Positions 1 through 64,000 of a stretch of DNA of 64,000 nt are shown here, in pieces (positions within the stretch are counted from its first letter, which is position 1; the number at the start of each line of letters is the position of its first letter). Both the position numbers and the translations under genes were made by a program. Below the pieces are notes generated by a model. It did no database searches, was not told the origin of the DNA, and saw nothing but the letters and a program-made list of their open reading frames with translations. The stretch covers positions 2,542,001 to 2,606,000 of the forward strand of contig NZ_JHZX01000001.1 of assembly GCF_000688335.1 (NCBI RefSeq), given 5' to 3'. Source of the DNA: Sediminibacter sp. Hel_I_10. Its GTDB lineage: Bacteria; Bacteroidota; Bacteroidia; Flavobacteriales; Flavobacteriaceae.

Positions 1-1307
1 TCATTGTCAAAGTAATTTAAGTCATAATCAACATTTTCATTCATTGCTTGAACATTGTTTCCAACGCTTATAAAAATTAAACTATCGGTTTCATACGCAA
101 ACTTGTCAAGTTCGTAGGTGTAGTTAGAAAATGTTTCATTCGTTTTCTTATGAGTTTTATAACAAATTGTTAAGACGAAAATACCTAAATGAGGATATTT
201 ATTTTTCGCTTTATACAGTAGTTCAATTACCTTTTTTTCAGAAAGATAGCCATCACCACTACCAATTAATTTTATAGAAAGCAACTTGGCATCTGCATTT
301 ATTTCACCTTCAAAATTATTACTATGATTATGTCTTCCTAGTGCTGCCAATGCTCCAACCATTGTACCGTGTCCATCGTTTCCACAGTTGTCTATTAATG
401 GATTGCCGTCTAATGTAAAGGTGTCATCCTGTAATGTAATACTTGAAAGTGGTGTTTGCATACTTATACCAGTATCCAAAATTCCAATTAATGGAAGATC
501 CTCATTTGCATTTGCAATTTCAAAACCAAAAGCCCTACTTGGTATGTTGTATACCCCTGGCCGCACTACTCCCGAAAGGGAAGACGTAATGCTCTCAATA
601 ACATCGAAGTTTTGAGCAATAGCAATAAGTTCATTTAAGGTAGTGTCGTAAAGCTCTAATCTATTTGACTCTCTATCAATTTCATAAACAATGAGATGAT
701 CTTTTAAGTAAAATTCCAGTGCTTCAATAATCCCATTTTCAACGGCAGGACTCGCAGGTAGTTCTATGGTTTTAAGTATGACAACATTACCAATATTATC
801 AGCATCTACTTGCAGCACATCACTTAATGTGAGAAGCTTAAAGTTTTTTACAAAAAGTATATTTTTATTATAAACTGCTTGCGCGTTATTTTCTAAACCT
901 CTATTAATTAATCCTTCAACACTTGTTATAAAGACTTGAAATTTGTCACGATCTGAAATAGAGAATAATGCCGTTCTATTATAGTTTGTGAAGCTTACTC
1001 CTTCAAGGCCAAATGTATCGTACCAAATGCTATAATATTTCTCCAAATGAAATTGCCCCATAAAATCAACTTCTATATAGTCTACGTCATAAGGTACATT
1101 AATGGCCTTGTTTTTTGCAATTGCTTTCACTTCGAGGTCACTTCGGTACGATTGTAAATCTTCCCGAAAAGCTCTTGCCATAAATATGTAATTCGGCTCT
1201 GGGTTTGCTTCATCATCATTGTTTCCGAAACCGTAATTGAACTTTACTTGTCCAGATTCTTCTAGCTGTCTATCTGCTATAATTCTTAAGTGATTTCTGT
1301 TTGGCAT
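1..1307 (-). CDS. S8 (subtilisin-like) serine protease, N-terminal part, runs off left edge; possible IetS-like
   Basis: Translating the minus strand from an ATG at 1307 gives an uninterrupted reading frame to the window edge (about 435 residues). Two of the three subtilase catalytic motifs are visible: GILDTGI with the Asp near residue 278, and GNDGHGTMVGALAA with the His near residue 313. The catalytic Ser lies beyond the window. The long N-terminal region of about 250 residues has no signal peptide, so a cytoplasmic enzyme is likely. Large cytoplasmic subtilases with this layout occur as IetS, the partner of the AAA ATPase IetA in the IetAS anti-phage system; that match is inferred from layout only. 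No ATPase gene lies upstream; a broken regulator does instead. An in-frame TTG at about 1334 is an alternative start. The S8 family call is firm; the defence role is a guess. Confidence 0.8.
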   Translation of the reverse strand, partial: MPNRNHLRIIADRQLEESGQVKFNYGFGNNDDEANPEPNYIFMARAFREDLQSYRSDLEVKAIAKNKAINVPYDVDYIEVDFMGQFHLEKYYSIWYDTFGLEGVSFTNYNRTALFSISDRDKFQVFITSVEGLINRGLENNAQAVYNKNILFVKNFKLLTLSDVLQVDADNIGNVVILKTIELPASPAVENGIIEALEFYLKDHLIVYEIDRESNRLELYDTTLNELIAIAQNFDVIESITSSLSGVVRPGVYNIPSRAFGFEIANANEDLPLIGILDTGISMQTPLSSITLQDDTFTLDGNPLIDNCGNDGHGTMVGALAALGRHNHSNNFEGEINADAKLLSIKLIGSGDGYLSEKKVIELLYKAKNKYPHLGIFVLTICYKTHKKTNETFSNYTYELDKFAYETDSLIFISVGNNVQAMNENVDYDLNYFDN

Positions 1308-1384
1308 AAAGGCTTCTATGTTGGTAATTGTCAAAAATAGTAATATTGTTTGCCTTTATTATAAAAATCTATATTTCTCTTTAG

Positions 1385-1980
1385 TTTGTAAGTTATTATG
1401 GCAAAATCATTAATGCAATTGTTCATAATGACTACACCAATGAAATCGCCCCAAAGTTTGAAATTTTTGCAGATAGAATTGAAATCACATCGGCCGGTGG
1501 TCTGCCAGAAGGATTAAGCAAACAAGAATTTTTCGAAGGCTTTTCAGTTCCAAGGAACAAGGAACTAATGCGAATTTTTAAAGATTTAGAACTGGTAGAG
1601 CAACTAGGTTCCGGCATTCCTCGAATCTTAGAATACTATGGAAAAGATAGCTTTAGTTTTTCAGATAATTTTCTAGAATGACTCTTATTGCTAAAGAAGC
1701 TGTTACAGAAGCTAATGAAAAGGCTAAAGAAGAAGGTGGTGTAACAGGTGGTGTAACAGGTGGTGCAATTGATGCAACTAAAGCACTAACTAAAAGACAA
1801 AAAGAAGTTATTAAACTTATAGCAAACAATACTACTATTACCTATACTGAAATAGCTGAAGCTTTAGGTATCAATGAATCTGCTGTTGGCAAACACATTA
1901 CAGCTATTAAAAATAAAGATTTTTTAGTGCGTCACTGCGAGACAGGGGGCTATTGGGAAATTAAACTCGAAATGAATTAA
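1385..1980 (+). pseudogene. 5'-truncated ATP-binding/HTH transcriptional regulator (AlbA_2/RecG-like family), C-terminal remnant
   Basis: The plus strand reads openly from just after a TAG at 1382-1384 to TAA at 1980, about 197 codons, with no plausible start at the front. The first residues (INAIVHNDYTNE, then EIFADRIEITSAGGLPEGL, then PRNKELMRIFKDLELVEQLG) are the C-terminal ATPase-like domain of the putative DNA-binding/RecG-like regulators, which are normally about 450-500 residues and begin with an AlbA_2 (Schlafen-type) domain. That domain is missing. The tail, from an ATG at 1678, has a Gly-Thr-Val-rich linker and a winged HTH (ALGINESAVGKHITAIK). It sits opposite to its neighbours between the subtilase and the transfer operon, which fits a deletion scar. 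The HTH part alone might still be translated from 1678. Confidence 0.75.
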
Positions 1981-2006
1981 TTAAATTTAAAATAGAATTT
2001 CTTTTT

Positions 2007-2372
2007 TTAAAACGGCCCTTTATCCCTCGGCCCATTATGCGTTACCTTCCATTCGCCATCTTCTTGAATCAGTTTAAAAACACCCGGTTTTTGGTCGTAA
2101 GAAGTTGAATATTTTACCCAAGCCACCTTGCCATCCATAGCTTCATCCACCACTTTAAAATTAGCTTCTGAATCTTTATCTTCAGTAAACATTGCTTGAA
2201 TGCTTGAAAGGTTTGCATAGCCTTCCGCAGTTGTATGCTTTTTTAAGGTAGCTTCATCGCCGTGATAAAAACTTTCGGCAACAACTTTGGCAGTTTCAGA
2301 AGGGGAAAGATTCTTGTTTTCTGAACAGGAGAAGAACAACAATAAGAACGAGCAAATGACTAAATTTTTCAT
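2007..2372 (-). CDS. small lipoprotein, DUF4878-like
   Basis: A 121-residue protein with a lipoprotein signal: hydrophobic stretch then FFSC, with the lipobox Cys near residue 16. The mature part resembles NTF2-like DUF4878 proteins: a helical front (ETAKVVAESFYHGDEATLKKH), a strand-rich rear ending GEWKVTHNGP. It follows traN by 7 bp on the same strand and is the last gene of the transfer operon visible here, so it is probably co-transcribed with it. Position suggests an accessory envelope role in transfer or entry exclusion, but the sequence gives no direct proof. Confidence 0.75.
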   Translation of the reverse strand: MKNLVICSFLLLFFSCSENKNLSPSETAKVVAESFYHGDEATLKKHTTAEGYANLSSIQAMFTEDKDSEANFKVVDEAMDGKVAWVKYSTSYDQKPGVFKLIQEDGEWKVTHNGPRDKGPF

Positions 2373-2379
2373 AACGTTA

Positions 2380-3210
2380 CTAATTTGGGTTATTGATATG
2401 ACTATGTGATATTTTCAGTTTAATATTGCGTTCACCATCTTTTTCGTGCAATTCCAAAATTGCTCTGCGGTCATTGGATAATGAAAACTTTGGTATTACA
2501 TATACAAACCGAACTGTTTCATTTTCCTTTATTTTGGAAGGCTGATTGTATTTAAATAATGGTTCTTGATACAAACGTTGTAACGATTTCTTTTTTCCCT
2601 TTTGTCTTGTTTCAACCGAGAGTTTTAAGAAATTCAAATCATAATCCAAAGTAGAATTATTCTTAATCTCGATGACGAAGTAAAGTTCTTCCTTATCAAA
2701 AACAATATTCTCAACACTCAAAACGATACCTTCATTTCGCTTTTTAATTTGACCTATATGCTGATTTCTATTAAGAAGATACGAGCAGAATTGTTGGTAG
2801 TAATACGTTCTATTATCTACACGTTCTTCAGAGGATTCAGCAAGAATCGAATCGACTTTAATAGGTTTCTCATTCCCTATACTATTTGATAGCGGAATGA
2901 AATAATTGAGCTTAGATAGCTGTTTTTTATATCTTACAATATACGAAAAAATTGAACCATTTCTGTTGATTACCAATAGATTACTTTCCTTTCCGGGCTT
3001 TGCTTGAAGCAGTCCAAAGTACTGTTCTTTTTCTCGATTGTAAGTAAACACAAAATTGTCTGCACCAGTAACGCCTTGTCTTATGGGTTCTGGAAAGAAG
3101 AGCGCAACGTTCTTGGTATCGTTTGCGTAAATAGTGTCGAGGATCTTATGTGTTTGTGATTTCGCTGAAGCGAAAAAAAACATCGTGAATATTACTATAA
3201 TTGTTCTCAT
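2380..3210 (-). CDS. traN: conjugative transposon protein TraN (DUF4138, VirB9-like)
   Basis: This 276-residue exported protein has a signal peptide (MRTIIVIFTMFFFASAKSQ) and the layout of Bacteroidetes TraN: an N-terminal beta domain with a conserved region around FFPEPIRQGVTGADNFVF and a C-terminal beta domain (KEELYFVIEIKNNSTLDYDLNFLKL). TraN is thought to take the VirB9 place in the outer-membrane core complex of the CTnDOT-type type IV secretion system. Its start overlaps the end of traM by 4 bp, a sign of translational coupling within the leftward operon. The call rests on family recognition and exact operon position. Confidence 0.9.
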   Translation of the reverse strand: MRTIIVIFTMFFFASAKSQTHKILDTIYANDTKNVALFFPEPIRQGVTGADNFVFTYNREKEQYFGLLQAKPGKESNLLVINRNGSIFSYIVRYKKQLSKLNYFIPLSNSIGNEKPIKVDSILAESSEERVDNRTYYYQQFCSYLLNRNQHIGQIKKRNEGIVLSVENIVFDKEELYFVIEIKNNSTLDYDLNFLKLSVETRQKGKKKSLQRLYQEPLFKYNQPSKIKENETVRFVYVIPKFSLSNDRRAILELHEKDGERNIKLKISHSHINNPN

Positions 3211-4136
3211 AATTTTGGTTTTAGAATTAGTTTGTAATTGTTCAATACAGTTACTTTTATGTTTCGGTTACTACGTCTAAATACTTTGGTTATCCCACCA
3301 ACTTGCGGTACTGTTGGGATATTTATATCGCTAATAACATCATCTAAAACTTCAGTAGTGACCTCTTGCCTAAGGTTATTCTCAACGTAAATACCCTCAC
3401 TTCCATCTTGCAGATCAAAAGCCTTTAAACTGGTAGGGTTGTGATTAATATTTTCGATTTTTACGATGGTTCGATTAGGTTGAAAACTTATCAAACCATA
3501 AATAGGCGTGTTCTTTTCAATGGTTCTATTATTGATTTTGGCAGTTTTGGAAAGACGCATTCGTAAACGTGAATTAGCCTTTACTACCTGATCACCATCT
3601 ACGATTACATAAATGGTTTCATCTGTGTTTTCTATGATGGAAAGGTCATTGGGTTTGGGCGAAGCTGCAAAGAACAGTTGATGCTCAAGACTTAATTCTT
3701 TTGCCTCAATCTTTTGTTCTCGCTTTACATCAGCTGTGTCGATTTGCTTTGTGATTTCTCTAGCAGGTTTCTTTTGTCCGAAGTTTTGATAGCGCTCTTC
3801 TGAATATTGAATTCTGCCCGAGTCGTAAATACTATCTACGATACGTTTTTTTTCTAGTTCTGGTAAATCTGGGTCATAGAAGCCTAGGGAATCAATCAAT
3901 TTTTCGTCATAGATACTTGGTGCATTATTCTCGCGCACTTCCTTTAGGTCGTTAATAGCATCCAATTTCGAATCGTATTCTTTTTGGTTTTCGTCCAAAT
4001 CTGGAACTAAAGTTTGTTTTAGGTTTTCATTTTCACTTTCATCATCGCCCATAACCATTATAGAGTATGATATCAGGAAAATGAAGATTACTGCCAAAAC
4101 CGCTGCAAATACTATTTTGTTCTTTTCTACTCTCAT
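3207..4136 (-). CDS. traM: conjugative transposon protein TraM (VirB10-like)
   Basis: The likely start is the ATG at 4136 (MRVEKNKIVFAAVL...), giving 309 residues. A longer frame to 4199 would add 21 residues rich in Arg, Cys and Ala that come from a GC-rich palindromic repeat at 4171-4190 and are not part of the family. Near the N-terminus is one transmembrane helix (about residues 8-27), then a long charged linker with coiled-coil character, then a beta-rich C-terminal domain from about residue 165 (ETIYVIVDGDQVVKANSRLRMRL...). TraM bridges inner and outer membrane parts of the transfer channel. It sits between traK and traN; traL is not seen. Confidence 0.88.
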   Translation of the reverse strand: MRVEKNKIVFAAVLAVIFIFLISYSIMVMGDDESENENLKQTLVPDLDENQKEYDSKLDAINDLKEVRENNAPSIYDEKLIDSLGFYDPDLPELEKKRIVDSIYDSGRIQYSEERYQNFGQKKPAREITKQIDTADVKREQKIEAKELSLEHQLFFAASPKPNDLSIIENTDETIYVIVDGDQVVKANSRLRMRLSKTAKINNRTIEKNTPIYGLISFQPNRTIVKIENINHNPTSLKAFDLQDGSEGIYVENNLRQEVTTEVLDDVISDINIPTVPQVGGITKVFRRSNRNIKVTVLNNYKLILKPKL

Positions 4137-4170
4137 CTGTTGATATTTATTTGTTTTTAAATGCCGATTA

Positions 4171-4190
4171 CCTGCACGACGGCAGGCGGG
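4171..4190. repeat. GC-rich REP-like palindrome between traK and traM
   Basis: The sequence CCTGCACGACGGCAGGCGGG stands out from AT-rich surroundings and contains a small inverted repeat (CCTGC and GCAGG around ACGACG). In many Bacteroidetes genomes such GC-rich short palindromes lie between genes and create false ORF extensions with the residues PACRRAGN or similar; this one does so for traM. No second copy was noticed in the window. Confidence 0.5.
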
Positions 4191-4195
4191 TCGGC

Positions 4196-4810
4196 TCAAT
4201 TTTCATTGTTCAGTTTTTTTAAGGTGTTTTCAAAATAATCGGTTATCAATAATCCGTGTGGATTGTTCGGAAAGTTTCGATTGACCATAATGAGGTTTCC
4301 ATTAGAAACAAGCTCGTAGGTATCTATTATTGAACCTCGATTGATTTCAAATACCGTGACGGTTCTAAAAACATACATTCCGTTTTGTTCCTCGATTTGA
4401 GAATCGATACTCAATACTTTTTGGACGAGCGAATATTGTAATAATCTGTTATAAACACCATCGGCTTTTTTCTGTCGGTATAGATTATCTACAGAACTAT
4501 TGCCCAACCAAAGTGCCTTTTCTAAATTGCGTTCGTAGTTACTAGCATCGATGTTATAGAAATAGTTATGGAACAGGTCCAAATGCGCAAGAGCTTCGAC
4601 CTTGAAATTTTCTTTTTGGGTTACTATTTTTAAGGGGATTATGCTTCCGTCGGTATTAATGGCAAAAGCACTATTGAGCGCTTTTTGATTTGTGCTGAAT
4701 GCCATCCATAAAGAAAATGTGCTGGATAGCATTGCGAAAATGACAACTGCTAACACGATAAACCTGTTCAATTTTAAGACTGCATAAATATTTTTATAAG
4801 GTGTTTTCAT
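4196..4810 (-). CDS. traK: conjugative transposon protein TraK (VirB8-like)
   Basis: A 204-residue inner-membrane protein with one N-terminal transmembrane helix (about residues 16-37, LNRFIVLAVVIFAMLSSTFS) and a mixed alpha/beta periplasmic domain. The segment HLDLFHNYFYNIDASNYERNLEKALWLG is characteristic of TraK, the CTnDOT counterpart of VirB8, a scaffold of the transfer channel. It lies between traJ (12-bp gap) and traM in the standard order. The usual Bacteroides TraK has about the same length. Confidence 0.9.
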   Translation of the reverse strand: MKTPYKNIYAVLKLNRFIVLAVVIFAMLSSTFSLWMAFSTNQKALNSAFAINTDGSIIPLKIVTQKENFKVEALAHLDLFHNYFYNIDASNYERNLEKALWLGNSSVDNLYRQKKADGVYNRLLQYSLVQKVLSIDSQIEEQNGMYVFRTVTVFEINRGSIIDTYELVSNGNLIMVNRNFPNNPHGLLITDYFENTLKKLNNEN

Positions 4811-4821
4811 TTTGGGTTGAA

Positions 4822-5664
4822 TTAAGTATTAAATAATCTAAGGGTAAAAGATGTGGCACGCTTATACAGTTTGAATTTAAGGAATACTATAAAGCCTACC
4901 GAACCGAGCTGAACTACAGGTGCAAAAAAGCCTTCGCCAACGTCTGTTCCAAAAAGATTAACCCAGAAATTAGTATTGATTTCGGTATATAGCGCATTAA
5001 CGAATACGTTGACCAAAAAGAAAGCTGGTACCAACATATAGACCGCTGCATACAATTTGAAAAACGTGTAGGCGAGTGAACGGAATTTTTCAAAAACCGC
5101 GAGACTGATTACTAAAGGAAAAAATGCCTGCATAATCCCCAAAAGGAAAAAACGTTCAGCAAGAAATAGTGGATAGATGAACAAATCCAAAATCCACAGA
5201 ATGATACTTACGATAAAAGCAAATATCTTGAACCCGTATAGTGGTGTTACCAATGCTTCGTATAAGAGCGTCATTGCCGCTTTTGCTACCTCAATTATAC
5301 TGACATCTTCCTCAATAGGTATATCTTGCATCTGCAAAGGCAATAAGGCAGGTGCGGTGCCACGGTATTGACCTTCTATTGAAACCAAGATACTGTCAAA
5401 AAAACCTAATATTTGTGTTGAAAAAATGACTAGAATGACAATGGCGAAATTTTTCATCAAATCCCCAGGACTTAACCCCCAAGTGTAACCTTCCTTATCT
5501 GCAACACCTTCATTGTACTTTTTAAGGATATTTACCAGAAAAAACAGAACAGCAAGCGTTTTCATTCCCGCAATAGTGTACTGCGAGAAACTGCTGTTTT
5601 GTATCGTCTGGAAAACCGTGTCTATATATTCCAGTCCAATCCCTAAAATGATGGTTGCGGTCAT
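4822..5664 (-). CDS. traJ: conjugative transposon protein TraJ (VirB6-like polytopic membrane protein)
   Basis: This 280-residue protein has at least five hydrophobic segments, for example around residues 32-46 (GMKTLAVLFFLVNIL), 71-88, 143-175 and 195-225, and ends with a short basic tail. Size, topology and position directly after traI identify it as TraJ, the polytopic inner-membrane component of the Bacteroidetes transfer apparatus, in the role VirB6 has elsewhere. The gap to traI is only 2 bp. Bacteroides TraJ is usually somewhat longer (about 330), so this is a compact version. Confidence 0.85.
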   Translation of the reverse strand: MTATIILGIGLEYIDTVFQTIQNSSFSQYTIAGMKTLAVLFFLVNILKKYNEGVADKEGYTWGLSPGDLMKNFAIVILVIFSTQILGFFDSILVSIEGQYRGTAPALLPLQMQDIPIEEDVSIIEVAKAAMTLLYEALVTPLYGFKIFAFIVSIILWILDLFIYPLFLAERFFLLGIMQAFFPLVISLAVFEKFRSLAYTFFKLYAAVYMLVPAFFLVNVFVNALYTEINTNFWVNLFGTDVGEGFFAPVVQLGSVGFIVFLKFKLYKRATSFTLRLFNT

Positions 5665-5666
5665 CT

Positions 5667-6248
5667 CTAATATTCGGTTTCGCGGTTATTGATTTTATCT
5701 TGCATTTTTCTGAAGGAAATAATATCCTTGTATCGTTTCGTTTTGGCTTTGACGTTAGAAACCATTTCCTTTGATTCCAGTTCTTTTTGTTTAAGAATTT
5801 CAGCACGTTCGGCATCGGTCATTTTCAAATAGTCACTCGATAGAATTTCATCTATAAAATCCATTGTGTCCAAAGAGTTTTCTACGATGGCAGAAAACGA
5901 TTCTGATACCCTTGCCACTTCATCGGGTTTGATGTAAGGGCTGTCAAGAATGTCTCCTAAATCATCTTGCATCATATTGATTAAACGTTGATTGTTACGT
6001 CCAATCTCGCGAACGGCATCCAATTGTCTAACCACATCGTTGACCTTCTCAATATTTTCTTTGGCTTTTTTCATAAATTGAACTGTCTTGATAATATTTG
6101 AGGTCTGCTTTCCTGATTCTATCAACTGTTTTACCAAGCTGATAAAATTGGTATTGTCATAAGTTGGCATTCCCTGGGCGGTTGCATTGCCAGACATAAA
6201 TAAGGTCAAGGCTACGGTCATTACTAAAATTTTGATTTTTGTCTTCAT
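5667..6248 (-). CDS. traI: conjugative transposon protein TraI (DUF4141, VirB5-like)
   Basis: A 193-residue exported helical protein with a signal peptide ending near NATAQG. The rest is mostly amphipathic helices with coiled-coil potential (SLVKQLIESGKQTSNIIKTV, later LKQKELESKEMVSNVKAKTKRYKDIISF). Its place between the VirB4-type ATPase and traJ and its helical exported form match TraI/DUF4141, thought to be the VirB5-like minor pilus or channel component. It starts 4 bp after traG ends, so it is surely in the same operon. Confidence 0.82.
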   Translation of the reverse strand: MKTKIKILVMTVALTLFMSGNATAQGMPTYDNTNFISLVKQLIESGKQTSNIIKTVQFMKKAKENIEKVNDVVRQLDAVREIGRNNQRLINMMQDDLGDILDSPYIKPDEVARVSESFSAIVENSLDTMDFIDEILSSDYLKMTDAERAEILKQKELESKEMVSNVKAKTKRYKDIISFRKMQDKINNRETEY

Positions 6249-6252
6249 AATA

Positions 6253-8655
6253 TTATGTTTTAGATGTGAATTGAATTATTGCTTTTTCCATATCGTGATG
6301 CTCATTGTAGAGCTTCATTATTTCTTCATTTTCTTGTCCATCGGTCAAGTAAGCTGCATACACTTCCTTCGGAACTTCTAAGCGGAAAATATTACTTTCC
6401 CTACCAATTTTGATAAACATTTCGGTGTACTTGCGTGGACCGGAAAGATTGTTCTTGATGGATTTCAGTTGGTTAAGGTCGTGGCTGGATAGGTTGAGTC
6501 TTTTGACCACTTCGTCATATCCTTTTTCATTGTTCAGACTATAAATGACCTGTGTGTTTTCCAGTATGCTTGCCGATGTTGAATTGTTAGGAAGCTGATT
6601 TATCGACTGAAGAATAATCCCAATAGCACCGTTTTGTTTACGTATGGCTTGATAGTAGAATTCTACACTTTCCAACACGTTTTCAAACTTCAATTGCTTG
6701 GCAAACTCATCAAAAAGGATGATTCCCTTTTCAGCTCTGTTCTTCCAAATAGTTCTTTGAATGGCAGACTTGATGAGCTTGAGCATCACAGACAGGATTT
6801 CCTTATTGTCCTTAACTTCATCGAGTTCAAAGACAATCAAGCGTTTGTCTTCGATTTTATAAGTCTGGTCTTCGCTTACTTCAAAAAGAAAGCTATATAG
6901 ACCATCGCCGACATATTCTGACATTACGTGCAAGAAGCTCGTGACATTGAAGTAGTCGGGATGGATTTTTAAGGTGTCCAGAAGATCCTTCTGATTCCTT
7001 TCTATAAAACTGTAAAATCCATCTAAAGAGTGATTTTCTGAAGTACTATCATAATAGTGGCGCAGTATCTTTTTGACCGATACCGATTGTGCTTTGGTAA
7101 CCTTTAAGTCTGAAGCAAACAATTCAAACAGAAAGACGGATAGGTCTTCCAGTCGCTCAGGTGTGAGGTCATTTGTATCACTTATATAAAAAGGATTGAT
7201 GCCCAAGTTCTTTCCGCTTTCATAGCGAAGCACCGTATATTTTTCAGGGTAGAGTTTGGCAAACTTGGTGTAGGATCCACCGAGGTCTATGATGACCAAG
7301 CGAACGCCACTTTCAAAATACTGACGTAATATGTTATTGGCCAAAAACGATTTGCCTTCGCCCGTTGGTGCAAAAATGGCAAAGTTCCTTGCTTTAATTC
7401 GTTTCTTTTTTTCATCCCAAACATCCTTTAAAACAGGAATGTTATGCTCACGGTCGTTGAAGATGATTCCGGTAGGATCGCTTTTGTAATTGGTGTTATT
7501 GATGAACAGGCAAAGCGCGTGTTTTAAATCCGTTACATACAAATCGTTGTTCGAGAAATTGGACGAAAAACAGCAGTAACTGTTTAGGATATAATTCTTA
7601 CGTTCTTCGCCTCTTGGATAGTATGGTATGATATCCAATTCCTTAAATTCGGTCTTTATTTTTGAAGTTATTTTGTCGAGCTCTTTAGCTTCTTTCGCCC
7701 AATAGACAATATTGAGATGACCACGGATGATTCGTGCATTATCATCGGCATTGATTTGGTCAAGAATGTGCTGGATTTTGCCAAGAACCACTTTATTCTG
7801 CGAACCGAAGTTGGAACTTTTGTTGAGTTCCTCAATCTTTTTATCCAGTAGCTTGCGCCACTTCTGTTTGTCATCGAGATATAGGATTTGGTTGACGATA
7901 TGGTTCTCATTAAGCGTAAGCCCTAAGCCATCAATAAACCCTTGATGAAACACAAAATCATCAGAAGTGAATTTCTCATTGGTTTTGCTACTCTGTACAC
8001 TTTCGCCAAAGCACAGTTCGCTGTTGATGGCAAGGGCATCAAAATGGTTTTCGCCAATATTGACGCTTTTTTTGTCCAGTAGAATATCGGTATCGTAACC
8101 TTCATTGAAGCCATTGAAATAGGCACTTGTCAGTTGCTGTATTTCTTCCGCTTTAAGCCAAACAAAATCCATCTTTCGACTGTTGTTGATAAAGGAAATG
8201 GAATCACTTACCGAGTTGGCGAAACTCTTAATGTTGTCGTCCAATTCCTGAACTATGCTTTTTGAAACTTTTCTGAAGGGATTGACATATTTCGGATTGT
8301 TGAGCGCTTTGTTCTTGGTCAAGATGAAGAATAAATAACAGCTGTGCTCGATATGCCCACGACCTTTAAAATGCTCGTGAGTTGCTTTTTCCAAAAAGGT
8401 TGTATTCGGAAGTTGTTCTGAAGAATAGGATTTCTTTAAATAGATATCCTGCTTATGAACCACAGTACCAACTGGCAGCGACTTCAAAGCCTGAAACCAA
8501 GCACCGTGCATATCCTCAAAATCCTTTTCAGAAAGCGAATAGATTTCTGGTAGATTACCTTTATAGCACAAGACTACGTTGCCATTATTGGCAAATACGA
8601 TATTATCTTGAATATCTACAATAGGTTGATATGCCGAAAGGTTAATTTTGTTCAT
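6253..8655 (-). CDS. traG: conjugation ATPase TraG (VirB4/TraC family)
   Basis: An 800-residue ATPase that powers the type IV secretion channel. Walker A is APTGEGKSF near residue 430 and Walker B is GIILFDEFAKQL near residue 645, with the downstream QSINQLP and ILENTQVIYSLNN motifs of VirB4-type ATPases. The N-terminal half (about 400 residues) is the family's domain contacting the membrane complex. Length is normal for Bacteroidetes TraG. The start overlaps the 3' end of traF by 14 bp, indicating translational coupling. The frame is intact, so this core component appears functional. Confidence 0.95.
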   Translation of the reverse strand: MNKINLSAYQPIVDIQDNIVFANNGNVVLCYKGNLPEIYSLSEKDFEDMHGAWFQALKSLPVGTVVHKQDIYLKKSYSSEQLPNTTFLEKATHEHFKGRGHIEHSCYLFFILTKNKALNNPKYVNPFRKVSKSIVQELDDNIKSFANSVSDSISFINNSRKMDFVWLKAEEIQQLTSAYFNGFNEGYDTDILLDKKSVNIGENHFDALAINSELCFGESVQSSKTNEKFTSDDFVFHQGFIDGLGLTLNENHIVNQILYLDDKQKWRKLLDKKIEELNKSSNFGSQNKVVLGKIQHILDQINADDNARIIRGHLNIVYWAKEAKELDKITSKIKTEFKELDIIPYYPRGEERKNYILNSYCCFSSNFSNNDLYVTDLKHALCLFINNTNYKSDPTGIIFNDREHNIPVLKDVWDEKKKRIKARNFAIFAPTGEGKSFLANNILRQYFESGVRLVIIDLGGSYTKFAKLYPEKYTVLRYESGKNLGINPFYISDTNDLTPERLEDLSVFLFELFASDLKVTKAQSVSVKKILRHYYDSTSENHSLDGFYSFIERNQKDLLDTLKIHPDYFNVTSFLHVMSEYVGDGLYSFLFEVSEDQTYKIEDKRLIVFELDEVKDNKEILSVMLKLIKSAIQRTIWKNRAEKGIILFDEFAKQLKFENVLESVEFYYQAIRKQNGAIGIILQSINQLPNNSTSASILENTQVIYSLNNEKGYDEVVKRLNLSSHDLNQLKSIKNNLSGPRKYTEMFIKIGRESNIFRLEVPKEVYAAYLTDGQENEEIMKLYNEHHDMEKAIIQFTSKT

Positions 8656-8926
8656 AATCGAAGCCAGAGTTTCTTTTGTTACTAATGATTTGCGGAAATG
8701 CCTTTGCCATTTGGAAAAGCTGTGGATTGTGTGCTATCCGTGTCAAAGCCACATATAGGGAAGCATTGAATACCAACACACCTATTATTATCCCAAAGCT
8801 GAAAGAGAAGATGATGATGAGCAACGAAGCCAAAATAGAAACCATCATCAAGGCAAACAGGGAAATGGGCAACCCAAAAATGACCGCCCTTTTCCTGATG
8901 TTTTTATAGACCTCGAACCGTTTCAT
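8642..8926 (-). CDS. traF: conjugative transposon protein TraF (DUF4133, VirB3-like)
   Basis: A 94-residue protein beginning with a basic stretch (MKRFEVYKNIRKRAVIFGLP) followed by a long hydrophobic hairpin (about residues 20-60) and a short soluble tail. This matches TraF/DUF4133, the VirB3-like inner-membrane partner of the VirB4-type ATPase. It abuts traE without any gap and overlaps traG by 14 bp. Confidence 0.9.
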   Translation of the reverse strand: MKRFEVYKNIRKRAVIFGLPISLFALMMVSILASLLIIIFSFSFGIIIGVLVFNASLYVALTRIAHNPQLFQMAKAFPQIISNKRNSGFDYEQN

Positions 8927-9214
8927 TTATACAACGATTCCTATTAGGTAAGTAAAGATTCCGACTACTGCACCTGCAATCAATACAAATACTAAAACTC
9001 GGGTAATCCCCTTTTTTAAATCTGCATTTTCCCCAAAAAAATGTCCTGCGTTGAACAGGAAACCTACAAGGAAGATTACACCGAGTAGTATTGGAAAAAT
9101 AGTTCTGATGGTATCGCCTACATCGTTAACTGAATCTTCAATGCCACCAATTTGAGCAAAAAGCGAAGTGGATAAGAGCGAAAGAATGGATGCTAAATAG
9201 TGTGATTTTTTCAT
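8927..9214 (-). CDS. traE: conjugative transposon protein TraE (DUF4134, VirB2/pilin-like)
   Basis: A 95-residue small protein with a signal peptide (to about LFAQ) and two further hydrophobic helices (residues 41-58 and 72-93), the typical form of TraE/DUF4134. It is the first gene of the leftward transfer operon in this window. TraA-TraD counterparts are absent upstream; instead a divergent amidase gene follows. Confidence 0.9.
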   Translation of the reverse strand: MKKSHYLASILSLLSTSLFAQIGGIEDSVNDVGDTIRTIFPILLGVIFLVGFLFNAGHFFGENADLKKGITRVLVFVLIAGAVVGIFTYLIGIVV

Positions 9215-9379
9215 AACGGAACAGTTTAAATTTTTGGTTCATTTTCGTTATTGGAAATTTACATATATTTGAACATAAATAATTGAAAATCAAATAATTG
9301 TGAATAAAATATTATTTGATATTGTTTGAATTCCGTTGCTGTTATTTGACATCAAATTCTATGAATTTTTAAAGGAAAA
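9215..9379. promoter_or_regulatory. divergent control region of the tra operon and amidase gene, with 10-bp inverted repeat
   Basis: This 165-bp AT-rich stretch separates the leftward transfer operon from the rightward amidase gene. It contains a perfect inverted repeat, ATCAAATAAT at 9289-9298 and ATTATTTGAT at 9311-9320, spaced by 12 bp, plus related half-sites (TTTGACATCAAA at about 9344-9355 and TATTTGAA at about 9266). This is a credible operator controlling transfer gene expression. No convincing TANNTTTG promoter was found on either strand. The operator call is inference from symmetry and position. Confidence 0.5.
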
Positions 9380-10045
9380 ATGTTGATAACCCGAAAATTG
9401 AAAATGAAAAATCTGCTCAAAAACGTCAGTTTTGTGATTTTGGTTCTGAAAATGTGCTTCATTCTTGGACAGGAAACGAGTGCTCAAAAACGAATAATAA
9501 TTGACGTTGGACACGGTGGAAAAGATACAGGTGCAATTGGCATAAATAACATCCAAGAAAAGGATGTGGTTTTGTCCATTGCAAATGAGATTTTAAGGTT
9601 AAATAACGACTTAGAAAAACCACTCGATATTTATTTGACCAGGTACAAAGACACTTTAATATCATTATCGGACAGGACTAAACTGACCAAAGCCTTAAAT
9701 GCTGATTTGTTTGTGTCTTTGCATTGCAATCATTCCGATAATCCGGATGCAAGAGGTATTGAAGTTTACGCTTCAAGAAAACAAGAAAAATTCTCAAAAG
9801 CATCGGTTTTTATGGGCTATCAAATTGAAAGTGCACTTTGTGAAGCAATAGGCTATGATAGCAGAGGTGTGAAGTTTGCGAACTTTCAGGTGCTAAGGGA
9901 AACAGCAGATTATTGTACTGCCATATTAATAGAATTGGGCTTTTTATCCAATTGGGATGAAGAAAGCTATATCTCAGACAACCACAATATTGAGCGTATC
10001 GCACTATCGATATTATTATCCATTCAAAAATCAATAGAATTATGA
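9380..10045 (+). CDS. N-acetylmuramoyl-L-alanine amidase (Amidase_3), exported
   Basis: A 221-residue zinc amidase that cleaves the peptide from N-acetylmuramic acid in peptidoglycan. A signal peptide covers about residues 9-36. The Amidase_3 zinc and catalytic residues are visible: His in IIDVGHGGKDTGA, Glu in NIQEKDVV, His in VSLHCNHSD, and catalytic Glu in AILIELGFLSN. An AAAGGA sequence lies 3 bp before the ATG at 9380; the ATG at 9404 is an alternative. The place next to the tra operon suggests opening of the cell wall for the transfer channel, a role known for amidases and lysozymes in other conjugative systems. Confidence 0.9.
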   Translation: MLITRKLKMKNLLKNVSFVILVLKMCFILGQETSAQKRIIIDVGHGGKDTGAIGINNIQEKDVVLSIANEILRLNNDLEKPLDIYLTRYKDTLISLSDRTKLTKALNADLFVSLHCNHSDNPDARGIEVYASRKQEKFSKASVFMGYQIESALCEAIGYDSRGVKFANFQVLRETADYCTAILIELGFLSNWDEESYISDNHNIERIALSILLSIQKSIEL

Positions 10046-10140
10046 AAGATATTTTTTTAGAGTTAACGAAGAGCTTGAAGGACATTGTTTTACAATGTGT
10101 TTCAGAAGTTATTTTACTGTACAAATCCTTTAGAAGTTAG
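10042..10140 (+). CDS. possible 32-residue small protein coupled to the amidase gene
   Basis: An ATG overlaps the amidase stop codon (ATGA at 10042-10045) and opens a frame of 32 codons ending TAG at 10140. The predicted peptide starts MKDIFLELTKSLKDIVLQ and is an amphipathic helix. The stop/start overlap is a typical sign of translational coupling. No family is recognised, and a frame this short could be chance. Confidence 0.35.
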   Translation: MKDIFLELTKSLKDIVLQCVSEVILLYKSFRS

Positions 10141-10192
10141 ATTACCTAAGTTTATTATCTACACATTATAAAAAACAATTTATTCAATAGTG

Positions 10193-10214
10193 TATTTAAG
10201 TATTTGCTTAAATA
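10193..10214. promoter_or_regulatory. ArsR/SmtB-type operator
   Basis: A perfect 8-bp inverted repeat, TATTTAAG and CTTAAATA, is separated by TATTTG and lies 43 bp before the ArsR-family gene. AT-rich palindromes of this shape are typical sites of ArsR/SmtB/CadC repressors. It overlaps the -33 element of the promoter at 10203-10234, so binding should block transcription of the gene's own operon. Confidence 0.65.
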
Positions 10215-10234
10215 ATATAATAATGATATATTTG
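10203..10234 (+). promoter_or_regulatory. Bacteroidetes-type promoter of the mer-like operon
   Basis: TTTG at 10203-10206 and TATATTTG (TANNTTTG) at 10227-10234 are 20 bp apart, which matches the Bacteroidetes sigma-ABfr consensus. The ArsR-family start codon follows 22 bp later. The -33 element lies inside the ArsR-type palindrome. Confidence 0.65.
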
Positions 10235-10256
10235 TGGCCACTTTAAATCAAAAAAG

Positions 10257-10628
10257 ATGAGCTTGGAAATAACCTGTACACGGAACGAAGCAGACAAGAA
10301 GCAAATATCGAGATGTAAGGAAACCATAGAGAATTCTTCAGGTAGCTTAGAAGCAATAAGCAAAATTTTGTCTCTTGCGGGAAGCGAGGTACGACTGAAA
10401 ATTCTATTTCTATTGAACATAGAGAATGAACTGTGTCCTTGCGATATTGCTGACATTCTTGAAATGAGTGTTCCTGCCGTATCCCAACATATCCGTAAAA
10501 TGAAGGATGCGGGAATTATTACATCGAGACGTGAAGGGCAAACATTGTATTATTCGCTGGTAAAGAGTGAGGACAATGTTTTGAATGGAATTTTCAATTC
10601 AATTTCAGCAAGAAAGAAAACAGCTTAG
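10257..10628 (+). CDS. ArsR/SmtB family metal-responsive repressor
   Basis: A 123-residue winged-helix repressor. The HTH is DILEMSVPAVSQHIRKMKDAGIITSRREGQTLYYSL. The alpha-3 metal-site motif appears as ELCPCD (Cys at about 61 and 63), and two more Cys lie near the N-terminus (about 6 and 20), like the alpha-3N site of CadC-type sensors. It leads an operon with the MerT-MerP fusion gene 12 bp downstream and has a matching operator upstream. In Bacteroidetes mer operons an ArsR-type protein commonly replaces MerR. Mercury or another thiophilic metal is the likely inducer; the exact metal cannot be read from the sequence. Confidence 0.88.
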   Translation: MSLEITCTRNEADKKQISRCKETIENSSGSLEAISKILSLAGSEVRLKILFLLNIENELCPCDIADILEMSVPAVSQHIRKMKDAGIITSRREGQTLYYSLVKSEDNVLNGIFNSISARKKTA

Positions 10629-10640
10629 AAAGTTTACATT

Positions 10641-11243
10641 ATGGCACCGAATAAAACTTCAAATACCGCGGCCTATACCGGCATTTTTACCGCAGTTGCA
10701 GCATCAATATGTTGTATATCCCCTGTCTTGGCATTAATTGCTGGAACAAGCGGAATTGCATCTACATTCTCTTGGGTCGAGCCATTTAGACCCTATCTTA
10801 TCGGCTTGACCATTATTGTTTTGGTCTTTGCCTGGTACCAGAAACTACGACCGAAAACACAGGAAGAAATAGATTGCGCCTGTGAAGATGATGCGAAACC
10901 ATCGTTTTGGCAATCCAAACGGTTCTTATTGATAGTAACACTATTCGCCGCATTGATGCTGGCCTTCCCGTACTATTCCAATCTATTTTATGCACAGCCC
11001 GCCAAGGATATCGTCTATGTCTCTCAATCCAATATCAAAAAACAGACTTTTGAAGTCGCTGGAATGACCTGTGCAGGTTGTGAGGCACACGTAGAAAGCG
11101 AAGTCAATAAATTGGACGGAATTATTTCTATCAAAGCCAGCTACGAAAATGCTAATACCATAGTGGAATTTGACAAGACCAAAACCGATTTGCCCACAAT
11201 CCGAAAAGCTATAGAAAGCACGGGGTACAAAATAATAGAATAA
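10641..11243 (+). CDS. merT: mercuric transport protein, MerT-MerP fusion
   Basis: A 200-residue inner-membrane protein. Residues about 10-35 form the first transmembrane helix with the vicinal Cys pair of MerT (SICCISP); a second helix follows (YLIGLTIIVLVFAWY), then a loop with DCACED, a third helix near residues 93-110, and from about residue 133 an HMA domain with GMTCAGCEAHVE. MerT and MerP are usually separate; Bacteroidetes carry this fused form. It should bring Hg(II) into the cell for MerA, yet no merA lies in the window, so import without reduction would be odd. Confidence 0.88.
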   Translation: MAPNKTSNTAAYTGIFTAVAASICCISPVLALIAGTSGIASTFSWVEPFRPYLIGLTIIVLVFAWYQKLRPKTQEEIDCACEDDAKPSFWQSKRFLLIVTLFAALMLAFPYYSNLFYAQPAKDIVYVSQSNIKKQTFEVAGMTCAGCEAHVESEVNKLDGIISIKASYENANTIVEFDKTKTDLPTIRKAIESTGYKIIE

Positions 11244-11449
11244 TGAAGATTCAATTAAAATCTACGATTACCTGTCCAGAATGCGGCCACAAAAAGGCTG
11301 AAGAAATGCCAACCACCGCCTGTCAATTCTTTTATGAATGTGAGAATTGCAAAACGGTTCTGAAACCAAAAGAAGGGGATTGTTGTGTATTCTGTTCTTA
11401 TGGTACTGTGGCTTGTCCGCCGATTCAAGAAAATAAAAATTGTTGTTAA
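11243..11449 (+). CDS. GDCCVxC-domain small metal-binding protein
   Basis: A 68-residue cytoplasmic protein with nine or more Cys: a zinc-ribbon-like CPECGH near the start, CENC in the middle, then GDCCVFCSYGTVACPP, the signature of the GDCCVxC family, and a CC at the C-terminus. Members follow merTP in Bacteroidetes mercury operons. Its start overlaps the stop of merTP (shared TAATG), so it is translationally coupled. It probably binds the imported metal or hands it on. The function is not established. Confidence 0.8.
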   Translation: MKIQLKSTITCPECGHKKAEEMPTTACQFFYECENCKTVLKPKEGDCCVFCSYGTVACPPIQENKNCC

Positions 11450-11466
11450 AAAGCCATACCTTAAAT

Positions 11467-12129
11467 TCACTTCCGTTTATCCCCAGCTTTAGTATCAAAA
11501 GCAATCAAATTAAAAAGTTCTCGCATTCGGCTACGCACACGATTACCATAGCGTTCTTCCAGTTCTTCAGCATTGAGATTGGTTGTGGCGTGCGTCTTGA
11601 TTTTGTGTTTGGTTTGTAAGTAAAGCTCGTATCGGGATAAGAGCACTTCGCCCATTACGTTCAAATCCTTTCCGTAGAATCTACCAGATGGTTCCACACC
11701 TAAATCATCAAAACAGTAAAATTTGGTATTACCATACTCTTCAACCGTTTTAAACCCAAGATGGTTGAAACTGAAGGTTACATTCCGGCAGGGAATCATT
11801 TCGTAAGGTCTTTGTAGTGGAACCAAATGGCGCAACAATTTCATCAAACTGGTTTTGCCGCAGCCAACGGGTCCGGAAAGTAGAATGCCTTTGTCAATGT
11901 CAATACCATAAGTCTCACAGTTGTCTTTATCCTTGATGAAGTAGGAACAGAGCTTCAGCAAAATATCCTTGTCTTCATCATATATCCTAAACTTTTCGCC
12001 AAACAAAAGTTTGCCTTTGGCATTTAGGTAAATCAAGATTTTTGAAAAATCATAGATCACACTTTTACCATCAAATTTTCCGAGCGAATATTCCACGCCA
12101 CCTTCGGTTATTTTAGAGGGGTTGTCCAT
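11467..12129 (-). CDS. DnaC-like P-loop ATPase of the ICE replication/maintenance block
   Basis: A 220-residue AAA+ type ATPase. Walker A is LSGPVGCGKTSLMKLL near residues 82-97 and Walker B-like FYCFDDLGVEP near residue 138, with an arginine-rich C-terminal part (YGNRVRSRMRELFN) typical of DnaC/IstB-like helicase loaders. It overlaps the upstream winged-helix gene by 17 bp. The pair resembles the helicase-loader plus initiator pairs of plasmids and ICEs, so a role in replication of the excised circle is likely. It ends 17 bp from the convergent GDCCVxC gene. Confidence 0.75.
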   Translation of the reverse strand: MDNPSKITEGGVEYSLGKFDGKSVIYDFSKILIYLNAKGKLLFGEKFRIYDEDKDILLKLCSYFIKDKDNCETYGIDIDKGILLSGPVGCGKTSLMKLLRHLVPLQRPYEMIPCRNVTFSFNHLGFKTVEEYGNTKFYCFDDLGVEPSGRFYGKDLNVMGEVLLSRYELYLQTKHKIKTHATTNLNAEELEERYGNRVRSRMRELFNLIAFDTKAGDKRK

Positions 12130-12865
12130 AATCTTTGTTTTTAGTGGTTCGCAAGTTGTCCTTGATTTGGGACGCTTGTTTTTTGTTTGGTTTGTTTTCC
12201 TCGTCGAATATTTCGGTTCTGTCCATCCAGTTGATGGCTACGGCTCGCCAATCTCTGATTTCCTTGCCATCGCCAGTTTGCCAATTTCTGGTCTGGTAAT
12301 GCTCATAGAATTTTTTAGCTTCATCAGCATCAAAACCTTTTTCTTCAAAAAAAATAAAAACGGCCTGCCAGCCCTTTGGTTGTTTTATATAGTTTTCTTG
12401 TTTGATATTGTTTGTATTAGATACCAATGCTTGTCCATCTATGGGACGGTGTTGGTTCACAACCTGTCCATTTTTGGGATGGTGGTGTCCCTCAAGCGGT
12501 ACACCTCTGGGATGGTACTGTTCCGCAAGTTGTTCTAATATGGGATTGTACTGTCCCACAACCGGTTCATCACTTGTCCCAATAATGGCCATCTTTATTT
12601 TGCTGCCTTTGTAGGGATTGTTGGAAGGGAAATAGGTTAAGTATTGCCAAGAATCTAACTCGACGATGCATCTGTGATATGTAGACTTAGAACCTATTTT
12701 AGCACATCGCATCAAATCGCGACGGTTTACATAAAATTCATCCATAAAGCGGCAACTGTTCCATTCTTGGAATAGCGCCATATACAAACTGATATGGGAT
12801 GGGTTAAGGCGGTCATCAAAATAGAACTTTTCAAAAGCCGCATTAAGTAGCTTTATATAGTTCAT
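12113..12865 (-). CDS. winged-helix, initiator-like protein with internal 11-residue repeats
   Basis: A 250-residue protein. Residues 1-95 look like a winged-helix DNA-binding domain (SRRDLMRC-type helix with AKIGSKSTYHRCIVELDSW). Residues about 98-145 are a degenerate 11-residue repeat array (consensus near xGQVVxQYxPx). The C-terminal part (about 165-225, GWQAVFIFFEEKGFDADEAKKFYEHY, then DWRAVAINWM) resembles the DnaD-like/DnaB_2 C-terminal domain of replication proteins. With the coupled helicase-loader-like ATPase downstream, it is a candidate ICE replication initiator. Exact family membership is uncertain. Confidence 0.65.
   Translation of the reverse strand: MNYIKLLNAAFEKFYFDDRLNPSHISLYMALFQEWNSCRFMDEFYVNRRDLMRCAKIGSKSTYHRCIVELDSWQYLTYFPSNNPYKGSKIKMAIIGTSDEPVVGQYNPILEQLAEQYHPRGVPLEGHHHPKNGQVVNQHRPIDGQALVSNTNNIKQENYIKQPKGWQAVFIFFEEKGFDADEAKKFYEHYQTRNWQTGDGKEIRDWRAVAINWMDRTEIFDEENKPNKKQASQIKDNLRTTKNKDYGQPL
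12443..12574. repeat. four 33-bp degenerate tandem repeats within the initiator-like gene
   Basis: Units begin with GGGACGGT, GGGATGGT, GGGATGGT and GGGATTGT at 12443, 12476, 12509 and 12542, exactly 33 bp apart, with partly conserved interiors (CACAACCTGTCC, CCTCAAGCGGT, CGCAAGTTGTTC, CCACAACCGGTTC). A partial fifth unit precedes them (GCTTGTCCATCTAT at about 12429-12442). Since 33 is a multiple of 3, the array encodes 11-residue repeats on the minus strand. Confidence 0.8.
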
Positions 12866-12868
12866 CTT

Positions 12869-13153
12869 TTAAGAATTTTGCTTGTGCTGCACTCGATTTG
12901 AGTTCATTACACCTTGAATTTCCTCTGCATCATAGTAGATAATGCCCCCAACTTTTGTGTATGGCAACGTTCCATTGATGCGAAGATTCTGTAATGTACC
13001 TGGACTGACTTGAAGCAAGTCCATTACCTCGGAAGATTTTAAATATTTCTTGAGTTTTCCAGTTGCTTGTTTAGATAGAAGATTCTTGATGTCATCGAGC
13101 AATTCCATTTTAAATTCTCGAAGGTCGTCGGTGGTAATAATATTTGCTGGCAT
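12869..13153 (-). CDS. excisionase-like helix-turn-helix protein (HTH_17)
   Basis: A 94-residue DNA-binding protein. After a helical N-terminus, the HTH_17 core reads SSEVMDLLQVSPGTLQNLRINGTLPYTKVGGIIYYDAEEI, the pattern of MerR-type excisionase proteins found next to ICE maintenance genes in Bacteroidetes. It is followed closely by the initiator-like and DnaC-like genes, so all three are probably one operon. Its upstream region shares a roughly 30-bp site with the integrase gene's upstream region, supporting a role in excision or its control. Confidence 0.82.
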   Translation of the reverse strand: MPANIITTDDLREFKMELLDDIKNLLSKQATGKLKKYLKSSEVMDLLQVSPGTLQNLRINGTLPYTKVGGIIYYDAEEIQGVMNSNRVQHKQNS

Positions 13154-13175
13154 AATAGAACGGTTTTAAAGAAAG

Positions 13176-13212
13176 GGACTATCGTATCGATTTCAACTAA
13201 TTTGATAGTCCC
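13176..13212. promoter_or_regulatory. inverted repeat upstream of excisionase-like gene
   Basis: GGGACTATC at 13176-13184 and GATAGTCCC at 13204-13212 form a perfect 9-bp inverted repeat with a 19-bp spacer, 23 bp before the start of the HTH gene. It may be an operator or form a 5'-UTR hairpin. Directly beside it lies the site shared with the integrase upstream region. Confidence 0.5.
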
Positions 13213-13216
13213 TGAC

Positions 13217-13246
13217 CTGATTTGACTTTCGTTCTACAAATTTGGG
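13217..13246. promoter_or_regulatory. palindromic site shared with the integrase upstream region (copy 1)
   Basis: CCTGATTTGACTTTCGT followed by a short spacer and CAAATTTGG forms an imperfect palindrome. The same arrangement, CCTGATTTGGCTTTCGT then CAAAACAGG, is found in inverted orientation at 63791-63819. The 18-bp block ACCTGATTTG(A/G)CTTTCGT (13215-13232 here) has a single mismatch. A common binding protein, either the excisionase-like protein or the integrase, is the simplest explanation. Confidence 0.55.
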
Positions 13247-13446
13247 ATGGTTTATTGGATTTTAATCCCAAGTTGTACCCAAGTAGGGTGTTTTTATTTA
13301 CTCATTTTCAATGGTTTAAATTGGTTTGATTTAGAGGTGTCACTTAAAATCATCTTTGCCAAATGATAATAGATAAAATTAATTTTATTTTTTCCCAAGT
13401 AAGACCCAACTTGGGAAGAAATTTAACATTTTTAAAAATGAAAATA
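13247..13446. repeat. CCCAAGT iteron-like cluster in the non-coding region beside the maintenance genes
   Basis: Two related 22-bp blocks at 13267-13288 and 13394-13415 agree at 17 positions; both are built from CCCAAGT plus a second CCCAA. The second block also forms a hairpin: TTCCCAAGT (13392-13400) with ACTTGGGAA (13409-13417). CCCAAGTTG (13267-13275) is also complementary to CAACTTGGG (13407-13415). A TTGGGAT/ATCCCAA pair lies at 13242-13271. No gene is seen in this stretch. It could be a replication origin, a recombination accessory site or an RteC target. Confidence 0.45.
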
Positions 13447-14298
13447 TCAACCGTCCGTTTCTTCCATTCGCCTTAAAAGTGTTGCTTTTAGTCTATCAAT
13501 AAACTTGGTTTGGTCGATTTTCCGTTCTCTTATTTCGAGAAAAGTTCTATAAACGTTACCAAGATTAAGTTCAAAAATATCTTCACAAGCTGATGCCATT
13601 TCTTTAATACCAGCTGTACCACTTTTTATTGCGCCAGATGCCTGTAATGCATAAATTAACTCAATCAGGTCTGTTTTTGAAGCAGTCCAACCAAGTCGCT
13701 CACCGTTTGATAGAGTATTCAGCTTATTCGGTATGCCGTATGACAAATCCCTTAAATTACTTAACTCTTCAACGTAATGGCTTATTAATAGGTCATAGGC
13801 CATAATTTTGGCAATTGCATTATCGTGGCTTGTGGAAAATTCAGCATCTGTATAAAAATGAGAAGTGTTTGATACCAAGCTAATTTTATCATTTCCTCGC
13901 AGAAAATAGAATTCATCCAGAAGTTCAGAATCCTCTCTATAATATTTAATGAAATCTATATTTCGTCGATTACTTTCTTGTAGCCTATTTATTTCTGAAT
14001 CAATAAATTCCTGTTGAGATTTTATTGTTCCCGCAGGTCTATTTATCAAGAAATTGTAGAGTTTGGCATAAAATTTCAGTCTGCTATAGATGTGGGGTTT
14101 ATGCTTTTTAAAGAATATTATTTCATTCTGTTTATCTACGAATTCATTTTCCCTTACACAGATGCGTAATTTCTGCAAGTATTGTCTTGAAATAGAAATA
14201 CCTTGTTCAACATTGTTGAAATCGTTTAGATTAGATTCCTCAACTACTTTTATTTCCTCTTTGTAATTGTCTAGTATTTTATGAATTAACTTATGCAA
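13447..14298 (-). CDS. rteC: RteC family protein (ICE excision regulator)
   Basis: A 283-residue cytoplasmic protein with the RteC C-terminal signature: RLGWTASKTDLIELIYALQA, then GTAGIKEMASACEDIFELNLGN, then YRTFLEIRERKIDQTKFIDRLK. In CTnDOT, RteC activates the excision genes by binding their promoter region. Here it lies just upstream of the repeat-rich region and excisionase-like gene, all on the minus strand, so the same logic is likely. No RteA/RteB two-component genes or tetQ are present in the window, so control of this RteC must differ. Length is normal for the family. Confidence 0.9.
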   Translation of the reverse strand: MHKLIHKILDNYKEEIKVVEESNLNDFNNVEQGISISRQYLQKLRICVRENEFVDKQNEIIFFKKHKPHIYSRLKFYAKLYNFLINRPAGTIKSQQEFIDSEINRLQESNRRNIDFIKYYREDSELLDEFYFLRGNDKISLVSNTSHFYTDAEFSTSHDNAIAKIMAYDLLISHYVEELSNLRDLSYGIPNKLNTLSNGERLGWTASKTDLIELIYALQASGAIKSGTAGIKEMASACEDIFELNLGNVYRTFLEIRERKIDQTKFIDRLKATLLRRMEETDG

Positions 14299-14362
14299 AA
14301 TATTTTTGGGGCTTTAGATTTGGGTTAATTATTAATAAGTAATGTTTGTATGTTATATCTTT

Positions 14363-15577
14363 TTATGGGGGATTTTTAAAAAAGAACAGACAACCAATAG
14401 CGAGCAAAACAATGCTACCAGCAATTATGAAAGGATAGTAAAAACCGCCTGCAATCAGCCAAGTTCCTAAAACGGGGCCTAAAATCTGACCAATACTATT
14501 GGTCGAACTCTGAATAGAAATATTCCTACCAGTATTTTTCTTTGATATCAATGAAACCGCAGAGAGCAAATTTGGTGTTACCATAGCGCCTCCAGCAGCA
14601 AAAACAACGATTAATCCATAGACTAAAAATTCATTGTTAAAAAATGGAAAGGCAATCAAGGATAAACCAGATATTAGTGACCCTAAAGCAATTTGTTTCT
14701 TTGTTGATAAAAACTTCTCTCCATAAGTAGCGAACACTGGTTGTAAAACAGCCATTATTGAACCACATAGCATAAAACCAAAACCAACTTGATTACTATT
14801 AAATCCTAATTCATCTTTTCCGTAGATTGAAAAGACAGTTTCAAATAGCGTCACCACAAATTGGAAGACAAACGAAAGCACTAGTAATACGATAAAATAT
14901 TTAGTAAATGTGAACCGCAAACTCACTTTTCGTGTTGTGAACTTATGTACGCGAGCGGTGTTTTTTAACCATTTCATCACAACCAAAAGGACAATCAATC
15001 CTAGTAGTGCAGCGAATAAAAAGGGCACTGAAAATCGGTCTAAATGTAGCAGGCCTAATGTATATTTTATATGAATATCAGTTTGGGACAGAAAGCCGCC
15101 AATGACAGGGCCAAAAATAACACCAGAGCTAATGGCAACACCAGACCAGGCCATTATTTTTGTTCTACGTTTTTCAGATGTAATATCACTTAAATATGCA
15201 TTGCTAACTGGAATAACTGATGACGTAAAAATTCCACCAAAAATTCGAGCAATATATAGCATTGTCAAGGATGTGGCTAGGCCAGTAAGTAATTGCATAA
15301 TTACAAAACCGATTAGTCCACAAATGATAATAGGTTTCCTGCCGTATCTGTCCGATAGTTTTCCCCAAACCACTACGAATAGTAACTGAAAAAATGGATA
15401 AATGCTTGTGAGCAATCCAATATGGAAATTGATAAGGTCGGTGTCAAGATTGTCTTTTAAAGCTAATCTTTCGGTATAGTAAGGAAGGGTTGGCAATAAT
15501 ATACCATAGCCCAACATCACTACAAACAAACTCAATAGAATTAAAAATATCCTGTTGAGTTTTTCTTTTCTATCCAT
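14363..15577 (-). CDS. MFS exporter, TetA-like (DHA1 family)
   Basis: A 404-residue transporter with 12 predicted membrane helices. The MFS motif A appears as GKLSDRYGRKPII after TM2 (about residues 71-83) and motif C-like GPVIGGFL in TM5 (about 155-162), typical for proton-drug antiporters close to TetA and related multidrug exporters. A long central loop near residue 205-215 separates the two halves. It ends the long leftward cargo run and is 1 bp beyond the copper ATPase stop, so it is co-transcribed with it. The substrate is unknown. Confidence 0.85.
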   Translation of the reverse strand: MDRKEKLNRIFLILLSLFVVMLGYGILLPTLPYYTERLALKDNLDTDLINFHIGLLTSIYPFFQLLFVVVWGKLSDRYGRKPIIICGLIGFVIMQLLTGLATSLTMLYIARIFGGIFTSSVIPVSNAYLSDITSEKRRTKIMAWSGVAISSGVIFGPVIGGFLSQTDIHIKYTLGLLHLDRFSVPFLFAALLGLIVLLVVMKWLKNTARVHKFTTRKVSLRFTFTKYFIVLLVLSFVFQFVVTLFETVFSIYGKDELGFNSNQVGFGFMLCGSIMAVLQPVFATYGEKFLSTKKQIALGSLISGLSLIAFPFFNNEFLVYGLIVVFAAGGAMVTPNLLSAVSLISKKNTGRNISIQSSTNSIGQILGPVLGTWLIAGGFYYPFIIAGSIVLLAIGCLFFFKNPP

Positions 15578-17680
15578 TTATTTTTTACCGATTTTTCGCT
15601 TCAATAATTGCGCATTAATAGCCACTATAATTGTACTCAAACTCATAAATACCGCTCCTACAGCTGGCCCTAAAACAAAGCCAGAAGAGTATAGAACACC
15701 TGCAGCTAATGGAATGGCCACCACATTATACCCAGTTGCCCATATTAGGTTCTGAATCATTTTATTGTACGTAGCCTTTCCGAACAAAATTAGGTTTGCA
15801 ATATCTTGTGGATTGCTATTTACCAATATAATATCGGCTGTTTCGGCGGCTACATCAGTACCAGAACCAACAGCGATTCCTACATCAGCTTTGGCAAGTG
15901 CGGGCGCATCGTTTACGCCATCTCCAGTCATAGCCACAAACTCTCCTTTGTTTTGCAACTCTTCTACAATTTCTACTTTTTGGTGTGGTAGCACTTCGGC
16001 ATAATAGCCATCCAACCCTAATTTTTCACTCACAGCTTTGGCTGTTTTTTCGTTATCCCCAGTTGCCATCAAAACTTTGATATTATTCTTTTTAAATATT
16101 TTTATAGCTTCCGCAGATTCAGGTCTTATTTCATCAGCAAGCGCAATGTATCCTGCTAGTTGTCCTTCAATTAATACAAATACAACAGTTTCAGCAGCGT
16201 CACTATAAGCATCTTCAGGAATAGTTATTTTTTCATCCCTTAAATAACCAGGGCTAACCACTTTTACTTGCTTTCCTTCTACATTTGCCTCTACACCTTT
16301 ACCAGTGATCGCATTAAAGTTTTCAGGCTTTGGGATTGTAATATTGTCTTCTTTAACTTTTTTAATAATACCTACGGCGATAGGATGTTCCGAACTTTGT
16401 TCCAATGCACTCGAAAGCCTTAAAATTTCTTCAGATGAATAAGTTTCGCTAACAGACTCAATTCGAGTAACGCCAAAATCGCCTTTGGTCAATGTTCCCG
16501 TTTTATCAAACAATAAAGCTGATATTTTTCGGGATTCTTCAAAAGCTGTCCTATTTCGAATTAATAACCCGTTTTGAGCTGAAACAGCAGTAGAAATAGC
16601 AACCACAAGTGGTATGGCAAGACCTAATGCGTGTGGACAAGCAATGACCATAACGGTAACCATTCTTTCTAAAGCATAGACAAATGGAAAGCCTAAAATC
16701 AGCCATACCGCTAATGTTCCAAAACCAATACCTAATGCGATATAGGTAAGCCATTTTGCAGCTCTATCCGAGAGGTTTTGCATTTTTGATTTGGTTTTTT
16801 GCGCTTCTTCGACCATTTTGATGACCTTGTTGAGATAGCTATCTTTTCCAGTATGCTCAACCTTTACTTTTAAGATACTGTTACCATTTACCGAACCACC
16901 AATAACCTTATCGTTTTCATCTTTTTTTACAGGTTTGGATTCGCCTGTAAGCATAGATTCGTTCAGGTAACTTGAACCGTCTACTATAATCCCATCAGCA
17001 GGAACTTTTTCACCTGGTTTAACCAAAATCACATCATCTTTTAACAAATCTTCCAACGGAATATCTTCTATGGTATCATCCTTTACCCTATGGGCTTCTG
17101 CGGGCATCATACTTACCAAAAGCTGTAAGGCCTTTGATGCTCCCAAGACGCTTTTCATCTCTATCCAATGTCCTACCAACATAATAGCGATAAGGGTAGC
17201 CAGTTCCCAGAAAAAATCAACTCCTTCTAAGCCGAACACGGTTGCCGAACTATAAACGTAAGCCACGGTAATGGCCATAGAAATCAAGGTCATCATCCCT
17301 GGCGCACCTTTTTTGATTTCAGACCAGAATCCTTTTAAAAATGGCCAACCACCATAGAAATATACGATTGTGGAAAGTGCAAAAAGGATATATGGATTTC
17401 CGGGAAGCAAAAACTCATATCCAAAAAAGTCCTGAATCATCGGCGAGAAGAACAGTATGGGAATAGTAAGTACAAGGGTTACCCAAAACCGTTTTCTAAA
17501 ATCGGCAATCATCATTTTATGATGGTCGTGCCCGTGTTCTCCGTGCCCTGGATTGTGGCCAGAATGGTCTCCACCTTTGTGGTTCATTTTAGAATGGTCT
17601 TCTTTTTTGTGTTTCATCTTCGAATGGTCCATTTTAGAATGGTCCATTTCATCGTGATTGTGGTGTTCGTGATTTTCCAT
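15578..17680 (-). CDS. copB: copper-translocating P-type ATPase, CPH type (CopB)
   Basis: A 700-residue P1B-ATPase. The first 55 residues are very rich in His, Met, Asp and Lys (repeats of DHSKM) instead of a Cys-based HMA domain, and the transmembrane metal motif is CPH (VIACPHALGLAIPL, near residue 346), the hallmark of CopB-type P1B-3 pumps that export copper or silver. Other motifs: TGES (actuator), DKTGTLTKG (phosphorylation Asp), GDGVNDAPAL (hinge). It complements the CPC-type CopA at 59162. The frame is intact and length usual. Confidence 0.93.
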   Translation of the reverse strand: MENHEHHNHDEMDHSKMDHSKMKHKKEDHSKMNHKGGDHSGHNPGHGEHGHDHHKMMIADFRKRFWVTLVLTIPILFFSPMIQDFFGYEFLLPGNPYILFALSTIVYFYGGWPFLKGFWSEIKKGAPGMMTLISMAITVAYVYSSATVFGLEGVDFFWELATLIAIMLVGHWIEMKSVLGASKALQLLVSMMPAEAHRVKDDTIEDIPLEDLLKDDVILVKPGEKVPADGIIVDGSSYLNESMLTGESKPVKKDENDKVIGGSVNGNSILKVKVEHTGKDSYLNKVIKMVEEAQKTKSKMQNLSDRAAKWLTYIALGIGFGTLAVWLILGFPFVYALERMVTVMVIACPHALGLAIPLVVAISTAVSAQNGLLIRNRTAFEESRKISALLFDKTGTLTKGDFGVTRIESVSETYSSEEILRLSSALEQSSEHPIAVGIIKKVKEDNITIPKPENFNAITGKGVEANVEGKQVKVVSPGYLRDEKITIPEDAYSDAAETVVFVLIEGQLAGYIALADEIRPESAEAIKIFKKNNIKVLMATGDNEKTAKAVSEKLGLDGYYAEVLPHQKVEIVEELQNKGEFVAMTGDGVNDAPALAKADVGIAVGSGTDVAAETADIILVNSNPQDIANLILFGKATYNKMIQNLIWATGYNVVAIPLAAGVLYSSGFVLGPAVGAVFMSLSTIIVAINAQLLKRKIGKK

Positions 17681-17698
17681 TATTGTCTTGTTTAAGTG

Positions 17699-17992
17699 TT
17701 ATCGTAATTTTTTTCTCATAGCTTCCGAAATGTTTTCGGCATAGACGCCATAGGCATCTACCAAAAGTCCTTTAATCCCATTTTTTGATGAAATAGCATA
17801 AAGCACACTATTATCGTCGGTACTGCTCATACCCTCAAAACGATGCATCTCGTCAACATTAAAATCTTCTGGGTGTATTTCAATTTTTAGTGAGGCACAC
17901 TCCAAACATTCTGGTTTTAGGTTAAAATCATATGTATAGCCATTTCCCTGTAAATCGTTTATGGCTTCAGAAAGTGTATCGTAATTTTTCAT
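17699..17992 (-). CDS. conserved small protein of Flavobacteriia, unknown function
   Basis: A 97-residue acidic cytoplasmic protein: MKNYDTLSEAINDLQGNGYT at the front, a CLECASL Cys pair, HPEDFNVDEMHRFEGMSSTDDNSVLYAISS in the middle and GLLVDAYGVYAENISEAM at the end. Very similar small proteins occur widely in flavobacteria and are sometimes labelled phosphoribosylpyrophosphate synthetase, but no PRPP-binding motif can be seen and the label is probably wrong. It lies just upstream of the copper ATPase gene on the same strand. Confidence 0.7.
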   Translation of the reverse strand: MKNYDTLSEAINDLQGNGYTYDFNLKPECLECASLKIEIHPEDFNVDEMHRFEGMSSTDDNSVLYAISSKNGIKGLLVDAYGVYAENISEAMRKKLR

Positions 17993-17998
17993 CTGTCT

Positions 17999-18643
17999 TT
18001 ATTTATAGTTTATTGTAAAATAGCTGTTATCTGCTTCTGAAAATTTCTGAAAAGTCAATAAACCTTTTTCATTTAATTTTTCGATAACGGTATAATTGAG
18101 TTGCTTAATGCGAATTCCCCAGGCATAGGCTTTAATATTAATTTTTGATTTTATAGTGTTTTTCCCATCCTCTAATTTTCGGTCATAAATTTTTATGATG
18201 CTTTTGGAACCAAAAAAGTTTAACAAGCCCGAGTCAAAACTCATTTCCAATTTAATATCTTTCAAGTTTTGTAAATCGTAGAGCTTTTTAAAATTTTCAG
18301 AAATGGTATTAATTTCGGTTTCTTTTGATTTTGGCTTGGAAAACGGAAAAGCCATTATCATTACATTGGCGTCATCTGGCTCACAACGGTAGGTAGTAGT
18401 GTATTTATCGGTTGATTGTTTGTTTTTGTCAAACAATTCTGTAACTACCTTTATTTCATAATATCCATTTTCCTTTATTGTTTCTCCAGCTTCAAAAGTT
18501 TGTTTATTGAGAAAATCACCTTCTTTATCAAAGTTTTCCCGAATAACAACTCTGCCTGAAATCTGCCCAATGAGCATTTCAGTTTGTCCAGTCATTGTGA
18601 TGCTTAATAAAGTGATTAGTACTATAAAGCCTTGTTTTCTCAT
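17999..18643 (-). CDS. exported protein of unknown function
   Basis: A 214-residue protein with an N-terminal signal peptide (about residues 1-22, LITLLSITMTGQTEM). The mature part is rich in Lys, Glu and aromatic residues with alternating strands (KIYDRKLEDGKNTIKSKINIKAYAWGIRIKQLNY). No family is recognised. The start overlaps the end of the PRPP synthetase homologue by 4 bp, so it is in the same operon. Confidence 0.65.
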   Translation of the reverse strand: MRKQGFIVLITLLSITMTGQTEMLIGQISGRVVIRENFDKEGDFLNKQTFEAGETIKENGYYEIKVVTELFDKNKQSTDKYTTTYRCEPDDANVMIMAFPFSKPKSKETEINTISENFKKLYDLQNLKDIKLEMSFDSGLLNFFGSKSIIKIYDRKLEDGKNTIKSKINIKAYAWGIRIKQLNYTVIEKLNEKGLLTFQKFSEADNSYFTINYK

Positions 18644-19533
18644 ATATGGTGCATTAATTTTTTTACCTCTTTTGCCATAATATCACTTAAATCTATTCCA
18701 TTTGAAGAGTGTGGGATGGTATTACAAGTCACTATTTTTTCTACTCCGGAATCCAATAAATCTTGATAGGCGTTTCCTGAAAAAACGGCGTGAATGCCTA
18801 CACAAATAGGTGGTTTCATTCCTGCTTTTTTAAGATGTTGTACGGTTTCAATCATTGTTCGGGCTGTGGAAATAATATCATCTACCAAAATGGGTGTAGC
18901 ATCTTTATATATATCCACATCGGGAACAGAGACTTCTACATCACGGTCACCGTGACGCACCTTTTGTAATACCGTAAATGGTGCTCCTGCATTTTTGGCG
19001 ACTTCTGATACCCATTGTTCACTTTCAGAATCAGGTCCGATAAGTACCGGGTTTTCGATATTTTCTTTAATCCATTCTGAAATTGCGTCGGCAGCGTGAA
19101 TCACTTTATTTGGAATTTGATACACTTCCCCTAACGAACTAATTCTGTGCAAGTGAGGGTCAACCGTGGTAATGCTATCGGCAAAACCAGAAATCAATTT
19201 TCCGAAGAAACCAGAAGTCACTCCTTCACCTTCATTAAATACTTTGTCCTGCCGCATATACGCCAAATAGGGTGCTACCAAACAGGTACACATAGCGCCT
19301 AATGATTTGGCTGTGTGACTTAGAAAATAAAGCGGCAACAGTTTTTCATCTGGTTCGTGTAAGGTGCATACCAGTACCACACATTTATCTTTAACATCAG
19401 ATAATATACGTGTGTACGATTCCCCGTCAGGGAATTTACGCAAAGTGGCTTTGCCCACTTCAGCATCCATTTTTGTAGCCATAAGTTCTGTGAGTTCTTC
19501 ATTTCCGGGAAGACTGAATAATATTGTTTTCAT
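18640..19533 (-). CDS. ribose-phosphate diphosphokinase (PRPP synthetase) homologue
   Basis: A 297-residue member of the PRPP synthetase family. Seen motifs are the N-terminal RKFPDGESYTRI, PYLAYMRQDKVF, VDPHLHRI and the PRPP loop PILVDDIISTART (near residue 215-227). The loop keeps DD but has ISTART in place of the usual housekeeping MIDTAGT, and the protein is slightly shorter, so this is a divergent paralogue of the type that travels with AMP/thymidine phosphorylase genes. It follows that gene by 6 bp. The expected reaction is ribose-5-P + ATP to PRPP + AMP; a link to the phosphorylase product ribose-1,5-bisphosphate is inference. Confidence 0.85.
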   Translation of the reverse strand: MKTILFSLPGNEELTELMATKMDAEVGKATLRKFPDGESYTRILSDVKDKCVVLVCTLHEPDEKLLPLYFLSHTAKSLGAMCTCLVAPYLAYMRQDKVFNEGEGVTSGFFGKLISGFADSITTVDPHLHRISSLGEVYQIPNKVIHAADAISEWIKENIENPVLIGPDSESEQWVSEVAKNAGAPFTVLQKVRHGDRDVEVSVPDVDIYKDATPILVDDIISTARTMIETVQHLKKAGMKPPICVGIHAVFSGNAYQDLLDSGVEKIVTCNTIPHSSNGIDLSDIMAKEVKKLMHHI

Positions 19534-19539
19534 AGTTTT

Positions 19540-21042
19540 TTAAATTATAGTTAGGATGTCGTTATGGTTGTTTTTATATTCCAGAGCATAGTTGAGTTCG
19601 CCTTTGGATTCAGCATATATGGTATATAATAATTGGTCTATTTCAATTTTTTCATTTAAATGGACATTCAAAAGAATCCCTGCCGATTTAGACTGCGGTG
19701 CGCCGGAAAGCTTGGCGAGTTTTGCTATCTTTCTATTATCTATGCGCTTTAAAACCCCAGAGTTTTCTGCTCTAATTTCGGTTTTATAGGGTGCTAAAAC
19801 AGGTTTTGAAAAGCGACCTTGCGCATTACAAATAGCAAGGAATTTTTTATAAGCCTGACCAGATTTGAGAATTTCACGTGCGGTTTCCAGTCCCTTTCCT
19901 TTTTCTACTTTTCCAGAAAGTTCTAATAGTTCAGTAGCTAAAAGCAATGCTCTTTCTGTTAAGTCTTTAGGTGCATCTTCCTCATTTTTCAAAACTTTTA
20001 ATATATCTATGGCTTCTAATGTTGGACCGATACCCCTTCCAACAGGCTGCGTGCCATCCGTAACTACAACTTTTACATTCAAGTCAACAGATGTCCCAAC
20101 GGTTTCCATATGATTTTTTAGTTTTTGAGCCATTTCGGTACTGCGAACCTTGGCGGTTTCACCCACGGGAATATCAATGACCACGTGAGTGGAACCAGCT
20201 GCTGCTTTTTTAGAGAGTACCGAAGCAATGAGCTGCCCTTCACTATCAATATCCAAGGCTTTTTCAATTTTGATGAGCACATCATCGGCAGGACTTAACT
20301 GCGCCGTGCCTCCCCAAACAAAACATCCGCCTTCTTTTTCTACTACAGTCTTTATTTCCTCGGAAGAGAGCGTAACATTGGTCAATACTTCCATTGTATC
20401 TGCTGTGCCTGCTGGCGAAGTGATTGCCCGTGAGGATGTTTTTGGCATAGTAAGACCATACGCGGCAACAATGGCAACGACCAATGGTGTTGTTCTATTG
20501 CCAGGCAATCCACCAATGCAATGCTTGTCGACCACGATATCCTTGTTCCAGTTCAGTTGCTTTCCGGAAGCAATCATTGCTTTAGTAAGGTCACTTATTT
20601 CATCAATATCCATTCGGTCGCCAGCACAGGCAGTAATAAATGCCGAAAGGTGGATGTTGGAATAATCGCCTTCCACGATATCGGTTATGATGTTGTTATA
20701 GGCCTTATAATCCAGTTTTTTGTTATAGATTTTTGCCCTAACGTGACTTAAAGATTCAATAGGTTCTAAATGTGAAACATACAAAGTGTCATTGTCTGAA
20801 ACATTTAGCTTTTTTGCAGCTGCATCTGATAGTCCAATTTCGTTGGGCAACAGCATATCTGAATTTATAATGTTGAGGCTTGCTACAATTGAATGGGTTG
20901 CCTTTGAAATCCTTATTCTTGTAAGTGCTTCAAAACCTTCGGAAATACAGACGTGGCAATCTTCACGCATATACACCACATTTTCGTTCTGGGTATAAAT
21001 ACCCAGATGTTTGTATTTTAGAATGTTTGAGTGTTGTTCCAT
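19540..21042 (-). CDS. AMP/thymidine phosphorylase family enzyme (DeoA, archaeal type)
   Basis: A 500-residue enzyme with the N-terminal extension domain of archaeal AMP phosphorylases (about residues 1-90), then the nucleoside phosphorylase fold: helical KHCIGGLPGNRTTPLV (phosphate-binding region near residue 172), SSRAITSPAGTADTMEVL (about 215) and the C-terminal alpha/beta domain. Bacterial thymidine phosphorylases are about 440 residues and lack the extension, so AMP phosphorylase (AMP + Pi to adenine + ribose-1,5-bisphosphate) is a strong option. It pairs with the PRPP synthetase homologue. No RuBisCO or ribose-1,5-bisphosphate isomerase is seen, so the pathway must run elsewhere. Confidence 0.85.
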   Translation of the reverse strand: MEQHSNILKYKHLGIYTQNENVVYMREDCHVCISEGFEALTRIRISKATHSIVASLNIINSDMLLPNEIGLSDAAAKKLNVSDNDTLYVSHLEPIESLSHVRAKIYNKKLDYKAYNNIITDIVEGDYSNIHLSAFITACAGDRMDIDEISDLTKAMIASGKQLNWNKDIVVDKHCIGGLPGNRTTPLVVAIVAAYGLTMPKTSSRAITSPAGTADTMEVLTNVTLSSEEIKTVVEKEGGCFVWGGTAQLSPADDVLIKIEKALDIDSEGQLIASVLSKKAAAGSTHVVIDIPVGETAKVRSTEMAQKLKNHMETVGTSVDLNVKVVVTDGTQPVGRGIGPTLEAIDILKVLKNEEDAPKDLTERALLLATELLELSGKVEKGKGLETAREILKSGQAYKKFLAICNAQGRFSKPVLAPYKTEIRAENSGVLKRIDNRKIAKLAKLSGAPQSKSAGILLNVHLNEKIEIDQLLYTIYAESKGELNYALEYKNNHNDILTII

Positions 21043-21071
21043 AGTGTTTAAATTTTCAAAATTTCAAAAGC

Positions 21072-22448
21072 CTATTCTATTTCTTCAATATTATAGAGTT
21101 GTGGGATTTCCGCATCCCATCCATAAGTTTCCTTTATTCCTTTTTGAAGTGCTTCCGCACCTTCTTTTTCTCCGTGCACAATAAAAATTCGCGCTGGCTT
21201 ATTTTTTATTTTGCTCATCCAATCAATTAATTCAGCGTGGTCTGCGTGTGCAGAGAGGCCTTGAATTTCGGCTACTTCCATTTGAAGGGATACCGTTTTC
21301 CCATACACTTTTAATTCTTTTTGGCCTTCCAATAGCTTTCTTCCACGAGTGCCTTCAGCTTGATAGCCTACAAAAAGCAGGGTGTTATTTGGGTTTTGTG
21401 CTTGAGTTTCAAGGTAGTTGAGCATCCTGCCACCGGTAAGCATTCCACTTCCAGCAATTACGATTTTTGGTTTGTTGTCTGTTCGCAATTCCATAGTTTC
21501 CCGATAACTGCTTACGACTGTAAAATGTGAACACATTTCATCACATTCATTGTCTTCCAATCTGTGCCAATCTCTTGTACGATGAAACAATTCCAATACA
21601 CTAGCTCCCATTGGGCTGTCCATTATCATTTGTACTTTTGGGATTTTCTTTTCCTTCAGTAACTTCCAAAAAATAAGCATCATCAGTTGGGCACGTTCTA
21701 CTGAAAAGCTTGGGACAAATAGGCTTCCGCCTCTATTATTAGTGTCGTTGACCAATTTTTCAATCTGCGGAAGTGCTTCCGCTTCGTCAGGATGAAATCT
21801 TCCTCCATAAGTGGATTCAATGAAAAGCACATCTGCTTTTTTGGGTTTCAGAGGTGGATAAAGCAATAAATCATTGGTTCTTCCAATATCTCCTGAAAAA
21901 ACAAAACGTTTTCCGTGTACATCCAACTCGATAAAAGTTGCACCAAGGATATGTCCGTTATACTGAAACCGCGCCTTGATACCATCAAATAATGATATCC
22001 ATTGGGATTGTGGAACGTTCTTAAAATGTGGAAAGGTTTTTTCAGCATCTTTTAAATCGTACAATGGTTCAGCAGGACTATGTTTGGAATAACCTTCTTT
22101 GTTGGCACGTTCGGCCTCCTGTTCTTGAATTTTTGCACTATCATTCAAAATGATTTTAGCAATATCTAACGTGGGATTGGTGCCATAAATAGGTCCTTTG
22201 AACCCTTGCTTGACTAATCGCGGTAGATAGCCAGTATGGTCTAAATGGCCGTGAGTAAGCAATACCATATCAATTTCTGAAACTTCCACGGGTGGATATT
22301 CCCAGTTTTTGAGTCGTAATTCTTTTAACCCTTGAAAAAGTCCGCAGTCTATCAGTATTTTTTTATCTCCTGTATCCACTAAATATTTTGAGCCAGTTAC
22401 TGTACCTGCCGCTCCTAAAAAGTGGATGTTTATTTTATTGTTTTTCAT
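21072..22448 (-). CDS. beta-CASP metallo-beta-lactamase fold RNase-like hydrolase
   Basis: A 458-residue enzyme. The metal-binding motif is LTHGHLDHTGYLPRL (near residue 64), further ligand regions appear around GHILGATFIELD and FSGDIGR, and the C-terminal half carries beta-CASP and RMMBL motifs (SGMLTGGRMLNYLE, then LSAHADHAELIDW and FIVHGEKEGAEALQ). Proteins of this form are RNA-cleaving or RNA 3'-processing enzymes related to CPSF-type nucleases. Here it is embedded between the AMP phosphorylase gene and small stress genes. The RNA substrate is unknown. Confidence 0.88.
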   Translation of the reverse strand: MKNNKINIHFLGAAGTVTGSKYLVDTGDKKILIDCGLFQGLKELRLKNWEYPPVEVSEIDMVLLTHGHLDHTGYLPRLVKQGFKGPIYGTNPTLDIAKIILNDSAKIQEQEAERANKEGYSKHSPAEPLYDLKDAEKTFPHFKNVPQSQWISLFDGIKARFQYNGHILGATFIELDVHGKRFVFSGDIGRTNDLLLYPPLKPKKADVLFIESTYGGRFHPDEAEALPQIEKLVNDTNNRGGSLFVPSFSVERAQLMMLIFWKLLKEKKIPKVQMIMDSPMGASVLELFHRTRDWHRLEDNECDEMCSHFTVVSSYRETMELRTDNKPKIVIAGSGMLTGGRMLNYLETQAQNPNNTLLFVGYQAEGTRGRKLLEGQKELKVYGKTVSLQMEVAEIQGLSAHADHAELIDWMSKIKNKPARIFIVHGEKEGAEALQKGIKETYGWDAEIPQLYNIEEIE

Positions 22449-22463
22449 CTTTATAGTATTTAT

Positions 22464-22718
22464 TTAGTTTCCACCACAGCAGGAAGGCGTGTTTCCTTTA
22501 TCTTGGTTTGATTTGCTCAATTCCGCTATTTCATTATATAGATTGCGGGAATCCTCTTTGATAAGAAGCGCCAATTTCTTTACGGATTTAGGTTCAAAGT
22601 TTACCATCCCCAATAATATTTCAAGGGCTTCTTCAAGTAGTTTTGAATCATCTTCCAATGCTTGGTAAAATGGCTCTAAATCTATGCTGTTCCGTTTTTG
22701 CAGTTCATCTGTTTTCAT
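22464..22718 (-). CDS. small helical protein with C-terminal Cys-Cys motif
   Basis: An 84-residue soluble protein that is almost wholly helical and acidic, ending PSCCGGN. The Cys-Cys at the very end could bind a metal. No family is recognised. It lies 15 bp upstream of the beta-CASP gene on the same strand and is likely co-transcribed with it. Confidence 0.65.
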   Translation of the reverse strand: MKTDELQKRNSIDLEPFYQALEDDSKLLEEALEILLGMVNFEPKSVKKLALLIKEDSRNLYNEIAELSKSNQDKGNTPSCCGGN

Positions 22719-22761
22719 AATTTTTGTTTTTAAGATTGTTGAACTTTTATATTATTAATTC

Positions 22762-23604
22762 TCAAGTGCTTTTACATAGTGCTTCTGAATCTTCTAAAAT
22801 CTTTTTGTGTCTTTTTTTATCAATTCCTATCTGTTCCAATAACGCAGGTTTTTCGTGAAGCTCTTTGCAGAGCACGATGCCTGTATCCAATAACTTTGTT
22901 TTTTCGGCTTTGGTCAGGGTAGTCAATGCCGTTAAAGGGTGCAGTCCCAACTTGTCTATTCTGTCTTTTAAACCGTTTCCCATCGGGTAATCCCAACTTG
23001 TTAATAATAATCCCACGCATTTACCATATTGCACAGCATCGGTGGTAAATCGTGTATTGGTATATACACCTCCCTTATGAAGTTTATCCTCGTGACCTTT
23101 TTGGCGTTCCCATTGTTTTTCCACATCCAAAAATCTTGAATGGATGTATAAGGGGATTTTCACATTACAAACCCTACCTTGGTCACTGTGGTATTTGCAT
23201 TCAATCATATAATGATTATTGTCTTTTTGCGCTATCACATCTATTTCGTGCTGAACGCAATTACCCTGTACAATCACACCAACCTGTGTTGAAAATCCTT
23301 CGTGTGCCAATAGTTTGCCTACTAACTTTTCAAAAGGAAAACCAGAAGGACCTAATTCCATCAATGCTTTTTTGAGCTTATACTTTGAGGCACTTACACG
23401 TGATTTGCCTTTAAGTATTTTAAATGCCATCTGGTAGATTTTTTTAGTGGTAATGCCTTCATATATTTTGTTTTCAACTTGGTCAACAATTTGCTGAATC
23501 AATTCTTCACTAGCTTGTGCACGTCTTAAGGAATTGATAAGTTTATCCACATCAAAAGGAACCACGTCGCCAGAATATTTCACTATGTTGATTGAATCTT
23601 TCAT
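22762..23604 (-). CDS. ATP-cone domain fused to a Mrr-like PD-(D/E)XK nuclease
   Basis: A 280-residue protein. Residues about 5-90 form an ATP-cone (VKYSGDVVPFDVDKLINSLRRAQASEELIQQIV, then ISKYKLKKAL-like end), the allosteric nucleotide sensor known from ribonucleotide reductase and NrdR. Residues about 92-190 form a restriction-endonuclease-like domain with FEKLVGKLLAHEGF and the catalytic core EIDVIAQ...HYMIECKYH. This combination suggests a nuclease controlled by ATP/dATP level. It overlaps the universal stress protein gene by 4 bp. Substrate and biological role are unknown. Confidence 0.82.
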   Translation of the reverse strand: MKDSINIVKYSGDVVPFDVDKLINSLRRAQASEELIQQIVDQVENKIYEGITTKKIYQMAFKILKGKSRVSASKYKLKKALMELGPSGFPFEKLVGKLLAHEGFSTQVGVIVQGNCVQHEIDVIAQKDNNHYMIECKYHSDQGRVCNVKIPLYIHSRFLDVEKQWERQKGHEDKLHKGGVYTNTRFTTDAVQYGKCVGLLLTSWDYPMGNGLKDRIDKLGLHPLTALTTLTKAEKTKLLDTGIVLCKELHEKPALLEQIGIDKKRHKKILEDSEALCKST

Positions 23605-24437
23605 TTTTTAATATGTATGGTCATCACAGGTAGTTCTGAATGATTAGTTACGCCTTCTGCAATGCTTTTTGAAAATAAACTCAAAAATCCTGTCTTTCCG
23701 TGGGTACTCATTGCAATTAAATCTGCGGGCTGATGTTTTAGAAATGTATTGATACCTTCTTCTACTGACGATTCGTTGTGAACGTTCATAGAAAAGTTTT
23801 TTAAGGTGGGAAACTTTTCAAGAAATAGCTTGACAGGGTTTAATCCAGCGTTGATACTATTAAAGTCTGTTTCTGTATTAATGCGTAACAAATGAATTTT
23901 AGCATCACATTTTTCAGCTATGGAAAGCACAGCTTGAAACGGATGACTCACATCTTCTTCAAAAGAAGAGACAAATAGAATATTCTTAAAAGGAAACGTT
24001 ACTTCATCCTCTTTTACCACAATAATTGGCGCATTTGCCTTTCTTACAATTTTTTCAACATTACTGCCCGTTATCTCCCTTACACGGCCTTTGGTACCGC
24101 TACTTCCTGTAATGATGAAATCGTGGTGGAAATGACCAGAATGTTCCAAAATATCTTTTTGTCCTGAATCGAATTGTAGAAAAGTTCGGCATTTAAGACC
24201 TTCGTGTTCTGCTATTTTTTCGAGTTCACGTAAATTAGCCTTTGCAGTACCTATCTGCTTTAAGGTTTCTGGATAACGCTTTTCTTTGAGTTTATCTAAT
24301 TTTACCCAATCTACAGGTGTGGTCATCTGATGCAAAAAGTGTATTTCTGCATTGTATGTTTTTGCCATTTTAATCCCTAGATGTGCAGCTTTAGTGCAGT
24401 TTTCAGAGAAATCGGTGGGTACGAGTATATTTTTCAT
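23601..24437 (-). CDS. universal stress protein with two tandem Usp domains
   Basis: A 278-residue protein made of two UspA domains (about 1-145 and 146-278). The first ends with the ATP-type loop ITGSSGTKGRVREITGSNVEKIV; the second ends AMSTHGKTGFLSLFSKSIAEGVTNHSELPVMTI. Both keep the G-x2-G-x9-G(S/T)-like pattern of ATP-binding Usps. It is translationally coupled to the ATP-cone nuclease (4-bp overlap), which strengthens the idea of an energy-state response. Confidence 0.9.
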   Translation of the reverse strand: MKNILVPTDFSENCTKAAHLGIKMAKTYNAEIHFLHQMTTPVDWVKLDKLKEKRYPETLKQIGTAKANLRELEKIAEHEGLKCRTFLQFDSGQKDILEHSGHFHHDFIITGSSGTKGRVREITGSNVEKIVRKANAPIIVVKEDEVTFPFKNILFVSSFEEDVSHPFQAVLSIAEKCDAKIHLLRINTETDFNSINAGLNPVKLFLEKFPTLKNFSMNVHNESSVEEGINTFLKHQPADLIAMSTHGKTGFLSLFSKSIAEGVTNHSELPVMTIHIKK

Positions 24438-24462
24438 AATTTTTGAATTTTATATTCTTCTG

Positions 24463-25236
24463 TTATTGTGCTGTGTAACCACCATCTATTACCAATTCAG
24501 AACCGGTCATAAATTTTGATTCATCCGAAGCTAGATAAACGACACCATAACCTATGTCATCTGGTTCTCCAAGGTGTCCAACTGGATGTAGACTTTCTAA
24601 CTGCTTTTTGCCCTCCTCCACATCACCTTGGGCTTTTAGGAAATTTTCTACCATTGGTGTCCATATATAGGCTGGATGAATGGAATTGACACGGATGCCA
24701 TAACCCTGTTTCGCGCAATGAAGTGCAGCAGACTTGGTAAATAAAGTTATACCACCCTTACTTGCGTTATATGCAGCAAAATTGGGATCGCCAATAAGGC
24801 CTTCAATTGAAGAAAAGTTAATGATTGAGCCACCTTCTCCGCTTTCTTTTATAGCCTTAATACCGTATTGGGTACCTAGGAAACTGCCATCTAAATTGAT
24901 GCTTAAAAGTTTTTTCCAGTCTGCAAGCGTGATATCTTCCACGTTTTTACCGATTGCTATACCAGCAGCATTAGCTAGGATATTTAGCTTGCCAAAGGTT
25001 TTGAGCGTAGTCTCGATTACCTTTTTCCATTGATCTTCTTTGGATACATCTTGTTTTATAAATATGGCTTCACCGCCATCGTTCTTGATTTGTTGGACTA
25101 CTTTATTTCCGTTTTCTTCATCCAAATCTGTTATTACTATTTTTGCTCCTTCGCGTGCCAATAAAATAGCACTTGATTTTCCTAATCCAGAGGCACCTCC
25201 TGTGACAATGGCTACTTTATTTTTTACTCGATCCAT
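24463..25236 (-). CDS. SDR family NAD(P)-dependent oxidoreductase
   Basis: A 257-residue classical short-chain dehydrogenase. The cofactor motif is VTGGASGLGKSSA near residues 11-23, with an acidic residue (DLDEE) after beta-2 that favours NAD. NAG-type motif NAAGIA, catalytic Ser in NFSSIEG and YNASKGG (Tyr-x3-Lys) are present. The C-terminal DGGYTAQ is typical. The substrate cannot be read from the sequence. It lies in the leftward stress/metabolism run. Confidence 0.9.
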   Translation of the reverse strand: MDRVKNKVAIVTGGASGLGKSSAILLAREGAKIVITDLDEENGNKVVQQIKNDGGEAIFIKQDVSKEDQWKKVIETTLKTFGKLNILANAAGIAIGKNVEDITLADWKKLLSINLDGSFLGTQYGIKAIKESGEGGSIINFSSIEGLIGDPNFAAYNASKGGITLFTKSAALHCAKQGYGIRVNSIHPAYIWTPMVENFLKAQGDVEEGKKQLESLHPVGHLGEPDDIGYGVVYLASDESKFMTGSELVIDGGYTAQ

Positions 25237-25278
25237 AATTTTAAGATTTAAGTGTTACTACTAATTTTTGTTTCTTAA

Positions 25279-26268
25279 TCAAGAAACTTCGTTTCCTGAA
25301 ACTTTGCCTTTTTCAAAACAGTCTAGATTATATATCGTGGTTTCAGCAATATTTGTCAATGCTGTTTCGGTCAAGAAGGCCTGATGACTGGTTATCAAAA
25401 CATTGTTGAAGGTCATTAATCGGGCAATCACATCGTCTTGCAAAATGTCGTCGGAATGGTCTTCAAAGAACAATCCTTCTTCTTCCTCATACACATCTAT
25501 TCCGAAATACCCAATTTTTTTAGTTTTCAATCCTTCGATGACTGCTTTAGTATCTACCAATCCTCCACGACTTGTATTGATAAGCATTACGCCTTGTTTC
25601 ATCAATGAAATATGCTTGGCATCAATCAAATGTTTTGTTGAAGTCGTTAATGGTACGTGCAAGCTTATAATATCAGACTGTTTGCAGATGGTTTCACAGT
25701 CGGTATAGCTTACGTTATAAGAATTGATTAGATTTTCATCTTCAATGACATCTTGAACAAGTATTTTACAACCAAAACCGTGTAGTATTTTTACCAATAC
25801 AGATCCAATTTTTCCAGTACCTATGACACCGACGGTTTTCCCGTTAAGGTCAAAACCTGTAAGACCGTTCAATGAAAAATTCTGGTCACGTACCCTGTTG
25901 TGAGCTTTAATCAATTTTCGGTTTAGGGCGAGTATTAGCGCCATTGTATGTTCTGCAATAGCGTAAGGGGAATAGGCAGGAACACGAGCCACTTTTATAC
26001 CCAGTTCGGTAGCTTTTTCGATAGATACATTGTTATACCCAGCGGTACGAAGCGCAATATATTGTACTCCCGATTCCTTTAATTTTTCAAGCACTTGAGT
26101 AGAGGCATCATCACTTGTAAATAAACTGATGGCCTCGGTGCCCTGCGCCAAAGAAGCAGTTTTTTCCGTCAACCGTAGCTCAAGTAGGTTTAACTCGTGC
26201 TTACCTTTATTTGCAGCTAACAAATGAGATTCTTCAAACTTATGTGTACTGAATATGGTTGTTTTCAT
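25279..26268 (-). CDS. ldhA: D-2-hydroxyacid dehydrogenase (D-lactate dehydrogenase-like)
   Basis: A 329-residue NAD-dependent enzyme. The Rossmann motif is VGVIGTGKIGSVLV near residue 146, the catalytic Arg lies in NTSRGGLVDT, the Glu in a DVYEEEEGLF stretch, and the His in TSHQAFLTETAL. The FEDHSDDIL segment is typical of fermentative D-LDHs (LdhA), which reduce pyruvate to D-lactate and regenerate NAD+. In this block it gives a fermentative outlet for the linked glycolytic enzymes. Confidence 0.88.
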   Translation of the reverse strand: MKTTIFSTHKFEESHLLAANKGKHELNLLELRLTEKTASLAQGTEAISLFTSDDASTQVLEKLKESGVQYIALRTAGYNNVSIEKATELGIKVARVPAYSPYAIAEHTMALILALNRKLIKAHNRVRDQNFSLNGLTGFDLNGKTVGVIGTGKIGSVLVKILHGFGCKILVQDVIEDENLINSYNVSYTDCETICKQSDIISLHVPLTTSTKHLIDAKHISLMKQGVMLINTSRGGLVDTKAVIEGLKTKKIGYFGIDVYEEEEGLFFEDHSDDILQDDVIARLMTFNNVLITSHQAFLTETALTNIAETTIYNLDCFEKGKVSGNEVS

Positions 26269-26278
26269 CTTACTTTTT

Positions 26279-27547
26279 TTAATTTCCTAATTGTATTAAT
26301 ATATAGGCTATGCCAACGACAACGACACTTCCAAAAATGAGCATTACCAGTTTCCCCGTTTTTTTGGAACCTTTGAAATAGGTAATACCCAGCTTCACAA
26401 TCATATTACTTATGGTTGCGGTAATAATCACATTGGTTGCGAGGGCGAGTTTGTCTTCCAAAGACCCGAATTTTGCCATACTAATAGTTATCGCATCGGT
26501 ATCTGCCAATCCTGCAATTAGGGCTGAATAGTATAAACCGCTTTCGCCAAAAAACTGGTTTCCATAAAAAACTGCAAATAGGATAACCACATAAATACCA
26601 CCAAAGCCAAGAGCGTTCAATATATTAAGTGGGTTGCCAAGGTCAATTGCTGTCTTTGAGACTTCAGTATTCTTTCTAATAAATAGAATGGCACTTATCA
26701 AACAGATAAGTGTCAGGATAATAAAGGGAACGGCCAAATAAGAAAGTATGGCACTATTAAAAATATAGGCTAAGATGGCAAGTCTTGGGAACATTATGGC
26801 GGACGCTATAATGATACCCGCAGCATATTCTTTTGAAAGTTCTGGCGATTCCTTACTTCGGGAAGCATATATCCAAGCTACAGCGGTACTTGAAATTAAT
26901 CCGCCTAAAATGGCAGTGAGCAGAATACCACGTTTAGAACCTACATATTTAACAAGAAAGTAGCCGATGAAGTTCAGAAAAGAGACAATTACTATAATTG
27001 CTCCAATCTCAAAAGGGTTAAGCAATCCTTCTGGACCATAGTCTTGATTCGGTAAGAAAGGTAAAATCAAAAGCGCAATAATTGAAAACTTAATAAAAGC
27101 AAAAAGCTCTTCTGAAGTAATATTTTTAATGAAGGTATTAAAGGTTGTTTTCAATGATAACAACGTAACTATAATTACCGCAGTAGCAACTGCTTCCTTA
27201 TGCAAATGATTGGCGACCATAACACCCAAAATCAACGTAGCGAACAATGCCATATTGGTGGTAATACCAGTCATTATGTGCTTTTGCACTATGGAAAGAT
27301 GACTCAAAGACAGAAACAAAAGAAATGCCGCTGCAATTATAATGACCAACCAAGGCGTATAGACTGTGGAAAGATTGCCCAAGATAAAACCAATAATAGC
27401 GACAATAGGGAAGGTTCTTATTCCTGCAAAACCTTGTTCTTCCTTCAGTTTATCGTATTCACGTTCCAAACCCAGAATAAGGCCAATGCCCAGACTGATG
27501 AGTAGTCCGAGGATAAAAGGGTTGATATTTTTAAAGGCTTCTATCAT
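26279..27547 (-). CDS. MgtC/SapB and DUF4010 membrane protein
   Basis: A 422-residue polytopic protein. The N-terminal about 140 residues have the MgtC/SapB features (LLISLGIGLILGLEREY, then FAGIRTFPIVAIIGF), and the rest is the DUF4010 domain (for example GLISSTAVAWIYASRSKE and SALIAGLADTDAITISMAKF). MgtC relatives act in magnesium or ATP homeostasis and acid stress; the DUF4010 class is uncharacterised. It abuts the phosphofructokinase gene by 2 bp and so is probably in the same operon. Confidence 0.88.
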   Translation of the reverse strand: MIEAFKNINPFILGLLISLGIGLILGLEREYDKLKEEQGFAGIRTFPIVAIIGFILGNLSTVYTPWLVIIIAAAFLLFLSLSHLSIVQKHIMTGITTNMALFATLILGVMVANHLHKEAVATAVIIVTLLSLKTTFNTFIKNITSEELFAFIKFSIIALLILPFLPNQDYGPEGLLNPFEIGAIIVIVSFLNFIGYFLVKYVGSKRGILLTAILGGLISSTAVAWIYASRSKESPELSKEYAAGIIIASAIMFPRLAILAYIFNSAILSYLAVPFIILTLICLISAILFIRKNTEVSKTAIDLGNPLNILNALGFGGIYVVILFAVFYGNQFFGESGLYYSALIAGLADTDAITISMAKFGSLEDKLALATNVIITATISNMIVKLGITYFKGSKKTGKLVMLIFGSVVVVGIAYILIQLGN

Positions 27548-27549
27548 TT

Positions 27550-28524
27550 TTACTTTCCAAATAGTTCTAAAAGTTCGTATAATTCATTATTTACTTGATG
27601 TTGCTTGACCACCTCTTTAAAAGAGGTTAGATGCAATTGATTATTTAAGATTCCTACCATTACATTTTTTTTGCCTCGTAAAAGTGTTTTTACAGCTGCC
27701 ACTCCAAGTTTAATGCCCAACATTCTATCTAAAGCTGACGGATTTCCACCTCGCTGAACGTGCCCAAGCCTCGTAATTCGTATATCGACATTGGGATTGA
27801 CTTCCTTTATTTTTGAGGAAACCAGTTCAGCGCCTATTTCATCACCTTCAGAAACCACGACAAGAAAAGCATCTTCGCTATCGTAATTTTTAATCTTGTC
27901 CAATAGGTAAATAAAATCTTTTGCACTTTCAGGAATTAGTATGGCATCTGCACCTACCATTAATCCCGAATGAATAGCGATGTAGCCTGAATCCCTTCCC
28001 ATTACTTCAACAATAAATACGCGGTTATGAGATTCGGCAGTGTCCTTTATTTTATCAATATTTTCAATAGCCGTGTTTACTGCGGAATCAAAACCAAGGG
28101 TATAATCAGTACCAGATATATCGTTGTCAATAGTCCCGGGAATACCAATGAATGGGATGTCGCATATTTCTGAAAAAGCCAATAAACCTTTAAAAGTGCC
28201 ATCGCCACCAATAGCAATTAAAGCATCTATGTTGTTTGCTTTTAGAGTTTGCAATGCTTTTTTACGGCCCTCTAATTCCAGAAATCGTTTGCTTCTTGCT
28301 GTTTTTAGAATGGTACCGCCTTTTTGGGTTATTTTTTTTAGTTCGTGTGATGCTAATGGAACCAAATCACCGTCTATCAACCCTTCATACCCTTTTCGAA
28401 AACCACTTACTTTTATACCCTTTACTTCAGCGGATTTTGCAATGGCGTACAATGCAGCGTTCATTCCAGGACTGTCGCCTCCTGAAGTAAATACGCCTAT
28501 ATGTTTAATTTTATTAGTGCTCAT
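27550..28524 (-). CDS. pfkA: 6-phosphofructokinase
   Basis: The start at 28524 (MSTNKIKHIGVFTSGGDSPGMN) fits the family; an upstream in-frame start would add 21 residues that lie within the neighbouring gene. The resulting 324 residues include the ATP loop FTSGGDSPGMNAA, IGGDGTFKG, the catalytic PGTIDNDISGTD, MGRDSGYIA and RLGHVQRGG. It is an ATP-dependent PfkA making fructose-1,6-bisphosphate. The start overlaps the end of the alpha/beta hydrolase gene by 11 bp. With aldolase and GAPDH genes nearby, it forms an upper-to-mid glycolytic set. Confidence 0.93.
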   Translation of the reverse strand: MSTNKIKHIGVFTSGGDSPGMNAALYAIAKSAEVKGIKVSGFRKGYEGLIDGDLVPLASHELKKITQKGGTILKTARSKRFLELEGRKKALQTLKANNIDALIAIGGDGTFKGLLAFSEICDIPFIGIPGTIDNDISGTDYTLGFDSAVNTAIENIDKIKDTAESHNRVFIVEVMGRDSGYIAIHSGLMVGADAILIPESAKDFIYLLDKIKNYDSEDAFLVVVSEGDEIGAELVSSKIKEVNPNVDIRITRLGHVQRGGNPSALDRMLGIKLGVAAVKTLLRGKKNVMVGILNNQLHLTSFKEVVKQHQVNNELYELLELFGK

Positions 28525-29431
28525 TAGATATGGTTTTTTGTAATTTTTTATCTGAAATAGTAAAATCTTGAATTGTGTTCCAAACAAATTCTGCTTCTTT
28601 CAGAAAGAACTGATGGTCTCCTTCAGATGAAGTAATTAGTTGTGCGTTTTTAAATTCCTTTGATAATTTTAAGGCATTTTCTAAAGGTGCAGTGGTGTCT
28701 TTTTCTCCGTGAATAAAAAGCACGTCTTTATCCTTAATTTTCTTTGCAATCGCATATAAATCTGTTTTCAAGATGACCTTTGTAAGTGAATAATAATAAC
28801 TCTGCCAATGATGCTTTTTTGCATCTTCATAAACATCATCTGTGAGGTTGTCAGGTTTGAATGCACTCGACATAAAAATGGGATGAATCATACAAATGTA
28901 TTTCGAGAATTTGCTTGTTGAAATCCTATCCACAAAGGAATGGGATGACATAATTTCTTTAAACTCATCAGCGTTCTTATAAACAGGTATGCTTATAAAA
29001 ATTCCTGCCTTGAACCAAGTTGGTTGCTTTTCCAATAGTGCCAATGAAATCATAGCTCCCATAGAATGTCCCGCAATAATTGTTTTGCCATCATTGAATT
29101 CTTCTTTGCTTAAAATTAATTCAAGGGCTTGCAATTGTATTGAAAGGGAATAATCACTTTGTGGTTTTGGCGAATCACCAAAACCTAGCAGGTCGACTAA
29201 AAGTAGCTTATGTGTAGTTGTAATACTTTCTAAATTGCGTTTCCAATAATGCAATGAGCCTGTTAAACCGTGCAACAAAACAAGTTTGTTTTCTCCAGAG
29301 CCTATTATTTCATAATTCAACAGTGTTTCTTTGGCATCATAAGCTGGTTGCTTACCAATTTTGTAATGCTGATAGCTTGCTATAGCTACAACAGGAAGAA
29401 TGAACACTATGGATATGAGTAGTAATGTCAT
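28514..29431 (-). CDS. alpha/beta hydrolase, membrane-anchored
   Basis: A 305-residue hydrolase with one N-terminal hydrophobic anchor (residues 1-20). The fold motifs are LVLLHGLTGS (oxyanion region), AGHSMGAM with the nucleophile Ser near residue 122, a GEKDTTAP acid region and SEGDHQFF with the His. Substrate unknown. It overlaps gltP-like upstream by 4 bp and pfkA downstream by 11 bp. Confidence 0.85.
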   Translation of the reverse strand: MTLLLISIVFILPVVAIASYQHYKIGKQPAYDAKETLLNYEIIGSGENKLVLLHGLTGSLHYWKRNLESITTTHKLLLVDLLGFGDSPKPQSDYSLSIQLQALELILSKEEFNDGKTIIAGHSMGAMISLALLEKQPTWFKAGIFISIPVYKNADEFKEIMSSHSFVDRISTSKFSKYICMIHPIFMSSAFKPDNLTDDVYEDAKKHHWQSYYYSLTKVILKTDLYAIAKKIKDKDVLFIHGEKDTTAPLENALKLSKEFKNAQLITSSEGDHQFFLKEAEFVWNTIQDFTISDKKLQKTISNEH

Positions 29432-30786
29432 TGTTTTGAAATTGATTTATTATCCGTTTTCTCACTAACCAAGATTGGGGTTTTACCATAGTATCTATTG
29501 AAAACCATACAGGCAGTCAAATCACCAGTTACATTTACCGCAGTCCTAAACATCCCCAAGAGTCTCTCTACACCAATAATAATAATGATGCCTTCAGCGG
29601 GTATGCCGACACTTCCCAAAACAGAAGCGAGTATAACCACACCGCCTCCAGGAATGGCTGGTGTGCCAATGGAAGCAGCTACTATGGTTACGATGACCAC
29701 TATAATATTGAGTAAGCTCATTTCCAGTCCAAAGGCTTGGGCTATAAAAAGAGTCGTTATAGTTTGATAGAGCGCCGTTCCATCCATATTGACGGTTGCG
29801 CCAATAGGTATAATAAAATTGCTAATGCTCTTATCCACTTTCAGTTCTTCTTCCGCTGTTTTTAGTGACAAGGGCATTACAGCCGCAGAGCTCGTGGTTG
29901 AAAAGGCCAATAGTTGAACATCCCTTATTTTTTTTAGGAAATGCAATGGGTTTGTTTTTCCAAGAAGGACAACCAGTCCTAAATAGAAAAACACCAGTAA
30001 CAATAGACCGAGTAACACCACCACAACATAGTAGGCTAGACCTGACAGAGAGCTCAAGCCAACACTAGAGGTAAGCTGTGCCATAAGCCCAAAAACAGCA
30101 ACAGGTACTAACAACATAGACCATTTCACTACCGTCATACAGACTTCTTGAATGGCACTTAAGAGTATCTTTACTGGGCGCAATAATGCTGCATTAAGTG
30201 AGAGCACAGCCACACCAATAATAATTGTAAAAATCACGATACTTAACATATCGGCATTTACCATAGACGCCAAAGGGTTTTCGGGAAGCAGGTTTGAAAT
30301 GGCATCTGGAATATTTTCAAGCCCAAAAGAAAGTTCGGTATCCTCCGTAGAGGTGGTCATTATTTCGTTATGTTCGGATAGCGATTGTTGATGCAAAAAA
30401 CGACCAGGTCTAAAAAGTTGTGATAGTATAACACCGAGACTTACCGAAACTATGGTAGTGCCCAGAAAATATAATAATACGCCACCACCTAATTTTTTCA
30501 AACTATCCTTGTCATTACTGGCGATTCCTGTGATGATTGAAGCCACAATCAATGGAATCATAATCATTTGAACCAGCTTTAGAAAGAGTACGCCTGGCAA
30601 TGCCAGCCAATTTCCTAAACCATCAGCTGTTTCTTTGGTAATCCAACCATTATGAGGACTTAACAACAACCCAAATCCAACACCTAAAAACAAGGCAATA
30701 ATAACCTTAAGCCATAAGCGGCTTTCTACCAGTTTTACCAGATAGTGATTTAGTGACTTAAGTGATTTTACTTCTGTTTCGAACAT
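29428..30786 (-). CDS. dicarboxylate/amino acid:cation symporter (DAACS family)
   Basis: A 452-residue transporter with about eight membrane helices and two hairpins. The family motifs are visible: the Ser-rich hairpin AFSTTSSAAVMPLSL and the substrate/cation site GATVNMDGTALYQ, followed by GTPAIPGGG and GMFRTAVNVTGDL. Members take up glutamate, aspartate or C4-dicarboxylates with Na+ or H+. Here it may feed anaerobic metabolism in the linked block. Confidence 0.92.
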   Translation of the reverse strand: MFETEVKSLKSLNHYLVKLVESRLWLKVIIALFLGVGFGLLLSPHNGWITKETADGLGNWLALPGVLFLKLVQMIMIPLIVASIITGIASNDKDSLKKLGGGVLLYFLGTTIVSVSLGVILSQLFRPGRFLHQQSLSEHNEIMTTSTEDTELSFGLENIPDAISNLLPENPLASMVNADMLSIVIFTIIIGVAVLSLNAALLRPVKILLSAIQEVCMTVVKWSMLLVPVAVFGLMAQLTSSVGLSSLSGLAYYVVVVLLGLLLLVFFYLGLVVLLGKTNPLHFLKKIRDVQLLAFSTTSSAAVMPLSLKTAEEELKVDKSISNFIIPIGATVNMDGTALYQTITTLFIAQAFGLEMSLLNIIVVIVTIVAASIGTPAIPGGGVVILASVLGSVGIPAEGIIIIIGVERLLGMFRTAVNVTGDLTACMVFNRYYGKTPILVSEKTDNKSISKQ

Positions 30787-30797
30787 TCTTTATTTTG

Positions 30798-31859
30798 TTA
30801 TGCAATACTAATTTTATGGTCTAAATAAACTTTTTGAACGGATTGTAATACTTCCACACCTTCACCGAAGGGCTTTTGAAACGCCTTTCTTCCCATAATC
30901 AGCCCAGAACCGCCAGCTCTTTTATTAATTACTGCTGTAGTAATCGCTTCCACTAAATCAGACTCTCCTTTAGAGCCACCACCGGAATTAATTAATCCGA
31001 TCTTCCCCATATAGCAATTAGCCACTTGCAACCTGCATAGGTCAATGGGATGTTTTGTTGTCAGCGTTTCATACATTTCATCATCATATTTTCCAAATCC
31101 TATCTCCCTAAAACCAAAATTGTTTGTTGGCAATTTTTGTTTGATGATATCAGCTTGAATAGTAACACCCAAATGATTGGCCTGTCCAGTTACATCGGCA
31201 GCGGCGTGATAATCTTCTTTTTCGGTTTTAAAAGCTTCGTTTCGGGTATAGCACCATAAAATGGTAGCCATACCTAAATTATGGGCTTCTTCAAAAGCTT
31301 CAGCTATTTCTTTAAGCTGTCTGTTACTTTCTTCGGAACCAAAATAGATAGTTGCACCGACGGCAACTGCTCCCATATCCCACGCAGCTTTTACTTTGCC
31401 AAATAAGGTTTGGTCATATTTATTGGGATAGGTAAGTAGTTCGTTGTGGTTAATCTTTACGATAAAGGGAATTTTATGGGCATATTTTCTAGCGTTCAAT
31501 CCCAATACACCAAAGGTGGAAGCCACGCCATTACAACCTGCTTCCATCGCTAATTTTATAATATTCTCTGGGTCAAAATAATCCGGATTTTTATAGAAAG
31601 AAAAAGCTGCACTATGCTCGATACCTTGGTCTACAGGCAGGATGCTCAAGTAGCCTGTACCACCAAGATTTCCGTGGTTATACAATTGTGAAAGACTTCG
31701 TAGTACCTGCGGATTTCTATTACTTTGAGTAAATACCCTGTCTAGGCTTGTCTTACTAGGTGTTTGCAATTCGTCCTTGGTTATTTTTTCACAAACGTGA
31801 TTCAAATAGAAGGACGCTTTTTCACCTAATAGTTCTGTAATATTTATATTTGTTTTCAT
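30798..31859 (-). CDS. fbaB: class I fructose-bisphosphate aldolase (DhnA/FbaB type)
   Basis: A 353-residue aldolase of the archaeal/DhnA class I type, which uses a Schiff-base Lys and no metal. Seen features are [13 protein letters not shown] near the N-terminus, [32 protein letters not shown], and the phosphate-binding C-terminal end ([14 protein letters not shown], then [15 protein letters not shown]). It cleaves fructose-1,6-bisphosphate to DHAP and glyceraldehyde-3-P, directly linking the nearby pfkA and GAPDH. Metal independence could matter next to copper-resistance genes (inference). Confidence 0.92.
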
Positions 31860-31870
31860 TGGAATAAGAT

Positions 31871-32884
31871 TTAATGAATTCCTAAACTTTCATTTGTTTT
31901 GGCGATGGATTTGGCACCATCTGTTTCAATTCCAGTAAGTGCTCTGATGGCATCAATCGTTTCTGGGATTACAATGGCTTGGTTATCGACCACGTAGGCA
32001 TAAAAAAGTTCATCTCCCACTACCTTCAGCATATCTTCCCAAAGGGCTACTTCGTACATATCGCCCCAAGGTCTTCCCATATCCAAGAACATTTCTTTAA
32101 TGGTGTTGTTTGAAACCAGGCCTTGGTCATATTGAATTAGTTTGATACGACTAGACGTTTTAAAAGCATTTAAGACTTCTTCTTTCGAGACTTGCTTTTT
32201 TAACTTCACGTTCCAATAGTGCATATGGCTTAATGTTTCTGGAACTTTTACTGCGGAAGTGATGACGTCCAAATCAGGATCTACGCTTTTAGCGTCAGGA
32301 CCTTGATGGCTTGGAATATCTCTTTCTGGAAGCATTGTGTTCATAATTCCGCCCAAATGACTTTCCCAAGGATCTGTTGCTCTTCTTAAAAGTGTTCCTC
32401 TGGCATAATCCAATAAATCGGCTCTTTTTAAAGCGGTCAACGTCCTTAAAATAGAAGTGGTGTTGCAAGAAACAACTCTTGTAGCATCTAGATTTAGAGC
32501 TGATTGATAATTGTTTTCAGCACTAAAGGAATGGCCTGTTGTTTCGTGTTTTTCGCCTCCGTGCAAAATAAATTTGATGTTTTGTTCTTTATAAATTGCG
32601 ACATTTTGAGCCGCAATCTTTTTAGGGGTACAGTCCACGACGAGATCTGATTTTTTCAACAGGTCGTGCATATCGCCTTTTACTGAAATACCTTCGGATT
32701 TCATTTTATCAGTTGCTTCTGGGGTGGCTGCATAGATATCGTACTCTTTTCTCACGGCATTTTGAATGCGCCAATCGCTAATGATATCGCACACGCCCGA
32801 AAGCTTCATATCGTCCTGTAGATTGATGGCATCGGCCACTCTTTTTCCAATGACTCCGTATCCTATAACTGCTATATTTTTCAT
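31871..32884 (-). CDS. type II (archaeal-type) glyceraldehyde-3-phosphate dehydrogenase
   Basis: A 337-residue enzyme unlike the usual bacterial GAPDH. The Rossmann motif is [16 protein letters not shown]; the catalytic Cys lies in [13 protein letters not shown] near residue 139, followed by the [18 protein letters not shown] region and HYWNVKL with the His, as in archaeal type II GAPDH. It is transcribed just before the class I aldolase (11-bp gap). Whether it runs in the glycolytic or gluconeogenic direction cannot be told. Its archaeal type and cargo position suggest horizontal gain. Confidence 0.9.
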
Positions 32885-32954
32885 TTTCTAGTTTATAAAT
32901 ATGTTGTTGAATAAATCTTAACTTTTTCTTTTACTCCGAGTTTTAATCAGGTTT

Positions 32955-33209
32955 TTAACTGCAACAGGATCCTCCTGATTTTTTTTGATTTTTATCCCCT
33001 TCTGCGCCCGCGATACTATAACCACCTGCTTTTACCAAGGCTTGACTGAGTTGCGTTTTGCTTATAGATTCATTTGCTTCAATAACTGCTTGGGGTGGAT
33101 TCAGACTTACTTCTACCGTTTGTACTCCCTCAATTTGTTTTAATGCTTCTTTAACATTTTTAACACAACCTCCGCAGGTCATTCCTGTAATTTCAATTTG
33201 TTGTTTCAT
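32955..33209 (-). CDS. CopZ-like heavy-metal-associated (HMA) protein
   Basis: An 84-residue HMA-fold protein with the metal-binding GMTCGGCVKNVKEAL motif at residues 8-22 and a short C-terminal tail ending GGSCCS that can add a second Cys site. It is probably a cytosolic Cu(I) chaperone. It is on the minus strand between GAPDH and an APC permease, one of three free-standing HMA proteins in the window. Confidence 0.88.
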   Translation of the reverse strand: MKQQIEITGMTCGGCVKNVKEALKQIEGVQTVEVSLNPPQAVIEANESISKTQLSQALVKAGGYSIAGAEGDKNQKKSGGSCCS

Positions 33210-33224
33210 TTTTTTGATTTTAAA

Positions 33225-34589
33225 TTAATTAACTTGATTTTCTATTATTTTTGATTTATCCTCGCCCATTCCCATTGGCATATTGCCATCATCATCTGTA
33301 TGCGAAATCATAAAAAAACGTTCCGCAACAAGAATCAGGATAATTCCAATTGCTGCTACGATGAGCACCATTGGATCATTCAGATATTTTATATATAGAA
33401 AAGCTGATAGTACTGCTATATCCATTACAATGGCTATTAAAGGAATGATGGGTTTAAATTTTACCTCGTTCTTTAAGTGGCGAAAAAGCCCCCAATGGAT
33501 AGCGATATCCATAATGAGATAGAAAATAGTGCCTATAGAAGCGATTCTTGTTAAATCGAAAAGGGAAGTGAGTAAAACGGCAAGGGCAACCGTAAATATG
33601 AGTGCTGGATTTTTAAAATTACCCATTTTTTTTAAAGAGGGTATTTGTTTCATATTACTCAACATCCCCAATAAGCGCGATGCCGAAAAGACACTGGCGA
33701 TAACCCCTGAAAAGGTTGCTACAATAGCGATTGCTATAGTAAACCATAAACCCCATTCCCCAAAAACAGGTTCGGCTGCTGCTGCCAAAGCATAATCTTT
33801 TGCCTTTATTATTTCAGGGATACTCAAACCGCCTGCAACAGCAAGTGCCAAGGCCACATAGATAAGTGTGCAGATAAGAATAGAAATCACAATGGATCTT
33901 CCAAGGTTTTTGTGTGGATTTTTGATGTCTCCACCTTGATTCGTGATTGTTGTGAACCCTTTATAGGCAAGGATTGATAATGCCAATGCCGCTACAAAGC
34001 TTAGCCCTTGTGGTAGCGTTTCGGTATTTTGTGGGATATAGTCTCCTGTAATATCTGCAAATCCAGAAGCTACTAAACCTGCAATGGCGAGCAATGCAAT
34101 ACCACCTACTTTAATAATTGCTGTAAATGTGGCCGTTGCTCCAATCACTTTATTTCCTAGAATATTTATGACATACGCTGTTACCAAAAGTAGAATACCA
34201 AGAATGGATGCATAACCAGCATAACTTTCTGGGAATAATCGAAGGGTATATGCGCCAAAGGTTCCCGCGACCAAACTTTGTGCAACGACCATTGAAACAT
34301 ACATTAGTAAAGAATAGACACCTGTGGTCGTTCCAGGTCCATAGGATTTATTGAAAAACTTAACCACCCCCCCAGATGACGGAAAGGCATTTGAGAACTT
34401 CACATAAGAATATGAACTAAAACCTACCACGATAGCACCTGCAATAAAAGCAATCGGAAATAAATCGCCTACCAATTCAGCTATTTGTCCCATAAGTACA
34501 AATATGCCAGCACCTATCATTACACCTGTACCAAGAGAGATGGAACCTATTAGGGAAAGCTTATCGTTTTCATTTGTGGTGTTTTTCAT
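33225..34589 (-). CDS. APC superfamily amino acid permease
   Basis: A 454-residue transporter with about 12 membrane helices. The N-terminus carries the family motif SLGTGVMIGAGIFVLMGQ, and the SSGGVVKFFNKSYGPG region and KGFTTITNQGGDIKNPHKNLGRSI loop fit amino acid/polyamine antiporters. The substrate is unknown. The C-terminal tail is Met/Asp-rich (HTDDDGNMPMGMGEDKS), which is unusual and could be a metal-sensing tail; this is speculative. Confidence 0.88.
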   Translation of the reverse strand: MKNTTNENDKLSLIGSISLGTGVMIGAGIFVLMGQIAELVGDLFPIAFIAGAIVVGFSSYSYVKFSNAFPSSGGVVKFFNKSYGPGTTTGVYSLLMYVSMVVAQSLVAGTFGAYTLRLFPESYAGYASILGILLLVTAYVINILGNKVIGATATFTAIIKVGGIALLAIAGLVASGFADITGDYIPQNTETLPQGLSFVAALALSILAYKGFTTITNQGGDIKNPHKNLGRSIVISILICTLIYVALALAVAGGLSIPEIIKAKDYALAAAAEPVFGEWGLWFTIAIAIVATFSGVIASVFSASRLLGMLSNMKQIPSLKKMGNFKNPALIFTVALAVLLTSLFDLTRIASIGTIFYLIMDIAIHWGLFRHLKNEVKFKPIIPLIAIVMDIAVLSAFLYIKYLNDPMVLIVAAIGIILILVAERFFMISHTDDDGNMPMGMGEDKSKIIENQVN

Positions 34590-34596
34590 TTGTAAA

Positions 34597-35952
34597 TTAT
34601 TTCTTTGTGTTATTAATTGAAGATTTTGGTTTAAAATTTCTAATAATTAGGCGATTGCTCTTTTCATAAGTGAAATAGCTTACCGCCCAATTAAAACCAA
34701 CCATCAATCTATTTCTAAATCCGCTTATGGATAATAAGTGTACAATTGACCACAGCAACCAAGCGAAATAGCCTGCAAATTTAAATTTGCCTAAATCGGC
34801 AACCGCTCTGCGTTTTCCTACTGTTGCTAATGAGCCTTTGTCTTTATATTCAAAAGGGTTTACGCCCTCATTCTTAATAATTTTCAATAATATATTACCC
34901 AAATACTTACCTTGCTGAATAGCTGTTTGTGCTACTTGCGGATGCCCCTTTGGCGTTTCTTCTGTAATTACAGCCGCTATGTCGCCTATGGCAAAAATGT
35001 TGTCATAGCCTTCTACCATTAAAAATGAGTCGGTTTTTAAGCGATTGCCCCTAACCACGTGTTTTTCATCAATACCTTTTGGGAACTGTCCTTTAACACC
35101 CGCCGTCCAGATTAGGTTTTTGGCTAAAATGGTTTTTCCACTTTTGGTTGTTACTATTGAGCCGTCATAATCGCTTACCGATTCATTGAATAGTACCTTT
35201 ACATCCAAGTCCTTCAAATATTTCAGGGTTTTCGTAGATGCTTTTTCAGACATCGTACTTAACAATTCATCAATGGCCTCTATCAAATAAATGTTCATAA
35301 TGGAAGAAGGGTACTCGGGATAATCCTTAGGAAGAATGTATTTACAGAATTCAGCCAAAGCTCCTGCCATTTCCACGCCAGCTGGACCACCTCCAACGAT
35401 GACGAAATTTGTTAAGGCATCACGTTCTTTGTCATCACAAGTGATTGCAGCTTGTTCTAAATTTTGCAGCATCATATGACGAATATTTAGAGAATCGCGA
35501 ATGTCCTTCATCCCAAGACTATGGGACTCGACATTGTCCATACCAAAAAAATTAGTAGTTGTTCCCGTTGCCAATACGAGATAGTCGAAATGAACGCTTC
35601 CCTTATTGGTTATAATGGTGTTTGTAGAAGGTTGGATTTCTTCCACTTCAGCCAAACGAAACAATACGTTTTTATAGCCATTGATTTGTTTTCTAAATGG
35701 AAAAACAATACTGTCAGGCTCCAAAGCACTCGTTGCCACCTGATAAAATAATGGCTGAAACTGGTGGAAGTTATTTTTATCGAACAATACTACCTGCACC
35801 TCTTTATGTTTTAATTTTTCAACCAATGCCAAACCTGCAAACCCACCACCTATAATAACAACACGAGGTAAATTAGTATCTGGAAGGCAGATTTCATCTG
35901 TTATCTTGCAAGCAGATTCTGTAATAGCAGTATTTGAATGGTTGACGTTCAT
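34597..35952 (-). CDS. ndh: type II NADH dehydrogenase-like FAD oxidoreductase (NDH-2)
   Basis: A 451-residue flavoprotein. The FAD motif is VVIIGGGFAGLALVEKL near residues 31-47 and the NAD motif FVIVGGGPAGVEMAGAL near 185-201; NDH-2 features include FAIGDIAAV and a C-terminal membrane-associated region (FAGYFAWLLWSIVHLLSISGF). The enzyme feeds electrons from NADH to quinone without proton pumping and without Fe-S clusters, hence it is less sensitive to copper than complex I (inference). It is followed by the APC permease. Confidence 0.9.
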   Translation of the reverse strand: MNVNHSNTAITESACKITDEICLPDTNLPRVVIIGGGFAGLALVEKLKHKEVQVVLFDKNNFHQFQPLFYQVATSALEPDSIVFPFRKQINGYKNVLFRLAEVEEIQPSTNTIITNKGSVHFDYLVLATGTTTNFFGMDNVESHSLGMKDIRDSLNIRHMMLQNLEQAAITCDDKERDALTNFVIVGGGPAGVEMAGALAEFCKYILPKDYPEYPSSIMNIYLIEAIDELLSTMSEKASTKTLKYLKDLDVKVLFNESVSDYDGSIVTTKSGKTILAKNLIWTAGVKGQFPKGIDEKHVVRGNRLKTDSFLMVEGYDNIFAIGDIAAVITEETPKGHPQVAQTAIQQGKYLGNILLKIIKNEGVNPFEYKDKGSLATVGKRRAVADLGKFKFAGYFAWLLWSIVHLLSISGFRNRLMVGFNWAVSYFTYEKSNRLIIRNFKPKSSINNTKK

Positions 35953-35985
35953 ATTTAGTTTTTATACATTGTTATTAGCCATAGA

Positions 35986-36447
35986 TTATTTTGCATCCTT
36001 GTCTTTCAAAATCATTACTGAACATTTGGCTTGGGTTGCTAAATATTGTGAAACAGAACCCAATAAAAGACGTGAAAATGCCCCTTGACCTTGTGACCAG
36101 ACCACGATTAAATCTGCTCCGAACGATTCTGCTTTTTCTAAAATTTCTTTTTTTGGAAGACCGCTGATAACACTTGTTGTGATATTAAGCGATTCATTTT
36201 CTTCTTTTAATATCTTGATGGCTTCGGAAATAATTTTATCCCCTATTATTTGTGCATTTTTTATAGCTTCATCAGGGTATTTATAAAGTGTTGCTGTTGT
36301 TGAATGTAACCCTGATGTTGGCAACGCACGATACTCATAAACATTTATGATGCAAACTTCACTTTCCTTTGGTAATGGAAATTTTCCAAGTTCCTTAATG
36401 GCAACCTTGCTAAAATCAGAACTATCTATGGCTAACACTATTTTCAT
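35986..36447 (-). CDS. universal stress protein (copy A of tandem pair)
   Basis: A 153-residue single UspA domain: MKIVLAIDSSDFSKVAIKEL at the front, nucleotide loop VVWSQGQGAFSRLLLGSVSQYLATQAKCSVMIL at the end. It is about three-quarters identical by eye to the protein at 36498-36959, and long stretches of the two genes agree at the DNA level, so this is a recent tandem duplication. In copy A the loop begins VVWSQGQG where copy B has VVGSQGQG; the Gly to Trp change sits in the ATP-binding motif and may alter nucleotide binding. Confidence 0.92.
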   Translation of the reverse strand: MKIVLAIDSSDFSKVAIKELGKFPLPKESEVCIINVYEYRALPTSGLHSTTATLYKYPDEAIKNAQIIGDKIISEAIKILKEENESLNITTSVISGLPKKEILEKAESFGADLIVVWSQGQGAFSRLLLGSVSQYLATQAKCSVMILKDKDAK

Positions 36448-36497
36448 AATTTGAATGTTTTTAAAGATTAGATTGCTTGAAGCTCATTTACAAATGC

Positions 36498-36959
36498 TTA
36501 AGCATTTTCTTTTTCTTTTACAATTAATACCGAGCATTTGGCGTGTGTTGCTAGATATTGTGAAACAGAACCTAATAAAAGACGTGAAAATGCTCCTTGC
36601 CCTTGCGAACCGACTACAATTAAATCGGCATCAAAAGATTCCGCTTTTTCCAAAATTTCTCTTTTTGGAAGACCGCTGATTACATTTGTTGTTATAAGAA
36701 GTGAGCGATTTTTTTCTTTCAATACTTTACCAGCTTCGGAAACAATCTTTTTCCCTATTTTTTCAGCATTGGCTATAAATTCTTGATAATACACGTCAAG
36801 AGTTACTGTTGTGGATATGAGTTCTGGGGTTGACATCGCAGGATGTTCATAAACGTTTATTATACTAATTTCACTGCCCTGTGGTAATGGAAATTTTGCA
36901 AGTTTCTTAATGGCAACCTTGCTAAAATCCGAGCCATCTACTGCTAATACTATTTTCAT
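36498..36959 (-). CDS. universal stress protein (copy B of tandem pair)
   Basis: A 153-residue UspA domain protein with the intact ATP-type loop VVGSQGQGAFSRLLLGSVSQ near residues 117-136 and the same N-terminal MKIVLAVDGSDFSKVAIKKL. It lies 50 bp upstream of its paralogue, and the two share near-identical upstream sequence (TTTGAATGTTTT before each start), showing that the duplicated unit included the leader. Confidence 0.92.
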   Translation of the reverse strand: MKIVLAVDGSDFSKVAIKKLAKFPLPQGSEISIINVYEHPAMSTPELISTTVTLDVYYQEFIANAEKIGKKIVSEAGKVLKEKNRSLLITTNVISGLPKREILEKAESFDADLIVVGSQGQGAFSRLLLGSVSQYLATHAKCSVLIVKEKENA

Positions 36960-37004
36960 AATTTGAATGTTTTATTGATTAAATATCCTATGCTTTATTC
37001 TTTT

Positions 37005-37727
37005 TTATATAGGTTTAAATTGATTACTTGTTTTATTTGATTTTATGAGTTTCCGCCAATAGATGTGTTCATATAATCCAGACCAGAACATCCCAAAAGT
37101 GAAGGCGAATAATAATTCTTCAATAGGAATGCCCAAGACAAGAATATGGGTCAGGTTGTCAAGATTCCAGTACAACTCCACATATTGAGGATAAAACGGA
37201 AGGATGCTCCCGAAATAAATGAAGTACAATACCGTAAACAGAATTCCCCCAACCCAAATTTTTACTTTCAAATCTGGACGACAATAAAGTGTCGCTAATC
37301 CACCTATGAACAACCCTATAATGCCGCAATAAATGTGGTTGAGTGACGTAAATAGCGACAGAAGAATGAATAGGATAACTGGTGTAAAAAGAATATAAAT
37401 ATGCAGGCGATGTTTGTTATGACTTCGTTCGCTATGTGGTATCTCGGCAAGGCCTCTTTTAAAAATAATGTTGTAGAGTACGGTGCCAATTCCGCCTATG
37501 GCGAAAGAAAAGATTAAGCTCTCAATGTCAAAGCCTATTTTTTCTGCCAAATCAAATAGGGAAGGTGGCATCCAATATTCTGGAACAAACAGCGGTTCTG
37601 TTAAACCAAAGGGCATCGTGATGAGACTCATTTTGAGCATTTCTTTCCTATACCCCTCTTTTGACAAATAGATTATTGCCCAAAGTGCAAGAATAATTAG
37701 AGACCATATGAACCAGACGTATTGCAT
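37005..37727 (-). CDS. lycopene cyclase domain membrane protein (CrtYc/CrtYd-CarR like)
   Basis: A 240-residue protein with six or seven membrane helices arranged as two related halves. The first half has FSFAIGGIGTVLYNIIF, the second WNLDNLTHILVLGIPIEELLFAFTFGMFWSGLYEH; the P-x-E-E motif is the active-site mark of heterodimeric/fungal-type lycopene beta-cyclases. In the first half the corresponding motif is weaker (DIESLIFSFAIG). No other carotenoid gene is in the window. It may have another function in envelope stress. Confidence 0.75.
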   Translation of the reverse strand: MQYVWFIWSLIILALWAIIYLSKEGYRKEMLKMSLITMPFGLTEPLFVPEYWMPPSLFDLAEKIGFDIESLIFSFAIGGIGTVLYNIIFKRGLAEIPHSERSHNKHRLHIYILFTPVILFILLSLFTSLNHIYCGIIGLFIGGLATLYCRPDLKVKIWVGGILFTVLYFIYFGSILPFYPQYVELYWNLDNLTHILVLGIPIEELLFAFTFGMFWSGLYEHIYWRKLIKSNKTSNQFKPI

Positions 37728-37743
37728 AATCCTTTAGTGGTGT

Positions 37744-38022
37744 TTATTTTTTTACTTTTATTTGTGCGTTATAAAATGCTCCAATACAAGCCCCTATTAA
37801 CCACCAAAGAATAAAAGTTTGTACTATTCCCATTAACACTTCTAAAGGTGGTACATCCATTCTGATGATACTGGTAGTATCCAAGCCGTGCAAAAGGCTA
37901 TTGAAAAAGGTAATTGACCCTTCTTGTCCTGCTGTTAACATTACAATCATACAACCCAAATAAATTAAGGTTCCTGTTAGACCGAAAGCAAAACCGAGTT
38001 TTTTTATGTTTAATCGATACAT
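37744..38022 (-). CDS. small membrane protein, DUF5676-like
   Basis: A 92-residue protein with two clear transmembrane helices: residues about 10-30 (LGFAFGLTGTLIYLGCMIVML) and 63-84 (LMGIVQTFILWWLIGACIGAFY). The loop contains RMDVPPLEVL. Small proteins of this kind are common in copper-resistance loci of Bacteroidetes. Function unknown. It is in the same leftward run as the SHOCT proteins. Confidence 0.7.
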   Translation of the reverse strand: MYRLNIKKLGFAFGLTGTLIYLGCMIVMLTAGQEGSITFFNSLLHGLDTTSIIRMDVPPLEVLMGIVQTFILWWLIGACIGAFYNAQIKVKK

Positions 38023-38039
38023 AGTTTTATAATTTTGAG

Positions 38040-38246
38040 TTAGTTTTCTGATTTTAGAATCTTTTTAGATTCTTCATATTCTTCCTTGGATATTTCGCCT
38101 TTTGCAAAGCGTTTTTTAAGAATATCCAATGGGCTGTCCTTCTTTGTTTTTTGATAAGGTATGTCTGTAGGAACGAAAAATATCCAGGCCAAGAAAAAGA
38201 ACCAGATAATCCACCATATGTAATGCATACCGCCGTAGTGATTCAT
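38040..38246 (-). CDS. SHOCT domain small membrane protein (copy A)
   Basis: A 68-residue protein with one membrane helix (HYIWWIIWFFFLAWIFFVP) and a C-terminal SHOCT motif, PLDILKKRFAKGEISKEEYEESKKIL. It is nearly the same as the next gene upstream (38257), so the pair arose by tandem duplication. SHOCT modules are oligomerisation or anchoring motifs; the family occurs in heavy-metal gene clusters. Confidence 0.85.
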   Translation of the reverse strand: MNHYGGMHYIWWIIWFFFLAWIFFVPTDIPYQKTKKDSPLDILKKRFAKGEISKEEYEESKKILKSEN

Positions 38247-38256
38247 AATATTATTT

Positions 38257-38493
38257 TTAGGAATTAAGGTTTTTAGTAAAGTCCGCGTTTAAAATCTTTT
38301 TAGATTCTTCATAGTCTTCTTTGGATATTTCGCCCTGTGCAAAGCGTTTTTTAAGAATATCCAGTGGACTGTCCTTCTTTGTTTTTTGATAAGGGATATC
38401 TGCCGGGATAAAGAATATCCAAGCAAGTAAGATGACCCATATTATCCACCATATTAGGTGCATACCTCCAAAATGTCCGTCGTAAAAATGCAT
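38257..38493 (-). CDS. SHOCT domain small membrane protein (copy B)
   Basis: A 78-residue paralogue of the 38040 protein: His-containing start (MHFYDGHFGGMHLIWW), one membrane helix and the SHOCT motif PLDILKKRFAQGEISKEDYEESKKIL, with an extra 10-residue tail. The repeat distance between the two genes is about 217 bp. Confidence 0.85.
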   Translation of the reverse strand: MHFYDGHFGGMHLIWWIIWVILLAWIFFIPADIPYQKTKKDSPLDILKKRFAQGEISKEDYEESKKILNADFTKNLNS

Positions 38494-38514
38494 AATGTTT
38501 GTTTTTAGTTGTTA

Positions 38515-38730
38515 TTAATTTGTTTCTGTGATTGTGTATCCATTGAGCTCATCGATTTGCTTTTGTAGTTCGGCAACTGAAAGAGTTTCATTCATAGTGA
38601 TTAATGTAGCTCCTTTTGGTGCGAGAAAAATCTCTGCTTTTTCAATGTTAGGGTGTTCTTCCAACGTCTTCTTGACTCTCGCAACACATCCACCACAACT
38701 GATTCCGTTTATTTGATACTTTTGTTTCAT
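38515..38730 (-). CDS. HMA domain copper chaperone-like protein
   Basis: A 71-residue HMA protein with the motif GISCGGCVARVKKTLEEHPNI (Cys-x2-Cys at about 11 and 14). Likely binds Cu(I) in the cytosol. It sits between the SHOCT genes and the His-rich membrane protein, all on the minus strand. Confidence 0.88.
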   Translation of the reverse strand: MKQKYQINGISCGGCVARVKKTLEEHPNIEKAEIFLAPKGATLITMNETLSVAELQKQIDELNGYTITETN

Positions 38731-38742
38731 AATATTTAGCTT

Positions 38743-39012
38743 TTAGTGATGTTGATGGCCTTTGTGTTCATCTTTGGATTCAACCGTAGAGTTTTCTTCT
38801 CTACTTTGGGATTCACTTTGTTTATGCTGTGAATGGTTATGACCACCGTGTCCGTGCGAACCGTGGGGCATAAATAGGTGGCAAGCAAACATAAAAATGA
38901 TGAAAATAAATAGTGATGAACCACCTCCTATACCAAATGAGGGCGCTAAAAAGATGAACAGTAGTGGTAGTCCACAGCCTATGACCATCCATATCCAGTG
39001 ATTATTTTTCAT
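38743..39012 (-). CDS. small membrane protein with His-rich tail (DUF2933-like)
   Basis: An 89-residue protein: one or two membrane helices (MVIGCGLPLLFIFLAPSFG and SSLFIFIIFMFACHLFM), then a tail rich in His, Gly, Ser and Glu (SHGHGGHNHSQHKQSESQ, ending HKGHQHH). The His clusters probably bind copper or another metal at the membrane face. Resembles DUF2933 proteins of copper loci. Confidence 0.75.
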   Translation of the reverse strand: MKNNHWIWMVIGCGLPLLFIFLAPSFGIGGGSSLFIFIIFMFACHLFMPHGSHGHGGHNHSQHKQSESQSREENSTVESKDEHKGHQHH

Positions 39013-39037
39013 TGTTTTTGATTTTAAAGGTTAAAAA

Positions 39038-39502
39038 TTAATGATGCTCGTTATGGTCCTCTTTGGTTGAGCTATCCATATTCATTCCTTGCATATCCAT
39101 TCCTTTTTCGCCCATCATATTTTTACAGGATTCCATACAGTCCTCGCTCATCATTCCTTTTTCGTGCATCATTTTCATCATTGAACCCATCGTTTCTGGG
39201 CTTTTCATCATTTGGTTCATCATTGAATGCATCATAGGTTTATTGCCCATCATATTGGTCATCATCATACTGTCTTTCATCATCATTTGCATTCCTTCTC
39301 CTTGCATCATTTGCATTGCGTGGTCACTATTGTACATCTCTGCCATAAACTCAGCCATATAATCGTGATTTTGAGTGATAACACTAAAAACCTCTGTGCG
39401 TGTCTCTGGATTTTCCAATAATTCTTGAGTATTTTTTTCTTGGTTGCAACTGTTTAAGCTTAAAAGCCCAATTGTTAATAAAATAATTAGTAGTGTTTTC
39501 AT
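39038..39502 (-). CDS. Met/His-rich lipoprotein, probable periplasmic copper binder
   Basis: A 154-residue protein with a lipoprotein signal (LLTIGLLSLNSC, lipobox Cys near 19) followed by a short helix and a region with extreme Met content (MQMMQGEGMQMMMKDSMMM and MMNQMMKSPETMGSMMKMM), ending in EDHNEHH. Met clusters bind Cu(I), so this is probably an envelope copper buffer. A Cys pair (CMESCKNM) lies near residue 120. Confidence 0.85.
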   Translation of the reverse strand: MKTLLIILLTIGLLSLNSCNQEKNTQELLENPETRTEVFSVITQNHDYMAEFMAEMYNSDHAMQMMQGEGMQMMMKDSMMMTNMMGNKPMMHSMMNQMMKSPETMGSMMKMMHEKGMMSEDCMESCKNMMGEKGMDMQGMNMDSSTKEDHNEHH

Positions 39503-39531
39503 TTTGATTTATTTTAAGTTATTAATAAAGT

Positions 39532-40134
39532 TTACTCTATTCTCTTTAATGACCATTTCTTGTTTTCGCCACTAACCAGAACTAAACTTCCAGAGATTAG
39601 CTTGGATGTAATTACAGGTGGATTTTTATTGTTCTTATCTTTAGGCGATATGTGAATGGCCAATTGAGTAAGATGGTCACTGGTTTTTCCTTGTTTATCT
39701 ATAACTACTTCAAAATAATGGTAGCTAACCACGTCTTTGTTGAAAATGTCATTGTAACCAATGGTTTCTTTATGAACTGTTAGTGCTAATGCCTTCTCAT
39801 TTTTGAAATTAGTAGCGTTGAGGAATTGAGGTATGATGGTGGTTTCCCCTTTTTTATTTATATAACCGTAATACAGCACCCCTTCCTTATGATGTGCAAT
39901 CAAACATCTATCGTTATAGAATAACGGATAGTTTTCTCCATCTATATTTGACGATACGAGGTCACTTCTAAAATCGATAACTATGTCGCCATTCTTATTT
40001 ATAAAGGCCCATTCATTTCCTTTCTTAATTGCTGCTACATCATCGACAAAAGGCGAGATATACTCTAAATCTTCTAAAGTTTGTGCAATTCCAAAAAAGG
40101 GAATTAATAATAATATGATAAGTAGTTTTTTCAT
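39532..40134 (-). CDS. WG-repeat containing exported protein
   Basis: A 200-residue protein with a signal peptide (MKKLLIILLLIPFFGIAQ) and at least two WG-type repeats: KGNEWAFINKNGDIVIDF (about 37-54) and LYYGYINKKGETTIIPQF (about 87-104). WG repeats form beta-propeller-like structures of unknown binding role. It is the first gene after the HMA-AraC regulator on the minus strand. Confidence 0.82.
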   Translation of the reverse strand: MKKLLIILLLIPFFGIAQTLEDLEYISPFVDDVAAIKKGNEWAFINKNGDIVIDFRSDLVSSNIDGENYPLFYNDRCLIAHHKEGVLYYGYINKKGETTIIPQFLNATNFKNEKALALTVHKETIGYNDIFNKDVVSYHYFEVVIDKQGKTSDHLTQLAIHISPKDKNNKNPPVITSKLISGSLVLVSGENKKWSLKRIE

Positions 40135-40206
40135 TTTAAATTGATTTTGGTTTTGTTAAATTTAGTGACGATTCTCGTTTTGCATCTGCATAACTTTCGT
40201 TGTTAT

Positions 40207-40788
40207 TTATATAATTTCATCGTAAAAATTTCGTTTCCAATTTTCTGTATTTTTATAATCTGTCATACTCATTCCAACCACTTCTTTAAACTGTCTGGAC
40301 AGATGGTTGATACTGCTATAGTCCAATAAGTATCCTATTTCTGAAAAGGAATGTTGTTTAAGCTGAATGAGTTCTTTAACTTTCTCAATCTTCAATTTGA
40401 TAAAGTACTTTTCAATGGTTGTCTGTTCATTGGCAGAAAATAATTTGCTCAATGTCTTATAATCCCTGTGAAGACTGGATGCTAATAGTTCAGATATTTT
40501 TACCTTAATATATAATGGTGGTTCTTGCAATTGTTCGATTAAAATCAGTTTGATTCTTTCGACAAGCATTTCTTCTTCGCTCTGGACAATTTCAAAATCA
40601 TTGGCGTGAAGTACCGTTGTTACTGCATTAACAATTTCATTGTTGGTTTTTTTTGGTGCTTCTACCAATAGTCTTCCCAGTTCCAATGAAAGTACAGTTA
40701 CTCCAAGTTCTTGTAATTCCTGCATAATTACTTTTAAACAGCGGTTACAGACCATATTCTTAATCCAAAATTCCTTTGGTTCGCTCAT
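40207..40788 (-). CDS. AraC-family regulator with N-terminal HMA-like domain (copy 1)
   Basis: A 193-residue protein. The N-terminal about 70 residues look like an HMA/ferredoxin fold with a metal motif, KNMVCNRCLKVIMQEL (Cys-x2-Cys at 13 and 16), and the C-terminal about 100 residues are an AraC HTH pair (HSFSEIGYLLDYSSINHLSRQFKEVVGMSMTDYK). This would let one polypeptide sense copper and bind DNA. A paralogue is at 57886-58452. A 20-bp palindrome lies 18 bp upstream, a possible autoregulatory site. Confidence 0.85.
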   Translation of the reverse strand: MSEPKEFWIKNMVCNRCLKVIMQELQELGVTVLSLELGRLLVEAPKKTNNEIVNAVTTVLHANDFEIVQSEEEMLVERIKLILIEQLQEPPLYIKVKISELLASSLHRDYKTLSKLFSANEQTTIEKYFIKLKIEKVKELIQLKQHSFSEIGYLLDYSSINHLSRQFKEVVGMSMTDYKNTENWKRNFYDEII

Positions 40789-40805
40789 AGTATAGAATGT
40801 ATTGT

Positions 40806-40825
40806 CATTGAGTTTTAACTCAATG
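40806..40825. promoter_or_regulatory. 20-bp palindrome upstream of HMA-AraC gene
   Basis: CATTGAGTTTTAACTCAATG is a 9-bp perfect inverted repeat with a 2-bp centre, 18 bp upstream of the regulator's start codon. It may be a binding site for a dimeric regulator. AraC proteins usually bind direct repeats, so another protein or an RNA hairpin is also possible. Confidence 0.45.
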
Positions 40826-40960
40826 GTTTGAAAGGATAAGACCTAACAGGGTTAATGGTGTTATAGTGTTGTTGAAAATGGGGTACAACAATTTTTAGCC
40901 AGAAGTGAAACTGTGGCTATAGATGCAATGCAGATTAAATTTAACCTGCGCAGTAGAAAT

Positions 40961-41383
40961 TTAAATTAAGAAGGTCTCGTTGAGAATTATTATATCTGTA
41001 GAGAGCAATGGTGGCCTGTAGGCTCTATAGGAAATTACGTTTTCATCTAATCCTTCAAAAAGATTTATATAGGAATAGACGAATGTGTTTAAGAAAACGA
41101 TAGTCTCGGTTGTGAGTATTGTATTAGACTTTTTAAAAGTATCATCTCCTTCTTTTACAATGGTCTGATTATCGCAACAGTCTTTCTCTTGTATGGAAGT
41201 ACATTTTTTGGTATTATCATCTTTTTTTTTCACAATCTCCATACAAGATTTCGCTTTACTAAAAAAAGCCATATCTACTAATTTATTGCAACAAAAATGC
41301 ATATCTACCGTAAAGGAAGAGGTAGAAAACAGTATTGATACTGCTAAAAAGAAGGACAATATTTTGGCAAAAGTAGACTTCAC
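40961..41383 (-). CDS. HYC_CC_PP family exported protein, divergent copy
   Basis: A 140-residue protein with a signal peptide (LSFFLAVSILFSTSSFTVD). The family motifs are present in altered form: HFCC in place of HYC (residues about 29-32), KDCC (about 69-72), RPPLL near residue 124 and the conserved C-terminal ETFLI. It faces away from its paralogue at 41676, with a 292-bp shared upstream region. The role is not established; the family travels with CusA genes and may bind copper in the periplasm. Confidence 0.8.
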   Translation of the reverse strand: MKSTFAKILSFFLAVSILFSTSSFTVDMHFCCNKLVDMAFFSKAKSCMEIVKKKDDNTKKCTSIQEKDCCDNQTIVKEGDDTFKKSNTILTTETIVFLNTFVYSYINLFEGLDENVISYRAYRPPLLSTDIIILNETFLI

Positions 41384-41675
41384 GCTTAAAGATAGTTAAA
41401 TTTTGTTTAACATTTGATTTTTAGTAACTATATGATATTTTATTTAATAAATTCATTATCAGAATTTTATGTATAGAGTATAGAGATATATTTTACGAAG
41501 ATAATTAACAAACTTCAACAAGAATATGACTTTCGTAATATAAAATTTAATATAAAAGGTGTCTATTTGTACATAATTCTTAAGACAGTTTGATAGATAA
41601 ATCCATTGTATTTTTATGCTGTAAAAAAGTTAAATACAGGAATTAGAATTATTTTTTCATAACTTTGCAACAATA
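41384..41675. promoter_or_regulatory. divergent intergenic region between HYC_CC_PP genes
   Basis: This very AT-rich 292-bp stretch holds the promoters for both divergent HYC_CC_PP genes. On the plus strand TAACTTTG at 41660-41667 matches the -7 TANNTTTG element, 9 bp before the start at 41676, but no TTTG is found 19-21 bp upstream, and the leader would be very short. No coding frame or stable hairpin is seen. Confidence 0.4.
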
Positions 41676-42092
41676 ATGAAAGAAATATTTCATAAAATAG
41701 CGTCATTTTCTTTAGCACTTATTGTGTTATTATCAACAGTATCTTTTACTGTTGATAGTCATTACTGTGGCGATACTTTAGTGGATACTTCTTTATTCGG
41801 TCACGCTGAAACCTGCGGTATGGAAGTTCAACAGCAATCGAATTCATCAGAGTGTGATATCTCCAAAAAAGGTTGTTGTAGTGATGAACAAGTGATTGTT
41901 GAAGGTCAAGATACTTTAAAAACGTCGTTCGACAAATTGGATAAAGACCAACAACTGTTTGTTGCTGCTTTTATCCACACCTATATAAATTTGTTTTTCG
42001 AATTTCAAGAAGATTTAAATTCATATAGAGATTATACACCTCCTCCCTTGGTCAGGGATATTCAAGTTTTAGACCAAACCTTCCTTATTTGA
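41676..42092 (+). CDS. HYC_CC_PP family exported protein
   Basis: A 138-residue protein with a signal peptide (SLALIVLLSTVSFTVDS), the HYC motif (SHYCGDTLVD at about 28-37), the CC motif (KKGCCSDEQ at about 65-73), the PP motif (YTPPPLVRD) and the C-terminal QTFLI. It lies directly upstream of cusA, the usual place for the family in Bacteroidetes, and is probably co-transcribed with it. Its conserved His and Cys suggest periplasmic metal binding. Confidence 0.88.
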   Translation: MKEIFHKIASFSLALIVLLSTVSFTVDSHYCGDTLVDTSLFGHAETCGMEVQQQSNSSECDISKKGCCSDEQVIVEGQDTLKTSFDKLDKDQQLFVAAFIHTYINLFFEFQEDLNSYRDYTPPPLVRDIQVLDQTFLI

Positions 42093-42196
42093 TTTTTAAG
42101 TAATTAGAACTGTAGTCCTACATTAATTTGTTTTGGACCTTTGTGCTTGTTTGTCACTTTTTAAACAAGATTTATAATTACTTAATAATCATTTCT

Positions 42197-45100
42197 ATGC
42201 TGAATAAAAGCATCAAATTTCTAATAGAGAATAAACTCGTCGCAGTTTTAATGCTCACCCTATTTATAGGTTGGGGCGTTGTAAACGCACCTTTTGGTTG
42301 GGACACCGGCTTTTTACCATCTAATCCTGTTGCTGTAGATGCTATTCCAGATATTGGGGAAAATCAACAAATTGTTTTTACCAAGTGGCAAGGTCGCTCA
42401 CCACAAGATATTGAAGACCAAATTACCTATCCACTTACTACTTCGCTTCTGGGTATTCCTGGTGTAAAGACCATTCGTAGTTCCTCTATGTTTGGGTTTT
42501 CCAGTATCTATATCATCTTTGAAGAAGATATTGAATTCTATTGGTCACGTAGTCGGATTTTAGAGAAACTAAATTCACTGCCAGCCAACCTATTACCAGA
42601 TGGCGTAAATCCATCTTTAGGACCCGATGCCACAGGTTTAGGTCAAATATATTGGTACACGTTAGAAGGGCGTGATGAAAAAGGAAATGTAACTGGAGGC
42701 TGGGATTTGCAGGAGCTGCGTAGTATTCAAGATTACTATGTAAAATACGGATTGTCCTCGGCAAGTGGTGTTTCAGAAGTTGCCTCTATTGGCGGTTATG
42801 TTCAGGAATACCAAGTTGATGTTGACCCTGAAAAAATGCGCCAATACAGTATTAGTTTAAGCGATGTTGTAAAAGCAGTAAAGGAAAGCAACCAAGATAT
42901 TGGCGCGCAGACACTGGAAATAAATCAAGCAGAATATTTAGTTCGTGGTTTGGGTTATGTAAAATCTGTGGCTGATATTGAAAATGCAGTAGTTACTTCA
43001 GAAAATTTTACTTCTATACGAATCAAGGATATCGCAAAAGTAAATTTAGGACCACAGACCAGACGCGGTATTCTGGATAAGGAAGGTGCCGAAGTTGTGG
43101 GTGGTGTCGTTGTGGCTCGTTACGGTGCAAACCCAATGGAAGTCATTAATAACGTCAAAGATCAAATAGCTGAACTTTCAACAGGACTACCAAGCAAAGT
43201 TTTAGCTGACGGTCGCACTTCACAGGTAACTATTGTCCCATTTTATGACCGAACAGAACTCATTCAAGAAACACTTCATACGCTTAATGAAGCTCTTACA
43301 CTTGAAATCTTAATTACCATTTTGGTCATCATCGTGATGGTGTTCAACCTGCGCGCATCTATTCTTATTTCAGGATTATTACCTGTTGCCGTATTAATGG
43401 TATTTATTGCGATGAAACTATTCAATGTAGATGCAAATATTGTTGCCTTATCAGGTATTGCTATAGCCATTGGTACAATGGTGGATGTAGGCGTCATACT
43501 TGCCGAAAATATGATTCGGCATTTGGAAGATGAAAAATTACGCTTTAAAGAAAGTGGAATAGAATACACAACAAATGAAATTGTCTATAATGCTACTGCT
43601 GAGGTTTCAGGAGCTATTTTAACAGCTGTACTCACAACTATTATAAGCTTCATACCAGTATTTACATTGATAGGTGCTGAAGGCAAACTATTTAGACCAC
43701 TGGCATTTACTAAAACAATGGCACTTTCTGCGGCCTTGGTTATTGCTCTTTTCTTGATACCACCATTTGCCGCATTCTTGTTTAGGAAAACGAATATTAG
43801 AGAACGTTCTAAATATATTCTCAACGGTTTGCTTATTATTCTTGGCATCACTGCCATTGTTTACGGCTATTGGTTAGGGCTTATCTTAATAGCTTATGGC
43901 GTTGTTGCGCTCTTGAGCGTAAGAGATATTATAACAACTAAAAGAGCTAATTTATTTCACATAATTATTTCCTGCATTGCTATTGTGTTCTTGCTTGCTG
44001 AATATTGGCGACCGCTCGGTTTTGATCGGAGCATCTTAATGAACTTGATTTTTGTAGCGATTATCTGTTTTGGGTTACTGGGTGTGTTTTCAATTTTCCA
44101 AAGGTATTATGACAATATATTACGCTGGGCACTTCAAAACCGACTACTGTTTTTAATCATTCCAACAACGGTGTTTATTTTAGGAGTGGTTATAATGCGA
44201 AATACTGGTAAAGAATTTATGCCATCGCTCAACGAAGGTTCATTTCTTTTAATGCCTACTTCTTTACCACATTCTGGTGTAGAAGAAAATAAGCGTGTAC
44301 TGCAACAACTCGATATGGCGGTTGCCACGATTCCAGAAATAGAAACAGTAGTAGGAAAATCAGGTCGAACAGAATCCGCGCTCGACCCTGCACCACTATC
44401 GATGTATGAAAATATGATTCAGTATAAATCTGAATATATGCGGAATGAATCTGGAGAGCGCCAACGTTATAAAATGAATGATGACGGATTGTTTGTATTG
44501 AAAAATGAAAAATTCATCATCAACCCAAATAACGAAATCAGTGACGATGCAAACTACGAAGCATCTCAGCTTAAAACAAACGCAACTAATGAAGATTTAA
44601 TTCCAGATGATGATGGGGAATACTACCGTAACTGGAGACCAGAAATAGTCAGTCCTGATGATATTTGGAATGAAATAGTTAAGGTCACTAAATTCCCTGG
44701 AGTTACCTCTGCACCGAAACTACAACCTATCGAGACAAGATTGGTAATGCTTCAAACTGGAATGCGAGCACCGATGGGCATCAAAGTGAAAGGGCCTGAT
44801 TTAAAAACCATTGAAGCTTTTGGTTTGCAATTGGAAGGTCTTTTGAAACAAGCCGAAGGTGTAAAAGAACAAGCTGTTTTTGCAGACCGTATTGTAGGTA
44901 AACCCTATTTGTTAATTGATATTAAAAGAGAGCAATTGGCGCGGTACGGAATTTCAATTATGGATGTTCAAGAAGTACTTCAAGTCGCCGTTGGTGGTAT
45001 GCCACTTACCCAAACAGTAGAAGGTCGCGAGCGTTATGGGGTTCGTGTTCGCTACCCAAGAGAGTTGCGTGGCAACCCAGAAGACCTTAAAAAGATTTAT

Positions 45101-45949
45101 GTACCTGTGGAAAAAGGAAGTCCTGTTCCTTTAGGCGAGTTGGTGGATATTCGCTATGAACAAGGACCGCAAGTAATTAAAAGTGAAGACACCTTCCTTG
45201 TGGGGTATGTACTTTTTGATAAGCTAGATGGTTTTGCCGAGGTAGATGTGGTTGAAAATGCGCAGGCTTTGTTTAAAAAGAAAATTGAGGCTGGCGAGTT
45301 GATCGTTCCTAAAGGAATCAGTTACAAATTTACAGGTACCTACGAAAATCAATTACGGGCAGAGAAAACACTTTCTGTTGTAGTGCCGCTCGCACTTGTA
45401 ATCATTTTCTTGATTCTATATTTCCAGTTCAAATCAGTCAGCACATCGCTTATGGTATTTTCAGGAATTACTATAGCCTTTGCTGGTGGTTTCATTATGA
45501 TTTGGTTATACGGCCAAGATTGGTTCTTCAATTTTAATCTTTTCGGGGAAAATATGCGAGACCTGTTCAATATGAAAACCATTAATTTAAGTGTGGCGGT
45601 TTGGGTAGGCTTTATTGCACTTTTCGGCATTGCTACAGATGATGGCGTGGTAATGGCAACCTATCTCACACAGTCCTTCGATAGAGAAAATCCAACGGAC
45701 AAAAAGGGAATTCGACAGGCAACGCTTGAAGCTGCCGGCAAGAGAATACGCCCTTGTTTAATGACAACGGTAACTACCATTCTGGCACTATTACCCATCC
45801 TCACATCCACAGGAAAAGGAAGTGATATAATGATACCTATGGCAATCCCAATTTTTGGTGGAATGATTATCGATATTACCTCTTATTTCTTATTACCAGT
45901 GCTATTTAGCTGGAAGAAAGAATATCAATTAAAACGAGCTACAAAATGA
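42197..45949 (+). CDS. cusA: CusA/CzcA-type heavy-metal RND efflux pump
   Basis: The start at 42197 (MLNKSIKFLIENKLVAVLMLTL) gives 1250 residues; a start at 42128 would add 23 residues not seen in the family. It is the inner-membrane proton-driven pump of a CusABC system. Motifs: ENQQIVFTKWQGRSPQDIEDQITYPL near the N-terminus, GTMVDVGVILAENMIRHLE in TM4, FGIATDDGVVMATYL in TM10. At about 1250 residues it is about 200 longer than enterobacterial CusA; extra membrane helices and a polar insertion (about residues 530-640 and 745-830) account for this. Monovalent Cu/Ag specificity fits the copper genes around it. It overlaps cusC by 4 bp. Confidence 0.93.
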   Translation: MLNKSIKFLIENKLVAVLMLTLFIGWGVVNAPFGWDTGFLPSNPVAVDAIPDIGENQQIVFTKWQGRSPQDIEDQITYPLTTSLLGIPGVKTIRSSSMFGFSSIYIIFEEDIEFYWSRSRILEKLNSLPANLLPDGVNPSLGPDATGLGQIYWYTLEGRDEKGNVTGGWDLQELRSIQDYYVKYGLSSASGVSEVASIGGYVQEYQVDVDPEKMRQYSISLSDVVKAVKESNQDIGAQTLEINQAEYLVRGLGYVKSVADIENAVVTSENFTSIRIKDIAKVNLGPQTRRGILDKEGAEVVGGVVVARYGANPMEVINNVKDQIAELSTGLPSKVLADGRTSQVTIVPFYDRTELIQETLHTLNEALTLEILITILVIIVMVFNLRASILISGLLPVAVLMVFIAMKLFNVDANIVALSGIAIAIGTMVDVGVILAENMIRHLEDEKLRFKESGIEYTTNEIVYNATAEVSGAILTAVLTTIISFIPVFTLIGAEGKLFRPLAFTKTMALSAALVIALFLIPPFAAFLFRKTNIRERSKYILNGLLIILGITAIVYGYWLGLILIAYGVVALLSVRDIITTKRANLFHIIISCIAIVFLLAEYWRPLGFDRSILMNLIFVAIICFGLLGVFSIFQRYYDNILRWALQNRLLFLIIPTTVFILGVVIMRNTGKEFMPSLNEGSFLLMPTSLPHSGVEENKRVLQQLDMAVATIPEIETVVGKSGRTESALDPAPLSMYENMIQYKSEYMRNESGERQRYKMNDDGLFVLKNEKFIINPNNEISDDANYEASQLKTNATNEDLIPDDDGEYYRNWRPEIVSPDDIWNEIVKVTKFPGVTSAPKLQPIETRLVMLQTGMRAPMGIKVKGPDLKTIEAFGLQLEGLLKQAEGVKEQAVFADRIVGKPYLLIDIKREQLARYGISIMDVQEVLQVAVGGMPLTQTVEGRERYGVRVRYPRELRGNPEDLKKIYVPVEKGSPVPLGELVDIRYEQGPQVIKSEDTFLVGYVLFDKLDGFAEVDVVENAQALFKKKIEAGELIVPKGISYKFTGTYENQLRAEKTLSVVVPLALVIIFLILYFQFKSVSTSLMVFSGITIAFAGGFIMIWLYGQDWFFNFNLFGENMRDLFNMKTINLSVAVWVGFIALFGIATDDGVVMATYLTQSFDRENPTDKKGIRQATLEAAGKRIRPCLMTTVTTILALLPILTSTGKGSDIMIPMAIPIFGGMIIDITSYFLLPVLFSWKKEYQLKRATK

Positions 45950-47163
45950 GATATATAATTTTAATAGGACTTGTTTTTTTCGCTTTCGCGGAAGTAAATG
46001 CACAAGATTTAGCTTCCTATATTCAGGAAGCTGAAAAGAACAATCCTGAAATTCAGGCTTTTGAACTGCGCTATAATATAGCTGAAGAAAAGGTAAATGA
46101 AGTTGACTGGTTACCAAATACAGAGATTGGCGTAGGCTACTTTATAAGTGAACCAGAAACCCGAACAGGAGCACAACGTGCACGTTTTTCAGTAAAACAA
46201 ATGCTGCCGTGGTTTGGAACCATATCAGCAAGGGAAAATTATGCTTCATCAATGGCTGAAGCCCAATTTGTGGAAGTGACCATCGCAAAACGAAAGCTTG
46301 CGCTTTCCGTTTCCCAATTCTATTACCAGTTGTATGAAATTAGGGCAAAGCAGGAAGTACTTGATGAAAATATAGCACTCTTGCAGACCTATGAACGACT
46401 TGCACTAACTTCCGTAGAAGTTGGAAAAGCATCTGCTGTTGATGTACTGCGATTGCAGATTCGACAAAACGAACTGCAACAAGAGAAAGATGTTTTGATT
46501 CAGCAAGACAAGGGTATTCAAGCAGCGATAAACGGTTTGCTAAACAGGGAATATGATAAAGATGCGTTAGTGGTTTCTTATTTGGAATTTCCAAAAGAGG
46601 ACAATTTTTATAGCTACGAGGCCTTGTCTGTAAACCCAGAATTGCTCAAATATGATAAGCTTTACGAATCAGTCGCTCAATCGGAACTTTTGAATCAACG
46701 AGAGGCCTTGCCAATGATAGGTTTTGGATTGGATTATGTGCCTGTATCAGAACGTCCTGATATGAATTTTTCCGATAATGGGAAAGACATCGTGATGCCA
46801 ATGGTTTCAATTACCATTCCCATTTTTAATAATCGATATAAGTCAATTTCAAAACAAAATGAATTGCGTAAACAGGAAATACAATCCCAAAAAGATGAAA
46901 GGTTGAACGTGTTAGTGGCTGAATTATCAAAGGCAATTTCTCAACGCAATCAGTCGCGAATTAAATTCAACACACAAGAGAAAAACCTGAAACAAGCTGA
47001 AGATGCGGAAGAAATCCTCATTAAAAATTATGAAACGGGAACTATTGATTTTAATGATGTGCTGGACATTCAGGAATTGCAATTGAAGTTTCAAATGGGA
47101 CAGATTGAAACAACAAAACTTTATTATGTTCAAACCGCTCTCATAAATTATTTAACGAATTAA
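45946..47163 (+). CDS. cusC: TolC-family outer membrane channel (CusC-like)
   Basis: A 405-residue outer-membrane efflux protein with a signal peptide (ILIGLVFFAFAEVNAQ) and two related halves with long alpha-helical barrel segments (QFYYQLYEIRAKQEVLDENIALLQTYERLA, and the LRKQEIQSQKDERLNVLVAELSKAISQRNQ region). It completes the CusA pump toward the outside. The ATG overlaps the cusA stop (ATGA), proving co-translation. No lipobox is seen. Confidence 0.9.
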   Translation: MRYIILIGLVFFAFAEVNAQDLASYIQEAEKNNPEIQAFELRYNIAEEKVNEVDWLPNTEIGVGYFISEPETRTGAQRARFSVKQMLPWFGTISARENYASSMAEAQFVEVTIAKRKLALSVSQFYYQLYEIRAKQEVLDENIALLQTYERLALTSVEVGKASAVDVLRLQIRQNELQQEKDVLIQQDKGIQAAINGLLNREYDKDALVVSYLEFPKEDNFYSYEALSVNPELLKYDKLYESVAQSELLNQREALPMIGFGLDYVPVSERPDMNFSDNGKDIVMPMVSITIPIFNNRYKSISKQNELRKQEIQSQKDERLNVLVAELSKAISQRNQSRIKFNTQEKNLKQAEDAEEILIKNYETGTIDFNDVLDIQELQLKFQMGQIETTKLYYVQTALINYLTN

Positions 47164-47233
47164 TTCCAGGGCATCATTCAATAAATCAAAATTAAAAAGA
47201 ACACAAATTTATAATCTTGACAAAACTCTTAAA

Positions 47234-49606
47234 ATGAAAACAATAAAAATTATTACGCTATTACTTTTTACAACTTCAATTTTTGCCCAAGTAGGCACAA
47301 ACGGAAATGATAGAAAGGAAGATGGGCGACCTGTTAAGGAGTATAACCTTACCATTGAAGAAAACGAAATGACACTTGGAGGTGTTACTGCCAATGCAAT
47401 GACCATCAATGGAGGTATCCCTGGGCCTGTTTTGGAATTTAATGAAGGAGACCTTGCTATAATCAACGTAACCAATAAAATGGATGAAGAAACTTCAGTG
47501 CATTGGCACGGATTGATACTTCCCAATTTTTACGACGGGGTTCCATATTTAACTACCCCACCGATTGAGCCAGGAACAACCTTCCAATACAGGATTCCAA
47601 TCAACCAATCGGGAACATATTGGTACCATTCCCACACAATGCTACAAGAACAAAAAGGTGTTTATGGGTCTATTATCATTCATCCAAAAGAGAAAACCTT
47701 GGAATATGATAAAGATTTAGTCGTGGTATTATCAGATTGGACCAATGAAAAACCAATGAATGTATTACGAAACCTTAAAAGAGGTAACGAGTGGTATCAA
47801 GTTAAAAAAGGCACAGCAGTGCCATTAAGTAGAGTCATTTCAGAAGGTGCCTTTGGTGCTCAACTTAAATTTTGGAGAGACCGTATGGAAGGAGCTGATA
47901 TTGCAGACATTTATTATCCCGCATTTTTGTCCAACGGTAAAAAACTGGCAGAGTATCCAGAATTTACGGCTGGCGAAAAAGTAAGGCTTCGCTTTATCAA
48001 CGCATCGGCTTCTACCTATTATTGGATGGACTTTGGCGGAGGTAACCCAATGTTGGTTTCCAGTGATGGTGTTGATGTGCAACCCGTTTCCAAAAGCAGA
48101 TTTCTCTTTGGCATAGCCGAAACGTATGATGTAATTGTAACTATTCCAGAAGGAACTATTGAAATTACCGCAACCGCTCAAGATGGTTCAGGTCATACCT
48201 CTATACAGTTAGGTAATGGCACTCTTTACCCAGCCAAAAGAATTGATAGACCTGATAAGGTAGCGATGATGAAGCAAATGGCAAAAATGGATATGAAAAT
48301 GGGAGCACCTGCAATGGTGGGAAACAAGAAGAAGAATACACCCGAAGTTTTAATGCAGAAGTACGGAATGAAGATGAATATGAAGGACGGCGAGATGAAA
48401 ATGGGGATGAACGATAAGATGTCGATGAAAGATGGCAAAATGAATGACCAAATGGATATGAAGATGGATGATACAATGGGAATGAAAAAAGACTCGATGT
48501 CAATGAGCCATAATGGAGCATCAAATAAAATGGAAGGTCATATGCACAATATGCCAATGATGCAGAAGGATTCTACTTCTTTTGATTATGAGGAGCGAAA
48601 GACATACTTCAACTATGATTTTTTAGAGGCAAAAGAAAAAACTGAATTTAAAGCAGATTTACCAGTAAATGAAGTGTTGCTTAACCTAACTGGTAATATG
48701 AATCGCTATGTATGGAGTATGAATGGGGTGCCATTATCAGAAACCGATAAGATAAATATAAAAGGAGGCGAGGTAACCAGAATTACATTAAATAACCTGA
48801 CTATGATGCACCATCCAATGCACTTGCACGGTCATTACTTCAGGGTCATCAATGAAAAAGGAGAACGCTCACCATTAAAGCATACAGTGAACGTACCACC
48901 AATGCAGAAAGTTATTATTGAATTTTATAACGAAGAGTATGGCGATTGGTTCTTTCATTGTCACGTATTGTACCATATGATGGGTGGTATGGCAAGAGTG
49001 TTTAGTTACGATACCCCAAGGGATGATAGAATGAAAGATTATCCAGTACAGAAACTTATCGATGAGACAGACCATTATTATTCGTGGGGATTGGCTCGTG
49101 CAGGTTCAAATTTTAATGAACTCTTTTTAACGTCGAGCAATATCCGAAATGAATTTGGTTTGAGAGCAGAGTTCGATTACGACCAAAATCTTGAAGCCGA
49201 AATAAGTTATAATAGGTATCTGAACGATTGGGTACGTGTTTATGCAGGAGTTAATACCGAAACGTCAACACCAGATTCTTACGATACATTTAATACCGTA
49301 GGATTGGTTGGTGTAAAATATTTTACGCCTTATAGATTTAATGTAGATGTGAGTATGGACCATCAGCTACGCCCAAGAATACGTTTGGACAGAGAATTAT
49401 TGATTTTTCCAAGAATTTTTCTGGAAGGCGAATACGAATACAGAGCAGATTTTGGATGGGTCAATGATTTAGAGAATAATAAATCATTTGAAAGCGAAAC
49501 ACAATGGTTGGTAGGGGTTGCATACATTCTTTCGCGCAATTTTTCAATCCAAGCTAACTACAATAACCGATATGGATTGGGTGGTGGACTATTAGCAAGA
49601 TTTTAA
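47234..49606 (+). CDS. multicopper oxidase (CopA/PcoA type) fused to a PcoB-like outer-membrane domain
   Basis: A 790-residue exported protein. The oxidase part has all four copper-site motifs: VHWHGL (about residue 88), WYHSHT (about 130), HHPMHLHGHYF (about 526) and FFHCHVLYHMMGGM (about 574). Between them (about 350-445) is a Met-rich insertion (for example MKMGMNDKMSMKDGKM). After about residue 605 a PcoB/CopB-like beta-barrel domain follows (YYSWGLARAGSNFNEL, EFGLRAEFDYDQNLEAEI, ending GLGGGLLARF). PcoA and PcoB are usually separate proteins. It should oxidise toxic Cu(I) in the periplasm, anchored at the outer membrane. Confidence 0.92.
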   Translation: MKTIKIITLLLFTTSIFAQVGTNGNDRKEDGRPVKEYNLTIEENEMTLGGVTANAMTINGGIPGPVLEFNEGDLAIINVTNKMDEETSVHWHGLILPNFYDGVPYLTTPPIEPGTTFQYRIPINQSGTYWYHSHTMLQEQKGVYGSIIIHPKEKTLEYDKDLVVVLSDWTNEKPMNVLRNLKRGNEWYQVKKGTAVPLSRVISEGAFGAQLKFWRDRMEGADIADIYYPAFLSNGKKLAEYPEFTAGEKVRLRFINASASTYYWMDFGGGNPMLVSSDGVDVQPVSKSRFLFGIAETYDVIVTIPEGTIEITATAQDGSGHTSIQLGNGTLYPAKRIDRPDKVAMMKQMAKMDMKMGAPAMVGNKKKNTPEVLMQKYGMKMNMKDGEMKMGMNDKMSMKDGKMNDQMDMKMDDTMGMKKDSMSMSHNGASNKMEGHMHNMPMMQKDSTSFDYEERKTYFNYDFLEAKEKTEFKADLPVNEVLLNLTGNMNRYVWSMNGVPLSETDKINIKGGEVTRITLNNLTMMHHPMHLHGHYFRVINEKGERSPLKHTVNVPPMQKVIIEFYNEEYGDWFFHCHVLYHMMGGMARVFSYDTPRDDRMKDYPVQKLIDETDHYYSWGLARAGSNFNELFLTSSNIRNEFGLRAEFDYDQNLEAEISYNRYLNDWVRVYAGVNTETSTPDSYDTFNTVGLVGVKYFTPYRFNVDVSMDHQLRPRIRLDRELLIFPRIFLEGEYEYRADFGWVNDLENNKSFESETQWLVGVAYILSRNFSIQANYNNRYGLGGGLLARF

Positions 49607-49625
49607 ACAACTAAAAATTAAAAAG

Positions 49626-50012
49626 ATGAACTATTATTTTAATAAAACAATCAATGGAACCTTCGAAGAGGTCATCGAGAAAGTGACACAAGGATTAAAG
49701 GACGAAGGTTTTGGAATCCTTACAGAAATTGATGTAACAGAAACACTAAAGAAAAAACTGGATATAGACTTTAAAAAGTATTGGATACTCGGAGCTTGTA
49801 ATCCGCCCTATGCACATAAAGCTTTGCAAGCAGAAGATAAAATTGGAACGATGTTGCCCTGCAATGTCATAGTACAGGAAATCGAAGCAGGTATCATTGA
49901 AGTTGCGGCCGTAAACCCAATGGCATCAATGCAAGCTGTAAAAAATAAAAAATTGAATGAGGTAGCCAGCGAAATAACTGCAATGTTGGAAAACGTCATT
50001 GAAAAGTTATAA
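49626..50012 (+). CDS. DUF302 domain protein
   Basis: A 128-residue protein with no signal peptide and one DUF302 fold: GTFEEVIEKVTQGLKDEGFGILTEIDV, then KYWILGACNPPYAHKALQAEDKIGTMLPCNVIVQE. The conserved Cys residues (ACNP and LPCNV) could bind a metal. Such proteins are common in metal-resistance operons. It follows the oxidase by 19 bp. Confidence 0.88.
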   Translation: MNYYFNKTINGTFEEVIEKVTQGLKDEGFGILTEIDVTETLKKKLDIDFKKYWILGACNPPYAHKALQAEDKIGTMLPCNVIVQEIEAGIIEVAAVNPMASMQAVKNKKLNEVASEITAMLENVIEKL

Positions 50013-50069
50013 TACACTATAAAAAGGCAGTAATAATAATTAATAAATACAAACTTAAATTAAAACAAA

Positions 50070-50672
50070 ATGAGCAAATTAAAATCAACATTAGGTATAG
50101 TTGCGATAGCATTTATAACCTTAACAGTAATGTCTTGTAAAGACAACAACAAAGAACAAAATAGCACTGATGGAGACCATTCAGAAATGAACCACGATAA
50201 CAGTGATGGTCATCACGATGGCGAAAAGAAGGAAATGGCAATGAACGGAGATAGTAATGCACAAGCGGTATTAAATGATTATTTCAACTTAAAGAATGCC
50301 TTGGTGGGAGATGATAATGGCAAAGCCAAAGAACTTGGGGCAACCCTCGCAACATCCTTAAGAAATTTTGACGCCGCACAATATACCGATACCCAGCAAT
50401 CGGAATTAAAGGATATTGTTGAGGATGCAGTTGAACACGCAGAACACATTTCAGAAAGTGATATAGCACACCAGCGCGAACATTTTAAAGTTTTAAGTAA
50501 AGATGTTATAGATATGGTTGCTATAACAGGAGCAGAGATGAAGCTTTACGAGCAGTTTTGCCCTATGTATGATGGCGGTACAGCTTGGCTAAGTACTAAA
50601 GAGGAAGTGCGCAATCCATACTATGGTAGTCAAATGTTAAAATGCGGCAAAGTACAACGTGAAATTAACTAA
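50070..50672 (+). CDS. DUF3347 lipoprotein (copper-binding candidate)
   Basis: A 200-residue lipoprotein (signal ending TVMSC, lipobox Cys near 23) with an acidic His-rich linker ([21 protein letters not shown]) and a C-terminal DUF3347 domain ([20 protein letters not shown] ... [36 protein letters not shown]). The conserved FCPM and KCG cysteines are the likely metal site. One of three DUF3347 domains in this cluster (others at 51149 and at the CusB C-terminus). Confidence 0.9.
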
Positions 50673-51125
50673 ATGAAAATTGTAAAGATTATAGCAATAG
50701 TACTACTGGTAGCGTTCGTGGGAATTCAATTTATTCCGACTACACGCAATCAAAGTGATACTGTACCGTCAACTGATTTTATGCTGGTCAATAATGTACC
50801 AGAAACTATTCAAAAAAAGTTACAGGTATCCTGCTATGATTGCCACAGCAATAATACTCAATACCCTTGGTATAATAAGATTCAACCTGTTGCTTGGTTT
50901 TTGGAAGACCATATTAAAGAAGGAAAAGCTGAACTTAATTTCAACGAATGGGATTCATTATCCAGCCGAAGAAAAGCAAGTAAGTTAAGGTCTATTATCA
51001 AGCAGATTGAAAATGGCGAAATGCCTTTGGATTCTTACACTTTGATACATAGTGAAGCAACATTTACAGAAGCTGAAGCAGAAGAGTTAATCAATTTTAT
51101 CACACAATTAAAAGATAGTTTATAA
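50673..51125 (+). CDS. haem-binding domain protein (single CxxCH cytochrome)
   Basis: A 150-residue protein with an N-terminal membrane anchor/signal ([17 protein letters not shown]) and one haem c motif, [20 protein letters not shown] near residues 54-73, the pattern of the haem-binding domain found in Bacteroidetes. C-terminal helices ([29 protein letters not shown]) complete it. It begins at the base right after the DUF3347 gene's stop. It may serve in periplasmic electron transfer, possibly to the copper oxidase, which is inference. Confidence 0.88.
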
Positions 51126-51148
51126 ATAATAATTTAAAAGTAATTAAA

Positions 51149-51709
51149 ATGAAAAATTTACAAATGAGTATTGCAGCAATGCTATTGTTAGCAGTTTCTT
51201 TTACCAATGCACAGGAAAAAGAAAAAATGAACCACGATCACGGAGATATGAAAATGGACCATAGCAAAATGATGAATAAAAATAGTGACGCAAAAGCAGA
51301 AGCTATATTAAGTGATTACTTTAATTTGAAAGATGCTTTGGTAGCTGATGACACCAAAAAAGCGGCACAATCAGGCACTAAACTGGTAGTCTCTCTTAGA
51401 GCATTTGATATGGATAGTTATACAAAAGAACAACAAAAAGAGCTTGCTGATATCATAGAAGATGCTGCCGAGCACGCAGAACATATTTCTGAAAGTGCCA
51501 TAGACCACCAACGCGAGCACTTTAAAACGTTAAGTAAGGATATTACTGATATGGTAGCTATTACAGGTACAAAAAGCACGTTATACGAGCAATTTTGCCC
51601 AATGTATGATAAAGGTAGTGCTTGGTTAAGTACAAGTAAAGAAGTGAAAAATCCATATTACGGCAGTAGAATGCTTAAATGCGGAAAAGTTCAAAAGACT
51701 ATTCAATAG
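51149..51709 (+). CDS. DUF3347 exported protein (second copy)
   Basis: A 186-residue paralogue of the 50070 protein with a cleavable signal peptide ([14 protein letters not shown]) in place of the lipobox, a Met/His linker ([18 protein letters not shown]) and the DUF3347 domain ending [35 protein letters not shown]. The two domains are clearly more alike than either is to the CusB-linked one, which suggests local duplication with the haem protein gene in between. Confidence 0.9.
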
Positions 51710-51740
51710 ATAATCCTTTGTTTAAAAAATATTTTCAATG

Positions 51741-52075
51741 TTCTGGTTTATTAGTTAACAGAAGGTTGTAAAATGATAAAGATATCTGAATAGTTTTTAA
51801 GTCCTGTCCTGGGAAGGAAAACAATGTTGATGGTTAGTGTTAGTTCCTTCCCTAGTCAGGCACAACGAATTTTGAAAAAGAAAAGTTGATTTGGTTAATA
51901 GCAGCCTGCACAAGGGAGAGGGATTAAACCCTTAAAATAATAACATCTCTCTTCCTATGTCAGGCAATTAAAAATTTATGATGAAGAGAAGTTTAGTGAA
52001 GAGTACTTGATTGTGAGGGGTAAACATTTTGGTTGGTTTATTGGTTAATAAAGGTTGCCTCTCATTTTCAAGTAT
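51741..52075. repeat. non-coding region with three successive inverted repeats
   Basis: The 406 bp between the DUF3347 gene and the next small gene carry no coding frame of note. Three imperfect hairpins follow each other: 51803-51860 (core GGGAAGGA/TCCTTCCC, outer CCTG/CAGG), 51905-51964 (outer CCTG/CAGG, inner AGG and GAGAG pairing) and 52004-52074 (TACTTGA/TCAAGTA and TGAG/CTCA). The first two start 102 bp apart and both end GTCAGGCA. Direct repeats GGTTTATT(A/G)GTTAA occur at 51745-51758 and 52035-52048. It could be a structured RNA, a regulator-binding array or remains of small mobile repeats. Confidence 0.6.
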
Positions 52076-52115
52076 TATTTAAAGGATTTTGCATATAAAA
52101 AAGGATGATATAACA

Positions 52116-52250
52116 ATGAAAGAGTGTTGCAAAGACGGGTGTCAAAATACAACTGAAAAGTCTGTAGTTAGAAAATGGTTCAATTACATAATATATACCA
52201 TACTAATCTTAATAGTTGGTGGTGCTTTGGCGCTTCAATTATTTAGTTAA
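52116..52250 (+). CDS. 44-residue membrane protein with N-terminal Cys motif
   Basis: An ATG at 52116 opens 44 codons ending TAA at 52250. The peptide starts MKECCKDGCQN and then has a single membrane helix (YIIYTILILIVGGALALQLF). Three Cys near the front could bind a metal. It ends 15 bp before the channel gene. The Cys cluster plus helix and the snug fit in the operon make it a credible real gene. No family is recognised. Confidence 0.6.
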   Translation: MKECCKDGCQNTTEKSVVRKWFNYIIYTILILIVGGALALQLFS

Positions 52251-52265
52251 GGAAATAAATTGAAA

Positions 52266-52823
52266 ATGACTAAAGTGAACACAATAGAAAAATCTGAAAG
52301 AATTGGCTTTTACAAGCAACTGTTTAAAAAGGTATTGCTTACTGCAAGTATAGTGATTGCTCTATCGTTAAGTTATATACTATGGGTAGGTGTAGATTCC
52401 GCCAGCCAATTTTTACCCTTTATAATTGTTGGTTTGGCTTTGGTCAAAACCATTTTTATCGTAAGGCTCACTTTTATACAGTTAAGTAAAATAATAGGCG
52501 AAAGTCATCAGCTAACCCACGTTCTTACTTTATTTGGGGTATTGATTATTTTGATTGTCCTTTCGTTTTCAGCAGATTATCACGCTTTATATACTTTGAA
52601 CCCTGAAAATTTTAAATCGAGTACAGCGCTCAATGGCTCATTTTCATTACAGTTTTTTGAGTTTTTATATTTCAGCTTAATTACTTTTTCATCGGTTGGC
52701 TTCGGAGATATTGTACCATTGAATATTGCAGGTAAACTATTGGTAATGATGGAAGTTTTCTTGAGCTTTTTGGTATTGGTATTTGGTATTGCAAACATTA
52801 ATAGAATTCACGTTAACAAATAA
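52266..52823 (+). CDS. two-helix ion channel family protein (potassium-channel-like)
   Basis: The ATG at 52266 is chosen; an in-frame TTG 6 bp earlier is possible. About 185 residues with four membrane helices. The last two flank a pore loop, FSSVGFGDIVPLN, which matches the K+ selectivity filter TVGYGD with a Phe in place of Tyr, a change tolerated in some channels. The first half has two further helices (VLLTASIVIALSLSYILWV and FLPFIIVGLALVKTIFIV). A role in copper resistance is not known; membrane potential control is a possible link. Confidence 0.82.
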   Translation: MTKVNTIEKSERIGFYKQLFKKVLLTASIVIALSLSYILWVGVDSASQFLPFIIVGLALVKTIFIVRLTFIQLSKIIGESHQLTHVLTLFGVLIILIVLSFSADYHALYTLNPENFKSSTALNGSFSLQFFEFLYFSLITFSSVGFGDIVPLNIAGKLLVMMEVFLSFLVLVFGIANINRIHVNK

Positions 52824-52842
52824 CCCCTTTAAAAATATAAAT

Positions 52843-53325
52843 ATGAAAGTACTTAAAATTATTACACTCGTAACTGTTCTCATTTCAACAGTCAGCATTA
52901 CCAATGCACAGAATGATAAAGATTCTAAAGATAAAGAAGATGTTATCGCAGTAATGAAAGCTTACAAAGATGCACTACAAAACTTAACGACCGAGGGGAC
53001 ATTTGAACTATTTACAGAAGATTCAAAAGTATTTGAATCTGGTGGTGTAGAAGGCTCGTATGCGCACTATATAGAACACCATTTGGGGCCTGAGTTGGGG
53101 CATTTCAAAAAATTTGAATTTTCAGATTATGAAATTGATGCGGAAGTAGATTTGCCTTATGCATTTACTACTGAAACCTACATCTACACTATCGTGCTCA
53201 ATCCAGATGAAAAAGGCGAAAGTAGAACGATAAAGAAAAAAGGAGTAGCGACGTCTATCTTAAAAAAGATGGATGGTAAATGGAAGATTATTAAAACACA
53301 TTCTTCGTCAAGAAATGTAAAATAA
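52843..53325 (+). CDS. exported NTF2-like (DUF4440/YybH) protein
   Basis: The start at 52843 (MKVLKIITLVTVLISTVSITNAQ) gives a normal signal peptide; a frame reaching back to 52783 would run inside the previous gene. The 160 residues include the SnoaL/NTF2 fold pattern: VIAVMKAYKDALQNLTTEGTFELFTEDSKVFE at the front and KKMDGKWKIIKTHSSSRN at the end, typical of YybH-like proteins. Two His pairs (YAHYIEHHLGPELGH) could bind metal. Confidence 0.85.
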   Translation: MKVLKIITLVTVLISTVSITNAQNDKDSKDKEDVIAVMKAYKDALQNLTTEGTFELFTEDSKVFESGGVEGSYAHYIEHHLGPELGHFKKFEFSDYEIDAEVDLPYAFTTETYIYTIVLNPDEKGESRTIKKKGVATSILKKMDGKWKIIKTHSSSRNVK

Positions 53326-53335
53326 AATTTAAACT

Positions 53336-54562
53336 GTGAGCGAATTCTTAAAACAATGGGGCGAAGCGGCCTATACGACCACTGGATTTTTCTGGATGGC
53401 ACTTTGGGCTTTCATTTTGGGCTATATCATCAGTAGTATGATACAGATTTTTGTGACTGAAAAAAGGATGCAAAAAACAATGAACGAGAGTGAAGGTAAA
53501 AGTGTACTCTTAGGCACGTTTTTCGGTTTTATAAGCAGCTCGTGTAGTTTTTCGGCTTTAGCGGGCACAAAATCTATCTTTAAAAAAGGTGCAAGCTTTG
53601 TGTCTTCCATTGCTTTTCTTCTTGCATCGACCAATCTCGTAATTGAGCTTGGAATCATCATTTCCATATTTTTGGGATGGCAGTTTGTAGTCGGCGAATA
53701 TGTAGGTGGAATCCTTTTAATTCTTATTTCGTGGATTTTGATACGAATAATCAATCCTAAAAAGCTCATAGAAAAAGCGCGCAAGAATTTAGAGAACGAA
53801 GATGACGATTCAATGGATGATTCCAAAGATTGGAAAAAACAAATCAAGAAAGAAGATAGTTGGGCAAGGGTTGCCAAAAAATATAAGATGGAATGGCAGA
53901 TGGTATGGAAGGACGTTACCGTTGGCTTTACCATTGCAGGTATCGTCGCAGCCTTCGTTCCCGATTCTTTCTTCCAGACACTATTTATCAATAGTGGTCA
54001 GGGCAATACAGACTTTACCTTTCTTGAAATATTGGAACATATCGTTGTAGGACCTATTGCCGCATTTTTGACTTTTATTGGCTCAATGGGTAATATTCCG
54101 TTGGCGGCATTGCTTTTTGGAAAGGGCGTGAGTTTTGCAGGGGTTATGGCTTTTATTTTTAGTGATTTGGTAGTCTTTCCTGTACTTCGTATTAACGCCA
54201 AGTATTATGGGTGGAAAATGTCGCTGTTCATTTTATTCTTACTGTTTACGGCATTAATAGGAACAGCTTTGGCTCTGCATTACTCTTTCGATTTGTTGGG
54301 TATGTTGCCTGACACATCACAAGTTAAAATACAGGACAAAGAGCATTTCAAAATTGACTATACCTTCTATTTGAATATGGCTTTTCTCGCAATTTCAGGA
54401 TATCTCATATACTTAGGGTTTTTCAAGAGAAAGGATGTAGAGCACTCAATGAGCGAAATGGCACCGAAAAGTCCATTGCTTGAAAGTGTTTTAAAATATG
54501 CGGCCTATATCTGTTATATATGGTTGGCAGGTGGACTGATTGTAAAATTTTTCGTGAATTAA
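53336..54562 (+). CDS. permease of the DUF318/ArsP-like family
   Basis: A 408-residue membrane protein starting from GTG at 53336. It has about eight to ten helices with a charged central loop (KKLIEKARKNLENEDDDSMDDSKDWKKQIKKEDSWAR). The motif SSCSFSALAGTKSIFKKGASFVSSIAFLLASTNLVIELG near residue 65 is the signature of the permease family (PF03773) that includes organoarsenical exporter ArsP. In copper clusters of Bacteroidetes it is a standard member. Substrate unknown; the Cys in the motif could take part in metal transport. Confidence 0.87.
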   Translation: MSEFLKQWGEAAYTTTGFFWMALWAFILGYIISSMIQIFVTEKRMQKTMNESEGKSVLLGTFFGFISSSCSFSALAGTKSIFKKGASFVSSIAFLLASTNLVIELGIIISIFLGWQFVVGEYVGGILLILISWILIRIINPKKLIEKARKNLENEDDDSMDDSKDWKKQIKKEDSWARVAKKYKMEWQMVWKDVTVGFTIAGIVAAFVPDSFFQTLFINSGQGNTDFTFLEILEHIVVGPIAAFLTFIGSMGNIPLAALLFGKGVSFAGVMAFIFSDLVVFPVLRINAKYYGWKMSLFILFLLFTALIGTALALHYSFDLLGMLPDTSQVKIQDKEHFKIDYTFYLNMAFLAISGYLIYLGFFKRKDVEHSMSEMAPKSPLLESVLKYAAYICYIWLAGGLIVKFFVN

Positions 54563-54593
54563 AATATAGATAAAGAATAAAGTAAAAACAATA

Positions 54594-55304
54594 ATGGTCA
54601 ACAGAAAAACAGCAAAATGGATTAGAAAAGCACACCGTTACTTGGGTATCTTCTTAGGTATCCAGTTTTTGATGTGGACGATTAGCGGGATGTATTTCAG
54701 TTGGACAGATATAGATGAAATTCACGGCGACCAGTTTAAAAAAGTAGCACCTAAACAGAAGTCTTTTAACGATTTACTCGGTACATCTCAACTCGATACA
54801 GAGCAACCAATCCAAACTTTAGAACTATTGGAAATTGCAAACGAACCTTACTATTGGATTAATGAAACACAACTTATTAATGCCAGAACAGGACATAAGA
54901 AAAATGGGGTTTCTGAAGAAGAGGCGCAAGAAGTTGCAAATAGGTATATGCTAACCGATTTAAAAATAGCTGAAATTCAACGGGTCGATACGGTAGGGCA
55001 GCATCACGAATATCGTGGTCGTCCACTTCCGGCGTATGAAATTTCGTATGAAACACCTCAAAATTTAAAGGCCTACGTGGCCATTGAAAATGGCGCATTT
55101 CAAACGGTAAGACACAGGGATTGGCGTTGGTTCGATTTCCTTTGGATGACACACACTATGGATTATCAAGGTAGAGACAATTTTAACACATTAGTATTGC
55201 GAGGGTTTTCACTATTAGGGTTGATTACTGTATTAAGTGGTTTTTTACTTTGGTACACTTCATCCCCAACCATTAGAAAAATAATTAAAAAGAAACGAAA
55301 ATAA
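54594..55304 (+). CDS. PepSY-domain membrane protein
   Basis: A 236-residue protein with one helix near each end (LGIFLGIQFLMWTISGMYFSW at about 18-38, VLRGFSLLGLITVLSGFLLWY at about 203-223) and two PepSY-like segments between (EAQEVANRYMLTDLKIAEIQRV and PAYEISYETPQNLKAYVAIENGAF). PepSY-TM proteins are found with iron and copper reductases or transporters. It precedes the DUF305 gene. Confidence 0.88.
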   Translation: MVNRKTAKWIRKAHRYLGIFLGIQFLMWTISGMYFSWTDIDEIHGDQFKKVAPKQKSFNDLLGTSQLDTEQPIQTLELLEIANEPYYWINETQLINARTGHKKNGVSEEEAQEVANRYMLTDLKIAEIQRVDTVGQHHEYRGRPLPAYEISYETPQNLKAYVAIENGAFQTVRHRDWRWFDFLWMTHTMDYQGRDNFNTLVLRGFSLLGLITVLSGFLLWYTSSPTIRKIIKKKRK

Positions 55305-55326
55305 GTAACACTAAAATCAATATATA

Positions 55327-55809
55327 ATGGAAAATTCAAATCAAAATTCAAAAAAAAACAATTACACAAAATTTGTAGGTATGCTGGCGGCATCATTTGT
55401 GGCAATGTACATTACAATGTACCTAAACTCTTATCAATTAGATCACGTCTATTTTAGCCTTACTCGTTTTTATATGAGTTGCTTGGGTATTGCTGCTATG
55501 GCCATTATAATGTTTGTGGCGATGCGTAATATGTACCAAAACAAAAAGAAGAATATCGCCATTGTTTTGGGTAGCATTGTGCTATTTGTTGGTGCATTAG
55601 GATTGGTACGCGACCAGAAGTCAACGGTAGGAGACATATTGTGGATGAAAGCAATGATACCTCACCACTCTATTGCGATTTTAACAAGTGAGCGTGCTGA
55701 TATCCAAGATCCAGAAGTTAAAAAGTTAGCTGAAGATATTATCAAGGCACAAGAAAAGGAAATTGCAGAAATGAAAGCAATGATAAAACGATTGGAAAAT
55801 AACAAATAA
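55327..55809 (+). CDS. DUF305 domain membrane protein
   Basis: A 160-residue protein with three membrane helices (about 16-34, 46-64, 76-92) followed by a short DUF305 domain: DILWMKAMIPHHSIAILTSERA with the Met and His pair typical of the family, then a coiled-coil helix. DUF305 (ferritin-like) proteins are frequent in copper loci and the MIPHH motif is a likely copper ligand. Confidence 0.9.
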   Translation: MENSNQNSKKNNYTKFVGMLAASFVAMYITMYLNSYQLDHVYFSLTRFYMSCLGIAAMAIIMFVAMRNMYQNKKKNIAIVLGSIVLFVGALGLVRDQKSTVGDILWMKAMIPHHSIAILTSERADIQDPEVKKLAEDIIKAQEKEIAEMKAMIKRLENNK

Positions 55810-55820
55810 ATAAAATTAAA

Positions 55821-57623
55821 ATGAATAAAAACATCATTTATATAAGTGTTGCCTTGATTGTTGGCCTGTTAGGCGGCTTTCTACTATTCGGTGGAGGTTC
55901 TGCGGACAAGGCAACAATTAATGTGAAAGACACCCACGACCATTCAGAAGAAATTGCTTCTAATCAAATGTGGACGTGTTCTATGCATCCACAGATTATG
56001 CAACCAGAACCTGGGGATTGTCCCATTTGTGGAATGGATTTAATTCCAGCCGAATCTGGTGCAGATGGTCTCAATGCCAATGAAATAAAAATGACCGATA
56101 ACGCAATGGCTCTGGCCAATATCCAAACATCACTTGTAGGAAAAGGACAAATGGGAAATAATTCCCTTAAATTATCTGGTAAGATAAAAGCTAATGAAGA
56201 GTCAAATGCCGTACAGGTTACCTATTTTGGAGGAAGAATAGAAAAACTGTACGTTAATTCTACAGGAGAACGTGTTGGAGCAGGACAACGCTTGGCAACT
56301 ATTTATTCGCCAGAATTGGTTGCTGCACAGCAAGAACTGCTTACCGCTTCATCATTAAAAGAATCGCAACCAGAATTGTATAAGGCTGTTAGGAACAAAC
56401 TTAAACTTTGGAAACTTTCAGAAAAGCAAAACAACGCCATAGAAACTGCCGGGAAAGTGCAAGAAAACTTTCCGGTTTTTGCAACCGTTTCAGGAACGGT
56501 AACAATGAAAATGGTAGAAGAAGGGGATTATTTAAAGCAAGGACAACCCTTATATAAAATTGCGAATCTCAATACAGTATGGGCAGAATTTGATGCTTAT
56601 GAAAATCAAATTGCATCCCTAAAAGAAGGGCAAACTATTAAAGTGACCACAAATGCTTATCGCAATGAGGTTTTTGATGCAAAAGTCTCATTCATCGACC
56701 CCTTATTAAATTCTGCAACTAGAACGGTGGTTGTAAGAGCGGTCTTGCAAAATAAGAAAGACCTCTTTAAACCGGGAATGTTTGTGGAAGGTATAATTGA
56801 GGGTACGCAAACAAGCACCGAGAATACTGTTTCCGTACCGTCAACCGCTGTTATGTGGACGGGAGAACGCTCTGTAGTCTATGTCAAAACAAACCCTAAT
56901 GAAGCTATTTTTGAAATGAGGAAAGTTTTATTGGGCAATGCCAATGGCGATAGTTATACCATTCTTGAAGGTTTAAAGAATGGAGATGAAGTCGTAACTA
57001 ACGGAACGTTTACCGTAGATGCCGCTGCACAGTTACAAGGCAAAAAAAGTATGATGAATGCATCTGGTGGTAAAACAATGACAGGCCACGAAGGGCATTT
57101 GGGAATGCAAGAAGATAATTCTGGAGAAAATACAAATGAAGCCAACCATTCTCAAATGAAAGAAAGGATTGAAGTTTCAAACAAATTTCAGAATCAGTTA
57201 AAACAGGTTTTTGATGATTATATCCTTTTAAAAGATGCATTGGTAAATGATGATGCCAAGGGTGCTCAACAGGCAGGAAAACAAATAAACCAATCTTTGA
57301 AAAAAGTGGATATGAAATTATTATCTGATGAAAAAGCACATAACCATTGGATGACCATTCAAAAAGAACTAAAGACCTCGGCTAATTCTATTGAGAACGA
57401 TTCAGATATAGCAACACAAAGAGCACATTTTAAACATCTTTCTGCGCATATGATAAGTAGTGTGCAACTTTTTGGGGTTAACGAAAATGTATATATCCAG
57501 TTTTGTCCAATGGCCGATAACAATAAGGGAGCTTATTGGATAAGTTTGGAAAAAGAGGTGCGAAACCCATATTATGGAGAGGCTATGTTAACCTGTGGCG
57601 AAGTAAATGCAACTTTACAATAA
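55821..57623 (+). CDS. cusB: CusB-type periplasmic adaptor with metal-binding front and C-terminal DUF3347
   Basis: A 600-residue membrane fusion protein. Order: N-terminal anchor (residues 5-25), heavy-metal-binding domain (MWTCSMHPQIMQPEPGDCPICGMDLIP at about 49-75), barrel-sandwich and beta-barrel domains (GGRIEKLYVNSTGERVGAGQRLATI, TVSGTVTMKMVEEGDYL), a Met/His linker near 415-445 and a DUF3347 domain (about 450-600, [26 protein letters not shown]). It passes Cu(I) to CusA. Its gene lies about 10 kb from cusA, where normally cusA, cusB and cusC are adjacent. Confidence 0.93.
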   Translation: MNKNIIYISVALIVGLLGGFLLFGGGSADKATINVKDTHDHSEEIASNQMWTCSMHPQIMQPEPGDCPICGMDLIPAESGADGLNANEIKMTDNAMALANIQTSLVGKGQMGNNSLKLSGKIKANEESNAVQVTYFGGRIEKLYVNSTGERVGAGQRLATIYSPELVAAQQELLTASSLKESQPELYKAVRNKLKLWKLSEKQNNAIETAGKVQENFPVFATVSGTVTMKMVEEGDYLKQGQPLYKIANLNTVWAEFDAYENQIASLKEGQTIKVTTNAYRNEVFDAKVSFIDPLLNSATRTVVVRAVLQNKKDLFKPGMFVEGIIEGTQTSTENTVSVPSTAVMWTGERSVVYVKTNPNEAIFEMRKVLLGNANGDSYTILEGLKNGDEVVTNGTFTVDAAAQLQGKKSMMNASGGKTMTGHEGHLGMQEDNSGENTNEANHSQMKERIEVSNKFQNQLKQVFDDYILLKDALVNDDAKGAQQAGKQINQSLKKVDMKLLSDEKAHNHWMTIQKELKTSANSIENDSDIATQRAHFKHLSAHMISSVQLFGVNENVYIQFCPMADNNKGAYWISLEKEVRNPYYGEAMLTCGEVNATLQ

Positions 57624-57696
57624 AGCGAATTATGGATTAATCAAGTAATCTGAATAAGACCATAAATTAATTTTGGTTTTATCACGGCGAACGATA

Positions 57697-57873
57697 ATGA
57701 GTGAAAGTAGAAGAAATAGAAGAAAAAATGACAGAAAGAAACATCAGCCTAAAAGTGATATTTCAAGAAAAGATAAAATTATAGCTTTAGTTGTGATAGT
57801 ATTGATTTTTGTAGTTGCTGCAATAGCTGCTGTTTATTATTCTCTATACAAATCTGGATTAAAATTATTTTGA
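57697..57873 (+). CDS. 58-residue single-pass membrane protein
   Basis: The ATG at 57697 opens 58 codons. The front is very basic (SESRRNRRKNDRKKHQPKS), followed by one membrane helix (IIALVVIVLIFVVAAIAAVYYS) and a short tail ending LKLF. No family is recognised. It ends 12 bp before the HMA-AraC gene and may share its transcript. TAATTTTG at 57668-57675 upstream matches a -7 element but has no clear -33 partner. Confidence 0.6.
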   Translation: MSESRRNRRKNDRKKHQPKSDISRKDKIIALVVIVLIFVVAAIAAVYYSLYKSGLKLF

Positions 57874-57885
57874 AACAAGTACTAT

Positions 57886-58452
57886 ATGAATGAGACTATC
57901 CATATTAAAAATATGGTCTGCCCAAGATGTATCTCGGCGGTATCGAATATTTTGGAACAACTTGAGATACTGTATGTTTCTATAAAATTGGGGGAGGTTA
58001 AATTAGTTTCTTCATTAAGTGTCCAGACCAAAAATGGTCTTTCCAAAGCGCTTCAAAATTCAGGTTTTAGTTTGATTGACGACCGTAAAAGTCAACTTAT
58101 TGAACAAATGAAAACATTGGTTGTAGATAAAATCCATCATTCCAATCAAGAGACCGATTTCAAATGGGCAGATATTGTTACAGGCGAACTTCACTTGGAT
58201 TATAAATATTTAAGTTCACTTTTTTCGTCGGTAGAAAGTATTACGTTCGAGCAGTACATCATAAACCAGAAAATTGAACGTGTTAAAGAACTTATAGTTT
58301 ATGACGAATTAACCTTGAGTGAGATAGCTTTTAAACTTCATTATAGTAGTGTTGCGTATTTAAGCAATCAGTTTAAAAAGGTTACAGGAATGACACCTAC
58401 ACAGTTTAAAAAAAGCACAAATCAGAATCGCAAATCTTTGGATGAGATTTGA
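57886..58452 (+). CDS. AraC-family regulator with N-terminal HMA-like domain (copy 2)
   Basis: A 188-residue paralogue of the 40207 protein. The HMA-like front has IKNMVCPRCISAVSNILEQL (Cys-x2-Cys at about 10 and 13), and the end carries the AraC HTH (LTLSEIAFKLHYSSVAYLSNQFKKVTGMTPTQFKKS). Such fusions are good candidates for one-component copper sensors. It lies between the CusB gene and the Cys-rich copper store and copA. Confidence 0.85.
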   Translation: MNETIHIKNMVCPRCISAVSNILEQLEILYVSIKLGEVKLVSSLSVQTKNGLSKALQNSGFSLIDDRKSQLIEQMKTLVVDKIHHSNQETDFKWADIVTGELHLDYKYLSSLFSSVESITFEQYIINQKIERVKELIVYDELTLSEIAFKLHYSSVAYLSNQFKKVTGMTPTQFKKSTNQNRKSLDEI

Positions 58453-58475
58453 TGTTAAACTCTGTTAATCCGAAA

Positions 58476-58499
58476 ATTCTACAAATTATTCGGCATATT
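58476..58499. repeat. leader repeat copy 1 (upstream of four-helix copper protein)
   Basis: This 24-bp segment (ATTCTACAA, then TTATTC and GCATATT) agrees with 59078-59101 upstream of copA at 22 of 24 positions. It lies 97-120 bp before the start of the Cys-rich protein gene. A shared operator, for example for the neighbouring HMA-AraC regulator, is the simplest idea. Confidence 0.55.
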
Positions 58500-58595
58500 T
58501 TATAACATAAAACACTACTTCAGATGTTAAATTGTTCTTACTAATGTCTGCTATAGTGGTGGACTAATTTTAACAATTTAAATTCTAAAATATTT

Positions 58596-58916
58596 ATGAA
58601 AAATTCAAAATTAATCGAAGCTTTAAACAATTGTGTAGCACATTGTAATCATTGCGCTGATGCTTGTCTTGACGAAGGCGACATCAAGATGATGGTAGAT
58701 TGTATAAGAACTGATAGGGCCTGCGCTGAAATCTGTAGTGCAACAGCAAATTTGCTTGCATCAAATTATAAAGATGTAAGAGGTATGGTAGAGCAATGCC
58801 GTGATATCTGTAAAAAATGTGCTGATGTATGTGCCAAGCACGACCACAAACATTGTCAACAATGTGCAGATGCTTGTAGAAAATGTGAGGAAGCTTGTAA
58901 CGAATATTTAAAATAA
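58596..58916 (+). CDS. four-helix bundle Cys-rich copper storage protein (Csp/DUF326)
   Basis: A 106-residue cytosolic protein with about 16 Cys in helical C-x2-C and C-x3-C spacing (NNCVAHCNHCADACLDEG, QCRDICKKCADVCAKH, CQQCADACRKCEEAC). This matches the Csp/DUF326 four-helix bundles that hold many Cu(I) ions along their core. There is no signal peptide, so it is the cytosolic form (Csp3-like). It lies before copA and would buffer copper inside the cell. Confidence 0.9.
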   Translation: MKNSKLIEALNNCVAHCNHCADACLDEGDIKMMVDCIRTDRACAEICSATANLLASNYKDVRGMVEQCRDICKKCADVCAKHDHKHCQQCADACRKCEEACNEYLK

Positions 58917-59161
58917 TACAACTTACTTTTATTGAGTATAGTGAGGTGCTACAACCTCAAATTCCGAAAGGCTACAACTAACATTGTGGTCTTTTGTTTT
59001 ATTAAAATCAGGTATGAGTTATCTTCTTCGTATCGGAAACTTGAAAAGTTTTCAAACTGGCGACCGCTACCAAGCTAATTCTACAATTTATTCAGCATAT
59101 TACGTAATACATTAAAGTCCCTAAATCCTGAAATTTGTAATGTATCAATAAGAATAGGATT
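58917..59161. promoter_or_regulatory. upstream region of copA with hairpins and shared leader repeat
   Basis: This 245-bp stretch carries no credible gene. It contains TGAGGT/ACCTCA hairpin arms (58942-58959), a near-perfect palindrome TTGAAAAGTTTTCAA (59041-59055), the leader repeat copy 2 (59078-59101) and an inverted repeat ATACATTA (59107-59114) with TAATGTAT (59138-59145). The last two are close to the copA start and are the best operator candidates. Confidence 0.45.
59078..59101. repeat. leader repeat copy 2 (upstream of copA)
   Basis: Second copy of the 24-bp block at 58476-58499, 61-84 bp before the copA start. After the block the two copies still resemble each other loosely (TATAACATAAA versus CGTAATACATTAAA). 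Confidence 0.55.
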
Positions 59162-61420
59162 ATGGAGACAATTAACATATTTGAAACCAAAGTTAAAAAA
59201 AACAAGCAAGGAATAAAAGAATCATTCCCTGTTACAGGAATGACCTGCGCATCGTGTGCATCAAGTGTTGAATCTGTATTAAAACACACAGATGGCGTAT
59301 TTGATGCAAGCGTAAACTTTGCGAGCAGTTCTGTTCTTGTAGAGTACGACAAAGAGTTGAGTCCTAATCAACTTCAAAATGCACTTCGCGAAGTGGGTTA
59401 TGACATTATCATTGATGCGGAGAATCCTTCAGAAGTACAACAAGAACTACAGCAAAAACATTATCAAGACATAAAAAACCGTACTATCTGGTCGGCCATA
59501 CTTACCCTTCCCATTTTTGTATTAGGAATGTTTTTTATGAAATGGGAACCAGGTAAGTGGATTTCTTTGGTGTTAACTTTTCCAATTCTTTTTTGGTTTG
59601 GGCGTAGCTTTTTCATCAATGCTTTCAAGCAAGCCAAACACGGTAAAGCAAATATGGATACCTTGGTAGCTTTGAGCACAGGAATCGCTTTTATCTTTAG
59701 TGTATTCAATACCTTTTTTCCAGAATTTTGGTTGAGTCGTGGTATTGAACCTCACGTTTATTATGAAGCGGCTACGGTAATTATAACTTTTATTTCCTTG
59801 GGAAAATTATTGGAGGAAAAGGCAAAATCAAATACGTCTTCAGCCATCAAAAAACTAATGGGTCTTCAGCCCAAAACCCTAAAAATTATTGAGAATGGGG
59901 AAGAGAAGGAAATCCCTATTTCATCAGTACAGGTTGGTCAGACCATTTTGGTACGTCCCGGAGAAAAGATTCCAGTGGATGGCGAAGTTTCCAAGGGAAG
60001 CTCGTATGTAGATGAAAGTATGATTACGGGAGAACCTCTTCCTGTTCAGAAATCCCAAGGGGAAAAGGTCTTCGCTGGTACGGTTAATCAAAAAGGAAGC
60101 TTTCAATTTACCGCTGAAAAAGTTGGTGGAGAAACCTTGCTGTCGCAAATTATTAAAATGGTTCAGGAAGCTCAAGGAAGTAAGGCGCCAGTTCAAAAAC
60201 TGGTCGATAAGATTGCCGGAATATTTGTTCCTGTCGTATTAGTTATTTCTATCATTACATTCATTGTCTGGATGTCAGTTGGAGGCGATAACGCATTTTC
60301 ACAAGCCTTGTTGACCTCTGTAGCCGTGTTGGTTATCGCTTGTCCTTGTGCATTGGGCTTGGCAACACCTACCGCAATTATGGTGGGAATTGGTAAAGGC
60401 GCAGAAAATAATATCCTTATAAAGGATGCCGAAAGTTTAGAACTCGGTTATAAAGTGAATGCTATTATCCTTGATAAAACTGGTACTATTACCGAAGGAA
60501 AACCATTAGTAACTGATATGCTTTGGAAGGATAAACTTGAAAATAGCAATGAATACAAAAAAATTCTTTTGGCTATCGAAGCACAATCAGAACATCCCTT
60601 GGCAGGGGCTGTAGTCAACCACTTAAAAGATGAAAATGTTGAACAAACTGAAATGGCTTCCTTCGAAAGTATCACTGGAAAGGGGGTAAAAGCTCAAACA
60701 GAAAATGGTTCAAAATACTATGTTGGAAACCATAAGCTAATGGTTGAAAAGAATATTCAAATCGACGCTTCCTTAATGCAAACGGCAGAAAGTCTCGAAG
60801 AGCAGGCTAAAACGGTCATTTTTTTTGGCAATGAAAAGCAAGTGCTGGCGATACTCGCCATTGCTGACAAGATTAAGGAAACTTCAAAAAAAGCCATAGC
60901 AACGCTTCAAGAAAGAGGCATTGAGGTCTATATGCTTACTGGAGATAACAATAAAACCGCATCTGCTGTCGCAAAACAAGTAGGAATAATAAATTACCAA
61001 GGAGAAGTGATGCCTTCGGACAAAGCTGTTTTTGTTGAAAAATTACAAGCAGAAGGAAAGATAGTAGCGATGGTTGGTGATGGCATAAACGATTCCCACG
61101 CTTTGGCGCAGGCCAATGTAAGTATCGCAATGGGTAAAGGCTCGGACATTGCAATGGACGTTGCAAAAATGACATTGATAACATCAGATTTGCAATCTAT
61201 TCCCAAAGCTTTGGAACTATCGAAAAGAACGGTGTTGGGCATACGTCAGAATTTATTTTGGGCATTCATTTATAATCTCATTGGTATTCCTATTGCAGCA
61301 GGCGTTTTGTATCCAGTAAATGGATTTTTATTGGACCCAATGATTGCAGGAGCAGCAATGGCTTTCAGTAGCGTATCTGTGGTTCTAAATAGCTTAAGGC
61401 TTAAACGAGTAAAACTTTAA
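59162..61420 (+). CDS. copA: Cu(I)-exporting P-type ATPase, CPC type (CopA)
   Basis: A 752-residue P1B-1 ATPase. One N-terminal HMA domain with [15 protein letters not shown] (about residues 26-40), eight membrane helices, TGEP (actuator, about 287), the transmembrane CPC motif [10 protein letters not shown] (about 392), DKTGTITEG (phosphorylation Asp near 438), the HP motif in SEHPLAGAV and [11 protein letters not shown] in the hinge. The last has DSHAL where DAPAL or DSPAL is usual, a small deviation. Length is typical. It exports cytosolic copper to the periplasm for the oxidase and CusABC. Confidence 0.94.
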
Positions 61421-61443
61421 TATTAATTAAAAATTCAAATACG

Positions 61444-61656
61444 ATGAAAACTTTAAAATTTAAAACAAATATCAATTGTGGTGGTTGTGTATCAAAAGTA
61501 ACCCCGTTTTTAAACAAGCAAGAAGGTGTAGAAAGTTGGGAAGTGGATACCACTAATCCTGATAAAATCCTAACTATTGAAAGTGATGGTGCTACAGAAG
61601 AAGATGTAAAGGCTACATTGCAAAAAGTAGGGTTCAAGGCTGAACCTGTAGATTAA
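61444..61656 (+). CDS. copZ: HMA domain copper chaperone (CopZ-like)
   Basis: A 70-residue HMA protein with the metal site NINCGGCVSKVTPFLNKQ (Cys at about 11 and 14). It follows copA by 23 bp on the same strand, the normal place for a CopZ chaperone that hands Cu(I) to the pump. Confidence 0.88.
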   Translation: MKTLKFKTNINCGGCVSKVTPFLNKQEGVESWEVDTTNPDKILTIESDGATEEDVKATLQKVGFKAEPVD

Positions 61657-61671
61657 TACTTTTGTTATAAT

Positions 61672-62457
61672 ATGGTCTATACGTTAATTTTTGTGGTGAT
61701 TCTTTTGTTTGCTATTCATTTTTACAGAAAAGCAAAAAGACAAACCGTAAAGCCATTTCCAGAGCATTGGCAAAAATTATTAATGGATAATGTTCTGTTT
61801 TATAGAAATCTCTCTAAAAATAAGCAGCTTATTTTTCAACAAAAAATGATGCAATTTTTAAGTGAGGTTTATATAGATGGTGTGCAGTTTGAATTAGAAG
61901 AATTAGACAAAATTTTAATTACGGCAAGTGCAGTAATCCCTGTTTTTGGTTTTAAAGAATGGCATTACACCAATTTAAGTGGCGTCCTTTTATATCCAGA
62001 TTATTTTAATGAGGATATGCAATTTAGTAGCAAGGATAACTCAAGAAACATTGGAGGCATAGTTGGAAACGGACGTTTTGAGAAGCAAATGATTTTATCT
62101 AAAAAAGCATTGTACCACGGTTTTCAAAACACAACAGATAAAAGCAATACAGGCATACACGAATTTGTACACCTTATTGATAAGCTGGATGATAGAACAG
62201 ATGGCGTTCCAGAGCGATTATTAGAACATCAATATGCAATACCTTGGCTGAATTTAATTCATAAGGAAATAGAAGCCATAAACGACAACCATTCTGATAT
62301 CAGAAAATATGGTGGTACAAACCAAGCAGAATTCTTTGCAGTAGCTTCAGAATATTTCTTCGAGCGCCCAGATTTGCTCAAAAAGAAACATCCAGAACTT
62401 TATAAAATGTTAGTTAAATGCTTCAATCAAAAATTAGCAAATCCAATTAAAAATTAG
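61672..62457 (+). CDS. MtfA-like zinc metallopeptidase, membrane-anchored
   Basis: A 261-residue protein with an N-terminal membrane helix (LIFVVILLFAIHFY) and the zinc motif HEFVHLIDKLDDRTDGVP (HExxH near residue 164). The pattern, including KEWHYTNLSGVLLYPD and the Glu-containing NQAEFFAVASEYFFERP, matches the M90/MtfA family. It may cleave a regulator or damaged proteins in the copper locus. It ends just before the terminator-like hairpin shared with the integrase. Confidence 0.87.
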   Translation: MVYTLIFVVILLFAIHFYRKAKRQTVKPFPEHWQKLLMDNVLFYRNLSKNKQLIFQQKMMQFLSEVYIDGVQFELEELDKILITASAVIPVFGFKEWHYTNLSGVLLYPDYFNEDMQFSSKDNSRNIGGIVGNGRFEKQMILSKKALYHGFQNTTDKSNTGIHEFVHLIDKLDDRTDGVPERLLEHQYAIPWLNLIHKEIEAINDNHSDIRKYGGTNQAEFFAVASEYFFERPDLLKKKHPELYKMLVKCFNQKLANPIKN

Positions 62458-62498
62458 TTTCTATTTAGGAGAGATTAAATCTGTAATTGAAAATCGTA

Positions 62499-62554
62499 AA
62501 GAGCGGATATTTTGAATATGCTAAACTACTTATAGCAATAAAATATCCGCTCTT
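62499..62554. terminator. bidirectional terminator-like hairpin
   Basis: AAGAGCGGATATTTT at 62499-62513 is perfectly complementary to AAAATATCCGCTCTT at 62540-62554 (15 bp, 26-nt loop). It lies between the stop codons of the convergent peptidase and integrase genes and is followed by AT-rich DNA on both sides. It is the strongest hairpin noticed in the window. Confidence 0.75.
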
Positions 62555-62569
62555 CAATTATTTATTTCC

Positions 62570-63784
62570 TCAAAAGTTTATAACACTATCCAATGCATCA
62601 TCTGCCTCTTTATGGATGAAATTGGCTTGATAGTTCAAGGTGGTTTTCAAATCACTATGGCGATATAATTTCTGTAGCATCAACGGATGAATGGCATCCC
62701 CAGCAATATTTCCAAAACTATGCCGTGCTATGTGCATCGTTATTTTCTTATTTATTTTAGCCTTTTTAGAGATTGATTTTAGATTGTCATTAAACCTCTT
62801 TGTAGCAGTTTTTCTCTTGTTATATAAATCTTTCGCATTTTCAGGGTCTGCCTTTTTCAATTCAGGGAAAACAAAATCATCATCACTTCTTTTATCATCT
62901 TTATATTGGTCTAAAATCTTTAGTACTTTTTCAGGAATTTTTAATGATAGAAGTTTTGCGTTTTTATGCATTCTATAATGCAGCCTGTTATCATAAATAT
63001 CTGACCATTTGGTTCGTAGAACATCAGAAACCCTCATACCAGCAAAATTGAAACTAAAAAGCCAAACATTTCTAGTATGCATTTCAGAAGGTTTGAGATT
63101 TATCAAATTTTCAATTTGTTGAATCTCTAAAATATTTAGTCCGACTTTGGTAGTTTCAGGAAATTTGATTTTTATTTTATCGCCACCGAAGGGATATAAT
63201 TCTCTGCTTACAATTTTGTATTTAATTGCTCTGTTAAATAATAGCCTTACAAATACCAAAATGTTCATTATTGAGGTTTCAGACAGGGAGTACTTAACTT
63301 TTAAAGTTAACATCAGTTTTTTAAGAAAACGTTCATCAATTTCTTGAAAAGACAATTGTTTCGAATTGTGATATTTTATAATAAAGCTCAACCACGCTTT
63401 ATCAGTAGATAAACGATTTAGCTTTTCTGTACTTTCTAAATCGTCAAGATGTTCTTGTGCTAATTCAAAGAATGTAGCATTGATACCGGAGGAATATATT
63501 TCCTTCTTAATTTGATTGGCAGAAGCATCTTTTTGTTCGGATTGAAGCGTAATAAGAGCATTGTTTAATTCAGAAAGTTTCAAGGATAACAAATTGTTCA
63601 AGGTTTTGAAATTTATGTGTGATTTCTTAACCCGAATATTCTTTTCATCCCAATCTTCCAATTCAATGTAGTGACCTATATATTGGTATGTTGAGCGACG
63701 ATTTTTTGTAATACGTATGGCAAGAGGATACAAGCCTTCTTTATTAGGCTTTTTGCGAAGAACTATTTTAGCGTTTGATGACAT
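62570..63784 (-). CDS. int: tyrosine recombinase/site-specific integrase of the ICE
   Basis: A 404-residue integrase. N-terminal arm-binding domain (about 1-90, KIVLRKKPNKEGLYPLAIRITKNRRSTYQYIGHYIELEDWDEKNIRVKK) is typical of Bacteroidetes integrases, followed by a SAM-like core-binding domain and the catalytic domain. Catalytic residues: Arg in FAGMRVSDVLRTKW (about 249), HxxR in HIARHSFG (about 350), His in LYRHSDLKTTLNY and the Tyr nucleophile in the same motif (about 384). It probably catalyses integration and excision of this element. It reads inward from the right end. Confidence 0.92.
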   Translation of the reverse strand: MSSNAKIVLRKKPNKEGLYPLAIRITKNRRSTYQYIGHYIELEDWDEKNIRVKKSHINFKTLNNLLSLKLSELNNALITLQSEQKDASANQIKKEIYSSGINATFFELAQEHLDDLESTEKLNRLSTDKAWLSFIIKYHNSKQLSFQEIDERFLKKLMLTLKVKYSLSETSIMNILVFVRLLFNRAIKYKIVSRELYPFGGDKIKIKFPETTKVGLNILEIQQIENLINLKPSEMHTRNVWLFSFNFAGMRVSDVLRTKWSDIYDNRLHYRMHKNAKLLSLKIPEKVLKILDQYKDDKRSDDDFVFPELKKADPENAKDLYNKRKTATKRFNDNLKSISKKAKINKKITMHIARHSFGNIAGDAIHPLMLQKLYRHSDLKTTLNYQANFIHKEADDALDSVINF

Positions 63785-63790
63785 AATTGA

Positions 63791-63819
63791 CCTGTTTTGC
63801 GTACGAAAGCCAAATCAGG
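63791..63819. promoter_or_regulatory. palindromic site shared with excisionase upstream region (copy 2)
   Basis: CCTGTTTTG and CAAATCAGG form a 9-bp imperfect inverted repeat (one mismatch) around an 11-bp spacer, 7 bp upstream of the integrase start. On the minus strand it reads CCTGATTTGGCTTTCGT then CAAAACAGG, matching the site at 13217-13246. It could be an operator for Xis or Int, or a core-type recombination site. Confidence 0.55.
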
Positions 63820-63922
63820 TACAACATAGGTACAACATTCAATTTTGAATGTTTAGTTTACCAAGAAGTTTCCCTAAAGATACAAATTTATTAGTTTCTC
63901 TGGGTACAACATAGGTACAACA
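63818..63922. repeat. paired direct repeats upstream of the integrase gene, possible arm-type sites
   Basis: GGTACAACATAGGTACAACA occurs identically at 63818-63837 and 63903-63922, 85 bp apart; each copy itself contains two GGTACAAC units, so there are four in total. This is typical of arm-type binding sites of tyrosine recombinases near an attachment site. GTTGTACC, the complement, also appears at 13272-13279. A TAAATTTG (minus strand, 63883-63890) between the copies fits a -7 promoter element. The rest of the stretch to 64000 is AT-rich and holds no gene. Confidence 0.65.
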
Positions 63923-64000
63923 AATGTTGAAATCAATTGATATTAGATGATATCAAAGAAAATGACATATTATATAATCAATTGAAAATGAGTGGCTTTG

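Follow-up and report, generated by a model that had tools for sequence, protein, structure and literature searches.

The gene at positions 22762 to 23604 of the window, by which we mean the whole 64,000-nucleotide stretch of Sediminibacter sp. Hel_I_10 DNA that was analysed, encodes a 280-aa protein that combines an ATP-cone, a Mrr-like PD-(D/E)XK nuclease and an AF1548-like C-terminal helical domain. Its recurring neighbour encodes a beta-CASP metallo-hydrolase, and we tentatively favour a nucleotide-gated nuclease that degrades RNA together with this RNase-like partner, to feed salvage when the cell is short of energy or under metal stress. The gene, its segments and its neighbours are as follows.

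23601..24437 (-), Usp, with a 4-base overlap between its stop and the nuclease start (Pfam, locus comparison)
22762..23604 (-), ATP-cone / PD-(D/E)XK (Mrr-like) / AF1548-like C-terminal protein, 280 aa (Pfam, 1y88 sequence match, AlphaFold and fold comparison, alignment)
23359..23604 (-), ATP-cone region, residues 1-82, with K9, F17, K21 and T53 kept (Pfam, model, fold comparison, alignment)
23332..23355 (-), hinge GPxGFPF, residues 84-91, running into catalytic E92 (conservation)
22942..23352 (-), PD-(D/E)XK nuclease, about residues 85-221, with E92, H119, E120, D122, E135, C136 and K137 (Pfam, fold, alignment)
22765..22941 (-), AF1548-like helical C-terminal domain, about residues 222-280 (weak PF22357 match, 1y88 aligned over 85-280)
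22464..22718 (-), 84-aa protein with an SCCGG C-terminal tail, between the nuclease and RNase genes (no Pfam family)
21072..22448 (-), beta-CASP metallo-hydrolase, probable RNase and recurring partner (Pfam, NCBIfam, adjacency, motifs)
19540..21042 (-), thymidine/AMP phosphorylase family protein (NCBIfam)
18640..19533 (-), ribose-phosphate diphosphokinase (PRPP synthetase), NF005537 (397.7 bits, cut-off 322)

The open reading frame starts with ATG and lies on the minus strand. The original prediction of an ATP-cone joined to a Mrr-like nuclease was borne out by Pfam, with ATP-cone PF03477 matching residues 5-68 at 38.2 bits (cut-off 25.8) and Mrr_cat PF04471 matching residues 88-142 at 29.1 bits (cut-off 21). 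AF1548-like_C (PF22357) matched residues 223-275 at 17.6 bits, below its cut-off of 23.9, and a homologue (L036) scored 30.4, above it; searching the window's genome with PF22357 gave no match, as did 14 controls, which makes that search uninformative. NCBIfam held no model for the protein at E 0.01, and at the same threshold Pfam detected no Mrr_N domain and no CARF family at the N-terminus, where the ATP-cone was matched instead. A phmmer search against the PDB returned one convincing solved relative, AF1548 (1y88; E 1.2e-34, residues 93-274). Structural modelling, proposed earlier as a check, gave an AlphaFold model (28 aligned homologues) with pLDDT 95.4 and pTM 0.90 in which the cone and nuclease folds were both recovered, plus the AF1548-like match. 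The sole Foldseek match at E <=0.001 was 1y88 (6.9e-16), and NrdR, RNR cones and several PD-(D/E)XK enzymes appeared at E of about 0.001-0.01. In structural alignments, residues 85-280 of the model matched 1y88 with Z 22.9 (183 residues, 36% identity) and residues 1-81 matched NrdR 9fxk_A with Z 10.3, with RNR cones near Z 10. The ATP-cone and the nuclease are thereby confirmed, and the structural alignment adds a third, AF1548-like domain. The AF1548-like domain and the beta-CASP partner gene were both absent from the original prediction.

Residue conservation was assessed in a set of 122 proteins, comprising the window protein and 121 homologues: 40 from a phylum sample, picked for diversity, 79 from a contig scan and two from plasmids. 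The contig scan supplied the 80 closest loci among the matches listed, one of which (L135) was not recovered by the ORF caller; close relatives are over-represented in the set, and at least one genome is counted twice in it (as L032 and L091). The EIDV (120-123) and ECK (135-137) motifs named in the original prediction are present, and E92, H119, E120, D122, E135, C136 and K137, which include the E, D and ExK active-site residues, are invariant in all 122 proteins. The protein is very probably an active nuclease.

The phylum sample of 395 genomes included 73 that match the nuclease protein at E 0.001, and the fusion is therefore neither a frame accident nor an assembly accident. With one partial match excluded, there are 77 near full-length copies in 72 genomes; one of the copies has an internal stop (G389) and another is cut short (G385). 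The window's genome has a single copy, and its only other ATP-cone belongs to a frame of 836 aa taken to encode a ribonucleotide reductase. In plasmid records searched by tblastn at E 1e-5, the nuclease was found in two only, from Pontibacter and Criblamydia. A second sample, reached via a MAG titled Eubacteriaceae (L093), gave a full match in that MAG alone among 249 genomes, with one internal stop, and four further genomes matched weakly over the nuclease part only. The L093 protein is 87% identical to the window protein and its locus is flavobacterial in type, as is that of L109, and the L093 contig may be flavobacterial contamination. L109, from a MAG titled Verrucomicrobia, was rejected as an independent phylum because its sample has the contig coordinates of the first phylum sample (for example G548:C35 and G151:C35), which places this MAG with the phylum of the window. 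A viral origin was likewise rejected: no IMG/VR relative was found with a single protein or an alignment as query, and none in phage records.

The beta-CASP gene is the recurring partner of the nuclease gene. Among the 395 genomes, 43 of the 44 beta-CASP copies with at least 50% identity lie directly downstream of the nuclease on the same strand, the lone exception (G367) having the two genes on different contigs, and the nuclease is present in every one of the 42 genomes that have such a copy. The gaps between alignment ends are 2-46 bases in 41 pairs and about 315 bases in the window and in G198, owing to the 84-aa gene. Within the best 60 beta-CASP rows, 16 are at 47% identity or less and none of these is adjacent to the nuclease. 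Viewed from the nuclease, the gene is directly downstream in 43 of 121 loci and within two genes in 73; dereplication at 60% leaves 36 loci, with 12 and 14, respectively, and it is within two genes in 15 of the 40 phylum-sample loci. The pair is retained in 16 backgrounds that are mutually less than 60% identical and have differing flanks. Distances of the nuclease and beta-CASP proteins correlate with r 0.93 over 71 pairs and r 0.66 over 21 dereplicated pairs, the latter exceeding all 2000 permutations of the dereplicated set (maximum 0.34), a correlation that can be explained through shared descent alone. A close partner is absent from 30 of the 72 nuclease genomes, indicating that the nuclease can work without the beta-CASP enzyme.

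The beta-CASP enzyme itself appears intact. Its motif residues are kept in 72 sequences, the exceptions being a single gap where HxHxDH has its first H and one D to G change; at the last position of SAHADH, 39 sequences have H and 33 have Q. From its sequence it is probably an RNase. It scored 393.8 bits against the type VII CRISPR Cas14 model NF045584 (cut-off 800) and 300.5 bits against the aCPSF1 equivalog TIGR03675 (cut-off 580.2), and since both scores are below their cut-offs an RNA substrate for the partner is a prediction. The 84-aa protein encoded between the two enzymes in the window has a homologue in 30 loci, and the order nuclease, 84-aa protein, RNase holds in 28 of 121; its model is poor (pLDDT 67.2), and with its conserved Cys-Cys-Gly-Gly tail it could be a metal- or redox-sensing regulator.

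The identity of the partner bears on whether the pair would act on DNA instead, with the cone reading dATP versus ATP as in RNR and NrdR, DNA being nicked or degraded on a shift of the dNTP pool, in repair or in the removal of damaged or foreign DNA, and the beta-CASP enzyme serving as a DNA exonuclease. The model lends this some weight, since the fold of its PD-(D/E)XK part is closest, AF1548 aside, to DNA enzymes, among them AspBHI (Z 11.6), EndoMS (Z 10.9) and MspJI (Z 10.3), and dATP is sensed by known ATP-cones according to excerpts of PMC9110341. However, the best NCBIfam models for the partner are aCPSF1 and Cas14, in contrast to 50.7 bits for the ligase-associated exonuclease model, and no recurrent DNA repair gene was noticed nearby in tables that label only genes resembling those of the window. 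We consider a dNTP-sensing DNA nuclease unlikely, and lean slightly towards RNA as the main substrate.

We then consider whether the cone can still serve as a sensor. K9 is kept in 121 and K21 in 118 of the 122 proteins; position 17 holds F (115 proteins) or Y (7), position 53 holds T (114) or S (8), and Y57 and Y75 are found in 119 and 120, respectively. K9, F17 and K21 are spaced like K50, F58 and K62 of Streptomyces coelicolor NrdR. In that protein, as described in excerpts of PMC9110341, the inner nucleotide makes contacts with K50, R51 and E56 and the outer one with K62, a guanosine would collide with F58, and the ATP and dATP/ATP states differ in the position of the final two helices of the cone. 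The equivalent of R51 is not retained here, position 10 being Y in the window protein and mostly A, Y, S or H across the 122, and the equivalent of E56 (position 15) is V in the window protein and E in 38 of 122. Escherichia coli NrdR likewise has S, not R, in the R51 column of the same alignment. The original reading of a sensor domain attached to a nuclease thus stands as far as the invariant active site and the mostly kept phosphate lysines K9 and K21 are concerned, but is weakened at the R51 and E56 equivalents, and because these are not retained the ligand and the direction of the response cannot be assumed. Judged from these residues, the nucleotide site is non-canonical yet plausible, and the cone probably binds nucleotide.

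Conservation also singles out the connection between the two domains. In 64 sequences dereplicated at 70%, mean conservation was 0.88 for the hinge (84-92), the highest of six segments compared, with 0.62 for the nuclease core and 0.54 for the cone body (5-68). In the AlphaFold model, the hinge bridges the last cone helix (77-82) and the helix that begins at residue 90 and holds E92. An allosteric signal would, on this model, have to pass via residues 84-92, with the accompanying helix movement suggested by analogy with NrdR.

This cone is also found on a second enzyme. At three loci (L036:10751-12286, L069:10802-12331 and L070:10817-12352), an ATP-cone is joined to a glucoamylase-family domain (PF10091; Pfam checked for L036) in a gene two places downstream of the nuclease, and by coordinates G286 (C20 near 1256) has the same arrangement. 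The glucoamylase cone is 49-57% identical to the cone of the nuclease nearby; against the RNR cone from the window's genome, its identity is 31-37% over 49 residues. This sequence comparison suggests that the cone was copied between the nuclease and glucoamylase genes. In eight genomes of another family, chosen for the glucoamylase cone together with relatives, ATP-cones were found in frames of 808-819 aa (RNR-sized) and in this nuclease, and four of the eight have a further cone in a frame of 517-527 aa. A bolder proposal, which we regard as rather unlikely, is that ATP-cones serve, beyond dNTP synthesis, as a transferable nucleotide switch on depolymerases, gating RNA breakdown in Bacteroidota and, in one genus, moved onto a glucoamylase so that RNA and storage polymers would be mobilised together when adenine pools report starvation or metal stress.

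These data also bear on the possibility that the cone is silent, a retained dimerisation or folding module on a nuclease that is constitutive or otherwise controlled. The missing R51 and E56 equivalents and the lower conservation of the cone body relative to the nuclease core are what such a module would lead one to see, but K9, F17, K21, T53 and Y57 are each kept in at least 93% of the 122 proteins, beyond the needs of a pure scaffold, and the cone recurs on the nearby glucoamylase. A silent cone is improbable in our judgement.

The remaining neighbours were compared as well. The original prediction held that the nuclease is translationally coupled to a Usp gene; the overlap is real, the Usp stop and the nuclease start sharing the bases ATGA, but the arrangement is clade-specific: 30 of 121 loci have Usp as the gene immediately upstream, compared with 2 of the 40 from the phylum sample. 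The beta-CASP gene, in contrast, recurs over divergent backgrounds. Downstream, the phosphorylase is above the cut-offs of NF003338 and TIGR02645 (thymidine phosphorylase; putative thymidine phosphorylase) and below that of the AMP phosphorylase equivalog TIGR03327 (490.5 versus 535). Missing this cut-off means that NMPs are not assured as its substrate, and it lowered our estimate of a salvage role, which had stood a little higher. A phosphorylase-family gene is downstream of the nuclease in 33 of 121 loci, 29 of which have the PRPP synthetase directly next, and 29 of the 33 also have a beta-CASP gene within two genes. Such loci are often close to genes for metal transport. In the 395 genomes this gene is rare, being found in four: three times in the nuclease locus and once elsewhere. 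The copy elsewhere (G002:C1:2309045-2309944) is broken, with one internal stop and 86% identity over residues 8-307, and lies away from the nuclease. Both the Pontibacter and the Criblamydia plasmid keep the order nuclease, MBL hydrolase, thymidine phosphorylase family protein and PRPP synthetase, and the Criblamydia plasmid adds phosphoketolase, glucan phosphorylase and acetate kinase.

In loci without the partner, the direct neighbours of 13 loci were compared and 10 proteins were scanned with Pfam, and no common partner emerged. At one of the nuclease copies without a beta-CASP gene, a LOG-type (PF03641) gene lies directly behind the nuclease (L052:8878-9630), and at two others LOG-type relatives lie two genes (L064, 11496-12260) and three genes (L065, 7516-8280) upstream. 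On an Aureibacter plasmid, a TIGR00730 gene follows a more distant beta-CASP gene (43.7%). LOG-type proteins can split NMPs, and these neighbours, at few loci, are suggestive of NMP cleavage. Directly beyond another copy without beta-CASP, an RtcB RNA ligase gene lies on the opposite strand (L043:10471-11637, minus strand).

On a wider scale, the window also holds genes for an ArsR-type regulator, a copper-subfamily P-type ATPase, an RND pump, Usp proteins and phosphofructokinase, and from the reading of open reading frames what appear to be aldolase and GAPDH-like genes. TraG, RteC and a tyrosine integrase are encoded at 2000-14300 and 62570-63784, and the window looks like a metal-resistance island riding on a conjugative element. 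A P-type ATPase gene is within eight genes of the nuclease in 60 of 121 loci.

This setting argues against an anti-phage effector, in which infection would shift nucleotide pools, the cone would sense the shift and the nuclease would destroy nucleic acid: the nuclease domain does resemble those of Can2, Card1 and Cdn1 (Z about 9.6-10), whose CARF nucleases have a similar layout, PADLOC gave matches to CARF_PDDEXK, ZorD and PDC-S02 on the nuclease domain, and a gene for a PycTM-like membrane protein directly follows in 4 of 121 loci (L064, L137, L139, L142), but the PADLOC matches are weak (best 1e-6) and confined to the nuclease part and the contexts are mostly metabolic or metal-related, and we regard this role as very improbable. 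For the same weakness and confinement of the PADLOC matches, membership in a defence family was rejected. The missing phage and IMG/VR relatives have no bearing either way on a defence role. The PycTM-like genes (L064:8983-9552, L137:5295-5867, L139:10835-11410 and L142:10829-11404) each lie directly behind a second copy of the ATP-cone nuclease and form a small subgroup.

We therefore return to the nucleotide-gated nuclease as the preferred reading. In the mechanism we propose, the N-terminal ATP-cone would bind an adenine nucleotide (ATP and/or dATP), and binding would move the final two helices of the cone, leading on to the hinge GPxGFPFE with the first active-site acid E92. Binding would probably also alter oligomerisation, and the PD-(D/E)XK site would open or close as a result. 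From the union of a sensor domain with a nuclease, as read from the sequence, regulation of cleavage by ATP/dATP would follow naturally, and a response to low energy charge as such would extend beyond the known ATP/dATP response of ATP-cones. On a nucleotide signal of stress or starvation, the nuclease and the beta-CASP enzyme might jointly degrade RNA to 5'-phosphorylated products. PD-(D/E)XK and beta-CASP enzymes leave 5'-phosphates, and such products would fit a putative NMP-splitting step encoded behind the two genes. Where the phosphorylase and PRPP synthetase genes follow, nucleotides or nucleosides could then be split and the ribose recovered. This explanation is weakened by the absence of the partner from 30 of 72 nuclease genomes, the rarity of the phosphorylase (4 of 395) and the missing R51 and E56 equivalents, and a role in salvage or energy metabolism is possible but doubtful.

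If the cone does gate the nuclease, an allosteric module would be extended to nucleic acid turnover, with cleavage answering directly to the nucleotide state. AF1548-like proteins, whose structure was released in 2004 with function unknown, would gain a testable job, and the tight pairing with one beta-CASP subclass would offer a two-gene system for reconstitution. Public records already list the protein as 'ATP cone domain-containing protein'. In excerpts of PMC9110341, PMC5794259, PMC11226230, PMC12051234 and PMC4390871, ATP-cones are discussed for ribonucleotide reductases and the repressor NrdR; the PMC12051234 excerpt mentions nucleases solely as zinc-finger nucleases, and in that of PMC4390871 a restriction endonuclease appears in a reference title only. 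No published description of an ATP-cone/nuclease fusion was found in these and other partial texts, and the founding ATP-cone paper (Aravind 2000) might mention one. A literature search for AF1548 returned, at the level of titles, almost only chance hits to accession numbers.

Among known systems, the gene order has its nearest parallels on Pseudomonadota plasmids, where those of Legionella fallonii and Acidovorax carry genes for an MBL hydrolase, a thymidine phosphorylase family protein and PRPP synthetase in unchanged order, close to genes for metal transport, and a Ciceribacter plasmid has these genes in another order; unlike in the window, no ATP-cone nuclease is annotated in the three regions viewed. 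The type IV restriction enzyme Mrr shares the Mrr_cat domain, whereas our protein has an ATP-cone and lacks an Mrr_N match at E 0.01. NrdR and RNR ATP-cones share the cone fold (Z about 10-11) and, by the excerpts of PMC9110341, the spacing of K, F and K, but here the cone is fused to a nuclease rather than to a Zn-ribbon or an RNR subunit, and two inner-site contact residues are not retained. AF1548 of Archaeoglobus fulgidus has the nuclease and C-terminal domain in common with our protein, with the EIDV and ECK motifs common to both in the alignment, but its solved chain (199 residues) aligns to residues 85-280 only and is without an ATP-cone. The CARF-PD-(D/E)XK effectors Can2, Card1 and Cdn1 also combine a sensor with a PD-(D/E)XK nuclease, and Can2 is matched by profile as well (E 0.02). 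The combination of such a nuclease with a ligand sensor is thus already known, and the novelty is that the sensor here is an ATP-cone, not CARF.
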